Of a DNA stretch of 64,000 nt, positions 1 through 64,000 are shown one piece after another. The notes beneath the pieces were generated by a model. It searched no databases, was not told the DNA's origin, and saw only the letters and a program-made list of their open reading frames with translations. How positions within the stretch are numbered: position 1 is the first letter of the stretch; each line of letters opens with the position of its first letter. Both the position numbers and the translations under genes were made by a program. This DNA is from Haematobia irritans (lineage: Eukaryota > Arthropoda > Insecta > Diptera > Muscidae): contig NC_134398.1 in the NCBI RefSeq assembly GCF_050003625.1, forward strand, positions 199,629,983-199,693,982, written 5' to 3'.

Positions 1-833
1 TAGGCTCCAAGTATTTGATCAAAAATATCGTAGGGAGAGGACAAAAGAAAGATAACATCAAGTGTCAATTGGGATATCTTTTTTGCACCTCAAAAACTTA
101 GAGAGAGAAAAGGAGAAAGGGAGCGAAGTTCCTTTTCTCTGTAACTATAAAACAATTAGGCATCCAATATTTTCATGGTGGGATCTCCATTTAAATACGA
201 TTCATAAACGTTTCAAGTAAATCGAAGATCTGAGGTTGATTTTTTGCAAAAAGACACACAGATTGCTAAAAATTTTAAACGTACAAAATGCAAATAAACG
301 GACGGACAGCGGGACAGTAATTACAATTTTTTTTCATTTGAGCTGAACTTTGATTGTCCGAATTTGCTTAATGACATAGGCGTAGCTAAAGGGTTTTTAT
401 GGATTTCTCATCTCCCTTACCAAATACCATGTATTATTTCTTCAAACTATGATTATATATCATTGAATTAAATCTTCTGGTGTTTTCCCATCTACACGAA
501 TAAATTGTTTCTCTTTTTGAGGTATCTTACCAATGAGCACACATTGTATCTTTCATCCCATAGGAAAACGTTGCTAGCTATGCCAATGTTTAACTGACAA
601 TTGTGACAATTAAAAATAAAAATTCAAAATAAAATTATTTTATAGTCCATACACATTAGGCACGAAATCTAATAAAACTAGATTTGAAATTCCTTTTTAT
701 AAGGCAAATGACATTTAACGTGAATGAGGTAATACCAAACCTATATTATTATATATTATAAAAATTTTGATATTATTAATTTGCTTTAAATTTATGATAA
801 ATTTATTGATGGTAAGAATTACTTCAATTATTC
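1..833. other. AT-rich stretch with no recognised gene or repeat
   Basis: I see no long open frame, inverted termini or tandem structure here. Short runs of A and T are common. It may be unique intergenic or intronic DNA, or an old repeat too decayed to recognise. Confidence 0.4.
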
Positions 834-1107
834 TTACGAACCGCACACCAAAAAGTTTTTCAGCGGTGGATTATCCCACCTCAGTAATGCTGGTGACATT
901 TCTGAGGGTTTCAAAGCTCCTCTAAGTGGTTTCACTGCAATGTGGAACGCCGTTCGGACTCGGCTATAAAAAGGAGGTCCCTTGTCATTGAGCTTAACAT
1001 GGAATCGGGTAGCACTCAGTGATAAGAGAGAAGTTCACCAATGTGGTATCACAATGGACTGAATAGTCTAAGTGAGCCTGATACATCGGGCTGCCACCTA
1101 ACCTAAC
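834..1107 (+). mobile_element. 5'-truncated SINE with LINE-like 3' tail
   Basis: The body (about 846-1015) is nearly identical to the SINE at 1277-1468 and to the reverse complement of 37846-38045, but the tRNA-like head is missing. The last 75 bases form a tail ending in repeats of taacc. The same tail is found at the 3' end of the minus-strand LINE at 12244-12306. This suggests that the SINE is copied by that LINE's enzyme. Confidence 0.7.
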
Positions 1108-1210
1108 CTAACCATGGTTGCCACAGTTGGTAGAATTCAACCAAAAATTCAACCAACTGTTTGGTAGATTGGTAGAATTCTTTATGTTTTGGTAGATTTC
1201 GAGAACCACC

Positions 1211-1468
1211 GTGGTGCAATGGTTAGCATGCCCGCCTTGCATACACAAGGTCGTGGGTTCGATTCCTGCATCGACCGAACACCAAAAAGTTTTTCAGCGG
1301 TGGTTTATCCCACCTCAGTAATGCTGGTGACATTTCTGAGGGTTTCAAAGCTTCTCTAAGTGGTTTCACTACAATGTGGAACGCCGTTCGGACTCGGCTA
1401 TAAAAAGGAGGTCCCTTGTCATTGAGCTTAATATGGAATCGGGCAGCACTCAGTGGTAAGAGAGAAGT
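1211..1468 (+). mobile_element. tRNA-headed SINE
   Basis: The first 70 bases look like a tRNA-derived head with polymerase III A and B boxes. They are followed by a body of about 190 bases shared with 846-1015 (plus) and 37846-38045 (minus). The copy stops before the 3' tail, where the 29-bp array begins. An open frame of 96 codons on the minus strand of this SINE is a by-product and not a gene. Confidence 0.8.
1212..1266 (+). promoter_or_regulatory. internal polymerase III promoter (A and B boxes) of the SINE
   Basis: TGGTGCAATGG (1212-1222) fits the A-box consensus and GGTTCGATTCC (1256-1266) fits the B-box consensus exactly. The spacing is typical for tRNA-derived SINEs. The head does not fold into a good cloverleaf, so it is not called as a tRNA gene. 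Confidence 0.75.
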
Positions 1469-2318
1469 AAAATTTTGACAAAACTTTCTATAGAAATAAT
1501 ATTTTGACAACATTTTCTATAGAAATAAAATTTTGACAAAATTTCCTATAGAAAGAAAATGTTGATAAAATTTTCTATAGAATGAAAATTTTGACAACAT
1601 TTTCTATAGAAATAAAATTTTGGCAATTTTTTCTATGGAAATAAAATTTTGACAACATTTTATGTAGAAATAAAAATTTGGCAAAAGTTTCAATAGATAT
1701 AAAATTTTGACAGTTTTCTATAGAAATAAAATTTTGACAAATTTTTCGATAGAAATAAAATTTTGACAAAATTTTCTATAGAAAGAAAATGTTGATAAAA
1801 TTTTCTATAGAACGAAAATTTTAACAACATTTTATATAGAAATAAAATTTTGACAAATTTTTCGATAAAAAATAAAATTTTGACAAATTTTCCGTTAGAA
1901 ATAAAACTGTGACAACATTTTCTATAGAAATAAAATTTTGCAAAATAAGATTTTTTGTTTGGATTTTTTCTATGGAAATAAAATTTTGACAACATTTTAT
2001 GTAGAAATAAAAATTTGGCAAAAGTTTCAATAGATATAAAATTTTGACAGTTTTCTATAGAAATAAAATTTTGACAAATTTTTCGATAGAAATAAAATTT
2101 TAACAAAATTTTCTATAGAAATAAAATTTTGACAAATTTTTCGATAAAAATAAAATTTTGACAAATTTTCCAATAGAAATAAAATTTTAACTAAAATTTT
2201 CGATAGAAAAAAAATGTTAACAAAATTTTCTATAGAAATAAAAATTTGACAAATTTTTCGATAAAAAATAAAATTTTGACAAATTTTCCGATAGAAATAA
2301 AACTGTGACAACATTTTC
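1468..2318 (-). repeat. 29-bp tandem array
   Basis: About 29 bases repeat with the core TTTCTATAGAAA, a perfect 12-base palindrome, followed by taaaattttgacaaaa. Units diverge and indels are frequent. Open frames of 60-140 codons rich in Phe, Ile, Tyr and Lys arise only because the unit lacks stop codons in some frames. Confidence 0.9.
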
Positions 2319-2420
2319 TATAATATTAAATTAAGCAAAATAAGATTTTTTGTTTGGTAGTGTTTTGGTAAAATTTTCCACCAATTTTGGTAGATTATTT
2401 TTGGTTCGAGGGACAACACA

Positions 2421-3255
2421 TTTCCTCGGAGCATACATCGATACGTTTCCAGATTTTCTCTATTTTAAATTTCCCACTTGATGAATAGTGTTCCAATTTG
2501 AATATGTTTCGGTAATACTAAAACTACCTTCCTTAATATGTCTTGGTAGGGCCTAAGACCAATATTTGTGTTATGCACATGTAATACATTGCGGTATAAA
2601 TATATGAAAATTTTCCATTAACAATACACTTTACGAACCTATTACCCATCCATTTTACCAGAAACAATATTCAAACATGTTCTAGTCAAGAAGCCAAACA
2701 AGAAATTTTCAAAATGCAAAATTTCTTTAATGAAAGAGAAGTTCTTAAAGTTTTTTAAGCCTGGGGTGGTGTTTGTCATGCTCGTTTTTGGTGCTTTCAA
2801 TATGGCTATCTAGGCTTTCATTTTAATTTCCCTGGCTTTCTGATTTGATGTAGCAGGCATTTGCGTTATATTTGCTGTAGATGCTGCTACCACCATTCTT
2901 GTCGTTATTTCGTTCAACTGATAAAAAGAGGTTAATACCAGTCATCAAGTTGAGGTTTAATTCTCTTTTATTAAATCTTGCACTTTTGGATGAAACGGGA
3001 TATAAAAAGAAAATTGTCAAGAAATTTATTAACAAATATTGGATGCTTGGTATTACGGTTGCAAATTAAATGTTTTCTTATCGTTAATAATGTATAATGG
3101 GAAATAAGGTAATTACGTTAAATAAATAACTTTCACTTTTAAAAGGATCGTCGAAGTTGTCTTTTGAGCCCATATGATTGGGGTCGCTTTAATTAATTTT
3201 AGTTTTTACTTTTCAGGTCAAGGTTATATTTAAACAGGAGTTTGTATAATCGCTA
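2421..3255. other. non-repetitive AT-rich DNA, no gene seen
   Basis: Short open frames on both strands (60-70 codons) overlap each other and have no recognisable protein features. No tandem structure or mobile-element ends are seen between the element ending near 2420 and the hAT-type element starting at 3256. Confidence 0.4.
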
Positions 3256-3415
3256 CAGTTTTGCCAGTATTGGGGATTTTTTCCACATTGGGGATATATT
3301 TTCGTGAATAGGGACGAAATTTCTGAGTTCGGGATTTGGGTGGAATTTCCATAAATTTGCGGAGTTTTGTGGGGATTTTTTCGAGTTTAATCTTTTAAAA
3401 AAATATATATTTATT

Positions 3416-3764
3416 TAGGAAATGTTGTCAAAATTTTATATCTATAGAAAATTTTGTGAAAATTTTATTTCTATAGAAAATTTTGTCAAAATTTTATTTC
3501 TACAGAAAATTGTGTCAAAGTTTTATTTCAATAGAAAATTGTGTCAAATTTTTATTTCAATATACAATTTTGTCAAAATTTTATTTCTATAGAAAATTTT
3601 GTGACAATTTTATTTCTATAGAATATTTTGTCAAAATTTTATTTCTATAGAAAATTTTGTAAAAATTTTATCTCTATACAAAAATTTGGTCAAAATTTTA
3701 TTTCTATAGGAAATTTTCTGAAAATTTTATTTCTATAGAAAATTTTGTCTAAACTTTATTTGGG
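3416..3764 (+). repeat. 29-bp tandem array
   Basis: This is the same unit as at 1468-2318 in the opposite orientation, reading attttatttctatagaaa. It lies inside the hAT-type element and ends at the first, partial copy of the hammerhead-bearing repeat (gggtttagtgaactgactg). Confidence 0.9.
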
Positions 3765-3828
3765 TTTAGTGAACTGACTGAATTTATTCAGATAATTGGT
3801 TTTCCATAAAGCTCGAAAAATAATTGTA

Positions 3829-3925
3829 TAATTAGATTTCTATAGAATATTTTGTCAAAATTTTATTTTTATAGAAAATTTTGTCAAATTTTATTTCTAT
3901 AGAAAATTTTGTCAAAACTTTATTT
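3829..3925 (+). repeat. short 29-bp array
   Basis: Three units of the 29-bp repeat separate the two lead-in copies of the hammerhead-bearing repeat. Confidence 0.8.
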
Positions 3926-3975
3926 GGGTTTAGTGAACTGACTGAATTTATTCAGATAATTGGTTGATAGTTTTG

Positions 3976-4044
3976 CTGCAAGTAGAGGATGCTGATGAGG
4001 AATGTGGTAATTCCGAAACGTACGTCCATCCAACCATCTTGCAG
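3976..4044 (+). ncRNA. hammerhead ribozyme, type I, complete
   Basis: The elements, read in order, are as follows. Outer stem I is CTGCAAG (3976-3982) with CTTGCAG (4038-4044). Inner stem I is GGATG (3987-3991) with CATCC (4027-4031). The core is CTGATGA (3992-3998). Stem II is GGAAT (3999-4003) with ATTCC (4010-4014) around a 6-base loop. GAAA follows at 4015-4018. A two-pair stem III (CG/CG) leads to the GUC cleavage site, with predicted cleavage after 4026. Very short stem III is typical of hammerheads known from Penelope-like elements. All strictly conserved core bases are present. Activity is inferred, not shown. Confidence 0.85.
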
Positions 4045-4155
4045 TCTATAGGGCTTTGCCCAAATAAATTTGACAAACATTCTTTTCCTCTGTTGGTTTT
4101 GCTACTCTTGTAGTTTAGTCAACACAATGGTTTTAAAGCTGGGATCAAAACAACA

Positions 4156-4497
4156 AATAAAATTTTATTTCTATAGAAAATTTTCTCAAAATTTTATTTC
4201 TATAGAAAATTTTATTTCCTTATTTCTATTTTTTCCATATATTTGTGGATTTTTGTGGGGATTTTTTCGAGAAATCAGTTTAATCTTTTTGACAAAATTT
4301 TATTTATTTAGGAAATGTTGTCGAAATTCTATTTCTATATAAAATTTTGTGAAGATTTTATTTCATAGAAATTTTTGTAAAACTTTTATTGCTATAGAAA
4401 ATTTTGTCAAAATTTTATTTCTATAGAAAATTTTGTCAAAATTTTATTTTTATAGAAAATTTAGTCAAAATTTTATTCCTATAGAAAATTTTGCCAA
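4156..4497 (+). repeat. 29-bp array interrupted by a tggggattttttcgag module
   Basis: Units of the 29-bp repeat flank a short module (about 4225-4300) that also occurs at 3345-3400 and 4700-4775. The interior of the hAT-type element has therefore grown by tandem duplication. Confidence 0.8.
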
Positions 4498-4503
4498 AAT
4501 AGA

Positions 4504-4565
4504 GCATGCTGATGAGGAATGTGGTAATTTCGAAACGTGCGTCCATCCAACCATCTTGCAGTCTT
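4504..4565 (+). ncRNA. decayed hammerhead ribozyme motif
   Basis: The CTGATGA core (4509-4515), GAAAC and the GTC site are kept. Stem II has a change (ATTTC in place of ATTCC, leaving a G-U pair). Inner stem I has a C-C mismatch (GCATG against CATCC), and the outer stem I 5' strand is gone because the upstream sequence is 29-bp repeat. Cleavage is probably weak or lost. Confidence 0.7.
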
Positions 4566-4675
4566 TAGGGCTTTGCCCAAATAAATTTGACAAACATTCT
4601 TTTCCTCTGTTGGTTAAGCTACTCTTGTAGTTTAGTCAACTCAATGGTTTTAAAGCTGAGATCAAAACAACAAAT

Positions 4676-5235
4676 ACAATTTTATTTCTATAGGAAATTT
4701 TGTCAAAATTTTTTCCATAAATTTGTGGATTTTTGTGGGGATTTTTTCGAGAAATTGGTTTAATCTTTTTTAACAAAATTCTATTTATTTAGGAAATGTT
4801 GTAGAAATTCTATTTCTATATAAAATTTTGTGAAAATTTTATTTCATAGAAATTTTTGTAAAACTTTTATTTCTATAGAAAATGTTGTCAAAATTTTATT
4901 TCTATAGAAAATGTTGTCAAAATTTTATTTCTATAGAAAATTTTATCAAAATTATATTTCTATAGAAAATTTTGTCAAAAATTCATTTCTATAGAAAATT
5001 TTGTCAACATTTTATTTCTATAGAAAATGTTGTCAAAATTTTATTTCTATAGAAAATTTTGTCAAAATTTTATTTCTTCAGAAAATTTTATCAAAATTTT
5101 ATTTCTATAGATAATTTTGTCAAAATTTTATTTCTTCAGAAAATTTTCTCAAAATTTTATTTCTATAGAAAATTTTCTCAAAAATTTATTTCTATAGAAA
5201 ATTTTGTTCAAATTTATTGTATATAAAATTTTGTT
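4676..5235 (+). repeat. 29-bp tandem array
   Basis: A long run of the attttatttctatagaaa unit fills the right half of the hAT-type element. About 290 bases of non-array sequence follow before the terminal inverted repeat. Confidence 0.9.
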
Positions 5236-5642
5236 GAAATTTTATTCGTTTTGTTATTGTCATCAATTGGAAGACGATCACCAGCCTCTTGGTGGTGTGG
5301 TTCGAAATCTTGATATTATTGCAGCTTGCTGGATTTGACAAAATTTTATTTTTTTTTTAATTATTACTGATTTTCTACAGCAGAGCCTTTTGTTTTCTTT
5401 TTTCAAAGAAATCTTGTCAAATATGTATTGGGGATTTTTGTGAGCAATTTAAGTTTAAATTGGGGGTTTTTGGGGACGAAGGCATCATAATTTGTGTACA
5501 AGAGCCACAAAAATACTGGCAACACTGAATGGCTATAACAACTGACCTACTCGTGGAACGTACTGTGGAGCGTATGACGAACATTTCAGTGTGAATTAAA
5601 AACCATAACTCATACGCTATAAGGACCTAAAGTTAATATCTT

Positions 5643-5784
5643 ACAGCTTGTTTCTGTATGTCGAACGAGTTCTATCGATCGACTGAAATCCATGGAAACA
5701 AATGATTTTTGGTTATAAGTCCAGCTGTTTGTTTCCATTTTAGTCGATCGATAGAGCTCATTCGAAATATAGAAACGGGCTGTT
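5643..5784. repeat. fold-back (inverted repeat) element
   Basis: The left arm 5643-5700 and right arm 5728-5784 pair over nearly 57 bases with few mismatches. They share the words CTATCGATCGACT and GGAAACA. The loop is about 27 bases. It is a small fold-back MITE-like sequence with no coding capacity. No clear target duplication was found. Confidence 0.7.
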
Positions 5785-5805
5785 ATGCACATACAATATC
5801 TATTT

Positions 5806-5837
5806 CTATCTATCTATTTCTATCCTATCTATTTCTA
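5806..5837 (+). repeat. (CTAT) microsatellite
   Basis: Imperfect ctat/ctattt repeats lie next to the fold-back element. Confidence 0.7.
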
Positions 5838-6164
5838 GTTCATTCCTATTCATGGCATTAGTAACAACTACTATTAGCACAATTTCCGTTTATTTCCGCA
5901 TTTTTTTTTTTTTAATTAACTCATTTCTATGCTTTGTTTGTTGTTCTTTTTTCGTTGCTTCTTGCTATAATCATTTTAATATTAGTTTGCTCTGGGCTTA
6001 TTCCCTTAAGAACAATCACACTGGAGAATTATTTTCCATATGCAGTGGTGCATGAATGAAGAAAAAAAAAAGAAATTTCAAACAAAAAAATAATATCCTC
6101 TCAAGTGGGATGTTAGAAAAGGATTTTCTGATGAGGCCGAATCATGAAATGAACATTTTCCAAA

Positions 6165-6332
6165 GTAGCAAATAGTGAAATAGCAATCAGTGAAATTATA
6201 CTTGATTTTGTTTTCATTTCTGTTGCTGTTGTTCGAAGATGACGAAATCACCAGAAGTATTTTCTCTGGAGAATATGCCAATTTCGCTATGAGATAGGGA
6301 TTGCCAGATTCATATAAATTACGGAACTATTT
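6165..6332. repeat. direct repeat, occupied-site copy
   Basis: This block (containing agcaatcagtgaaattatac and gagatagggattgccagatt) recurs at 7896-8075. In this copy a DINE-1-like element begins directly at its right edge. In the other copy the sequence runs on uninterrupted, so the pair acts as filled and empty site. Confidence 0.8.
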
Positions 6333-6483
6333 TTATACCCACCACCATAGAATGGTGACGGGGGTATAATAAGTTTGTCATTCCGTTTGTAACGCATCGA
6401 AATATCGATTTCCGACTATATAAAGTATATATATTCTTGATCAGGGAGAAATTCTAAGACGATATAACGATGTCCGTCTGTCC

Positions 6484-6525
<42 letters not shown>

Positions 6526-7782
6526 TGTAATCACGCTACAGACTTCAATAATGAAGCAATCGTGCTGAAATTTTGCACAAGCTCGTCTTTTGTCTGCAGG
6601 CAGGTCAAGTTCGAAGATGGGCTATATCGGTCCAGGTTTTGATATAGTCCCCATATAAACCGACCTCCCGATTTGGGGTCTTGGGCTTATAGAAATGGTA
6701 GTTTTTATCCAATTTGCCTGAAATTTGAAGTCTGGAGGTATTTTATGACTATAAAGAGATGTGCCAAAAATGGTGAGTATCGGTCCACGTTTTGGTATAG
6801 CCCCCATATAGACCGATCTCCCGATTTTACTTCTTGGGCTTATAGAAACCGCAGTTTTTATTCAATTTACCTGAAATTGGAAATCTAGAGGTATTGTAGG
6901 ACCACAAATACGTGTGCCAAAAATTGTGAGTATCGGTCCATATTTTGGTATAGCCCCCATATAGACCGATCTCCCGATTTGGGGTCTTGGGCTTATAGAA
7001 ACCGTAGTTTTTATCCAATTTGTCTGAAATTGGAAATCTAGAGGTATTTTAGGACCATAAAGAGGTGTGCCGAAAATGGTGAGTATCGATCCATATTTTG
7101 GTATAGCTCCCATATAGACCGATTCCCCAATTTTACTTCTTGGGCTTCTAGAATCCGAAGTTTTTATCCTATTTGCCTGAAATTGGAAATCTAGAGGTAT
7201 TTTCGGGTCACAAAGAGGTGTGCCGAAAATGGTGAGTATCGGTCCATATTTTAGTATAGCCCCCATAAGAACGATCTCCCGATTTAACTCCTTGGGTTTC
7301 TAGAAACCGTAGTTTTTATCTGATATGCCTGAAATTGTAAATATTCTGGTAATTTAGGCTCACAAAAACGTGTATCGGATTAAGTTTTTATCGGTCCATT
7401 TGGTAATGCCTCCATATAGACCGACTTCATTTCTTGAGGGTGTAGAAGGCGCACTGATCATGAAAATTGCTTGAAACTCAATGTAAAATTTCCAGATTTT
7501 GCTTCTACAGATTTAAGATTTCAAATCAAGACGTTATTTTATAATTTTCTTGCACACTTACAAGAGATGTTAATGATTCCTCTAAACCTCAAACAAAAAT
7601 GGTTCTTATAAATCCAGAATCTGATATAGTCCTCATAGGTGAAATCTTTACATTTATCTTCGGGTTGTGTCCTCAAGTCCTCAAGCCCTCCTGAAATTTC
7701 AAAGGAAACCCTAATATTTGGTTCATGGTGGTGGGTATTTAAGATTCGGCCCGGCCGAACTTACTGCTGTATATACTTGTTA
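6333..7782 (-). mobile_element. DINE-1/Helentron-like element, subfamily A
   Basis: Read on the minus strand, the element starts AACAAGTATATACAGCAG. It has a subterminal hairpin (gttcggccgggccgaat) near 7744-7762, a body of about 153-base tandem units, a (GACA) microsatellite, and a 3' part with the ttgatcagg and TATA-rich motifs resembling Drosophila DINE-1. It ends in gggtat. No protein is encoded. The empty site at about 8062 shows insertion between T and A runs without target duplication, as Helitron-type elements do. Confidence 0.8.
6476..6524 (+). repeat. (TGTC)n microsatellite
   Basis: Twelve or so tgtc units lie at a fixed position inside the DINE-1-like element. The other copies have shorter versions (for example 11262-11282 and 51080-51105), so expansion took place in this copy. 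Confidence 0.9.
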
Positions 7783-7895
7783 AATTTACATAAAGGCTAT
7801 TTTCTATTTCCTAAATTTGTATTTTATTTTTGAAATTCATTAAATTTTTAACAAATTTTTAAAACATCACATATTAAATTGCCTTTTATATTGCG

Positions 7896-8075
7896 AAATA
7901 GCAATCAGTGAAATTATACTTGATTTAGTTTTTTTTTTTTATTCCTGTTGCTGCTGTTCGAAAACAACGATCTTACCTGAAGTATTTACTCTGGTGAATA
8001 TGTCAATTTTGTTATGAGATAGGGTTGTCAGATTCATAAAAACTAAGGGACAATTTTAAAATTTACATAAATTTA
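7896..8075. repeat. direct repeat, empty-site copy
   Basis: This copy of the 6165-6332 block continues through attttaaaatttacataaat without the DINE-1-like insertion. It shows the sequence before insertion. Confidence 0.75.
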
Positions 8076-8112
8076 TTTGTAAAATCTATTTAGTTTTGAA
8101 CACATTTTAAAA

Positions 8113-8242
8113 CAAGTAAGGAAAGTCGGGCGGGGCCGACTATATTATACCCTGCACCACTATGTAGATCCACATTTTCGATAGCATATAAACTCCGTCC
8201 AATGTGTTGGATGCTATACTCGTATATAAAGGAGCAGCAGTA
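8113..8242 (+). mobile_element. DINE-1/Helentron-like fragment, subfamily C
   Basis: It begins AACAAGTAAGGAAAGTCGGG, has a hairpin (agtcgggcggggccgact), and then ataccctgcaccac. The copy is cut at about 8242, where sequence of the hAT copy begins. The full-length relative lies at 37548-40943 (minus), and this fragment supplies the intact target sequence for the mariner inserted there. Confidence 0.75.
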
Positions 8243-8539
8243 AGGATTTTAATTCGGGGGGTGGGTTCAACTTTAAAAAAAATATTCATATAATCTCATG
8301 TGTAGAAAATTTTATTTATGCATAGGTATGTATACAATATTTTTATAATATTAAATTTAGCCGACGGGCTTTTTGGACAGCAAATAAATCAATGACTTCT
8401 TCAGTCGGCACATTTATTCGGCGATGAACCGACATTAATGCCAATCCATTGAGTCTACTCTCGCCAGTCGAATTTCTAAGATACGTCTTTAATCTCTTCA
8501 TTTTTGAAAATGAACGTTCAGATGAGCACGTAGTAACTG

Positions 8540-9359
8540 CAGGGATGGAAAATGCAGTACTAAAGTACTTTTTTCAATACTTTTTCACCCCGGTCAGTAT
8601 CGTAGTACCTCCGCGAATGATTTAGTACCTTTTGTGTAGACATTTTTGAGTCGATATCAGATTTATGGTACAATAGCTTTGACAAAATATTTTAATATTT
8701 TGAGAAAGTCTTTATCAACCTTATTTGCTAATAGTCTTTTACAAATATGGCAAAACAGACATGTTCATGTGGGAAGAAAATCTCGATTTTGTAAAAGATA
8801 TAGTCAAAAACCGGATTTTATTGAACTTCAAGAATGTTTTAGTCGAAAAAAGAATGCGATTCTATATTATCGATTTTTTTATTTCGGTAGAAAATGTTGT
8901 CAAAATTTTATTTCTATATAGAATTTTTGCAAAATTTTATTTTTATAGAAAATTTTGTCAAAATTTTATTTCAATAGAAAAGTTTGTAAAAATTTTATTT
9001 CTATAGGAAATTTTTACAAAATTTTATTTCTATAAAAAAAATTTTGCAAATTTTTTTTCTATAGAATTTTTTTGGAAAATTTTATTTCTATAGAAAATTT
9101 TGTCAAAATTTTATTTCTATAGAAAATTTTGTCAAAATTTTATTTCTATAGAAAATTTTGTCAAAATTTTATTTCTATAGAAAATTTTTGCAAAATCTTA
9201 TTTATGTAGAAAATTTTGTCAAAATTTTATTTTCTTTAAAATTCAGTCTCTTGACAATAATCTTCCAGTGAAATTTTTGTTGAAATTTAGTAAAAAGTAC
9301 CTTTCCGCTTAAAAAATACCTTTTTTGTACTTTCTTAAAAATTGTATTTCCCATCCCTG
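8540..9359. mobile_element. non-autonomous hAT MITE inside hAT transposase
   Basis: The inverted ends CAGGGATGGAAAATGC (8540) and, on the other strand, CAGGGATGGGAAATAC (9359) are flanked by a perfect 8-base duplication AGTAACTG (8532-8539 and 9360-9367). The outer arms contain further matching agtacttt-type words. The interior is mainly a 29-bp array. A longer version sits at the same transposase position at 48098-49115. Confidence 0.85.
8880..9236 (+). repeat. 29-bp array inside the MITE
   Basis: About twelve units with the TTTCTATAGAAA core make up much of the MITE interior. Confidence 0.9.
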
Positions 9360-9821
9360 AGTAACTGGCAAAGTGACCAAAAGTTTTAAAAGAATATGCA
9401 CGTTTGGAAATATCTCTTTATTGCACTCTCCAAGTGCTTCCATCGCTGAATTAGGCAGGTTCTTTTCGCAGGTTTTGCGCCATTTCATTTACACATGTGT
9501 GTTTGGCAGTTTCGATGTTGTTGCTATGGCCAAACAAAGCGAGTCATGTTCACAAAAAGAACAACAAACACACATAAAAAGCAGAAATACATTTTCCAAA
9601 AATGAAATTTGTGGTGCGAGAACAAAAACAATTTGTTTTTTTGGACCATCGTTTGACGGGCTTTTCAACTAGTATTCTATGATTTGTGCAAGTTTTATAG
9701 GTAAGCGTTTATTAAAATAAAACCTATGCAGCTAAAATTATATATATTTCTTTATACAAAAATATTCATTCATTTCGGGGGGGGTTTGATCCCCCTCATC
9801 CGCCCCCTGAATACGGCCTTG

Positions 9822-10625
9822 ACCACCATGGATCAAATATTATAGATTCCTTTGAAACTTCAGGGGGGTTTCATGACGAAGATAAATTTAAAGATTTTAC
9901 CTATGAAGACTATATCAGATTCTGGATTTATAAGAACCATTTATGTTTGTGTTTTAGAGGAATCATTAACATCTCTTGTAAGTGTGCAAGAAAATGATGA
10001 AATAAAGCCTTGATTTAAAATCTAAATCAAGCCTTAATTTAAAATCTAAATCTGTAGATTATAAATCATACGAGAAGTAAAATCTGAAAATTTTACATTT
10101 CGTTTCCAGCAATTTTCATGATCAGATCATCTTCTATACCCTCAAGAAGTTAAATCGGTCTATATGGAGGCCTTATCCGATACACGTTTTTGTGAGTCTA
10201 AAATACCAGTATATTTATAATTTCAGGCAATTCGGATGAAAACTACGGTTTCTAGGAGCCCAAGGAGTTAAAACGAGAGATCGTTCTTATGGGAGCTATA
10301 CTAAAATATGGACCGATACTCACCTTTTTTGACACACCTCTTTGTGGTCCTAAAATACCTCTAAATTTCCAATTTCAGGCAAATTGGATAAAAACTACAG
10401 TTTCAATAATCCCAAGACCTCAAATCGGGAGATCGGTTTGTATGGGGACTATATCAAAACCTAGACCGATATAGCCCAACTTCGAACTTGACCTGCCTGC
10501 AGACCGAAGACGAGTTTATGCAAAATTTGAGCATAATTGCTCCATTATTGAAGACTGTAGCATGATTACAACAGATAGACGGACATGGTTATATCGTCTT
10601 AGAATTTCTCCCTGATAAAGAATAT
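9822..10625 (+). mobile_element. DINE-1/Helentron-like element, subfamily A, truncated
   Basis: It starts inside the element (accaccatggatcaaat), lacking the AACAAG end and hairpin. It contains one or two 153-base units and stops after tttctccctgataaagaata, missing the final gggtat end. The 5' loss coincides with the end of hAT copy 1. Confidence 0.75.
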
Positions 10626-10960
10626 ATCGATGTCTACATTCCAAAGTGCGCTAAGTCTAAAAATTGAATTTTAAAGGTAACAAGAAACAAGTTTTGTTTT
10701 TTGAAATTTCTCAAACCCCGTATAAGATAGAAATTCCCTTATTTTCGGTCTTAAAATCATATTTTTTATAACTTTTTTTTTATTATGTACAAACTCAAAA
10801 TAGTGATAATAGAACATAGCCAAAAATGACTTAGACCACTTTAGACCGAACAAACCTTTTTGCCCTTTTTGGGTTGGACATTTTTTAAAACTTTAGTCAC
10901 AGGCTAAGTACAATATTAACCATAACTTTTGATAGAAATGTCCAATAAATTCGAACTTTT
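10626..10960. other. no recognised feature
   Basis: AT-rich sequence between two DINE-1-like fragments. A 60-codon minus-strand frame has no recognisable features. Confidence 0.4.
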
Positions 10961-11410
10961 GACAGGATATAGACCGATCTTCAGATTTTACCTCTTTGGC
11001 TTCTAGAAACCGCAATTTTTATCTGATTTGGTTGAAATTTTAAATCTAGAGCTATTTTAGAACCATAAATAGGTGAGCTGAGAATTTGAACGGTCTACCG
11101 ATTTGACTTTTTGGTCTTCTAGTATTTTTATACCCACCACCATAGAATGGTGATGGGGGTATAATAAGTTTATCATTCCGTTTGTAACACATCGAAATAT
11201 CGATTTCCGACTATATATATTCTTGATCAGTAAGAAATTGTAAGACCATGTAAGCATGTCCGTCTAGTCGTCTGTCTGCCTGTTGTAATCACGCTACAGT
11301 CTTCTATCGTCCTGAATTTTGTCTGCACGCAGGTCAAGTTCAAAGATGGGCTACATCGGTCCAGGGTTTCATATATAGCTCCCATATAAACCGATCCGCC
11401 GGTTAAGGTT
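10961..11410 (-). mobile_element. two DINE-1/Helentron-like fragments, subfamily A
   Basis: 10961-11125 is an internal unit (gaccgatcttcagatttt). At 11126 a new terminus (tttatacccaccaccatag) begins and runs to about 11410. The two pieces share one orientation, so this may be a single element with an internal deletion or two adjacent insertions. Confidence 0.65.
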
Positions 11411-11639
11411 GCATAATCTTTCGTATTATGTCATTATTTTTCTCAGTGAAGATTAGAAAAAGTCATTCAAACGATTGTCGACTACTCTGAAGTGTTTTCC
11501 CTTAGGTCATAGTCGTTTCGTATAAGAATGTAAACCTACACTCCATTTGATTGTTCTTCTCTTCTAAAAATAAAAAAAAAAAAACAATGTTATTTCCCAT
11601 TCTGCCATTTGTGAATTGTTAATTTTCCAATGATTTCTC

Positions 11640-12096
11640 AAGCGTTATGCATCAGAGATTTATTAAAGATAGACACAGAAAAGGCAAAAATCGTAGAAAA
11701 CCAAATGAAAATGAGAGGAGAAAAAACAACAGCAACAACAATAATAATGGCAAACATTTTAATCTCTTCTTCAATAATCTTCCATCTTCCTGTTTTTTTT
11801 TTCATGTCATATCCAGGTTATTCTACGATATTTTCCTTTCCAATTTCAAAAGATTTTTTTAATTCCCAAGCATATCCTGAAGAATATGAAATACAAAGTG
11901 GAAAGGTTTATCCTGCCATATCATTGCAGGATTTACTCATAGTAATAACGAGGACGAGAGAAATTTTTAAAATAAACTTTACTTTGATGATGAGGACGAG
12001 AACGATGATGATGATCTCTTGGAATCGAATGTTGATGAATTTCAATTTGCAGTTTTCATTATGCTGCAGAAGTGCATTCCAATCCAAGATGATTGA
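11640..12096 (+). pseudogene. possible eroded protein-coding remnant
   Basis: Three stretches look protein-like but are broken by frame changes and a stop. One is Asn-rich (near 11700-11760). One encodes AYPEEYEIQSGKVYPAISLQ (near 11870-11930). One is acidic, DDEDENDDDDLLESNVDEF, followed by QFAVFIMLQKCIPIQDD and a stop at 12094-12096. The last frame has one in-frame TAA near 11970. No family is recognised. Chance is a real alternative, because part of the acidic run comes from a simple GAT repeat. Confidence 0.2.
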
Positions 12097-12243
12097 TTTT
12101 CCTTCAATGAAACATTTTAAGACGTTTATGTGTGCATATGAATTTAACGGCGGCTGATATGTAATGTAACAAAGTAAAGTGCTATATTTTTTTTTGTATA
12201 CATGTATATATTTTTTAATTTTATTGCTAAATAGCAAAAAATG

Positions 12244-12306
12244 TGTGAAGGTTAGGTTAGTTTAAAGTGGCAGCTCACTTAGACTATTCAGTCCATAGTG
12301 ATACCA
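12244..12306 (-). repeat. LINE 3' tail shared with SINEs
   Basis: The minus strand reads gtggtatcac, then a block with gaatagtctaagtgagc, gctgccac and terminal taacctaacc. The same tail ends the SINEs at 834-1107 and 37788-38102, and is found in the three tandem units at 28.2-29.5 kb. Confidence 0.75.
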
Positions 12307-12369
12307 CATTTAACTAAAAGTACCTATTACATATGGGCACTTCTAGTCTTAACCATTGAACCTTCTCTA

Positions 12370-12690
12370 TTATTTACTTTTGTGGAACCAACCAGATTGC
12401 TCCAAAAACATTAACAAACTGCTTAAGTTAACGTTTTCCAGGTCCACCAGTAATCTAAAGCTATATGCTCCTAAAATTCGCTTACACCTTACACAAAAAG
12501 CAGGACACTCACACAAGAGGTGTTTAATTGATTCCTTTTCCTCCGCATCATGACAGCTTATACAATAGTCATTATACTTCGCACCTATAGTTTTTGCAAA
12601 TTCGCCTGTCAGGCAGATATCAGGAGTGCTATCTGACGCCTTGAGAACACTAGCATATCTAGTGTGCGGTTTAAGTTTAAATGGGGCCAT
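12370..12690 (-). pseudogene. LINE ORF2 C-terminal zinc-knuckle region
   Basis: The open frame of about 106 residues carries CISCHDAEEKESIKHLLCEC, a Cys-X2-Cys plus His-X3-Cys-X-Cys arrangement typical of the end of RNase-H-bearing LINE ORF2 proteins. The protein ends with SGWFHKSK. The frame can be followed upstream past 12690 (WENCKGCNNT, then KAVMMANIR) to the hAT insertion at 12807, with a stop codon near 12785 (ATCK-type position reading a stop). It is a fragment and cannot act alone. Confidence 0.75.
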
Positions 12691-12806
12691 ATTTGCTTGG
12701 TGTTGTTACAACCCTTGCAGTTCTCCCATCGAATATTGGCCATCATAACAGCCTTCTCACGCAGTAAGAGCTTTCAGGTAGCCAGAGGCATACCAACAGA
12801 TTCTAG

Positions 12807-14423
12807 CAGCGTTGCCAATTTAGCTTTTTTCCCGCTAGATTTGGCTTTTTTTGAAGACGTTTAGCGGGAAAAAAATGCATTTAGCTTTTAGCTTTTTTTC
12901 TGGCTTTTTTTCATGACCCTTTTAGCTATTTTTGGCTTTTTTTATTTTCGACATGTTCCTATTGAAATATGGATAAAACTTCGTTTTTATCTAAGTCTTG
13001 CTGCCAGAATAAGGTTTTCCGCATATTTCAAAGCTCAATTGAAGCCTTAATAATTATTCCAGCCATTATGCGGGCATTTTTGCAGCAAATACACCTTGAT
13101 GTAAAGTTTTTTTCCTCGTATTCATAAAAGTTATCGTAAACTTTAAATCTACTATTACCATACAAATTCCTTATATAAACTGTCAGTAAATTATTAGGAA
13201 TAATAGCATTTGACTCGTTTATCCTTTTTATGTTATTTTAATACGTATTCTAAAGTTATTATGATATTACTAAATTAAAATAGTGGATGTGAATTGCTTT
13301 GCACACTGAAAAATATTGTCATGAGGCCAAAGATTTCATGTCTTTAAAATACGAACGCGAATTTTGGTTATAATAGCATTTGTGAATTTCTCTTATATGT
13401 TATAAACTGTTTTCCTTGTCCAAAAGCCGATAAAATCGTTTCTAAAAAATTCTTAAAATTAATTAAATAGTCTTTAAATTTGTGGAGTTTTTGTATCTTG
13501 ACCACAAACCAAAATAGCGTTCACAAATAGAAGAGGTTTTTCAACATTTTATTTTAAAAACGTATACACAGAATAATTTCTACTTAAAGTCGAGTCTGAA
13601 TTTGGAAATTTAAGTTGTCGTTAGCACGTTTTTAAAGCACTGTGATAGATCATGAAGAAAAAGCTGAAAAAACGAATAAATTCAAATTTGACTCTGAATC
13701 AATACCAAAATCATTAGTGTACAAAATCTTTGGAACCGAACATAGAAATAATTAAGGAAATAAAGTTTTGAATGTGGTATTATTTTTTTAACATCAAAAA
13801 AATGCAATAAAAAATTCGTAGTGATAGGATCAAAACAAATCTGCTATTTATTAATGGAATGGATTTACATTTACGAAAATTGGACAATAGGTTTGTATGG
13901 GAAATTTTCGAATAAAAGTTATTCAGTATAAACTTGCAAGACAGAATGGGTTTTATTCTCTTGGGTAATATTAGGTGAAGTGTACACGATCACGAATTTA
14001 TCATTAATTCAGTTAAAACGAAATATATTGATATTTTCTAATGCAGTTCTATGCGACATTGGACTTGTTGACGATTAACCAGCTGATAATTGCAAGTTTA
14101 CCGGGAAAAAATTTTTTACTAGGAAATATAAAGGAAGGACTTGTGATAGTAATCAAAATGTATCGAGTATGCAAACAGAGCTAATATGACATAGATTTTC
14201 TTACAGTCTCACAGAAATGGAAATAAAATGAATACAATTAAAATAATATGCATTTTAAGTGAAATAAAGCCTTTAAGTTTGTCAAATTTCAATCAAAAAT
14301 GTGACTTTTGATACAAAAAAATTTAGCTTTTTTTCTAGCTATTTTTTTAAATTTTTTAGCTTTTTTTGGCTAGTTTTTTGGACAAATCTAGCGGTTTTTG
14401 GTGAAACAATTCTGGCAACGCTG
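12807..14423. mobile_element. non-autonomous hAT-type element in the LINE
   Basis: The inverted ends are CAGCGTTGCCA at both termini (12807 and, reversed, 14423), with ctagattt words in both subterminal arms. They are flanked by a perfect 8-base duplication GATTCTAG (12799-12806 and 14424-14431). Removing it joins the LINE frame as GELESVGMPLA. The 1.6-kb interior is AT-rich and has many agctttttt words near each end. No transposase is seen. Confidence 0.9.
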
Positions 14424-14486
14424 GATTCTAGTTCCCCTGGAATAACACATCTGCTTCGCAGTTCCCCGAAGTTCCACTGCCCTTCG

Positions 14487-14694
14487 AGTATGCATGCTGT
14501 CGTTTCGAGAGCAAACTTAAATCCACGCTAGTTCTAAGATACATGTCTATCATCCTCTCCAGGGTCTTAAGTAAGAATGAGGATAAGCTGATTGGTCGGA
14601 AATCCTTCGCACTCGAGTGAGAGGCTTTTCCTGCTTTAGGTATGAAGACGACTTTTGTTTCCCTCCACTTTTCTGGAATATATGCTAAGTTTAC
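14487..14694 (-). pseudogene. duplicated LINE reverse-transcriptase segment
   Basis: The minus strand encodes YIPEKWRETKVVFIPKAG and FRPISLSSFLLKTLERM, nearly the same as residues in the longer frame at about 15004-14790. The nucleotide match is about 90% by eye. It fuses abruptly to the RNase H end after HAYSKGS. This is either an internal duplication with deletion or a recombination of two LINE copies. Confidence 0.7.
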
Positions 14695-16115
14695 ACATCG
14701 ATGTCTAGAAACGCCACGATTGTGTATTCTTTGACAGATAGTGAGCTTTCAATAAAGCTGACTAGTTCATGTAGTGCGGTCTCAGTAGACCTGCCCTTCG
14801 AGTATGCATGCTGTCCTTTCGAGAACAACCTTGAATCGATGCTAGTTCTAAGATAAATATCTATCATCCTCTCCAGAGTCTTAAGTAGGAATGAGGATAA
14901 GCTGATTGGTCGGAAATCCTTCGCCCTCGAGTGAGAGGCTTTTCCCGCTTTAGGTATGAAAACGACTTTTGTTTCCCTCCACTTTCCTGGGATATATGAT
15001 AAGTTGATACATCCTTTATATATCACTGACAACCAGGGGATAATTTTGTCAGTTACAGCTTGTAACTCCGCCGGAGTAATTCCATCAGGTCCGGGGGATT
15101 TGAATGGTCCAAAGCTATTTAGCGCCCATCTTATTCTAGTTTCCGATACAATTTCCTCGACAGGAAACGACCGCTGAGCAACTGTGGCGCCGCCAGTATA
15201 TGGTTCAACCGTCTGATTTCCAGGAAAATGTGTGTCCAATAGTACCTCCAGCGTCTCCTCACTGGACGTTGTCCAATTTCCCTCCGATGTTTTAATGAAA
15301 CCTGGAGCGGAGTTGGTGGATGCCAGAACCTTCCGTAGTCTGGAAGCCTCGGACGTATTCTCAATACTGCTGCAGTAGTCATTCCAAGAGTTATGCTGAG
15401 CCTTTCTCAGTTCTCGTTTATATGCTCTCAGATTCATCTTGTAAGTGTCCCAATCCTCCGGAGCTCTTGTGGACTTTGCTTTGTTAAAGAGCTTCCTGCA
15501 GGATTTCCTCATATTACTTAACTCCGTAGACCACCATGGCGGCCGATTTTTTCCCCTTGGCTTTCCTCTAGGGCAAGCAGCTTTCAGTGACGTATTGAAG
15601 GCCTTAGTAATCCGCTCCACTGCGTGTTCGATATCTTGCACAGTGCTCATATTTGTCTCTGGCATTTCCGGTATCATCAAATTGAACGATTCCCTATACC
15701 TATTCCAATCAGCTTTCCTAACATTTGGCGGAAATAGGGTCTTTGAAGTACGAACAGCCAATCTGAAACTGATGTAGCGATGATCTGAGAAGGTATGTGC
15801 CCTCAAAACTTGCCACTCAGATATCTTATCATTCAGTTCCGGAGAGGTCAACGTCCAAACGTCCAAAACCTCTTGCCTGTTTCTGGTGACGAAGGTTGGT
15901 GCATCTCCCTTATTGCAAACTACCAGGTTAGTACGCAAAATAAACTCTATTAACGACTCTCCCCTTGCATTAGTATCACTACTTCCCCAAATACTATGAT
16001 GTGCATTTACATCGCATCCCATAATGAGTTTTGTCTTTGTTTTTAGTGACTCCTCAACTAAGGTCTTAACGGCACAGGGTGGCATCTCCCTATCATGTCC
16101 CATGTGGACCGAAAT
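14691..16115 (-). pseudogene. LINE ORF2 fragment: endonuclease C-half and RT N-part
   Basis: The frame is open for about 475 residues. The endonuclease part shows MGCDVNAHHSIWG (Asp-X-Asn) and the catalytic SDH (in TFSDHRYISF). The reverse-transcriptase part shows FKSPGPDGITP, DFRPISLSSFLLK and QHAYSKGRSTETALHEL, and ends at AFLDID, the first catalytic aspartate motif (motif A). The frame stops two residues later, so the YADD-type motif C, thumb and RNase H are missing. The N-terminal half of the endonuclease is also lost: homology begins near SVHMGHDREMP, and the first 15 or so residues of the open frame come from unrelated repeat sequence. It cannot make an active enzyme. Confidence 0.85.
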
Positions 16116-16377
16116 CCTTGAAATATACAAATTTTGGTTTGATGAACTTATTTTTGTCATATCTCTGCAAATATTTGCTCTAGAGCGAAAAAAAGGTCAA
16201 TTCGTGACCACCCCAAAAATTTTAAATTTTGATGAAAATCTTCGAAAAATTTAAAATTTTCTATGAAAAATTTATTTTGGCTATATCTCCTTAAATATGC
16301 GACATAGAGTGAAAAGGAACGAATTAACGTCCTTTTCGCTCTATGTATGATCACCCCCTAAAAATCAAAATTCTTTG
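16116..16377. repeat. unclassified repeat with a 20-base hairpin
   Basis: Words such as gctctagagcgaaaa and gctctatgtatgatcacccc look like repeat units. 16302-16321 pairs with 16328-16346 (acatagag, gaaaagga) with one or two mismatches. It lies at the 5' break of the LINE. Confidence 0.4.
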
Positions 16378-17421
16378 TAATACACCGAAATATTGCTCTA
16401 AACCCCATAAAGTATATATATTATGGGTCGTGGTGAAATTCTGAGTCGATCTGAGCATGTCCGTCCGTCTGTTGAAATCACGCTAACTTCCGAACGAAAC
16501 AAGCTATCGACTTGAAACTTAGCACAAGCAGTTGTTATTGATGTAGTTGGTATTGCAAATGGGACATATCGGTCCACTTTTACGTATAGCCCCCATATAA
16601 TCGGACCCCCAAATTTGGCTTGCGGGGACTCTAAGGGAAGCAAATTTCATTCGATCTGGCTGAAATTTGGTACATGGTGTCAGCATCTCCAACAACCATG
16701 CAAAAATTGGTCCACATCGGTCCATAATTACATATAGCCCCCATATAAACCGATCCCCAGATTTGGCTTGCGGTGCCTCTAAGAGAAGCAAATTTCATCC
16801 GATCCGGCTGAAATTTGGTACATGGTGTAAGTATATGGTCTCTAACAATTATGCAAAACTTGGTCCACATCGGTCAATGATTATATATAGCCCCCAAATA
16901 AACCGATCCCCCGATTTGGCTTGCGCAACCTCTAAGAGGAGCAAATTTCATCCAATCCGGCTGAAATTTGATACATGGTGTTAGTATATGTTTTCTACTG
17001 ACCGTGCAAAAATTGGTTAACATCGGTCCATTATTATATAGCCCCCATATAAACCGATCACCAGATTTCCGGACCTCCGGAGCCTCTTGGAAGACCAAAA
17101 TGCATCTGATTCAGTTAAAATTTGGTACGTGGTGTTAATATATGGTCTCTAACAACCATGCAAAAATTGGTCCATATCGGTCCATAATTATATACAGCCC
17201 CCATATAAACCGATCCCCAGATTTGACCTCCGGTGCCATTTGGAGAAGCAAAATTCATCCGATCTGGATGAAATTTGGTTCGTGGTAGTAGTATATGATA
17301 TTTAACAACCATGTGAGTTGAAATTTGTGGATGACAGTCTTTCGTAGAAGTTTCTACGCAATTCATGGTGGAGGGTACATAAGATTCGGCCTGGCCGAAC
17401 TTACGGCCGTGTATACTTGTT
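16378..17421 (-). mobile_element. DINE-1/Helentron-like element, subfamily B, 5'-lacking head
   Basis: On the minus strand it starts with the AACAAGTATACACGGCCG end and a hairpin (gttcggccaggccgaat). About five 153-base units follow (aaatttgcttctcttagagg, tatatgggggctatat). It ends at ctttatggggtttagagc and lacks the last 40 or so bases (gggtat end). Confidence 0.8.
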
Positions 17422-17807
17422 TTTTTTTTCTTGTAAATTTGCCCTGTCAACGGCAAACCTGGTGCCTTCTATACGTTTTGACAAGAACTGGCCATATACA
17501 CCAGGGACTAATCCCGTACCGGTCTTGGGGTTGATCTATTTCCCGTAGGGTATGCTTGCATTTTCCACATTTTTAATCCAATCCAATGTCGCATTTTTTG
17601 TTAAAAGTCTAATAGGCTATTTTTCTATCATCTAACGTCGATTAGTCGGATTTCAAAAATATCAAATGTAACTTTAAAAAAAACCGACTTCGTAGTTTTT
17701 ATTATTTTTTACGAAAATTTTAATTGCAACTTTTGTATTTGTACTACAAAACTCAGTTTGTTTGCTGTAGAGTGTATAAACAAATTAAAGTGAATCAACC
17801 TTAATAA

Positions 17808-18475
17808 AATTTTACAAAAAAATTTTCCATAGAAATAAAATTCTGACAAAATTTTCTATAGAAATAAAATTCTGACAAAATTTGCTATAGAAATAAAATG
17901 TTGGTAATATTTTCTATAGAAATAAATTTTTGAAAAAAACTCTATAGAAATAAAGTTTTGACAAAATTTTCTATAGAAATAAAATTTTGACACAATTTTC
18001 TATAGAAATAAAATTTTGACAAAATTTTCTAGAGGAATACGATTTTGACATAATCTTCTAAAGAAATAAAATTTTGAAAAATTTTTCTATAGAAATTAAG
18101 TTTTGACAACATTTTCTATAGAAATAAAATGTTGACACAATTTTCTATAGAAATAAAATTTTGACAAAATTTTCTATAGAAATAAACTTTTCTAAAGAAA
18201 TAAAATTTTGACAAAATTTTCTATAGAAATAAAATTTTGACAAAATTTTCTATACAAATAAAATTTTGTAAAAATGTTCTATAGAAATAAAATTTTGACA
18301 AAATTTTCTATACAAATAAAATTTTGTAAAAATTTTCTATAGAAATAAAATTTTGTAAAAATTTTCTATAGAAATAAAATTTTGTCAAAATTTTCTATAG
18401 AAATAAAATTTCAAAAAAAATTATCTATGGAAATAAAATTTCGAAAAAAATTTCTATAGAAATAAAATTTTGATT
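17808..18475 (-). repeat. 29-bp array, first block
   Basis: More than twenty units are present. Irregular members such as attttctagaggaatacga recur at the matching place in the second block. Confidence 0.9.
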
Positions 18476-18552
18476 TACGACTTTTGTATTTGTACTACAA
18501 AACTCATTTTGTTTGCTGTAGAGTATATAAACAAATTAAAGTGAATCAACCT

Positions 18553-19225
18553 TAATAAAATGTTTAAAAAATTTTCCATAGAAATAAAATTCTGACAAAA
18601 TTTTCTATAGAAATAAAATTCTGACAAAATTTGCTATAGAAATAAAATGTTGGTAGAATTTTCTATAGAAATAAAATTTTGAAAAAAAATCTATAGAAAC
18701 AAAGTTTTGACAAAATTTTCTATAGAAATAAAATTTTGACACAATTTTCTATAGAAATAAAATTTTGACAAAATTTTCTAAAGGAATACGATTTTGACAT
18801 AATTTTCTAAAGAAATAAAATTTTGACAAAATTTTCTATAGAAATTAAGTTTTGACAACATTTTCTATAGAAATAAAATGTTGACAAAATTTTCTATAGA
18901 AATAAAATTTTGACAAAATTTTCTATAGAAATAAACTTTTCTAAAGAAATAAAATTTTGACAAAATTTTCTATAGAAATAAAATTTTGACAAAATTTTCT
19001 ATACAAATAAAATTTTGTAAAAATTTTCTATAGAAATAAAATTTTGTCAAAATTTTCTATAGAAATAAAATTTTGTAAAAATTTTCTATAGAAATAAAAT
19101 TTTGTCAAAATTTTCTATAGAAATAAAATTTTGTAAAAATTTTCTATAGAAATACAATTTCAAAAAAAATTACCTATGGAAATAAAATTTCGAAAAAAAA
19201 TTCTATAGAAATAAAATTTTGATTT
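18553..19225 (-). repeat. 29-bp array, second block
   Basis: A near copy of the first block including its odd units, as expected from a recent block duplication. Confidence 0.9.
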
Positions 19226-19355
19226 ACGACTTTTGTATTTGTACTACCAACTCAGTTTATTTGCTGTAGACTTTTACGACTTTTGTATTTGTACTACCAA
19301 CTCAGTTTATTTGCTGTAGATTATATGAACAAATTAAAGTCAATCAACCTTAATC

Positions 19356-20493
19356 ATTTGGCAACTGATTTTTAAAAACCAACAACAAATTTATTTATAG
19401 TTGCGCTTCAATTTAATAGGTCCCCAAATTATCATACCATCTTCATATTTCATGTGACAAAAAATAAACAATTTGCTCAATTTGTTGCTCGAAACATTCG
19501 CCCTCTACGAAATAATTATTATTATAACCCAATGAAACAATTTTGTTGTTTATACTTCCATGTTTAAATGGTGGTTACTGCAGTTGCTACTTTTCCATAC
19601 AGTTTCCTTTAGCAATAACGTCATGATCATCACCATCATCATTCTTATTATCATCATAGTCACCATAACTGTCATCATTTTTAGAACTGTTTACCCACTG
19701 ATGATGTTTGTTGAGCTCAAACTGAACTGAACTAAACTGACTGCTGAAGTCATCCATTCATCTTGGCAAGCATTTAATTTTTGCTCTCTTCCTAACCCCG
19801 AAAACAGAATCAGCTTCATTGGCAAAACAAAAAACGCGCATCCTTTCGTGGCATAAGCTTTCGTTCTCTGATTCATGATAGGTTTTTTGTTTCTCCACTC
19901 ACCTCTTAGACTTTTTCGACCGAGGAGTTTTTTGTAATTTCTTAATGCTTCGTAAGCATTCCATTTTCTTTTCATCAAGGTTGCGTTTTTAATTATTTTG
20001 TTGTTTTTTTTAGTTCTTCCTTCCTTTACCTTACTTTTAAGCATTTACGCTACGGCGTTTCGCCATTGATGATAATAATGATGATGTTGATGTGATGACT
20101 GATGCTTATGCTGGTCTTCTTCGTATTAGTGAGTTTTCGTTGTATTTTTTTTTTTTTTTTTTTTCAACCAAAAAAATGATTTTCCTTTTCGGTGAAAGGG
20201 ATTAAATGGAATGGGGATGAGTATGGAGTCTGTGAGAAAAATTTCCATGAAGATCACTACGAGTGAAAGGTAGAATGTTAGCTCTTGCACCAACGTATTC
20301 GAAGTTATATTGAAAAAAATATAGCCAAAATATTTCCAATTAAATAGTTAATTGAAGATGAAAATGTACTCAATTAAAAACCAAGTAACGAAAGTCTAAA
20401 GTCTGGCGGGGTCCACTAGAATAAACCCTGCATCACTTTGTAGACTATTACATTTTCAATACCATCTCAAATCTTACAAATTTGTGGGTCCTA
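19356..20493. other. apparently non-repetitive DNA, no gene called
   Basis: It includes an atcatcacc-rich microsatellite (19621-19665) and a T-run (20147-20164). A 117-codon minus-strand frame (19691-20044) has no recognisable domain and is not called. The region could be intergenic or intronic. Confidence 0.4.
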
Positions 20494-21725
20494 CACTGTT
20501 AGAAAAATATGTTTTTCATATGTTCCGATATAAACAAAATGTGTTTCGGGCAAAATTTTAAAACACAATATATTTAAGTGCAAACATGTGATGTTCCTAA
20601 ACTAACACTAAATGTTTGGGACATCTATGTTAATATGTTAGAATAAATTATGTTTGGGGCATGAATGTTCATAAAAATCATATGTGTGAATGCAAACATA
20701 TATAAATTTACAAATTTCGACTAAACATACATATGTTGTGATATTTTATTCAAAGCGATAGAGAGAGTATAGAGAAAGAAATAGAGATGGAAACCGAGAG
20801 AGTTGACGAAAGATATCAACATTACAAAGCGAAAGAATCAAAAGAGAAAAATTTCTGTGAAACCGCTTGAATGTTGTTTCGGAAAACTGTTTTTTGATAA
20901 GGCCAAAATTTGATATGCTTAAGTCTAAATATTATTTAATTTGAATAAAGAGAATAGACATTCGGAACCAAGAGAATAGACATTTGAAAACCAACCAGCA
21001 TATGTTTTCGCCTGAGAGCAGCATTTTATGTATGTGTGGACATGTGTTTTGTTTATCATTTTGGCACTGTGGGCACAATTTTTTTCTTGGTTCGTTAAAA
21101 GAAATCAGGGGTCTTCATAAAAATAACGAAAGGGTACTATACTCTTTTTAGAGTTGGGACAGTAAAATGAAATAAGGAGGAAATAGTGAAAAATTACACA
21201 GTAAAATGTATAAAAACAAAGTTTAGTTCCTCTTTATTAATAAGTAGTCCACGAGGAGTTGACGGACACCTTCAAATAAAAAGCGGGCATTAAGTTCGAG
21301 TTTTGCAGCTAAAACAATTGAAAAAGTTTATTTTCTTTAAAATAAATTATTAAAGAAAAATAAGAGGCATTTTAGAGCGATGGTGTTCAATGCTAGTAAA
21401 AAACTGTTCACGCCTAAATAAATTTATGTTTATATTATAAAATTATTTATGTATGTTTATACTCGACTCCACGTTCTTCTTTTGTTAGTTTTTGAATTCT
21501 TTCCAAATTTTAAAGTTTTGTACCAAAAACAGTTTTTTGTTACAAAATTGTTATTTTTGCAATAAAAAATAATATTTTATCCAAAAATCAGTCAATTACG
21601 TTTATATCAAGCACTGTTACTGACTATAAATCTTTAATAACCCACATTTCAAAGTTTCATTATAAAAATTTAATATAGTATAAATATAAATGTGTAAATG
21701 AAAAAAAAAAAGTGTTCGGTCGGAG

Positions 21726-21788
21726 CAGGGATTGAACCCACGACCCTTTGCATGCAAGGCAGACATGCTAACCACTGCTCCACGTGGC
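21726..21788 (-). mobile_element. short tRNA-headed SINE, minus
   Basis: The minus strand has an A box (GGAGCAGTGG), the ttagcatgtctgccttgcat middle seen also in the 1.2-kb SINE, and a B box (GGTTCAATCCC). A T-rich tail follows. It belongs to the same tRNA-derived family but has no long body. Confidence 0.65.
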
Positions 21789-21904
21789 AAACAAATGTAT
21801 GTTTCTGTTAAATAATGTTATGTTTGCATGGGCTCGTGGGCGCTGCAAACTATGCTATATAAATGTAACTTATAACGATAATTATCTACTGGTGACTATA
21901 ACAG

Positions 21905-21965
21905 CTACGTAGCCCAGTGGATAATGTGTGTGTATGGTCCTCGGTTCGATTCTCCGTGCAGCCGA
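21905..21965 (+). mobile_element. tRNA-like SINE head, plus
   Basis: TAGCCCAGTGG fits the A box and GGTTCGATTCTCC fits the B box. An A-rich stretch follows. The anticodon arm does not pair well, so it is not called as a tRNA gene. It differs from the neighbouring SINE head, so it may be a second family. Confidence 0.5.
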
Positions 21966-22579
21966 AAGGTAAAATTTAAAAAAATTATAAAAGTGAATAA
22001 TTTCTTCAACATTATTTGTATTACAGAAAAAGGTGCCAAGAACTAAAATATTTCGTGGAAGTGAAAATTGCGAGTATGTTAGGGTATGAGCACAATCGTC
22101 TTTGGGAAAAAATCTTCCAAGCATATAATATTTTTGGGCTCAAAATGCTTCCAAACATATAATATGTTCACATAAAACAAACATATTAATGTTTCGGCAG
22201 TATCCAATAATATATGTGCTTCCTGCAAAATATGTTTGGAACATATGTTAAAGAAGCGATTTTTTTTTGAGGGTGTATATCTAAATAATAATGTTTAAAT
22301 CTATATATATATTTAAAATTAAAGTCCACTAATCCCCTGACGTGGAACACGACGATAGTTAAAAAATGTGGAAAATATTTAAATCTAAGGCAATTTTTAG
22401 GCAACTTTACATAAGTTCATTTATGATTTATAGGTTCTTATATATATTATAGGAAAATTTGAGTATTTTTTTACAAGTTTTCAACTTATTAGTGGTAATT
22501 TTACAAGAAAAATGGAGGTATTTTTACCATTTTTTGCCCAAATCGGAAAACATATATATGGGAGGTATATTTAAGGCAT

Positions 22580-23037
22580 ATTCTATAGAAATTAAATTTT
22601 GGCAAAATTTTCTATAGAAATAAAATTTTGACAAAATTTTCTATACAAACAAAATGTTGACAATATTTTCTATAGAAATAAGATTTTGACAAATTTTTCT
22701 ACAGAAATAAAATATTGACAAAATTTTATATAGAAATAAATTTTTCACTAAACTTTCTATAGAAATAAAATTTTTACAACATTTTCTATAGAAATAAAAT
22801 TTGGACAAAATTTTCTATAGAAATAAAATTTTTACAAAATTTTCTAAAGAAATAAAATTTTTACAAAATTTTCTATAGAAATAAAATTTTGAAAAAAATT
22901 TCTATAGAAATAAAATTTTGACAAAATTTTCTATAGAAATAAATTTTTGGCAAAATTTTCTATAGAAATAAAATTTTTACGAAATTTTCTATAGAAATAA
23001 AATTTTGACAAAATTTTCTATAGAAATAAAATTTTGG
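22580..23037 (-). repeat. 29-bp tandem array
   Basis: About sixteen units run up to the ttggtagatcatttttgg module that also borders arrays in subfamily B elements at 46.4, 54.4 and 58.7 kb. Confidence 0.9.
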
Positions 23038-23040
23038 TAG

Positions 23041-24992
23041 ATCATTTTTGGGGAACGGCTATATATAACTATAGACCAATTTTGGAATGGTTGTTAGCGG
23101 CCATATACTAGTGCAATGTACCAAATTTCACCACGTACCAAATTTCAACCGGATCGGATGAATAGAGCTCCGGAGGTCAAATTTGGGGATCGTTTTAAAT
23201 GGGGGTTATATATAATTAAGACCCGTATGGATCAATTTTTGCATGGTTGTTAGAGACCATGTACTAACACCACGCACCAAATTTCAACCAGATCGGCTGA
23301 ATTTTGCTCTTCCAAGGAGCTCCGGCGGTCAAATCTGGGGATCGGTTTATATGGGTGCTACATATAATTTTGGACCGATGTGGACGAATTTTTACATGGT
23401 TGTTAGAGACCATATACTAACACCATGTACCATATTTCAGCCGGACCGGATGAAATTTGTTTCTCTGTGAGGCTCCGCAAGCCAAATCTGGGGATCGGTT
23501 TATATGGGGACCATAAGCGTAGGAAGGCCTCTGGGGAGGGGCCTTAGACCCCCCCCCCCCCCAGAAAAATTTTTGGGTTGTGGTAGCAGTTGCCGATGGC
23601 AATGTTTGAAGTCAGATATTTATGAAATAAAGCTGTGGTTGACCTTTCGATTGATTTAGTTTAGTCAATTTAATTAAAAAAAATAGTAATTGATATTAAA
23701 ACTATTCTTTTATAAATTAATATCTTAATAATGCGAAAAAGCGTCGCCAAAAAAGTAGTGAAATGTTCTTTTTGGGTCTAGAAGTGGTGCAAAATTGGCG
23801 GAGAAGCAATGAATGTAATATGAGCTTGTCATAGGACAAATGTCCACCGTTTCAACAGCCGTTGCAATGAATTTGCATCACTTCTTAAGGTGAGATCCGA
23901 ATTCAGTGTTTTGAATGTGAATTAGAAAATTTTGTGATATTTTCCCAAAAAATTATTTTTTTATTGTTTTTATGATTTTTAATGCATTCTGACGCTTGTT
24001 TGAAACGTTTTTCCTCGAATAATTTCCAAAATTATCGATTTTTCTCTAATGGATTTAGCAGTTTTATGGCAAAATTTGAATAATTTGTACCAATTTAGTT
24101 ATTCTTACTCTTTTTTTAAATTATTTGAAAAAAAAAACAAAAAATTACACATTAAAATATGAAAAAAATGAAGTAAAAAAACTCCCTGTGTAGTTAAAAT
24201 AATTGAGGGCATTTTTGGAAGTGCTTTTAAAGTTGTGCCTTTAGAACAACTAACAATTTTTTTGCTGGGAAAAGTGTGGAACTACTTTTAGTTGCTTTAT
24301 TATAAATTAATTGTCGAGTTATTTTGATGTCTAATTCTTTATTCAATTTTATAAAATAAAACATTAATTGAACCTATTAGTTCAGTCTATAAATTTTTAG
24401 CTAGGGGGGCTATAGCCCACCCCCCCCCCCTAGGAAAATTGTCTACCTACGCTAGCATGGTTGTTAGAGACCATATACCAACATCATGTACCAAATTTCA
24501 GCCCGATCGGATGAAAGTTGCTTTTCTTTGAGGCTCCGCAAGCCAAATCTGGGCATCGGTTTATATGGGGTCTATGCTTTACGCACCGGTGTGGACCAAT
24601 GTGGACTGATGTGGACCAATTTTTGCATGGTTGTTGGAGACCATATACCAACTCCATGTACCAAATTTCATGGATCGGATGATTGTCTTAGAGGCTCAGC
24701 AAGCCAAATCTGAGGGTCCGTTTATATGGAGGCTATACGTAAAAGTGGACTGATATGGCCCATTTTCAATACCATCCAACCTACATCAATAACAACTACT
24801 TGTGCCAAGTTTCAAGTCGATAGCTCGTTTCGTTCGGAAGTTAACGTGTTTTCAACAGACGGACGGACATGCTTATATCGACTCAGAATTTCACCACGAC
24901 CCAGAATATATTTACTTTATGGGGTCTTAGACCAATATTTCGATATGTTACAAATGATAAAGTTAATACACCCCTATTGTGGAGGGTATAAA
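23041..24992 (+). mobile_element. DINE-1/Helentron-like element, subfamily B, split
   Basis: 153-base units (23060-23514 and 24454-24740), then gacggacggacatgctta, tactttatggggtct and the gtggagggtat end at 24992. The AACAAG end is missing. The 23516-24453 insertion interrupts a unit. Confidence 0.8.
23516..24453 (+). mobile_element. AGCGTAGG-ended MITE with G/C homopolymer arms, copy 1
   Basis: The ends AGCGTAGGAAGG and (reversed) AGCGTAGGTAGA are inverted. Next to each end is a long C or G run (14 C at about 23548; 12 C near 24420) and a ggctatagcc palindrome. Related copies lie at 52042-52572 (minus) and 40950-41347 (partial). The class is unknown, and the target duplication is not clear. 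Confidence 0.65.
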
Positions 24993-25026
24993 AATCAAAC
25001 ATTGCAAATTCTCCCTCCCATAAGGT

Positions 25027-25345
25027 TTCAGTTCCGACACTGAGAATTCAGGTCACAGTTCAAACTGTATTTCGAACGGCATTCCAAACACTGAGATATC
25101 GACCAGATGTTCAGAGTGCAACTCCGGCACTAAGATTTCGGTCTGGATTTCAAACACTCAGGATTCCATCTGCAGCTCTGGCACTAAGATTTCTGTCTGG
25201 TACGAGGTCTTTGGTCTGAATTTCCAACACTGATGTTTCGGACGACTATTTAAAATTGCGATTTTAGTCTGCAGTTCCATCTATGGATTACAGTCTGCAA
25301 TTCCATGAATGAGACTTAGGTTTGCATTTCAAGCTGTACAATTAG
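25027..25345 (+). repeat. degenerate ~30-bp minisatellite
   Basis: Variants of the phrase ggtctgnagttcnaacactgagatttc recur about ten times with much drift. The phrase also appears at 26085-26325 and inverted at 30590-30725. Confidence 0.55.
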
Positions 25346-25827
25346 TTGTCATTGACAACCATTGCAGTGAGCTCCATTTGAAATCCCAAATCAATCTTTT
25401 CTCGTTGAGTTCCAAATTAATACTAATTACTTTATTGAACAAAAACTTATATCTAGAATATTGAAAATCTTAACCTAATCTAGAACAAGGCAACAGGAAT
25501 CTGTTATCATTCTTCTAGCTCTCTTATCACCTAACAAACGATCCCAAGTGAACATGCAGCACACATGCACCTCCACTAGAGTTGTAAGAGTTTCTTAGCA
25601 TCGCTGGTTCATATTGATCTTTTCTCTTATCTCATGAATGGAAAGGGAAAGTAATAAAGTCAAGTGTAAACACTATGCTAGAGATTATTGATATCTAGAG
25701 ATATTTAAGTACATAGGACGTATTTGTTCCATATGCATTTGTTGTGATTAGAACCCCTCATAGATCCCATGTTCAAAGCATATTTGTTTTGAACACAAGT
25801 ATGAGGTTTCGATCGGATATTCAACTA
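25346..25827. other. no recognised feature
   Basis: Non-repetitive sequence between a minisatellite and a MITE. No open frame worth calling. Confidence 0.35.
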
Positions 25828-26055
25828 CACACAAAGAAAATTTCATTAAAAGTCAGCCAACGAAAAATTTTCATTGATATAACGAAACATTTTCATTAAT
25901 ACAATGAAAATATTCGTTAATGGTACGAAACGTTACGTTGATTGCCAGAAAATTCGTTATATTAACGATAAAATTCGTTGTATTAACGAATTTGTTTCAT
26001 TGGCTGACTTTTAACGACACATTTCGTTAATATAACGAAATTTTTTCTATTAGTG
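25828..26055. mobile_element. 228-bp palindromic MITE flanked by TA
   Basis: The ends are CACACAAAGAAAATTTC and (reversed) CACTAATAGAAAAAATTTC, with TA on each side (25826-25827 and 26056-26057). Both arms contain aaaagtcagccaa, and the interior is full of aacgaa/ttcgtt words. It is non-coding, probably mobilised by a Tc1/mariner-type enzyme. The element start at 52853 shares the CACTAATAGAAAAAATT end. Confidence 0.75.
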
Positions 26056-26084
26056 TATAGAGCTTTCAGTGTTCATAGTTCACC

Positions 26085-26325
26085 CCTGAAGTTTGACCTG
26101 CAGTTATAACACTAAAGATTCAATCAGCACTTCAGGCTTCCATTTCAAACATTGATGTTTCTGCCTACCATAGAAACTTTGCAACTTAGGTCTGTAATTC
26201 TACCAATGTGGTTTTAGACCGTAGTTCCAACTTCAAGACTTCGCAGGTCGCAATTTTTAAGATTTTAGATCTCCAGTTTAGACACTAAGATTTTGATCTT
26301 CAGTTGAACCATGATAATGTAGTTC
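26085..26325 (+). repeat. degenerate ~30-bp minisatellite, second block
   Basis: It continues the phrase seen at 25027-25345 and ends beside aaatgcatctcc, whose reverse complement lies next to the inverted block at 30.6 kb. Confidence 0.5.
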
Positions 26326-26329
26326 AGTA

Positions 26330-28160
26330 GTGGAAATTGCAAAGTAAATGCATCTCCAATAATTGCACGACCTTTATTACCACCACAGGGCTATTACTGG
26401 ACACGCTACAATTCCTGCATACAAAGTTTCTACCCTTTTCAAGGTACGCTAAACTACTAGGCTTTCCAAAATCGGAGATATCACCAGGCAAGTCAAGCCT
26501 CGTCCCCAAGTTTACAAAAATCTTAATTTCCTTTTATCAAGCGATCCATAATGTGAAAACCTAATCGTCCTAATTGCTTTAGTTTTTAGAAAAATTTTAT
26601 GTATATACGGTATTATATTCGACTCGTCCAAAATTTCTGTTTTTATAAATTTCTTCATGTTTAATTTCCTACTCTATGAGTTTCCCTTCACTGATCATAT
26701 TTACTCTACTCTCGGCAAAAAATATTGCGTTCCTTAGATTGCATTCTTTTCATCTTTTCCTTGTTGAACTTTAGAGACGACAGACAGATTTATGCATCTG
26801 CTAAGATTTCATCATCATCTTCGCTCAGATTTCTTCCTTTGCAATTTGTTTTGTGTGTGTGTTTTTTTTCTGGTGAAGCATCTTTTTCATGCATTTTACA
26901 TCACTGTCATATTTACCCGTTGTTGTCTGCTTTGTCACTAATGGCATGACATGGCATGGGATAGGATTTCTTCCTTTCGCTCAGTTCCATTGTTCCGTGC
27001 AACAACAATATTAACCAAGCACAAAAAAAACACAACCAAACCTAGAGCAACCGAGCTCTAAGTTAAAAAAGGGACATACTTACACTACTCCAGAATGTAG
27101 AAAAAAAACTACGAAAAAAGAAGTCCATGAATATGAAATTCGCTGAAGAGAAGAAAAAACTGATTTTTTTGAATAGACAAGAGGATGATGTCAAAAAAAG
27201 TACCACATAATGATTACAAGTCGTTAAAAGGGTTTGCCCTCAAAGCCGACACAAACACACAATCGCTCTTTCTTTCTGTTTGTCTCTCACTCTCACTCCT
27301 CTCTCATTCTCTATTCACTCTGAAGCAAATTTTAAACCATCCGACCAAGTGTCTTGTGTTTACTTAACAATGTTTGCCTTGACTTGCCTTGACTTGCCTT
27401 GAGATGTCGTTGTGTGTGAGTGAGTAGTGATAGTGAGTAGGGAAGAAAGACAAATCAAAGTTTAGCATTTATGAACAGTGAATTGAAAAAAAATTAAATT
27501 TGGCCAAATCTCATACACCGGCCATTATGATTTTGAGGTTCTTGGTTCAGCTGTAAAAAATCTTAGAAAAAAACATATTAAAAATTTAAATAAAACCAGT
27601 GTATTGTTGTTTATAAATATTAAAAAAAAAAAATATTATTTTTTGTATTTAATCACAGAAATGTATATACAGTATTTAATTTAGATCTTTTAAATCAACG
27701 AAATTGTAGTAGCAAACATTCACGTCAATTTAAAAGTTAATCCAAATAAAAAATTAATTGTTATAACTAATTTTTGTGATTGAGTTTTGTTTTAATTAAA
27801 ATTAATTAATTTTTTTCTTAAATCTATTAAAATTTTAACTGAAATAATTTCGACATTTTTTCTGTCTAAGAAATCCATAAAATTATCCAATAAAATATCC
27901 ATTAACTGGCCAAACACTAATGTGGCATTATTGCTCTGAAAATCACGTTGGTTCATTTTAGTGTTTTTACAATATTTTTTAACTCTTTAAAGTGATCGAC
28001 AGTTAGTCTCACATAAATTTATATTTTATTAACGTTTACTTAAAACTAGCCCTGTTCACACTCATTACATACATTTTATATATGAGGGTGGGAAAATAAG
28101 TACATCGGCTTGTTTTCTGTAAAGTGGCGATTTTTTTATAGCCCTTATATAATTTAGCAA
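26330..28160. other. no gene recognised; low-complexity patches
   Basis: It contains a CT-rich patch (27262-27320), three copies of cttgccttga (27369-27402) and AT-rich DNA. Short open frames of 60-75 codons have no recognisable domain. Confidence 0.4.
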
Positions 28161-28164
28161 AAGT

Positions 28165-29520
28165 GGCTTTTCTCGAAGCCTGTGTAAGTCCGTGTGGATC
28201 TGAATACCCGGTTATTCAATTAATATTTGTGACTTGGGAGTAAATTTCTTAGGTTCGGAAAGAAAAGGAAGCCGCACCCAAATCAAGCGAATACGGTAAA
28301 TGATGCAGTATTTTTTAGCCCAATTTGACTGAGGCAAGACGATATTTATGGGGCCACATTTTTTCATGGACCTGTGGATCCCGGTTGCCACTCATACCAA
28401 AAATAATCTACCAAAATTTGAATAAAATTTTATAAAATCTTCCACATTAAAAAAAATCGTACTTTGATTAAATTTTTGTGGTTAGGTTAAAGATAGGTTA
28501 AAGATACAGCCCGATTTATTTTCAGGCCCACTTAGACTATTCAGTCCATTGTGATAAATTGTTGTGGTTAGTACGAAAAAAAATTTTTTTTTCAAAAGAT
28601 AATAGCTTTTCTCAAAACCTGCAAACTAGGTCTGTGTGGATCTGATTACCCGGTTATTCAATTAATATTTGTGACTTGAGAGTGAATTTTTTAGGTTCGG
28701 AAAGAAAAGGAAGCCGGAACCAAATCAAGAGAATACGGTAAATGATGCAGTATTTTTTAGCCCAATTTGACAGAGGCAAGACGGTATTGGTGCCACATTT
28801 TTTCATCGACCTGTGAGTCCCGGTTGCCGCTCATACCAAAAATAATCTACCAAAATTTTAATAAAATTTTATAAAATCTTCCAAATTAAAAAAAAAAAAT
28901 CTTATTTTGATTAAATTTTTGTGGTTAGGTTAAAGATGAAGCCCGATTTATTTTCAGGCTCACTTAGACTATTCAGTCTATTGTGATAAATTTTTGTGGT
29001 TAGTTTAAAAAAATATTTTTTTTCTTCAAAAGATATGTTTTATTTTTTTACTTTTGTTGTGCATAATAGTTCTTTTAAAATTATCGAAAATAGCTTTTCT
29101 CAAAACCTGCAAAGTAGGTCTGTGTGGATCTGATGACACGGTTATTCAATTAATATTTGTCACTTGAGAGTGAATTTTTTAGATTCGGAAAGAAAAGGAA
29201 GCCGGAACCAAATCAAGAGAATACGGTGGATGATGGAGTAATTTTTAGCCCGATTTGACCGAGGCAAGACGGTATTGGGGCCACATTTTTTCATCGACCT
29301 GTGAATCCCGGTTGCCGCTCATACCAAAAATAATCTACCAAAATTGTAATAAAATTTTATAAAATCTTCCAAATTAAAAAATCTTATTTTGATTAAATTT
29401 TTGTGGTTAGGTTAAAGTGGCAGCCCGATTTATTTTCAGACTCATTTAGATTATTCAGTCCATTGTGATAAATTTTTGTGGTTAATATGAAAAACATATT
29501 TTTTTTTCTTCGAAAGATAT
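28165..29520 (+). repeat. three tandem units of about 440-490 bp
   Basis: agcttttctc followed by tctgtgtggatctga begins units at about 28165, 28603 and 29092. Each unit contains an aaataatctaccaaaat module and the LINE/SINE tail (gtggttaggtta, cttagactattcagtc) in antisense orientation. A LINE or SINE tail inserted before the block was duplicated. Confidence 0.8.
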
Positions 29521-29821
29521 TTTTTATTTTAGAACTTTTTTCAGTATTTGCAATATTATAAAGTACGGTCTCTCCAATAAAAGAAAAATTTTTGGGTGTA
29601 TAAATATCCTTTAAATGTATATGTGTCGAATTTTAAAGGTTTTCGAGATTTTAACTTGCACCAACAAGGGAAGTTACTACTTCTAGGAAGAACTTACTCA
29701 CAATGAATTTTGCTAGTATGACCTAACACCAAAATTAAAATTTTTAATTTTTACATTTTTTTAAATTTTTGACAAAATTTTATTTCGTGTTTGTTATTGA
29801 TATTATTGACCTTTTTATTTT

Positions 29822-30061
29822 AATTTTTATGATTTTTTATCTCATAATCTCGGCAATAGGTCTATAAATTAAACTTGAAATTGTTGGTTTCTTGTTTTTT
29901 TATTTTCCGATATTTCGGTTTCCGATATTCCGTTCGGCCTTGAAAACGGTTCTGACGAAGTCAACCGAAATATCGGAAAATAAAAAAACAAGAAACCAAC
30001 AATTTCAAGTTTAATTTATAGACCCATAGCCGAGAATATGAGATAAAAAATCATAAAAATT
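29822..30061. repeat. near-perfect inverted repeat with ~100-base arms
   Basis: The left arm 29822-29920 and right arm 29963-30061 match with only about five mismatches by eye, around a 42-base spacer. The arms contain tctataaattaaacttgaaa and ttttccgatatttcgg. Transcribed, it would form a long hairpin RNA. Confidence 0.85.
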
Positions 30062-30556
30062 GTATTTCCATAGAAAATTTTTTCAAGATTTTTTTTCTAT
30101 TGAAATTTTCTGAAAATTTTATTTCCATAGAAAATTTTTTCAAAATATTAATTCTTTAGACATTTTCAATAGAAAATTATGTCGTAATTTTAATTCTACA
30201 GAAAATTTTGTCAAATGTGGGTATTTCACAAAATTTTCAATTGAAATAAAATTTTGACAAAATTTTCTACAGAAATATAAATTTTACAAAATTTTCTATA
30301 AATATAAAATTTTGACAAAATTTTCTATATAAATAAAATTTTGACAAAATTTTCTATGGAAATAAAATTCTGACAAAATTTTTATATAAATAAAATTTTG
30401 ACAAAATTTTCTATGGAAATAAAATTCTGACAAAGTTTTTATAGAAATAAATTTTTGACAAAATTTTTATAGAAATAAAATAATAAATAAAATTTTGACA
30501 AAATTTTCTATAAAAATAAAATTTTCTATAGAAATAATATTTTGCCAAATTGTCAA
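30062..30556. repeat. 29-bp array, both orientations
   Basis: The first part reads in the ttatttccatagaaa sense. From about 30215 the units switch to aaataaaattttgac. An array inversion or fusion point lies near 30200-30230. Confidence 0.8.
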
Positions 30557-30589
30557 AAAAATGTAATTACTGGAGATGCATTTACTTTG

Positions 30590-30725
30590 TAAGTTCCAGT
30601 ACCGTTGAACTGCATACCGTGGTTGAATCTTAGTGTTTGAACTGGAGGTCCACAATCTCAATGTTTGAACTGCGACCTAATGTCTCAATGTCGTAACTGC
30701 GAACTAAAACCGCATTGGTAGCATT
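30590..30725 (-). repeat. degenerate minisatellite, inverted copy
   Basis: The phrase gtttgaactg...aatct is the reverse complement of the 25.0 and 26.1 kb blocks. The neighbouring ggagatgcatttactttg is the reverse complement of 26341-26358. Confidence 0.55.
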
Positions 30726-31218
30726 GCAGACAGAAGCCGCAAAGATTCAATGATAGGCAAAAAAATTTTAAAATTTCATTTCTTTCGGACTACTTGCTTT
30801 TTCGTTTATAGGTACAAATACGGCGGATACAAATCGTCTTAAAAAATGTGGGGGAAAGGGTGTACCCTTTCCTGCAAATTTGTTTAAATAATGTTCTGTA
30901 TTCAAGTAGTTGGACAATCTTCTATATTTCTTGTGAATTTTAAGTGTGGTTTGTCAATTATATCGGAGATGTTTAAATTTTGCTCTATTGTTTTAAATGG
31001 ACGTCACTTTCATCGATACAATATCGACAAACAATATCGACAAACACCCTAACCTTCCCTGAAAATTCTTGAAACTTTCCTTCAAGTGTGGGGCAAGGAA
31101 GGTTGCCTCTTCTTTCATAACCTTCCTCCATTGCCTTTGTAAATTTCAAGAAAACTTAAGAATTTTTGTTTTTTTTTTTTGCAGTTTTAGAGGAGGACCT
31201 CCTCCCCGACCAAATATA

Positions 31219-32153
31219 AAGGGTGATTCTTTTGAGGTTAGGATTTTCATGCATTAGTATTTGACAGATCACGTGGGATTTCAGACATGGTGTCAAAGAG
31301 AAAGATGCTCAGTATGCTTTGACATTTCATCATGAATAGACTTACTAACGAGCCACAACGTCGAATTTTCAGTGAATGGGCCCTAGAAAAGTTGGCAGAA
31401 AATCCGCTTTTTTATCGACAAATTTTGTTCAGCGATGAGGCTCATTTCTGGTTGAATGGCTACGTAAATAAGCAAAATTGCCGCATTTGGAGTGAAGAGC
31501 AACCAGAAGCCGTTCAAGAACTGCCCATGCATCCCGAAAAATGCACTGTTTGGTGTGGTTTGTACGCTGGTGGAATCATTGGACCGTATTTTTTCAAAGA
31601 TGCTGTTGGACGCAACGTTACGGTGAATGGCGATCGCTATCGTTCGATGCTAACAAACTTTTTGTTGCCAAAAATGGAAGAACTGAACTTGGTTGACATG
31701 TGGTTTCAACAAGATGGCGCTACATGCCACACAGCTCGCGATTCTATGGCCATTTTGAGGGAAAACTTCGGAGAACAATTCATCTCAAGAAATGGACCGG
31801 TAAGTTGGCCACCAAGATCATGCGATTTGACGCCTTTAGACTATTTTTTGTGGGGCTACGTCAAGTCTAAAGTCTACAGAAATAAGCCAGCAACTATTCC
31901 AGCTTTGGAAGACAACATTTCCGAAGAAATTCGGGCTATTCCGGCCGAAATGCTCGAAAAAGTTGCCCAAAATTGGACTTTCCGAATGGACCACCTAAGA
32001 CGCAGCCGCGGTCAACATTTAAATGAAATTATCTTCAAAAAGTAAATGTCATGGACCAATCTAACGTTTCAAATAAAGAACCGATGAGATTTTGCAAATT
32101 TTATGCGTTTTTTTTAAAAAAAAAAGTTATCAAGCTCTTAACAAATCACCCTT
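31219..32153 (+). mobile_element. DD41D Tc1/mariner element, internally deleted, copy 1
   Basis: The inverted ends aagggtgatt (31219) and, reversed, aagggtgattt (32153) are flanked by TA (31217-31218 and 32154-32155). The host is the unclassified repeat whose uninterrupted form gaccaaatatcgaaa is seen at 33594. At 935 bases it is shorter than usual for the superfamily. Confidence 0.85.
31332..32045 (+). CDS. Tc1/mariner (DD41D) transposase lacking the DNA-binding domain
   Basis: The 237-residue frame is open from ATG to stop. It contains the whole DDE-type catalytic core: FSDEAHF (Asp35), WFQQDGATCH (Asp128) and LTPLDYFLWG (Asp170). There are 41 residues between the second and third Asp, the DD41D spacing known for rosa-like elements. 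WPPRSCDLTPLD is also typical of the family. The expected N-terminal helix-turn-helix region (about 100 residues) is absent. The first residues MNRLTNE look like a normal start, followed directly by PQRRIFSEWALEKLAE, so an in-frame deletion is likely. The product might still fold but should not bind the element ends. Confidence 0.85.
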   Translation: MNRLTNEPQRRIFSEWALEKLAENPLFYRQILFSDEAHFWLNGYVNKQNCRIWSEEQPEAVQELPMHPEKCTVWCGLYAGGIIGPYFFKDAVGRNVTVNGDRYRSMLTNFLLPKMEELNLVDMWFQQDGATCHTARDSMAILRENFGEQFISRNGPVSWPPRSCDLTPLDYFLWGYVKSKVYRNKPATIPALEDNISEEIRAIPAEMLEKVAQNWTFRMDHLRRSRGQHLNEIIFKK

Positions 32154-34552
32154 TATAAAGTGCACATGCTAGATCGATATCCAAGAGATTGTGATCAACC
32201 AATTACCGTACCATTCAGTGACAACATAACGCTTCTGGACCACCTTATAAGAATAGTGAATGATGAAGGCTTCCACTGGCAAAAAGTTTTAAGATGGCAG
32301 ACAATTGTAAAGCGATAAAATTGATGTTGACGTGCCACCAAAAATTATTTTCTATTTGAACGCCTCCTTCGTCAGCCGAAATCGTCCATTGAGCCTCCAA
32401 AGGTGACTTCGTAGTGCAGACAATTTCAAACCCATGTACCTACACCAATAACAATGCGCACTTTTATTCCTTACTAGCGTAACCCGGCCCGCTTCGCTGC
32501 GCCTTCCGAAGCGTATTTGTTGGAACATTTTGCGTTAACTTAGTCAACCATATCCTTCGTGCTGAAAACAGATTCGAAAAGATTTGAATTCTTTCAAACA
32601 AATCGGACTACTTGCTTTTTCGTTTATAGGTACAAATACGGCGGATATGCATATGTAAACCGGTTCGTCTTAAAAAATGTTGGGGAGAGGGTGTCCCTTT
32701 CCTCCAATTCTTTTAAATAATGTTCTGTGTTCAAGTAGTTGGACAATCTTTGATATTTCTTGTGAATTTTAAGTGTGGTTTGCCAAGGAAAGGTATCCTT
32801 CTCCTCAATATATATATATATATATCAAATTAAGCACTATATTATAATAACATACAAAGAATTACTGTTTCCCATCCAATAAATCGGAAAAAGCAAAAGT
32901 AGTAAAAAATTTTACCACATTAACATTTGCTAAAATGTTGGAAAATGATGCACCCTCTACGTTGGCTGCAAATTTCGTGTAAATTTAAGTTCTTTACTAA
33001 AAAGAAGTCTGACAGAAGCCTGTGCAAAAATCATAAAATTTTGTACCGAGTTCCCATTTACGGACAACCCTCTACTTTCAATTTAAGAAAAAAAAAACAC
33101 GGACAAAAGGGACAAAAGGGACCCTCTCCCCACCTTCGCTCCACTCCGACCAGATATCGGACTATCACGTACCCTATATTAATTTCACAACTACTCAATG
33201 GTCCCTATAAATTCTATTGAAGTAAATCGACGAAACTTATTTCAATTTTCCCCTTCCCCAACCAGATATCGAAAAATCATATACTAATTTCAAAATCATG
33301 TATAAATTTAATCACCTCCTCCCACGTTCCCTGTAAATTCCAAGTAGATCGGAGATGTTTAAATTTTGCTCTATTGTTTTAAAGGGACGTCACTTTCCCC
33401 GATACAATATCGACAAACACCGTTGTGAATTGCACCCCTAACCTTCCCTGAAAATTCTTGAAATTTTCCTTCAAGTGTGGGGCAAGGAAGGTTGCCTCTT
33501 CGTTCATAACCTTCTCCAACTGCCTTTGTAAATTTCAAGAAAACTTAAGAATTTTTGTTTTTTTTTGCAGTTTTAGCGGAGGACCTCCTCCCCGACCAAA
33601 TATCGAAAAGTGATGTAGCGTATCTTTTGTAAACGTCCCAGAAAATGTCAAGCAAATTATAGGCCTAAAGGGTCGGCCTCTCTTCCGTCCAAATATCACA
33701 CAATCAGGTATCAACTATTAATATCGTAACCTCTCCTCAGTCCTCTGTAAATTTCAAGTAACTCGGTAAAGTTTAATTGTGTCTCTGTATGTACTTAAAA
33801 GAAGCGGATGTTTCCCTACGCCCTTTTATTTTTATTAAAAAATCAGGAACCTGATATAAATTTCATAACCTGACCCGTTTTTTCCGTAAAATTTCAGTCG
33901 GGGTAGTTTAGTTTTGTTTTCACTGTACTTTAAAAAAAGTCGGGCAAAGGGGTGGTCCCCCTCCCCGACCAAATATCGAAAAATAATGTAGCGGATTTTT
34001 GTCTAGATACCAACCCCAACATTCAATGAAAATTTCAAGCAAATCGCATAATTTTGTTCCAAGTTTCAAAAAGTAGGGCAAGGGGGAGGTCCCCCTCCCC
34101 GTCCACATATGAAATGATCAGGTACCCCATATTAATTCCATAACCTCACCGCATGTTCTCTGTAAATCTCAGATAATTTAGAGAATTTTAGTTTTTTCAC
34201 TGTACTTTAAAAAAGTCGAACAAAGGGGAGGTCCCCCTCCGCCACCAAATATCGAAATATAAAGTAGCTGATTTTTGTCTAGATACCAACCCCAACCTTC
34301 AATGAAAATTTCAAGCAAATCGGTCAACTTTGGTCCAATTTTCAAAAAGTCCGACAAAGGGGAGGTCCCCCTCCGCGACCAGGTGTCAAAAAATGAGGTA
34401 CCCTATTTTCACCACATGAACGCCCCCTACGATCTCTGAAAGTTTCAAATAAATCGGTTCAGCCGTTTCGGAGCCAACTCGGAACATACAAACAAACAAA
34501 TAAACAAACATAGATTGAATTTTATATATATAGATTTTCACAATACTTTATA

Positions 34553-34702
34553 TCTATAGAAAATTTTCACAAAATTTTATATCTATTGAAAATTTTGTCA
34601 AAATTTTATTTCTATTGAAAATTTTGTCAAAATTTTATTTCTATAGAAAATTTTGTCAAAATTTTATTTCTATAGAAAATTTTGTCACAATTTTTTTTTT
34701 GT
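34553..34702 (+). repeat. 29-bp tandem array
   Basis: Five units next to the hammerhead-bearing repeat on the minus strand. Confidence 0.85.
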
Positions 34703-34714
34703 TGTTTTTAATTT

Positions 34715-34990
34715 CAGCTTAAAACCATGCATTGACTAAACTATAAGTGTAGCTTAACCAACTGAGGAAAGGAATTTTTGTTAAATTAATTTGGGCAAAG
34801 CCCTATGGACTGCATGATGGTTGGATGGACGCACGTTTCGGAATTACCACATTCCTCATCAGCATCCTCTACTTGCAGCAAAACTATCAACCAATTATCA
34901 GAATAAATTCAGGCAGGTCACTAAACCCAAAGTGAACCACACTTGAACCTTCCACAAACAGGTTTACGGTAGCCGGCTTATGCCGAAATA
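34715..34990 (-). mobile_element. hammerhead-bearing repeat, copy 3
   Basis: On the minus strand the order is aaggttcaagtgtggttca, gggtttagtgacctg, ribozyme, then agggctttgcccaaattaat and gttggttaagctacact. It has the same order as the copies at 3.8-4.2 and 48.3-48.6 kb, with a longer upstream part. Confidence 0.65.
34810..34878 (-). ncRNA. hammerhead ribozyme, type I, near complete
   Basis: The minus strand has the same 69-base layout as 3976-4044: CTGCAAG, TAGA, GGATG, CTGATGA, GGAAT/ATTCC stem II, GAAAC, a two-pair stem III (C-G, G-C), GTC, CATCC. The distal stem I strand reads CATGCAG instead of CTTGCAG, a single mismatch. Predicted cleavage follows the GTC on the minus strand. Confidence 0.85.
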
Positions 34991-35087
34991 AATTCGTACA
35001 AACATATCTCTTTTCCTTTGCCACTGTCAAATCATCGATTTGAGTGCAGTTGGCTGGCACGCTCAAAATAAACCCAGCCATTTTTAT

Positions 35088-35940
35088 GTCTATAGAAAAT
35101 TTAGTAAAAATTTTATTTCTATAGAAAATTTTGTGAAAATTTTATTTCTATAGAAAATTTTATTTCAATAGAATATTTTGCTCAAATTTTATTTGTATAG
35201 AAAATTTTGTCTAAATTTTATTTCTATAGAAAATTTTGTCCAAATCTTATTTACATAGAAAATATTGTCCAAATTTTATTTCTATAGAAAATTTTTTTAA
35301 AATTTTATTTCAATAGAAAATTTTTGGAAAATTTTATTTCTATAGAAAATTTTGTCAAAATTTTATTTCTATATAAAATTTTGGGAAAATTTTATTTGTA
35401 TAGAAAATTTTGTGAAAACTTTATTTTTATAGAAAATTTTGCCCAAATGTTATTTCTATAGAAAAGTTTGTCTAAATTTTATTTTTATAGAACATTTTGT
35501 CCAAATTTTATTTCTATAGAAAATTTTGTGTAAATTAAATTACAATACATTTTTTTTCCAAATTTTATTTCAATAGAAAATTTTGCCCAAATTTTATTTC
35601 TATTGAAAATTTTGTCAAAATTTTACTTCTATAGAAAATTTTGTGAAATTTTTTTTTCTATAGAAAATTTTGTCTAAATTTTATTTTTATAGAAAATTTT
35701 GTCAAAATTTTATTGCTATAGAAAATTTTGAGTAAATTAAATTTCTATAAATTATTTTTCCAAATTTTATTTCAATAGAAAATTTTGTGAAAATTTTATT
35801 TGTATAGAAAATTTTGTCAAAATTTTATTACCATAAAAACTTTTATCAACGTTTTATTGTTATAGAAAATTTTGTCCAAATTTTATATCTATAGAAAATT
35901 TTGTCCAAATTTTATTTCTATGAAAAATGTGTCAAAATTT
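35088..35940 (+). repeat. 29-bp tandem array
   Basis: Nearly thirty units; the spacer word varies (gtcaaaa, gtccaaa, gtgaaaa). Confidence 0.9.
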
Positions 35941-35944
35941 TGTA

Positions 35945-37547
35945 TTATGGGATATTTCGTTCGGCTTGAGGTTATGAACTAATGCAAAATGCTGATGTAA
36001 TTGATGAAGATGATCACGAAATATCCGAGAATAGCTATATTTTTTAATTGCAATTCATGCTTGATAATATTATTTCCGCGATTGAAGGAATTTCAATAAA
36101 TAATTAATTGTATAAATTATTTTGTGAATGAATACGAGAAATATTTTTTTCCATTCCATAAACCAACTCTTGCAGGGCCTTTTGCACTTATTTTGCCCTC
36201 ACGAAGGCCCATTGCTTTAACTCTAGCATGATATCCTACTTTCGATCTCTAAGCTCGATTTTAGGTCGATTTTATGATATAACTCTTGCCTCCCCCAAGA
36301 TTTATAGGTACAATCAGAGATGTTCAGAGAATAATGGGTTAATGTGGAGCCAAGGAATTCGCTTCCCATCAATAGTCTTAGAATATTACCCTGAGCACCA
36401 GAAACGATATAAAACGTATTATCCTCAGCGGAAGAATTAAGAAATAAATATGTATACGAAATAAACATAAAATATTGAGCAGGACTATTTGGAAGATATT
36501 TTTAAATTCATTAAATTTCTCTAGAATCTCTTTGCATAAAAATACGAACTGAATCTCTGCCAATCTCTAAATTTCCCAACCATTATCTTACATAGACCCA
36601 CTGTACATCTGGCGAACGATAAAAATAAACTATAAAAATTCTTTGATTCCCCCCAAAAAAAGTCCTACCCCTTAAAGAGTCAGTTTACTTTGAAGATTAG
36701 TCAAAAAAGAAAAGATGAAGCAAGCCAATAAAAAAATTGGGAGGAGATGAAAAGTTAATAGAGGTTAAAAACTAAACTAATTGTATGTTTGGATAAAAAA
36801 TTGTGATTTAATCTAAATTCTTCTTTTTTTTTTGCTCTCTCTCTCCCTTCTCCAGCCTTCTTCTATTAGATATCTTTATTTTAGTTGTACCACCCACAAG
36901 TTTTGCGAATTAAAAGGATATCATCGTATATTACATTTCAAGTATGCATAAGAAGCAATGATAGGGGGCGATATTAAGGACGTTGAATTTTAATTGGCCA
37001 AATATTAAAAGTGTATAACTTGAACTTGGAAATTTGAGTAGAAACATTTGTAAATGACTGGATATTTGTTCGTACATTCAGTGAAAGTCGAGTCACATAC
37101 ACTGCAAAAAAATATTTACCCAATATGAAGGATTAAACAACCTAAATTTAGGGACATTAAGGACAAACTTCATAAAAATAAAGAAATTTTTATTTAAAAA
37201 GTTCATAAAATATACTTTAAAAATTTCTGAGCCCCTCCATTAAAGGGGTCATAAACTTTAATAACAAATATGTGTATATAGACGGACAGACGGCATCGCT
37301 TAATCGAACCTATTTGCCTATAAATTCAGTCTTGGAATAAAATGACCATCACGAAAATTGGATTTTTCAAAGGACTAAGTGTGTCCTTAAAGACAGCACG
37401 TTTGAAATTACATAACTTCAAAATATTTGAGTAATTATAGAAAAAAAAGTTTTAATGAAATATTATTAAATTCAATTTTAAAAGTAATTTTCATGTCTTC
37501 GCTATATCGGACTCCATTGTACTAACGTTAATATCCGAACAATTTTC
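35945..37547. other. no gene recognised
   Basis: Mostly non-repetitive. An 11-base inverted pair (ggatatttcgt at 35949 and acgaaatatcc at 36017) resembles the middle of the long inverted repeat at 29.9 kb. Frames of 60-80 codons on both strands overlap and look random. Confidence 0.4.
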
Positions 37548-37787
37548 ATACCCTATGCCACACTGTGGAACAGTGTATTATAAGTTAGTGAATATGTTTG
37601 CATCACTCAGAAGAAGAAGATAGATAGACACATCGTGTTTTGGGCAATAATGCTCGAAGCCGGCCCCTGAGTCGATCTAGCCATGTCCGTCTGCCTGTGT
37701 ACTCATTAGCAATCAAAGTCTAAATCGCAGGTTTAGATCAATTGATTTCAGTATATGTTATATATTGTGCCAGAAGTTTAGGTATAG

Positions 37788-38102
37788 TGGCAGCCCGATA
37801 TTTCAGGCTCACTTAGACCATTCAGTCCATTGTGATACCACAGTGGTAACTTCTCTCTTGTCACTGAGTGCTGAGCGATTCTATGTTAAGCTCAATGACA
37901 AGGGATCTCTGTTTTATAGCCGAGTCCGAACGGCGTTTTCCATTGCAGTGAAACAACTTAGAGAAGCTTTGAAACACTCAGAAATGTCACCAGCATTACG
38001 GAGGTGGGATAATCCACCAATGAAAAACTTTTTGGTATTTGGTGGAAACTGGGTTTGAACCCACGGCGTTGTGTATGCAAGGCGGGCATGCTAACCAAAC
38101 CC
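37788..38102 (-). mobile_element. full-length tRNA-headed SINE
   Basis: The minus strand has the tRNA-like head (about 38102-38045, B box GGTTCAAACCC, ttagcatgcccgccttgcat), the body, and the 3' tail shared with the LINE (37845-37788). It is the only copy here with head, body and tail together. Confidence 0.8.
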
Positions 38103-39979
38103 ACCAAACCAGAATAAAACCCTATTGAATTTGGAAGAAATCGGTTCAGATTTAGATATAGCTCTCATATATATGTATATTTCGCCCGATATGCACTTAT
38201 ACGGTCCCAAAAGCCAGAGATTTACCCTGATTTGCTGTAAATTTTGCACAAAGAGTAAAATTGATAATATTGTGAAGTGTGCCAAATTTGGTTGAAATTG
38301 GTCCAGATTTAGTTATAAGCATTCATTCTTTTCATATCGATTTTGGTTGAAATCGGTTCAAATTTATATTTAAAGACTCATATGACAACCGAAGGTAAAC
38401 ATTTAATTCCGATTTACTTAATTTTTTTTTTCTCAGAGGATAGTCTTATCATTCTAGCTATGCATGCCAAATTTGGTCCAAATCTATTCAGATTTAGATA
38501 TAGTTCCCATATACATCTTTCGCCCGAATAACACTCATATGACCACAAACGCCAAAATTGTACTCCGATTGACGAGAAATTTTGCACAGGGAGTAGAATT
38601 AAAATTCCTACTATTTATGCCAATTCTGGTTGAAATCGGTTCAGATTTAGTTATAGCTGCCATATAAAGATTTTGCCCGATTTAGACTCATATGACCACG
38701 AAGGCCAAACTTTCATTCCGAAAATTTTCAACTTTTGCCCAGAGAGAGCAATTAAGATGTTAGCAAAGTGTGCCAACTTTGATGAAAATCGGCTCAGATA
38801 TGTACTTTAAAAGCACTTCCAAAAATTTCCTCCCAAAGATGTTCTTTATTTTAACTACACATGAAGTTCTTTTAATTCAAATTTTTATAACTCTTTTTTT
38901 CATATGGTGTCTTTGGCAAAAATGCTCAGGGTGGGCTCCTGAGTCGATATAGCCATGTCCGTCTGTCTGTGAACACATTTTTGTGATCAAAGTCTAGGTC
39001 GCAGCTTAAGTCCAATCGCCTTCAAATTTGGCACAAATTCCTGCTTTGGGTCAGAATAGAACCCTATTGATTTTGGAAGAAATCGGTTCAGATTTAGATA
39101 TAGCTCCCATATATATCTTTCGCCCGATATGGACTTATATGGACCCAGAAGCCAGAGTTTTACCCTAATTTGCTTGAAATTTTGCACCAGGAGGACAATA
39201 AGTACTATAGTCAGGTGTGCCAAATTTGATTGAAGTCGGTTCTGATTGAGATATAACTCTCATATATATATATTTTTGGCCCGATATAGACTTCTATAGC
39301 CCTAGAAGCCAGAGTTTTGGCCCAATTTGGTTGAAATTTTGCACTAGCGGTACAATTAGTAGTGTAATCAAGTGTGCTAAATTTTATTGAAATCGGTTCA
39401 GATTTCGATATAGCTCCCATACATATCTTTCGCCCGATTTTCCGTCATACGACCACAGAGGTCAAAGTTGTAGTCCGATTTACGTGAAGCTTTGCACAGT
39501 GAGTAGAATTAAAATACCAAGTATGCTTGTCAAATTTGGTTGAAATCGGTTCAGATTTCTATATAGCTTCCATATATATGTTTTTCCGATTTGGGCAAAA
39601 ATGGTCAAAATACCCACATTTTGCTTATAAAATCGCCACTGCTAAGTCGAAAACTTGCAAAAGTGACTCAAATTTTCATTTATTTCTAATACAAATCTAT
39701 CGACCGATAAATCATAAATATACTTATGCGAAGTTGCCTCAAAATTGGTACAGATTAAAATGTTTCCCATATTTTTTTTTTTTACTAACATAGTGTACCA
39801 TCCCAGGGCATTAGCCGACTTAAATTTTAAGTCTATAGATTATAAATTTTGTTCAGATGGAGTCAGATTTAAATGTATGTATTTGGGACAAAAACCTTTT
39901 ATATATAGCACCCAACACATTTGACGGATTTGATATAGTATCGAAAATGTGGATTTACAAAGTGGTGCAGGGTATAATA

Positions 39980-40902
39980 AAGGGTGGTTAAATTGTAAGG
40001 GCCGATGTTGAATGTGAACCACACCTAAGCGCCAAGTTTTTTTCCGAATTTTATTTGACATTTCTCTATTTCAGACTTACTCAATTTGAACCATTGGGAG
40101 ATACACAATCCAACAACATATTAAATGGTTCCAAGAAATGGCAACAGTGGATGATCAATTTCCGAAGAAAATCATCTTCAGTGATGAGGCACATTTTCAC
40201 CTCAGTGGATTCGTCAATAAACTGAATTGCCGCATTTGGGCGAATGAGAATCCAAGAGTGATTGTCGAAAAACCAATGGACCCACAAAGAGTGACTATTT
40301 GGTGCGGTTTATGGGCTGGCGGCATCATCGGGCCGTATTTTTTCCACAATGAGGCCGGTCAGGCAGTTACTGTGAATGGTGTTCGCTATCGTGAGATGAT
40401 AACGAACTTTTTATGGCCCGAATTGGAAGATATGGATGTGGACGATATATGGTTTCAGCAGGACGGTACCACTTGCCACACAGCTAACGAAACAATGGCT
40501 CTTTTGCGCAACAAATTCAATGGTCGTGTTATCTCCCGTAATGGCGATGTCAATTGGCCGCCAAGATCATGTGAATTTGACACCGTTGGACTTTTTTTCT
40601 TTGGGGTTATTTGAAAGAAAAGGTGTACGTCGATAAGCCAGCAACCATTCAAGAGCTAAAGGATGAGATAATTCGGCACATTAACGGCATAGACCCTCCA
40701 TTATGCCTCAGCGTCATCGAAAATTTGGACCATCGGATGAAGGTGTGCCACCGAGGTCGCGGCGCCCATTTGGCCGATATTTTGTTCCGCACATAATTGA
40801 ATAATACCAATATATCATAATAAAATAAAATTACAATAATTTCCTAAATAGTTTGTGTTTTATTCAAAATCAACATCGGCCCTTGAAATTTTAACCACCC
40901 TT
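39980..40902 (+). mobile_element. DD41D Tc1/mariner element, deleted and frameshifted, copy 2
   Basis: The inverted ends aagggtggttaaa (39980 and, reversed, 40902) continue with aagggccgatgttga in both arms. TA lies on each side (39978-39979 and 40903-40904). Removing it restores gggtataatatagtcgg, which is exactly the subfamily C sequence seen in reverse at 8138-8153. Confidence 0.9.
40138..40793 (+). pseudogene. DD41D transposase remnant with frameshift
   Basis: The first frame gives FSDEAHFHLSG and WFQQDGTTCHTA. After SWPPRSC-like sequence (WPPRSCEFD) the frame shifts, and the third motif LTPLDFFSLG is read in another frame. From about 40611 KEKVYVDKPATIQELKDE restores a family-like C-terminus. 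The DNA-binding part is missing, as in copy 1. The two copies differ clearly, so they are separate subfamilies or old. Confidence 0.85.
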
Positions 40903-40949
40903 TATAGTCGGCTCCGCCCGACTTTAGACTTTCCTTACTTGTTAATTAG

Positions 40950-41347
40950 TAATTTTAACTTTATTGTCTCAAATAAGTTAAAAACAAATTACGAATCCAT
41001 AAAATGGTACAAATTATTAAAATTTTGTCGACAAAAAATGCTAAATCCAGTCTATAAAATTTGCGAATTGTTGAACATATTTAAGGTGAAACGTTTCAGA
41101 CAAGCAAGCAAAAAAAATCTATTCGGCGAAATATTACAACATTTTTTAATTCACATCCAGAACACCGAATTCGAATCACACTTTAAGAAGTAATGCAAAT
41201 TCAGAGCAACGGCTATTGAAATGGTGGACATCCGTCCTATGACAAGCCCATGTTACATTCATAGCTTCTGCGCCAAGTTTGCACCATTTCCGGATCCAAA
41301 AAGAACATTTTCACTACTTTTTTGGAGAAGCTTTTTTACTGGGAATC
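40950..41347 (-). mobile_element. AGCGTAGG-type MITE, partial copy
   Basis: It matches the interior of 52095-52470 in the same orientation (aaaatggtacaaat, ggacatccgtcctatgacaa, gatccaaaaagaac) and 23516-24453 in reverse. Both inverted ends and the G/C runs are missing. Confidence 0.65.
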
Positions 41348-41537
41348 TAATGCATTCGGTGAAAGGGTGCGTATGAATTATTTTTCATTTAATGCACAAC
41401 ACTCATACGCACAGTAGTCCAATCGTTAAAATATTCTTACTCTTAAAGGTTGGTACTAAGTTTGATTTAAAAATAAATATTTAAGAATAGAATAAAATTA
41501 TACTGTAAAATGAATTATTAAGGAAAAGTAACAGTGA

Positions 41538-44268
41538 AACAAGTATATACAGCAGTAAGTTCGGCCGGGCCGAATCTCAAATACCCACCACCATGAATCA
41601 AATATAATAGTTTACTTTGAAAACTCTTCGTCGTAGCGGGTTACTTGATAATATATAGAATTTTAGGGGGTTTGATGACAAATCTTCTCCCAAGCAAATC
41701 AGTTGAACCTATACACTTTCCGAAGAAAAAATTAAAAGATTCTACTTATGAAGTCTAGATCAGATTTTTGATATATGAGAACCAATTTTGTTTGAGTTTT
41801 TGAGAGAAATCATAAACATATCGTGTATATGATGAAATAACGCCTTGATTTGAAATCTTAAATCTGTAGATTTTTTCCGCCATTATTTAAATGAATACGA
41901 GGAGTAAAATCTGGAAATTTTACTTTCAGTTTCAAGCAATTTTCATGATCAGTGCGCCTGCTATACCCTGAAAGAAGTGTTTCCTTTTCTCAGGACCGAA
42001 ATTTTAGACAAGCAAAGTTTTCTTTTGACACAAATTTTAGAGACTATCGTTGAATCGCTTATCAAAAATTCAGATTAGTTTGCTCTAAACGAAAATACTT
42101 CATACGAAAGGGGAGTTTCGTTTGTTGAAAATTTCATTCCGGAGGAAAATATTTTTTCTTTGGGTGTACCCTCAAGAAGTTAAATTGGTCTATATCGATG
42201 CCTTACCAAATGGACCGGTAAAAATAAATACGATACAGATTTTTGAGGGTCCAAAATACCAGTATATTTATATTTTTGTGCAAATCGGATAAAAACTACG
42301 GTTTCTAGAAGCCCAAGGTGTTAAATCTGGAGATCGGTCTATGTGGAGGCTATGCTAAAAGATGGGTCGACACACACCATATTCGGCTGACCTATTTCTG
42401 GTCAGCCGGATTCTAGAAGTCCTAGAAATAAATTCGGGAGTTAAAACTACGAATTCTAGAAGCCCAAGAAGTAAAATCGGGGGATCAGTCTATATAGGGG
42501 CTATACCAAAACATGGACCTATAAGGACCATTTTCGACGCACCTCTTTATGGTCCTAAGATACCTCTAGATTACTAATTTCCGGCAAATTGGATAAAAAC
42601 TACGGATTCCAGAAGCCCAATAAATAAATTTGGGGGATCGGTCTATATAGCGGCTATACCAAAACATGGACCGATAGGCACCATTTGCGACACACCTATT
42701 TTTGATCTTAAAATACCTCTAGATTTCCAATTTCAGGCAAATCGGATAGTAAAAACAGTTTATAGAAGCCCAAGAATAAAAATCGGGAGATCGGTATATA
42801 TGACGGCTATACCAAAACATGGACCGACACGGACCATTTTCGACACAGCTTTTTATGGTCTTAAAATACCTCTAGACTTTCAATTTCAGGTAAATCGGAT
42901 AGTAAACACAGTTTCTAGACGCCCAAGAGGCTAAATCGGGAGATCGGTCTATATGGGGGCTATACCAAAACATGAACCGATATACCCCATTTTCGACACA
43001 CCTCTTTATGGTCTTAAAATACCTCTAGATTTTCAATTTCAGGCAAATCGGATAGAAATTACAGATTCTAGACGCCCACGAAGCAAAATCGGGAGATCGG
43101 TCTATATGGGGGCTATACCAAAACATGAACCGATATACCCCATTTTCGACACAACTCTTTATGGTCTTGAAATAACTCTAGATTTTCAATTTCAGGTAAA
43201 TCGGATAGTAAATACAGTTTCTAGACGCCCAAGAGGCTAAATCGGGAGATCGGTCTATATGGGGGCTATACCAAACCATGGACCGATATACCCCATTTTC
43301 GACACACCTCTTTATGGTCTTGAAATACCTCTAGATTTTCAATTTCAGGCAAATCGGATAGAAATTACAGTTTCTAGAAGGCCAAGAAATAAAATCGGGA
43401 GATCAGCCTATATGGGGGCTATACCAAACCATGGACCGATATACCCCATTTTCGACACACCTCTTTATTGTCTTAAAATACCTCTAGATTTTCAATTTCA
43501 GGTAAATCGGATAGTAAATACAGTTTCTAGACGCCCACGAAGCAAAATCGGGAGATCGGTCTATATGGGGGCTATACCAAAACATGGACCGATGTACCCC
43601 ATTTTCGACACACCTCTTTATGGTCTTGAAATACCTCTAGATTTTCAATTTCAGGCAAATCAGATATAAATTACAGTTTCTAGAAGGCCAAGAAATAAAA
43701 TCGGGAGATCAGCCTATATGGGGGCTATACCAAACCATGGACCGATATACCCCATTTTCGACACACCTCTTTATTGTCTTAAAATACCTCTAGATTTTCA
43801 ATTTCAGGTAAATCGGATAGTAAATACAGTTTCTAGACGCCCACGAAGCAAAATCGGGAGATCGGTCTATATGGGGGCTATACCAAAACATGGACCGATA
43901 TACCCCATTTTCGACACACCTCTTTATGGTCTTGAAATACCTCTAGATTTTCAATTTCAGGCAAATCAGATATAAAATACAGTTTCTAGACGCCCAAGAA
44001 GCAAAATCGGGAGATCGGTCTATATGGGGGCTATACCAAAACATGAGCCGATATACCCCATTTTCGAACTTGACCTGCCTGCAAACAAACAACGAATCTG
44101 TACCAAATTTCAGGACGATAGCGCCATTATTGAAGGTTGTAGCGTGATTACAACAGACAGACGGACGGACATTCTTATATCGTCTTAGAATTTCTCCCTG
44201 ATCAAGAATATATATAATTTATATAGTCGGAAATCGATATTCACCATTCTATGGTGGTGGGTATAAAA
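41538..44268 (+). mobile_element. DINE-1/Helentron-like element, subfamily A, full length
   Basis: Runs from AACAAGTATATACAGCAG and its hairpin (gttcggccgggccgaat) to ggtggtgggtat at 44268. About eleven 153-base units fill 42350-44050. Because 153 is a multiple of 3, frames such as 43259-43669 stay open without being genes. A 197-base insertion (41970-42166) lies in the 5' part. Confidence 0.85.
41970..42166. mobile_element. 197-bp insertion with TACCCT duplication
   Basis: TACCCT occurs at 41964-41969 and again at 42167-42172. The uninterrupted form ctataccctcaagaagtt is seen at 10135. The ends are weakly inverted (gaaagaagtg; reversed, cacccaaaga). The subfamily A copy at 49.7 kb carries the left half of the same insertion, so it entered a shared ancestor. 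Confidence 0.6.
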
Positions 44269-44878
44269 ATGACTATTTTAGCGCGATAATGCCAACTTAA
44301 TATCAACCTTTACTGCGAAATTCCTTAATGAAAGCAGTGAAATACCGTCGTTACGAATTTTCAACTTAAGTGAAGATATATGTGTATAGTATCCCAGCAA
44401 AAATTGGGTAAGCATTAGTTATTCTTTCAGTAATACCGGTAATCAAAAATTTACTACTTGCAGTATTACCTGGGATTTAAAAATAATAACTTACGTGTGT
44501 AGGCAAAAAGTGCACGCAGAGAAGAAACATGATTGTCACAATCATATTCGAAGAGCAAAATAATATGATAGGAGCTATTTTTGCGGCGACCATGTAATAT
44601 TTTAACCTGCTACCATGTTGGCTCAGTGAACATGGTTCTAAGAAAAATATAATTGTCCTCATCTAAAATGTTATTATATTGATAAAAAGAATTTTGTTTG
44701 AATGAAAAGACAATGGTCACGATTTAAAATGTTATGGTATTCATTAAAAATGTTTTTCTCCTAGTTAAAAGAACATGGTCACAACCTAAAATGTTTAGAT
44801 CTTTATGAAAAAACTTTTTTCAGCGTCGAAAAAAGGACGCCACTTGAGAAAAGAAAACACAAAATTAACTTTATTTTT

Positions 44879-46979
44879 ATACCCTCCATCATAGGATGGG
44901 GGTATATTAACTTTGTCATTCCGTTTGTAACACATCGAAATATTGCTCTAAGACCCCATAAAGTACATATATATTCTGGGTCGTGGTGAAATTCTGAGTC
45001 GATCTGAGCATGTCCGTCCGTCCGTCTGTTGAAATCACGCTAACTTCCGAACGAAGCAAGCTATCGACTTGAAACTTGGAACAAGTAGTTGTTATTGATG
45101 TAGGTCGGATGGTATTGCAAATGGGCCATATCGGTCCACTTTTACGTATAGCCCCCATATAAAGGGACCCTCAGATTTGGCTTATGGAGCCTCTAACAGA
45201 AGCATATTTCATCCGATCCAGCTGAAATTTGGTACATGGTGTTGGTATATGGTCTCTAACAACCATGCAAAAATTGGTCCACATCGGTCCATAATTATAT
45301 ATAGCCCCCATATAAACCGATCCCCAGATTTGGCTTGCGGAGCCTAAAAGAGAAGCAAATTTCATCCGATCCGGCTGAAATTTGGTACATGGTGTTAGTA
45401 TATGGTCTTTAACAACCGTGCAAAAATTGGTCCACATCGGTCCATAATTATATATAGCCCCCATATAAACCGATCCCCCGATTTGGCTTGCGAGGCCTCT
45501 AAGAGAAGCGAGTTTCATCCGATCCGGCTGAAATGTGGTACATGGTGTTAGTATATGGTCTCTAATAACCATGCACAAATTGGTCCATATCGGTCCATAA
45601 TTATATATAGCCCCCATATAAACCGATCCCCAGATTTGGCTTGCGGAGCCTCTAAGAGAAGAAAATTTCATCCGATCCGGCTGAAATTTGGTTCATGGTG
45701 TAAGTATATGGTCTCTCACAACTAGGCGAAAATTGGTCTACATCGGTCAATAATTATATATAGCCCCCATATAAACCGATCCCCAGATTTGGCTTGCGGA
45801 GCCTCTAAGAGAAGCAAATTTCATCCGATCCGGCTGAAATTTGGTACATGATGTTGGTATATGGTCTCTAATAACCATGCAAAACTAGGTCCACATCGGT
45901 CAATAATTATATATAGCCCCCATATAAACCGATCCCCAGATTTGGGTTCCGGAGCCTCAAAGAGAAGCAAATTTCATCCGATCCGACTGAAATTTGGTAC
46001 ATGATATTGGTATATGGTCTCTAACAATCATGCAAAAATTGGTCCACATCGGTTCATAATTATATATAGCCCCCATATAAACCGATCCCCAGATTTGGCT
46101 TGCGAAGTCTCCAAGAGAAGCAAATTTCATCTAATCCGGTTCTAATTTGGAACATGGTGTTAGTTATGATCTTTAACAACCGTACCAGAATTGGTCCATA
46201 TCGGTCCATCATTTTATATAGCCCCCATATAAAACGTTCTCCCGATTTGACCTCCGGAACCTCTTGGAGGAGCAAAATTCATCCGATCCGGTTCAAATTA
46301 GGAACGTGGTGTTAGTATATGGTCGCTAACAACCATACCAAAATTGGTCCAATCACACAAAAATTGGTCCATATCGGTTCATAATCATGGTTGCCACTAG
46401 AGCCAAAAATAGTCTACCAAAATTTTATTTCTATAGAAAATTTTGTCAAAATTTTATTTCTATAGAAAATTTTGTCAAAATTTTATTTCTAGAGAAAATT
46501 TTGTTAAAATTTTATTCGGTTCATAATAAAATGTTCATCATTGTCAAAATTTTATTTCTATAGAAAATTTTGTTCAAATTTTATTCGGTTCATAATCATG
46601 GTTACCACTCGAGCCAAAAATAATCTACCAAGATTTTATTTCTATAGACAATTTTGTCAAAAGTTTATTTCTATAGAAAATTTTGTGAAAATTTTATTTC
46701 TATAGAACATTTTGTCAAAATTTTATGTCTACTTTGTCAAACTGAATTATATACGTATTGGATCGATCTTTTTTGATTTAATATATACCACGTATGGACT
46801 TACATACAATTTAGAAGATGGTGTTAGGAGGTTTTAAGATACCTTGCCATCGGCAAGCGTTACCGCAACTTAAGTAATTCGATTGTGGATGGCAGTGTTT
46901 AGAAGAAGTTTCTACGCAATCCATGATGGAGGGTACATAAGCTTCGGCCTGTCCGAACTTACGGCCGTATATACTTGTT
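44879..46979 (-). mobile_element. DINE-1/Helentron-like element, subfamily B, full length
   Basis: On the minus strand it runs from AACAAGTATATACGGCCG with a hairpin to the gggtat end at 44879. There are about eight 153-base units (45180-46330) and a 29-bp array (46415-46745) between units and 5' end. It inserted in a T-run, with no evident duplication. Confidence 0.85.
46387..46745 (+). repeat. 29-bp array with ggttgccac border, in subfamily B
   Basis: It begins catggttgccactagagcc and continues with the array. The border is repeated at about 46598. The same block occupies the same place in the copies at 54.4 and 58.5 kb, so it is a heritable part of this subfamily. Confidence 0.75.
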
Positions 46980-48295
46980 TTGTTTTTATTTATTTATAAA
47001 CTAATTCATTGTTTATTTGTATTTATAATGCCGTTCAAGCAAACATCATATATTTTTACACACTCTATTTTATTTCAATTTCAACAATAAGTAATTATTC
47101 CATATTTACAACGTGCCCATCAAATGTACAAACGCAGACATCATGTAACTGCAAATAAAAATAAATGATACCATATAGCAAAATGCAGAACAAAAAACAG
47201 GTACATTTTTCCAATTAAACTTTCCTTTTTTGTGTTCACATAAAACCACGTGCCACTTCTGAATAAATAAATTAACACAAAACACAGCAAATCCGTATTA
47301 TCCGTCCATTCCAAGAAACAATCAACACACGACTGACGCGCAAAATGAAAATTGTGTGTTCCTGCTCAATGTTTTTATAAAATTCTTTTCGCTGCAAACA
47401 AGTTAAAAAAATAAATGGTCACGAAAAAAATGTAAATGGTCTTTATGGCCATGTAATGGTTCTAGACATGTCTATACTTAACCTATAAAAATACTTTTTT
47501 TCCCTGTAAAAATGTAAAAAAATTGAATGGTCAGGTACATGATTTTCCCGACCATTTAATGGTCTCAAATTCTATCATTTAAATGATAGAACATGTTTGC
47601 GGTATTTGAGAACCATTCAAATGCTTATTGCCACCATACATTTTTCTCCGCTCGAAAACTATTTTTACAAAGACATAATACATGGTTTTCGCGACAATTA
47701 CATGCTCTAGATAAGCAGGAAAGCTGAAGGTTTTATTTTGAAGACGCTTACTTATAAAACTTGCACAAATCCTAGAATACTAGTTGAAAAGCCCGTCAAA
47801 CGACGGTCGAAAAAAACAAATTGTTTTTGTTCTCGCACCACAAATTTCATTTTTGGAAAATGTATTTCTGCTTTTTATGTGTGTTTGTTGTTCTTTTTGT
47901 GAACATGACTCGCTTTGTTTGGCCATAGCAACAACAAGGAAACAGCCAAACACACATGTGTAAATGAAATGGCGCAAAACCTGCGAAAAGAACCTGCCTA
48001 ATTCAGCGATGGAAGCACTTGGAGAGAGCAATAAAGAGATATTTCCAAACGTGCATATTCTTTTAAAAATTTTGGTCACTTTGCCAGTAACTGTTACCAG
48101 GGATGGAAAATACAATTTTTAAGAAAGTACAAAAAAGGTATTTTTTGAGGGGAAAGGTACTTTTTACTAAATTTCAACAAAAATTTCACTGGAAGATTAT
48201 TGTCAAGAGACTGAATTTTAAAGAAAATAAAATTTTGACAAAATTTTCTATATAAATAAAATGTTGCAAAAATTTTCTATAGCCGGCTATCATAC

Positions 48296-48620
48296 AAAAA
48301 CCTTTTTTTTCGGAAGGTTCAAGTGTGGTTCATTGTTGGGTTTAATGAACTACCTGAATTTATTCTTATAATTGGTTGATAGTTTTGCTGCAAGTAGGGG
48401 ATGCTGATGAGGAATGTGGTAATTCCGAAACGTGCGTCCATCCAACCATCTTGCAGTCTATAGGGCTTTGCCCAAATAAATTTGACAAACATTCTTTTCC
48501 TCTGTTGGTTAAGCTACACTTGTAGTTTAGTCAATGTATGGTTTTAAGCTGCAATAAAAAAAAAACAACAACAAATCTTAAAGAACAAAACCAACAATAA
48601 CAAAACAAAACGAAGGGAAA
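48296..48620 (+). mobile_element. hammerhead-bearing repeat, copy 4
   Basis: It begins ggaaggttcaagtgtggttc, has the lead-in gggtttaatgaactacctg, the ribozyme, the trailer agggctttgcccaaataaat and an A-rich end (caataaaaaaaaaacaac). The A-rich end suggests an RNA-copied element. Confidence 0.65.
48388..48456 (+). ncRNA. hammerhead ribozyme, type I, complete
   Basis: CTGCAAG (48388-48394) pairs with CTTGCAG (48450-48456). GGATG (48399-48403) pairs with CATCC (48439-48443). CTGATGA is at 48404-48410, GGAAT/ATTCC form stem II, GAAAC is at 48427-48431 and GTC at 48436-48438. The only differences from copy 1 lie in the stem I internal loop (TAGG for TAGA) and stem III loop (GTGC for GTAC). Confidence 0.85.
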
Positions 48621-49310
48621 TAAAATTTTGCAAAAAAAATCTATAGGAAAAAAATGTTGCAAAATTTTTTCTATAGAAATAAAATTTTGCAAAAATTTCC
48701 TATAGAAATAACATTTTTACAAAATTTTCAATTGAAATAAAATTTTGACAAAATTATCTATAAAAATAAAATTTTGCAAAAATTCTAATATAGAATCGCA
48801 TTCTTTTTTCGACTAAAACATTCTTGAAGTTCAATAAAATCCTGTTTTTGACTATATCTTTTACAAAATCGAGATTTTCTTCCCACATGAACATGTCTGT
48901 TTTGCCATATTTGTAAAAGACTATTAGCAAATAAGGTTGATAAAGACTTTCTCAAAATATTAAAATATTTTGTCAAAGCTATTGTACCATAAATCTGATA
49001 TCGACTCAAAAATGTCTACACAAAAGGTACTAAATCATTCGCGGGGGTACTACGGTACTGACCGGGGTGAAAAAGTATTGAAAAAAGTACTTTAGTACTG
49101 CATTTTCCATCCCTGCAGTTACTACGTGCTCATCTGAACGTTCATTTTCAAAAATGAAGAGATTAAAGACGTATGTTAGAAATTCGACTGGCGAGAGTAG
49201 ACTCAATGGATTGGCATTAATGTCGGTTCATCGCCGAATAAATGTGCCGACTGAAGAAGTTATTGATTTATTTGCTGCCCAAAAAGCCCGTCGGCTCAAT
49301 TTAATATTAT

Positions 49311-51246
49311 AACAAGTATATACAGCAGTAAATTCGGCCGGGCCGAATTTTAAATACCCACCACCATGAATCAAGTATAATAGTTTACTATGAAAACTCT
49401 TGGTCGTTGTGAATTACTTGATAATATATAGAATTGTAGGGGGTTTGATGACAAATCTTCTTCCAAACGAGTCAGCTCCCGAAGACAAACTTTAAAGATT
49501 CTACCTATGAAGACCAGATAAGATTCTGGATTTATGAGAACCAATTTTGTTAGAGTTTTAGAGAAAATATAAACATGTCGTGTATATATTGAAATTACGC
49601 CTTGATTTAAAATCTTAAATCTGTAGATTTTTCCGCATTTATTTAAATACGATGAGTAAGATCTGGAACTTTTACTTTCAGTTTGAAGCAATTTTCATGA
49701 TCAGTGCGCCTGAAAGAAGTGTATTCTTTTTTGAGAAACGTAATTTAAGACAAGCAAAGTTTTCTTTTGACACAAATTTTAGAGACAATCGTTGAATAAA
49801 CGAAAACATTTTATAATTTTATTACAGATTACTAATTTCCAGCAAATCGGATAAAAACTACGGATTGTAGAAGCCCAAGAAATATATACCAAAACATGGA
49901 CCGATGGGCACCATTTTCGGCACAGCTTTTTATGGTCCCAAAAGAACTCTAGATTTTCAATTTCAGGAAAATCGGATAGAAAATATAGTTTCTAGAAGCC
50001 CAAGAAGCAAAATCGGGAAATCAGTCTCTATGGGGGCTATATCAAAACATGGACCGATGAGCACCATTTTCGGCACACCTTTTTATGGTCCTCAAATACC
50101 TCTAGATTTCCAATTTCAGGCAAATCGGATGGTAAATATAGTTTCTAGAAGCCCTAAAAGCAAAATCGGGATATCGGTCTATATGGGGGCTATACCAAAA
50201 CATGGACCGATGAGCACCATTTTCGGCACACCCTTTTATGGTCCTCAAATACCTCTATATTTCCAATTTCAGGCAAATTGGATAAAAACTACGGTTTTTA
50301 TAGGCCCAAGACTCCAAATCGGGAGGTTGGTTTATATGGGGGCTATATCAAAACTTGGACCGGTTCGGACCATTTTCGACACACCTCTTTATGGTCCCAA
50401 AATACCTTTAGATTTTCAATTTCATACAAATCGGATAGAAAATACTGTTTCTAGACGCGTAAGAAGCAAAATCGGGAGATCGGTCTATATGGGGGCTATA
50501 CCAAAACATGGACCGATATGGACCATTTTCGACACACCTCTTTATAGTCCCATAATACCTCTAGATTTCCAATTTCAGGCAAATCGGATGGTAAATATAT
50601 TTTCTAGACGCCCAAGAAGCAAAATCGGGAGATCGGTCTATATGGGGGCTATATCAAAACATGGACCGATACGAACGATTTTCGACACACTTCCTTATGG
50701 TCCTAAAATACCTCTAGATTTTCAATTTCAGACAAATCGGATAGAAAATACTGTTTCTAGACGTCTAAGAAGCAAAATCGGGAGATCGGTCTATATGGGG
50801 GCTATACTAAAACATGGACCGATACGGACCATTTTCGACACACCTCTTTATGGTCCCAAAATACCTCTACATTTCCAATTTCAGGCAAATCTGATAAAAA
50901 CTACGGTTTTTATAGGCCCAAGACCCCAAATCGGGAGGTCGGTTTATATGGGGACTATATCAAAACTTGGACCGATATAGCCCATCTTCGAACTTGACCT
51001 GCCTGCAAACAAAAAACTAATCTGTGGCAAATTTCGGGACGATAGCGCCATTATTGAAGGCTGTAGCGTGATTACAACAGACAGACAGACAGACAGACGG
51101 ACAGACATGCTTATATCGTCTTAGAATTTCTCCCTGATCAAGAATATATATACTTTATATAGTCGGAAATCGATATTTCGATGTGTTACAAACGGAATGA
51201 CAAACTTATTATACCCCCGTCACCATTTTATGGTGGTAGGTATAAT
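49311..51246 (+). mobile_element. DINE-1/Helentron-like element, subfamily A, full length
   Basis: It runs from AACAAGTATATACAGCAG to ggtggtaggtataat. The empty site in hAT copy 1 reads attataaaaatattg (reverse of 8331-8347). Comparison shows insertion between T and A with no duplication. Seven 153-base units give a false open frame of 358 codons (49904-50980). Confidence 0.9.
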
Positions 51247-51410
51247 AAAAATATTGTATACATACCTATGCATAAATAAAATTTTCTACACATGAGATTA
51301 TATGAATATTTGTTTTAAAGTTGAACCCCCCCCCACCGAATTAAAATCCTGGCTACGGCCTTGCTTGTACTCATACCTGATAATAGGAGTTTTTGCTGGG
51401 ATGTGTATAG

Positions 51411-52041
51411 ACCTAAGGACGCTCTCTACATAAATCTCCTTTAAATGCACCAGATATCTCTGGCATCAAATTAAGAAAAACAAATTTGATTTAATAGTAT
51501 TTTAATAGTGTACGAGTATGCATAATTTTCTTTTCGTTGTATAATATGCATATTTGGTTATAAAATCTGGACTCTGCCAAACAAAAAAGCTTCATTACTT
51601 CTCATCACTTTACAATATTTAAAATCTATTATTTTATCAAATATTTTAAAAACTTTTCATAAACAGCAAAAAAATGCTCCCTTCTTTTTTCCCACTTGAC
51701 TAAGTGATTTAGTTTAACTAAATGTTGAATATTTCAAACAATTTGCAAAATATTGTTTGCACACTCAGAGTGCAGAAAATTATTCTAAAAAGCACTTAGA
51801 GATTTACTCTTCTCTGGAGAGTTATTACGAACTTGTTAAATGGCATGGACAATTTCTAAACATCAAATTTTAATGTTATTAAAACCATGGTGGTTGGCTT
51901 TTAAATGGATTTGATAATTTCATTGCCAAGTTCAGCTTTCAAAGAGGACAAAACTAAAAGGAACAAAATGAATCACAAAGGAAAATGAGAAGTAGGCTAA
52001 AGCCTTCTCTTGTATTTCATTACATATAAGGTTTCAACATT
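51411..52041. other. no recognised feature
   Basis: AT-rich non-repetitive DNA with no open frame of note. Confidence 0.4.
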
Positions 52042-52572
52042 AGCGTAGCTTGACAATTTTCCTAGGGGGGGGGCTATAGCCCCCCTTAAAAACGAAGTAA
52101 GAATTCATAAAATGGTACAAATAATTTAAATTTTGTCGAAAAAAATCTAAATCCAATCTGAAAAACTTGTGAATTTTTAAAAATATTTGAGGTCAAACGT
52201 TCCGACAAGCATTAGAATCCATTAAAAATTATAAAAATTATTTATTTGACAAAATATAACAGAATTTTTTACTACACATTAAAAACATTAAATTCGGATC
52301 ACACCTAAAGAAGTGATGCAAATTTAGTGCAACGGCTGTTGGAATGGAGGACTTCCGTCCTATGACAATCCCATGTTAAATTCATCGCTTCTTCGCCAAT
52401 TTTGCACCACTTCCGGATCCAAAAAGATCATTTTCATTACTTTTTTGGCGACGCTTTTTTGCCTGGGCTTGTTTATTTTTTATAAAAATGGAAAATAGGT
52501 TTTCAAATTCTGGGGGGGGGCTAAAATTTTTCTGGGGGGTCTAAGCCCCCTCCCCAGAGGCCTTCCTACGCT
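52042..52572 (-). mobile_element. AGCGTAGG-ended MITE, copy 2
   Basis: The left end AGCGTAGCTTGACAATTTTC, a G-run, ggctatagcc, and the right end (reversed) AGCGTAGGAAGGCCTCTGG match copy 1 at 23516-24453 in the opposite orientation. Confidence 0.7.
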
Positions 52573-52852
52573 TATGGGTTTCAATGAAAAATGTCAATGG
52601 AAAAAACTATATACAAAACAAAACTTTATCAGAATCGTTTATTTTAATATATGTATGCATAGTGAGTAAAATTATTAACACTTTCAAAATTATTAAAAAT
52701 ATATAAACTTTTTAATTTCAATGCAAACAGTGTTTTTTCGATTTTCAACTATTTTTTCAACAGTCGAAGATTTCGCCGATAATGTCGACTATTATCGACA
52801 TTTAGAAAATTTTATTTCTATAGAAAATTGTCTCAAAAATTTAATTTCAATA

Positions 52853-53123
52853 CACTAATAGAAAAAATTACGTTCCATAGTCGTGAACGGACGGTGGCAA
52901 AATGACGTTCGCAAAAAATCAAAACGGAATGTTCACAAATTTCGTACACGGGCGTTCACGATTTCATGAACGGCATTCGTTTTTCTTTGGCTATGAAAAG
53001 TCTTAAAATAATCGTTAGACGTTATTATGGCAACTGCCTCGGTGGTGCAATGTGCCAAAGCGACTGTTAACGCGTATGGTGCAGAAAACACAGGTTCGAG
53101 TCACGCTAGCGGAAATCTTTTGC
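52853..53123 (+). mobile_element. TA-flanked MITE start with tRNA-like segment, truncated
   Basis: TA followed by CACTAATAGAAAAAATTACG matches the terminal repeat of the MITE at 25828-26055. Interior gttcacg/cgtgaac words form inverted pairs. At 53041-53110 a tRNA-like segment has a B box (GGTTCGAGTC). The right end is replaced by a subfamily B element at 53124. Confidence 0.5.
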
Positions 53124-54388
53124 ATACCCTCCACCATAGGATGGAGGTATATTAACTTTGTCATTCCGTTTGTAACACATCGAAATATTGTTCTAAGACC
53201 CCATAAAGTGTATATATTCTGGGTCGTTGGTTGGTAAAATTCTGTGTCGATCTGAGCATGTCCGTCCGTCCGTCCGTCCGTCCGTCTGTTGAAATCACGC
53301 TAACTTCCGAACGAAACAAGCTATCGACTTGAAACTTGGCACAAGTAGTTGTTATTGATACAGGTCGGATGGTATTGCAAATGGGCCATATCGGTCCACT
53401 TTTACGTATAGCCCCCATATAAACGGGCCCCCATATAAACGGACCCCCAAATTTGGCTTGCGATTGCTCTAAGAGAAGCAAATTTCATCCGATCCGGCTG
53501 AAATTTGGTACATGGTGTTAGTATATGGTCTCTAACAACCATGCAAAAATTGGTCCATATCGGTCCATAATTACATATAGCCCCAATATAAAGCGATCCC
53601 CCGATTTGGCTTGCGGAGCCTCTAAGAGAACCAAATTTCATCCGATCCGGTTGAAATTTGGTACATGGTGTTAGCATGTGGTCTCTAACAACCATACAAA
53701 AATTGGTCCACATCGGTCCATAATTATATATAGCCCCCACATAAACCGATCCCCCGATTTGGCTTGCGGAGCCTCTAAGAGAAGCAAATTTCATCCGATC
53801 CGGCTGAAATTTGGTACATGGTGTTAGCATGTGGTCTCTAACAACCATACAAAAATTGGTCCACATCGGTCCATAATTATATATAGCCCCCATATAAACC
53901 GATCCCCCGATTTGGCTTGCGGAGCCTCTAAGAGAAGCAAATTTCATCCGATCCGGCTGAAATTTGGTACATGGTGTTGGTATATGTTCTCTAATGACCA
54001 TGCAAAAATTGGTCCATATCGGTCCATAATTATATATACCCCCATATAAATCGATTCCCAGATTTGTCCTCCGGAGCCTCTTGGAGGAGCAAAATTCATC
54101 CGATCCGGTTGAAATTTGGAACATGGTGTTAGAATGTGGTCTCTAACAAACACTCAAGAATTGGTCCATCTCGGTCCATAATTATATATAGCCCCCATAT
54201 AAACCGTTCCCCACATTTGATCTCTGGAGCCTCTTGGAGGAGCAATATTCATCCGATCCGGTTGAAACTTGCAACGTGGTGTTAGTATAAGGCCGCTTAT
54301 ATCCATGCCAAAATTCGTCCATATCGGTCTATAGTTATATATAGCCGATCCCCAAACACACAAAAATTGATCCATATCGGTTCATATT
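53124..54388 (-). mobile_element. DINE-1/Helentron-like element, subfamily B
   Basis: From the ataccctccaccatagg end at 53124 through about six 153-base units to 54388, where the ggttgccac-bordered array begins. The AACAAG end is absent. A minus-strand frame of 240 codons follows the 153-base periodicity and is not a gene. Confidence 0.8.
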
Positions 54389-55111
54389 TATGGTTGCCAC
54401 TCGAGCCAAAAATAATCTACCAAAATTTTATTTTTATGGAAAACATTGTCAAAATGTTATTTCTATAGAAAATTTTATCAAAATTTTATTTCTATAGACA
54501 ATTTTGTCAAAATTTTATTTCTATAGAAAATTTTGTCAAAATTTTATTTCAATAGAAAATTTTTTCCAAATTTTATTTCTATAGAAAATATGGTGTATTA
54601 CACTGCCAAGTAAAACGCAAGCGGCTTCATCTATGCTCAAATGCATACTAAACTCCTTTATTAAAATTCAAATGTATAAATACAGAAATGATATTTTAGT
54701 TCGGTATAAATAACCGATTGGATGTGTGTGTTAGTGTGTGAGATACATTAGCCAATGAGAGTGAGAGTGCAATGTTACTAACTTGTTTTTACAAACTTGA
54801 GAGTACAATGTTAAAATAAGATAAATGTTCGAGCTTAATAATTGATACTCTACAGAAATTTTTTTCCAAATTTTATTTCTATAGAAAATTTTTTCCACAT
54901 TTTACTTCTATAGAAAATGTTGTCAAAATTTTATTTTGTCAAAATTTCATTTCTATAGAAACTTTAAACTTAATTATATACGTATTTAATCGGCATGTTT
55001 GTTGAGGAATGTTTTGCAAAATCTACCAAAACATCAAGAATCCTAACAATTTACCAAACTGTACAAATTCTATCATTTTTGGTTGAATTCTAACATCTGT
55101 GGCAACTGTGG
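54389..55111. mobile_element. GGTTGCCAC-ended element with 29-bp array
   Basis: The left end is ggttgccactcgagcc. The right end (reversed) reads caaccacagttgccacag, with a ggttgaattctaac module. 29-bp arrays lie at 54415-54590 and 54856-54965 on each side of a putative solo LTR. Confidence 0.55.
54594..54854 (-). mobile_element. possible solo LTR
   Basis: The minus strand runs from TGTAGAGTATC to GTGTAATACA, about 261 bases, with a TATA-like ttatttatacc and a poly(A) signal AATAAA near the middle. It interrupts a 29-bp array. No matching target duplication was found, which keeps confidence low. Confidence 0.4.
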
Positions 55112-55591
55112 TTGAGGTCCTCTCGTTATACTCAATTATCTTTGTCCTCCAAAGATAATTGAGAAGAAGATGCAGTCTTGTCATAGCAAAACTGAAGCAC
55201 CAGAGGACTCTGCCAACAAAATATCATAAAGTTTGCGTCGACGTGTCTCTCAAATGTACTGCAGTTTGCGTCGGAAAATATCATAACATTTGTGTTTTTC
55301 ATAAATTTCTGAATAAAAACCCGCAAAAGCAATACCAAAACGATTGTAGAAAATTAAAATAAAACGTATGTGTATTTTAAAGCAAATATTCATTATGGTT
55401 TTATGTGAATATTGCCGTTTTAAATTTATTCCTGGGCAGAGCTGCTTTGGAAAAAATTGACAAATAAAATAATTTTTTTCTCATAGCCCTCTACACCTTG
55501 ACATGTGTTTTCTCTTTATAAGAGCACAATGCTTAATCTTGTTATACTCAATTATCTTTGTCCTCTCTCACGTTTCAAAAGTGATATATGT
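55112..55591. other. no recognised feature; short duplicated phrase
   Basis: gttatactcaattatctttg occurs at about 55126 and 55540. Otherwise unremarkable, with no gene. Confidence 0.4.
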
Positions 55592-55794
55592 CAAATGACC
55601 AGGGCTGCCAAATTTGCCGATTTATCGTCATTTTGACGATTTTTGGCTCAAAAAATAGCAGTTTCCGATTTGATGATGATATTTACTCCGTTCAAAAATT
55701 TGGGAAAATCGAGCGATTTCGAAATCTGAACCGATTTCGATTAAATTTTGCTTACTTTAATGATGCTTAGTTATCTTGTATTAAATTTGAAGAC

Positions 55795-56479
55795 ACACTT
55801 AATGGAGTCCCTATTCCTAAGTCGAATAGTGTAAAATATCTCGGTCTTCATATGGACAAAAAACATAATTGGAAAGAACATATTTTAAAGAAGAGAAAAG
55901 AAGTTGACATTGAAAGACTAAAAGGATGTTTTGGCTACTTGGACCAAACTCACAATTAAGCTTATATAATAAAGTCCTATTATATAAAACTGTTCTAAAA
56001 CCTGATTGGTCTTATGGGATAGAGCTGTGGGGAACTTCTAGTAACTCAAACATAGAAATTTTACAACGATATCAGTCAAAAACCTTAAGATTGTTGTCAA
56101 ACGCTCCTTGGTTTGTAAAATATAACTGTATACATAAAGATCTCAATATACCAAAAATAAAGGATGAAATTTTAAAGATTAGTACAAAATATCTCAATCG
56201 ATTAAGTCATCACTCTAACGTACTGGCCATTACTCTTTTAGACGATACCAATGAAGTTAAGAGATTAAAACGAAAGCATATTTTAGACCTTCCCTACTTA
56301 AGATAAAATAATCACATAATCACATGAATAAATAAGTCCAGAATGAAATTTATTTACTTTGTTAAGTTCACTGGATCTTAATTCTCTGTTAACTATTTTT
56401 AAGATACTCATTATTTATTACATTTGCTAATTATTTCTATATGTAAATAGATTGCAAATAAAGGTAATAAAAAAAAAAT
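55795..56479 (+). pseudogene. jockey-type LINE ORF2 C-terminus, 5'-truncated
   Basis: It encodes SVKYLGLHMDKKHNWKEHI, then (after a stop near 55960) LLYKTVLKPDWSYGIELWG and LQRYQSKTLRLLSNAPWFV, ending RKHILDLPYLR with a stop at 56304-56306. These are hallmarks of the jockey ORF2 tail. A 3' UTR and short poly(A) follow. TTTGAAGAC is duplicated (55786-55794 and 56480-56488), so this is a typical target-primed insertion into the hAT-type element. Confidence 0.85.
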
Positions 56480-56489
56480 TTTGAAGACG

Positions 56490-56845
56490 ACCGGTTAGTA
56501 AATAGGCTCAATACGACCCCATTTGTTAGGTTAGGTAATCGGGCGATACATGTGTGTGGGGGCTATATCTAAATTTGATCCGATTTTTTCCAAATTCAAA
56601 AGCCAAAAGTCCTTGTGCCAAAAAAAACACTAAACCAAGTTTCATCAAAATAATTGCGACCGGAATTCTGCGAACAATACATAGACAGACCGACTGATGA
56701 AGGGGCGAATACGAATAGATCGACTCAGGAGGTGATTCCGAGTCGATCAGTATGTTTTATGGAGTCTATAATCAATATTTCTGGTAGACACATTTTTAAT
56801 ATACCCTAACCACTATGTGGGACAGGATATAAAATCTGGATGTAT
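56490..56845 (-). mobile_element. DINE-1-like fragment, divergent subfamily
   Basis: It contains atgtgtgtgggggctatatc, acagaccgac, gagtcgatc and ataccctaaccac words in the expected order, but is far from A, B and C. Its borders are uncertain. Confidence 0.45.
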
Positions 56846-57122
56846 TTATGGTTTTTAATGTTTAGAAGCTGAAATTTAGAATTTGCAAAAAGTTAGTGGA
56901 TGGTGTTCGCGTACTTTTCGGTTATGACTTACTCAGAATGCGTAATACAAAAATTTACTAAATATAGTAGAGTTGTGTGTCTTTATATGAAATGAATACC
57001 TTCGCTTTTAACCAAAACATATGTTTTATTTTAATATTATTTAAATTCCCGATTTTTTGACGATTTTTAAAAAGCAAGTGCCGATTATGACGATTTTTCT
57101 TAAAATTTTATTGGCAGCCCTG

Positions 57123-57450
57123 CAAATGAGTTATGCTCGTGGTCATGATTGATGTCTCCAAGGAACATCCGCATCCCCACAGCCATTCCACAAAATGGCT
57201 GTGGGGATGTGGAGCATACCTTGTAATCGGCTGGTTGTAATCCGTGTATATTTCTATCTCGGTAATTTCAAAAGAGGTATATGTCAAATGAGTTATAACC
57301 CTCGAAGAGTAAGTAAAAGCTCGTGGTCATGATTGATGTCTACAAGGAGCATCCGCATTCCCACAGCCATTCCACAAAACGGACTATAACCAGCAACACA
57401 CCTTCTAATCAGGCTGGTTGTAATCCGTGTATATTTCTATCTCGGTACTC
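57123..57450 (+). repeat. tandem duplication, ~185-bp unit
   Basis: gctcgtggtcatgattgatg occurs at 57135 and 57319, and tgtaatccgtgtatatttct ends both units. The hAT-type element at 55600-57122 inserted into the word caaatga that begins the units. Confidence 0.75.
57172..57209. repeat. perfect 16-bp hairpin
   Basis: CATCCCCACAGCCATT (57172-57187) and its exact complement (57194-57209) enclose a 6-base loop. The second tandem unit lacks the right arm, so the hairpin arose by a local change in unit 1. Confidence 0.85.
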
Positions 57451-57579
57451 TCAGATCGATCTTTCACTAGTGTCCGGCACACTCGGAAACGTTCTATAAA
57501 GAACCGCACGTCGATCCTTTCGAAGCACATTATGATATTGGGCTTCACCGACGGAGAGCAATTTACTTGAGACAACCTT

Positions 57580-57823
57580 ATGCGCTTTACAGACTATCAG
57601 TTATTCCGGACGCAATGTCGGTGTTTGTAAAGAATTTTACAGTATGTCGGATCGATACGACTTGTCGGCGATGACTAAATAATTGGTAAATGTGTTATCG
57701 ATCCCATAAACATGCAGCAGTATCGATTGTGCCTTCGGACTTAACTTATAATGTGCACAATATATTGGATATGTTCGACACGAGCACTGTCGTCCGGAAT
57801 AACTGATAGTCTGTAAAGCGCAT
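57580..57823. repeat. 33-bp perfect inverted repeat
   Basis: 57580-57612 and 57791-57823 are exact complements (containing gactatcagttattccgg) separated by 178 bases. They may be the ends of a small element; no gene lies between. Confidence 0.8.
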
Positions 57824-57844
57824 TAGGCAATAGTGGGACCAGCA

Positions 57845-58212
57845 TACATTCAATATTACATGAACATTTCACCGTCAAAAAAATTGTTCGCTTGAACAAT
57901 TTATTTGTCAGTTGTCTTCAAAGAAATCAGGAAAACCAACCACCGCCGAACTTGAATCATTCTCCACCACGAACAATGCGAGCACTCACACATCGGCTCA
58001 AACAATTACATTTTGAAAACTCAAAACTCAAATGGGTCATCCGCCGTATAGTCCTGACTTAGCAGCGAATAACTTCTTTTTATTTTCGTACATAGAAAAT
58101 AAACGTTTTGTCGACACTTGAAAAACATGCCTCAATCAGAGTGGCAAAACTACTTCGACAAACACATACAAAGATCTATACACGATCTTAATGGGGAATA
58201 TTTTGAAAATAA
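57845..58212 (+). pseudogene. classical mariner transposase C-terminal remnant
   Basis: Frame-shifting sequence gives ASTHTSAQTITF, then MGHPPYSPDLAANNFFLF (the third catalytic region, with the usual Asp position reading Asn in ANNFF), a stop, and MPQSEWQNYFDKHIQRSIHD followed by LNGEYFENK. These are typical of mariner C-termini. Stops and indels make it non-functional. A subfamily B element begins directly after it. Confidence 0.8.
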
Positions 58213-58213
58213 A

Positions 58214-60418
58214 ACAAGTATATACGGCCATAAGTTCGGCAAGGCCGAAGCTTATGTACCCTCCGCCATGGATTGCGTAGAAACTTCTGCTGAAAACTGT
58301 CATCCACAATCGAATTACTTGGGTTGCGGTAACACTTGCCGATGGCAAGGTATCTTAAAACTTCCTAACACCGTCTTCTAAATTACAAGGTAGTCCATAC
58401 GTAGTATATATTAAACTAAAAAAGGCCGATTAAATACGTATATAATTAAGTTTAAAGTTTTTATAGAAATAAAAATTTGGAAAAAATTTTCTATAGGAAT
58501 AAATTTTTTACAAAATTTTCTATAGAAATAAAAATTTGGAAAAAATTTTCTATAGGAATAAAATTTTTACAAAATTTTCTATAGAAATAAAATTTTTACA
58601 AAATTTTCAATAGAAATAAAATTTTTACAAAATTTTCTATAGAAATAAAGTTTTGACAAAATTTTCTATAGAAATAACATTTTGACAATGTTTTCCATAA
58701 TAATAAAATTTTGGTAGATTATTTTTGGCTCGAGTGGCAACCGTGATTGGGGATCGGCTATATATAACTATAGACCGATATGGACCAATTTTGGCATGGA
58801 TATTAGCGGCCTTATACTAACACCACGTTGCAAATTTCAACCGGATCGGATGAATTTTGCTCCTCCAAGAGGCTCCGGAGATCAAATCTGGGGAACGGTT
58901 TATATGGGGGCTATATATAATTATGGACCGATATGGACCGATATGGACCAATTCTTGCGTGTTTGTTAGAGACCACATTCTAACACCATGTTCCAAATTT
59001 CAACCGGATCGGATGAATTTTGCTCCTCCAAGAGGCTCCGGAGGACAAATCTGGGAATCGATTTATATGGGGGCTATATATAATTATGGACCGATATGGA
59101 CCAATTTTTGCATGGTCATTAGAGAACATATACCAACACCATGTACCAAATTTCAGCCGGATCGAATGAAATTTTCGTTTCTTAGAGGCTCCGCAAGCCA
59201 AATCGGGGGATCGGTTTATATGAAGGCTATATATAATTATGGACCGATGTGGACCAATTTTTGCATGGTCATTAGAGAACATATACCAATACCATGTACC
59301 AAATTTCAGGCGGATCGGATGAAATTTGCTTCTCTTAGAGGCTCCGCAAGCCAAATTTGGGGGGTCCGTTTATATGGGGGCTATATATAATTATGGACCG
59401 ATGTGGACCAATGTTTGCATGGTTGTTAGAGACCATATACTAACACCATGTACCAAATATCAGCCGGATCGGATGGAATTTGCTTCTTTTAGAGGCTCCG
59501 CAAGCCAAATCGGGGGATCGGTTTATATGGGGGCTATATGTAATTATGGACCGATATGGACCAATTTTTGCATGGTTGTTAGAGACCATATACTAACACC
59601 ATGTACCAAATTTCAGCCGGATCGAATGAAATTTTCGTTTCTTAGAGGCTCCGCAAGCCAAATCGGGGGATCGGTTTATATGAGGGCTATATATAATTAT
59701 GGACCGATGTGGACCAATTTTTGCATGGTCATTGGAGAACATATACCAATACCATGTACCAAATTTCAGGCGGATCGGATGAAATTTGCTTCTCTTAGAG
59801 GCTCCGCAAGACAAATGTGGGGGGTCCGTTTATATGGGGGCTATATATAATTATGGACCGATGTGGACCAATTTTTGCATGGTTGTTAGAGACCATATAC
59901 TGACACCATGTACCAAATTTCAGCCGGATCGGATGGAATTTGGTTCTCTTAGAGGCTCCGCAAACCAAATCGGGGGATCGGTTTATATGGGGGCTATATG
60001 TAATTATGGACCGATATGGACCAATTTTTGCATGGTTGTTAGAGACCATATACTAACACCATGTACCAAATTTAAGCCGGATCGGATGAAATTTGCTTCT
60101 CTTAGGGCAATCGCAAGCCAAATTTGGGGGTCCGTTTATATGGGGGCTATACGTAAAAGTGGACCGATATGGCCCATTTGCAATACCATCCGACCTACAT
60201 CAATAACAACTACTTGTGCCAAGTTTCAAGTCGATAGCTTGTTTCGTTCGGAAGTTAGCGTGATTTCAACAGACGGACGGACGGACATGCTCAGATCGAC
60301 TCAGAATTTCACCACGACCCAGAATATATATACTTTATGGGGTCTTAGAGCAATATTTCGATGTGTTACAAACGGAATGACAACATTAATATACCCCCAT
60401 CCTATGGTGGAGGGTATA
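58214..60418 (+). mobile_element. DINE-1/Helentron-like element, subfamily B, full length
   Basis: From ACAAGTATATACGGCCATAA with a hairpin, through a 29-bp array (58455-58715) and about nine 153-base units, to gtggagggtataaaa at 60418. The frames at 58857-59390, 59326-59850 and 59786-60451 are by-products of the 153-base periodicity. Confidence 0.85.
58455..58715 (-). repeat. 29-bp array in subfamily B
   Basis: Nine units bordered on the right by ttggtagattatttttggc and gagtggcaacc, as in the sister copies. Confidence 0.85.
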
Positions 60419-61676
60419 AAAAAAAACAATAAAGCGATTTTCGACGATTAATGTTTGTTTTTGTTCTCTAAAGGCAATCCTCGTACTTATCAAACGTCAA
60501 TCAATCGCAATGGTACCATCTACAGATGTCATTTGCAGATTTTTGGGAACATTGGGTGAATCGAAGCAAAGAATCCGTGGCCATGAATTTTCGCTAGGAG
60601 CCTAGTTAATATATGGGGTCTCAAAAATTGTTCCCATCAACATTTTGTGATGTCCCATTTGCCAATGAAAAACAAATTGAATTTCTGTATTTGATTTATT
60701 TTTATTTTATTTAATTTATTTTAAATATTCCCCATAATAATTTCTTGGTTGTATAATTTGTTTAATATTATGATTACTTTTAATTTAAAATTAATATAAT
60801 TTTATAAATTAAAAATTCTGATAATGGATTCCCCTTAACACATACTAAATAACAAACAGAATGAAGGAAAAGAAAAATTAAATAATAAAACAGAATAAGG
60901 AATATGCACAACAAAACAAAACTAAATACACAAAAAAAATGCAGAAAAATAATTTTGGCTAATTAAATACTAAAATGTTAATATTTTATATATGTATGTA
61001 TATAAATTGTAGATAGATTATTTTGATGTTCAGTTGGGTATTATGATAATGATTTTCTTCTACAGTAATACTTCGAGTATTATTTTTGTTCCATAGTAAA
61101 TAGGTATTTGTTTTTTTTTTTTCATTATTTAATATATGAATGTGTATGTGTGTGTGTATATTTATATATAGACAATGAAAGTAGAAAATGGCTACGAGTA
61201 CATAACATCACTTCTCGCATTGTTGTTGTTCTGGTTTTTAATCTTATACAAAAGTTTACATACAAAGTTATAAATATATATATAATAAAGCCTGTTTAAA
61301 TTTCAACTAATAGCTTAAGGTTTAAACTAATACAAGATCCTTTGTTGCCAAAGAAAGACAAACAAACATATCGATCGATCGAAAGTCACAAGATATAGAT
61401 AGAAGGTTGATAGATATCCTATAGTAGAGAGTAAGATAGTCAGGACTATAATTATATATTGCCATAAGAGTTTGTCTTAAGTGTATATTGGTAATAATTG
61501 TATATGTATATATATATAGTAATTATGTATTGTATATGTATATAATTGCAACTACCACATATATGCATGTGTATTTGTTTGTTTTTCAAACTAATTCCAA
61601 GCTAGAATTTTGTAATAATATTACCCCGATTGGTATATTCACTTTCATTATTAGGATTTTCATTGAATTTTCTTTT
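60419..61676 (-). other. 3' flank, probably containing the host gene 3' UTR
   Basis: AT-rich, no mobile-element hallmarks. On the minus strand a cluster of AATAAA signals lies at about 60693-60725, roughly 1 kb after the stop codon of the exon at 61677-62402. Another overlaps the stop itself. Use of either is not shown. Confidence 0.35.
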
Positions 61677-62402
61677 TTATTTATTTTTTGTGGTAGGTTC
61701 TTGTTTATTTTCCCTAATCATATTAAGCAATTGCAGCATCATTAAAGCCTGTACCTTATCCAAGGGATCCATGAAACCTCTTTGCAACCATTTTGGTATT
61801 GTGGTTCGGGCATGACTGAAACCCAATTTATTGAGTATATAGTCTATGCCATAGGGTTCTATGGATTTACCGGCCCAATATAAAATTCTTACTGTCGGTT
61901 CCAAATGCCATGTTTGACATTCAAAATGACGCCAATCGCGGAAAAATGATTCCAAATCTGTATCATTATTACTATCACCAGTTGCTGTTGTATTTTGAGA
62001 CGTGGATGAGGATGACGTTGGATTTTGACTTGTATTTCCAGTCGTAGTTGTTCCGGCTGTCACATTGATGCCATTGGCATTGGCATGGGATGTAACATTG
62101 CCTGAACTTATGCTAATGTTAGATGATTTATTTGCTGTTGAGTCTTTGGTATCGTTGTTCAAGTTATGATTACTACTTGTCATATGCTGTTGTGCTGTCG
62201 TCATGGATTGTTGCAATTGATTTGCATCCAATGTGGTGGAGCTGGCATTTTTCGATGAGAGAGTATTGGATGCCGATGATGTATTTGATGGGGATTTGGC
62301 ATTTTGCTCTTTTAGAATTTCATCGGTAACATAAGGTTTGAGTTGATGCTTAAGATTTTGTGACAAATTCGGCGATGCGGCACGAGCCGATTGGGCTCCA
62401 AT
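61677..62402 (-). CDS. terminal coding exon of an unrecognised host gene
   Basis: This is the only stretch that looks like a host protein. The exon starts after a splice acceptor (minus strand cccacttacag, AG at 62404-62403) and ends in TAA, giving 241 residues in phase 0 (IGAQSARAASPN at the start). Residues 1-33 are mixed, with KPYVTDEILKE. Residues about 35-150 are a Ser/Thr/Asn/Gln-rich linker, common in fly regulatory proteins. Residues about 155-225 are dense in hydrophobic and aromatic positions (FFRDWRHFECQTWHLEP, RILYWAGKSIEPYGIDYIL, KWLQRGFMDPLDKVQALMM), as in a folded, mostly helical domain. There is no signal peptide or membrane segment. I do not recognise the family. Earlier exons lie beyond the window. 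Confidence 0.7.
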   Translation of the reverse strand: MGAQSARAASPNLSQNLKHQLKPYVTDEILKEQNAKSPSNTSSASNTLSSKNASSTTLDANQLQQSMTTAQQHMTSSNHNLNNDTKDSTANKSSNISISSGNVTSHANANGINVTAGTTTTGNTSQNPTSSSSTSQNTTATGDSNNDTDLESFFRDWRHFECQTWHLEPTVRILYWAGKSIEPYGIDYILNKLGFSHARTTIPKWLQRGFMDPLDKVQALMMLQLLNMIRENKQEPTTKNK

Positions 62403-62405
62403 CTG

Positions 62406-62715
62406 TAAGTGGGAAATAAGTTGTGTTTTTTTTTTAGTGAAACTTTATTTTAAGGAGTGTAAGTGAAATAGGAGATAAGTAAAATTCTCTGAAAATTTAA
62501 TAAATACGAAAAACTTTTTAAAAAATAAAAACATAAGATTTTTGGCAAAAATATTTTATGTGGAAAGATAAAGGCAGCCTTCAATGATCAAGATATATCT
62601 TCAGAATAATTGAGAAAAGAAAGATCCTACAAACTCTATGAAAAATATCCAAATAAGGGAAATAATCTTTCGTAACATCCACCATGAAATAATTTCGCCG
62701 ATTTCGCCGCCTTTT
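62406..62715 (-). other. last intron, 3' part
   Basis: If the acceptor at 62403-62404 is real, this and the following repeats are intron. The sequence just upstream of the acceptor is only weakly pyrimidine-rich. No other feature is seen. Confidence 0.45.

Positions 62716-64000
<1,285 letters not shown>

Follow-up and report, generated by a model that had tools for sequence, protein, structure and literature searches.

A predicted type I hammerhead ribozyme in four copies of an A-tailed, 5'-truncated repeat of the fly Haematobia irritans

RESULTS

Four copies of a hammerhead core in a fly repeat

We analyzed a stretch of 64,000 nucleotides of the Haematobia irritans genome (NC_134398.1, positions 199,629,983 to 199,693,982; hereafter the window) and found a hammerhead core in four copies of a dispersed repeat. 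On balance, we consider it more likely than not that this repeat is a 5'-truncated, A-tailed retroposon with a type I hammerhead core, with a predicted cut after GUC, and that the ribozyme would work best as a double hammerhead. A first-pass annotation of the same DNA had described three copies. All three were recovered with CTGATGA, GAAA, GTC, a 5-bp stem II, and a two-pair stem III in place, and with a stem I whose 5-bp and 7-bp parts are separated by an internal loop, as that annotation had it. Its count of three was rejected, as one further copy (c2 below) had been missed.

3976-4044, plus strand: copy c1, complete type I hammerhead with all core bases
4497-4561, plus strand: copy c2, core kept, 5' strand of the outer stem I gone, C-C mismatch in the inner stem I, G-U pair in stem II
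34810-34878, minus strand: copy c3, complete hammerhead whose outer stem I has a single A-A mismatch
48388-48456, plus strand: copy c4, complete hammerhead

The core nucleotides (C3 U4 G5 A6 N7 G8 A9, G12 A13 A14 A15, and U16 H17) are present in 4/4 copies. Three stems adjoining the core, with the ends open on stem I (type I), were found in 3/4 copies, the exception being c2 with its half-lost outer stem I and one inner mismatch. The core pattern CTGANGA..GAAACGNNCGTC has 4 matches in the window versus 0 in 100 dinucleotide shuffles. A three-stem descriptor retrieved exactly c1, c3, and c4 from the window, with no match in any of 60 shuffles, and a covariance model built from these three copies matched the window only at the four copies, at E values up to 10. 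The hammerhead motif in the fly repeat is confirmed by these searches and exceeds chance; it is a further instance of a known motif type and involves no new mechanism.

The curated Rfam model, which the first-pass annotation had proposed as a check, gave a divided answer. RF00163 (Hammerhead_1) was the best match on 4/4 copies, each taken as 101 nt, with a score of 16.1 bits (E, 0.14 to 0.15) that is under half of the gathering score of 34 bits, and an Rfam scan of the whole window returned no hammerhead reaching an E value of 1. The architecture is thus clear, while the score of 16.1 remains below the curated threshold of 34. The parts of the ribozyme in c1, all on the plus strand, are as follows.

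3976-3982/4038-4044: outer stem I, 7 bp
3987-3991/4027-4031: inner stem I, 5 bp
TAGA/AACCAT: stem I internal loop
3992-3998: CTGATGA
3999-4003/4010-4014: stem II, GGAAT/ATTCC, with loop GTGGTA
4015-4018: GAAA
4018-4019/4024-4025: stem III, A-U and C-G, with loop GTAC
After C4026 (GUC): predicted cleavage site
4004-4037: predicted loop I-loop II pseudoknot, GTGGTA (4004-4009) with AACCAT (4032-4037)

Directly 3' of stem I, all four copies carry an identical hairpin, GGGCTTTGCCC (4051-4061 in c1), which is followed in the copies by AAATAAA (AAATTAA in c3). The hairpin together with AAATAAA is possibly a processing or polyadenylation signal.

A predicted loop pairing and a palindromic stem III

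Three properties of the element go beyond the first-pass annotation: a predicted loop pairing, a palindrome in stem III, and the insert structure of c1, c3, and c4. Loop II and the stem I internal loop contain complementary stretches, GUGGU and ACCAU, which could form 4 Watson-Crick pairs and 1 G-U pair; both loops are unchanged in 4/4 copies. The chance frequency of a pairing of this quality is 0.7% among random loops and 4.7% among shuffled ones; for four Watson-Crick pairs alone, the frequencies are 3.1% and 14.5%, respectively. The energy model puts the pairing of the isolated c1 pseudoknot loops at roughly -4 to -5 kcal/mol. Base pairing between loop II and a stem I loop is a known means of bracing hammerheads, about 40% of those examined being thought to be pseudoknotted according to an excerpt of PMC3088659. 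The pseudoknotted hammerheads in the same excerpt (Perreault 2011) resemble the fly copies in having a 5-bp inner stem I and an internal loop that pairs with loop II.

Stem III and its loop form a palindrome, ACGUACGU in c1 and ACGUGCGU in c2 to c4, the latter with two G-U pairs. Intermolecular 8-bp pairing of ACGUACGU with itself is predicted at -9.8 kcal/mol and that of ACGUGCGU at -8.8 kcal/mol. In PMC3088659, palindromic stems III are noted in repeat hammerheads, among them those of Aedes, that possibly need dimers. As modeled, the palindrome could let two fly copies build a double hammerhead.

Folding of single and paired transcripts

The 77-nt stretch of c1 is not exceptionally stable (z score, -1.8; 15/200 shuffles equally stable), and its minimum-energy fold differs from the hammerhead. 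In the energy models, the active monomer fold lies above the minimum-energy fold by 3.2 (c1), 6.8 (c3), and 7.4 (c4) kcal/mol, in figures that leave out the contribution of the pseudoknot. These gaps may say little, because a single control, a hybrid in which the stem II of c1 was placed in the Rfam consensus, itself showed an active-fold gap of 5.9 kcal/mol. The best predicted dimer of c1 with itself is the double hammerhead (-46.8 versus 2 x -19.3 kcal/mol); this form lies above the best dimer by 4.6 kcal/mol for c3 and by 6.2 kcal/mol for c4. The minimum-energy dimer of c1 with c2 holds an intact composite core, made of the 5' half of c1 and the 3' half of c2, and this model would in principle allow cleavage at c2 in a transcript that spans the two copies.

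Structure and surroundings of the inserts

The ribozymes of c1, c3, and c4 sit within longer inserts, with the following borders and surroundings.

3926-4158, plus strand: c1 element of 233 nt, truncated at its 5' end and ending in the A-rich tail AACAACAAAT (borders by eye)
3914-3925, plus strand: left target-site duplication of c1, AAAACTTTATTT (29-bp minisatellite)
4159-4170, plus strand: right target-site duplication of c1, AAAATTTTATTT
3748-3801, plus strand: copy of the c1 5' junction (minisatellite followed by GGGTTTAGTGAACTG...), without the hammerhead
34691-35081, minus strand: c3 element, 391 nt, the longest insert, with A-rich tail AAAAACAACAAAAAAAAAA (borders by eye)
48283-48617, plus strand: c4 element, 335 nt, with a long A-rich tail, in register within a 29-bp array (borders by eye)
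1455-2334, 3401-3933, 4152-4507, 4671-5254, 8872-9244, and others: stretches of the 29-bp minisatellite AAAATTTTCTATAGAAATAAAATTTTGAC, part 1
17808-19231, 22570-23048, 30045-30557, 35076-35937, and others: stretches of the same minisatellite, part 2

With the ribozyme strand taken as sense, the three inserts begin at different 5' points and end A-rich, the tail of c4 being about 50 nt longer than those of the other copies. A 12-bp target-site duplication, AAAA(C/T)TTTATTT, flanks c1 (1/3 inserts); none was seen at c4, and any at c3 would be masked by the A tail. TTTT-type target sites are present at c1 and c3, not at c4. Each insert lies inside the 29-bp AT minisatellite, which continues in register on both sides. 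The orientation of c1 relative to the minisatellite is opposite to that of c3 and c4, and the junctions differ; for these two reasons we count c1, c3, and c4 as three separate insertions. That 3/3 separate inserts fell within the minisatellite is unlikely to be chance (0.115 cubed, ∼0.0015), because the minisatellite, in both orientations, makes up only 11.5% of the window. Copies c1 and c2 belong to a 517-bp tandem segmental duplication (3980-4195 and 4497-4712, 94% alike), which includes minisatellite DNA and is a later event.

The A-rich tails, the graded loss of 5' sequence, and the TTTT-type sites of c1 and c3 are consistent with LINE-type machinery having inserted the element by target-primed reverse transcription. 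An A-rich 3' end combined with varying 5' truncation, the mark of SINEs and other LINE-mobilized elements, was found in c1, c3, and c4. ARAGORN reported 0 tRNA genes in the window, a result that bears on the Pol III promoter or tRNA-like head expected of a SINE-type element. The host repeat is probably a SINE-like or cut-down LINE-type retroposon mobilized by LINE machinery. The 5' truncation, the A-rich tails, and the 12-bp duplication at c1 support in kind the earlier suggestion of a non-autonomous retroelement without a visible reverse transcriptase.

Under the proposed mechanism, the A-rich-tailed RNA of the element would be copied by the reverse transcriptase of another element and inserted at TTTT-type sites, which would be plentiful in minisatellites. 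The single-unit ribozyme would be weak, given its two-pair stem III and competing folds, and most transcripts would remain whole and available for reverse transcription. Head-to-tail or paired transcripts would form a shared 8-bp stem III and be cut. All inserts extend across the cleavage site, and their RNA templates must therefore have been either uncut or re-joined. We regard as quite improbable the more ambitious idea of a pseudoknot-braced hammerhead in a fly SINE that is off in single transcripts, on when two copies pair, and serves as a copy-number sensor. If it were true, the ribozyme would trim tandem or crowded transcripts and spare single units for reverse transcription. Hammerheads are common in animal repeats, and most of the described cases considered here belong to Penelope elements or to tandem retrozymes. 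An internal hammerhead close to the 3' end of a dispersed insert that is A-tailed and 5'-truncated would offer a clean situation where cutting is expected to harm mobility, and the element raises the question of whether short palindromic stems III keep a ribozyme off until two copies meet.

Variation among copies and the possibility of an inert motif

The differences among c1, c3, and c4 are confined to the stem I internal loop, loop III, and one pair of the outer stem I, in agreement with the first-pass annotation, which had raised selection on the fold as a possible cause. Variable columns among these copies number 3/69 in the ribozyme and 19/141 in the flanks (6/50 on the 5' side and 13/91 on the 3' side), a difference with a Fisher P value of 0.054 two-sided and 0.031 one-sided. 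The pairwise comparisons of ribozyme and flanks among the three copies gave P values of 0.061, 0.228, and 0.048. Compensatory stem changes were absent, with no pair altered on both sides (3 variable columns in c1, c3, and c4). These counts do not demonstrate selection on the fold. Lower P values (0.001 to 0.006 in the pairwise comparisons of c1, c3, and c4, and 0.009 in a second count) result when the flanks take in minisatellite columns and were rejected for that reason.

The same data bear on whether the motif is an inert remnant, that is, four copies from one source with stems alike by descent and no RNA cutting today. This would agree with the absence of compensatory changes, with ribozyme columns that are not significantly slower than their flanks, with an active fold that is not favored in monomers, and with an Rfam score under the cutoff. 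It is opposed by the shuffles, which yielded no complete three-stem hammerhead, so that activity is probable for the source element at least. We consider an inert remnant doubtful. A very different account makes the repeat an antisense piece of a decayed CFA20/Bug22-like gene and the hammerhead a by-product. The reverse strand of c4 (48322-48513, minus strand) does read as 64 residues with a weak likeness to CFA20 in Pfam (E, 0.12) and in solved structures (E, 0.1), but this similarity is below significance, c3 has no Pfam match at an E value of 1, and stops interrupt the frame in c1 and c2. The codon changes between c3 and c4 are 4 synonymous and 10 non-synonymous, and a shuffled c3 element gives an equally long open stretch in 61% of cases. 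We find this account hardly credible. Antisense CFA20 coding was rejected as a candidate, the E value being only 0.1 and the shuffle score having used a target picked post hoc.

On the antisense strand of c4, the stretches RLxDGW and NYxxxIRxN stand nearly in register with the CFA20/Bug22 domain. An 84-residue frame at 34887-35141 (minus strand), which ends just before stem I of c3, was considered as a possible C terminus of a retroelement protein and also rejected. The final 66 residues matched no Pfam family and no solved structure, and searches found no homologue of 0.55 to 1.75 times the length of these 66 residues and none with a padded query (first 48/66 residues).

Comparison with Penelope elements, retrozymes, and other hammerhead repeats

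The first-pass annotation had suggested a relative of Penelope-like elements, and positive support for this is absent. Pfam scans covered 19 frames (9/30 long frames over the window plus 10/50 listed frames near the copies), none of which held a Penelope-type protein (reverse transcriptase with GIY-YIG endonuclease); the matches were to a LINE fragment, a hAT end, and the end of a BLTP1 gene. A tandem pseudo-LTR arrangement is not seen in the window, where the three separate inserts have one hammerhead each and the c1-c2 pair is a segmental duplication. The element could still be read as a solo fragment of a Penelope-like element, the end of a pseudo-LTR with its hammerhead. 5'-truncated copies of Penelope-like elements are known, which counts for such a reading. 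So do type I hammerheads in pseudo-LTRs, some of which cleave as double hammerheads with a stem III of ≤2 pairs (excerpts of PMC11167929, PMC7761336, and PMC6466107), and the excerpt of PMC6466107 names stems III of two pairs or fewer for double hammerheads, Penelope ones included. The fly hammerheads share with those of Penelope-like elements and Terminons the type I topology, the very short stem III, and a possible double hammerhead. They differ in that Penelope hammerheads are described as minimal in the usual case, with neither helix III nor loop contacts in PMC6155905 and without helix III and/or loop-loop contacts in PMC7761336. The two-pair helix III and the predicted loop pairing of the fly copies lean against the Penelope label. 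The frame at 14691-16196, moreover, belongs to a LINE fragment. We judge a Penelope fragment to be distinctly unlikely.

A metazoan non-LTR retrozyme, in which tandem transcripts would be cut to monomers and circularized and the circles reverse transcribed, is also unlikely. Invertebrate retrozymes (Cervera and de la Peña 2020, PMC7229834, in excerpt) have the type I hammerhead with a two-pair helix III and tetraloop, are non-autonomous, and show target-site duplications of >4 bp; the fly element likewise has no visible reverse transcriptase, and its duplication is 12 bp at c1 (1/3 inserts), to be compared with 15 bp in Nematostella repeats (excerpt of PMC4918200). Copies c1 and c2 also stand in tandem, 517 bp apart. 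Known retrozymes, however, are tandem repeats of about 150 to 450 bp whose arrays yield circles, as far as the excerpt of PMC7229834 goes, and here three separate inserts carry a single hammerhead each. No tandem of 150 to 450 bp was found in the window, the only tandem of any kind being c1-c2, and no head-to-tail array of the element alone occurs within it. The c1-c2 pair was rejected as a retrozyme dimer, the 517-bp unit being a segmental duplication with minisatellite DNA inside. The A-rich 3' ends and graded 5' truncation, in which the fly element also departs from retrozymes, suggest linear A-tailed templates.

By analogy with SM-alpha, the fly element is most closely described as a SINE-like retroposon that carries a type I hammerhead. 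SM-alpha of Schistosoma is a short SINE-like repeat with a type I hammerhead (excerpt of PMC8490949); the schistosome repeats are tandem and contain tRNA sequence in the excerpt of PMC4918200, whereas the fly inserts are single and 5'-truncated, in a window where ARAGORN reported no tRNA gene. pDo500 of Dolichopoda cave crickets is also from an insect, with repeats of ∼500 bp and both single and double forms proposed, but it is an abundant satellite, and in the double form proposed for it stem III stays inside a single strand (PMC2837043, in part). The fly element is a dispersed insert, and its stem III would be shared between two strands. Dipteran hammerheads, including those of Musca domestica, have similar motifs, but those in the excerpt of PMC7936874 are type III, open at helix III, and c1, c3, and c4 are type I. 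Exact pattern searches of viral (IMG/VR) and prokaryote (GTDB) genomes returned 0 relatives, with none expected there.

Other features of the window

The LINE fragment on the minus strand (14691-16196) contains an endonuclease domain (PF14529) and the first part of a reverse transcriptase domain (PF00078, RVT_1), which scores 27.4 bits, slightly short of the cutoff of 29.6. The only host gene recognized is a C-terminal stretch of BLTP1 at 61677-62444 (E, 3.4e-33); among the 120/237 relatives listed, the one that combines high coverage and a species name comes from Drosophila palustris (49% identity over 92%). Repeats with a 153-bp period occur in both orientations, with 81 to 89% matches between neighboring units and long open frames running across units.

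6625-7342, 16585-17313, 42454-44067, 45122-46351, 49885-50991, 53427-54346, 58932-60176, and others: 153-bp-period repeats

Two inverted copies of 530 bp (8340-8869 and 48786-49315) are 98% alike, and the second overlaps a match to a hAT C-terminal domain at 49082-49309 (E, 2.6e-06); they are probably pieces of a young hAT element. Two similar open frames at 31323-32045 and 40090-40614, which by eye we take to be DNA transposase pieces, had no Pfam match. A 158-bp stretch at 29863-30020 has long self-complementary arms and, on both strands, a likeness to one Rfam microRNA family that falls far short of the cutoff (77.2 of 180 bits); it is probably a MITE-like hairpin. A long array of TA dinucleotides extends from 62804 to 64000, up to the end of the window.
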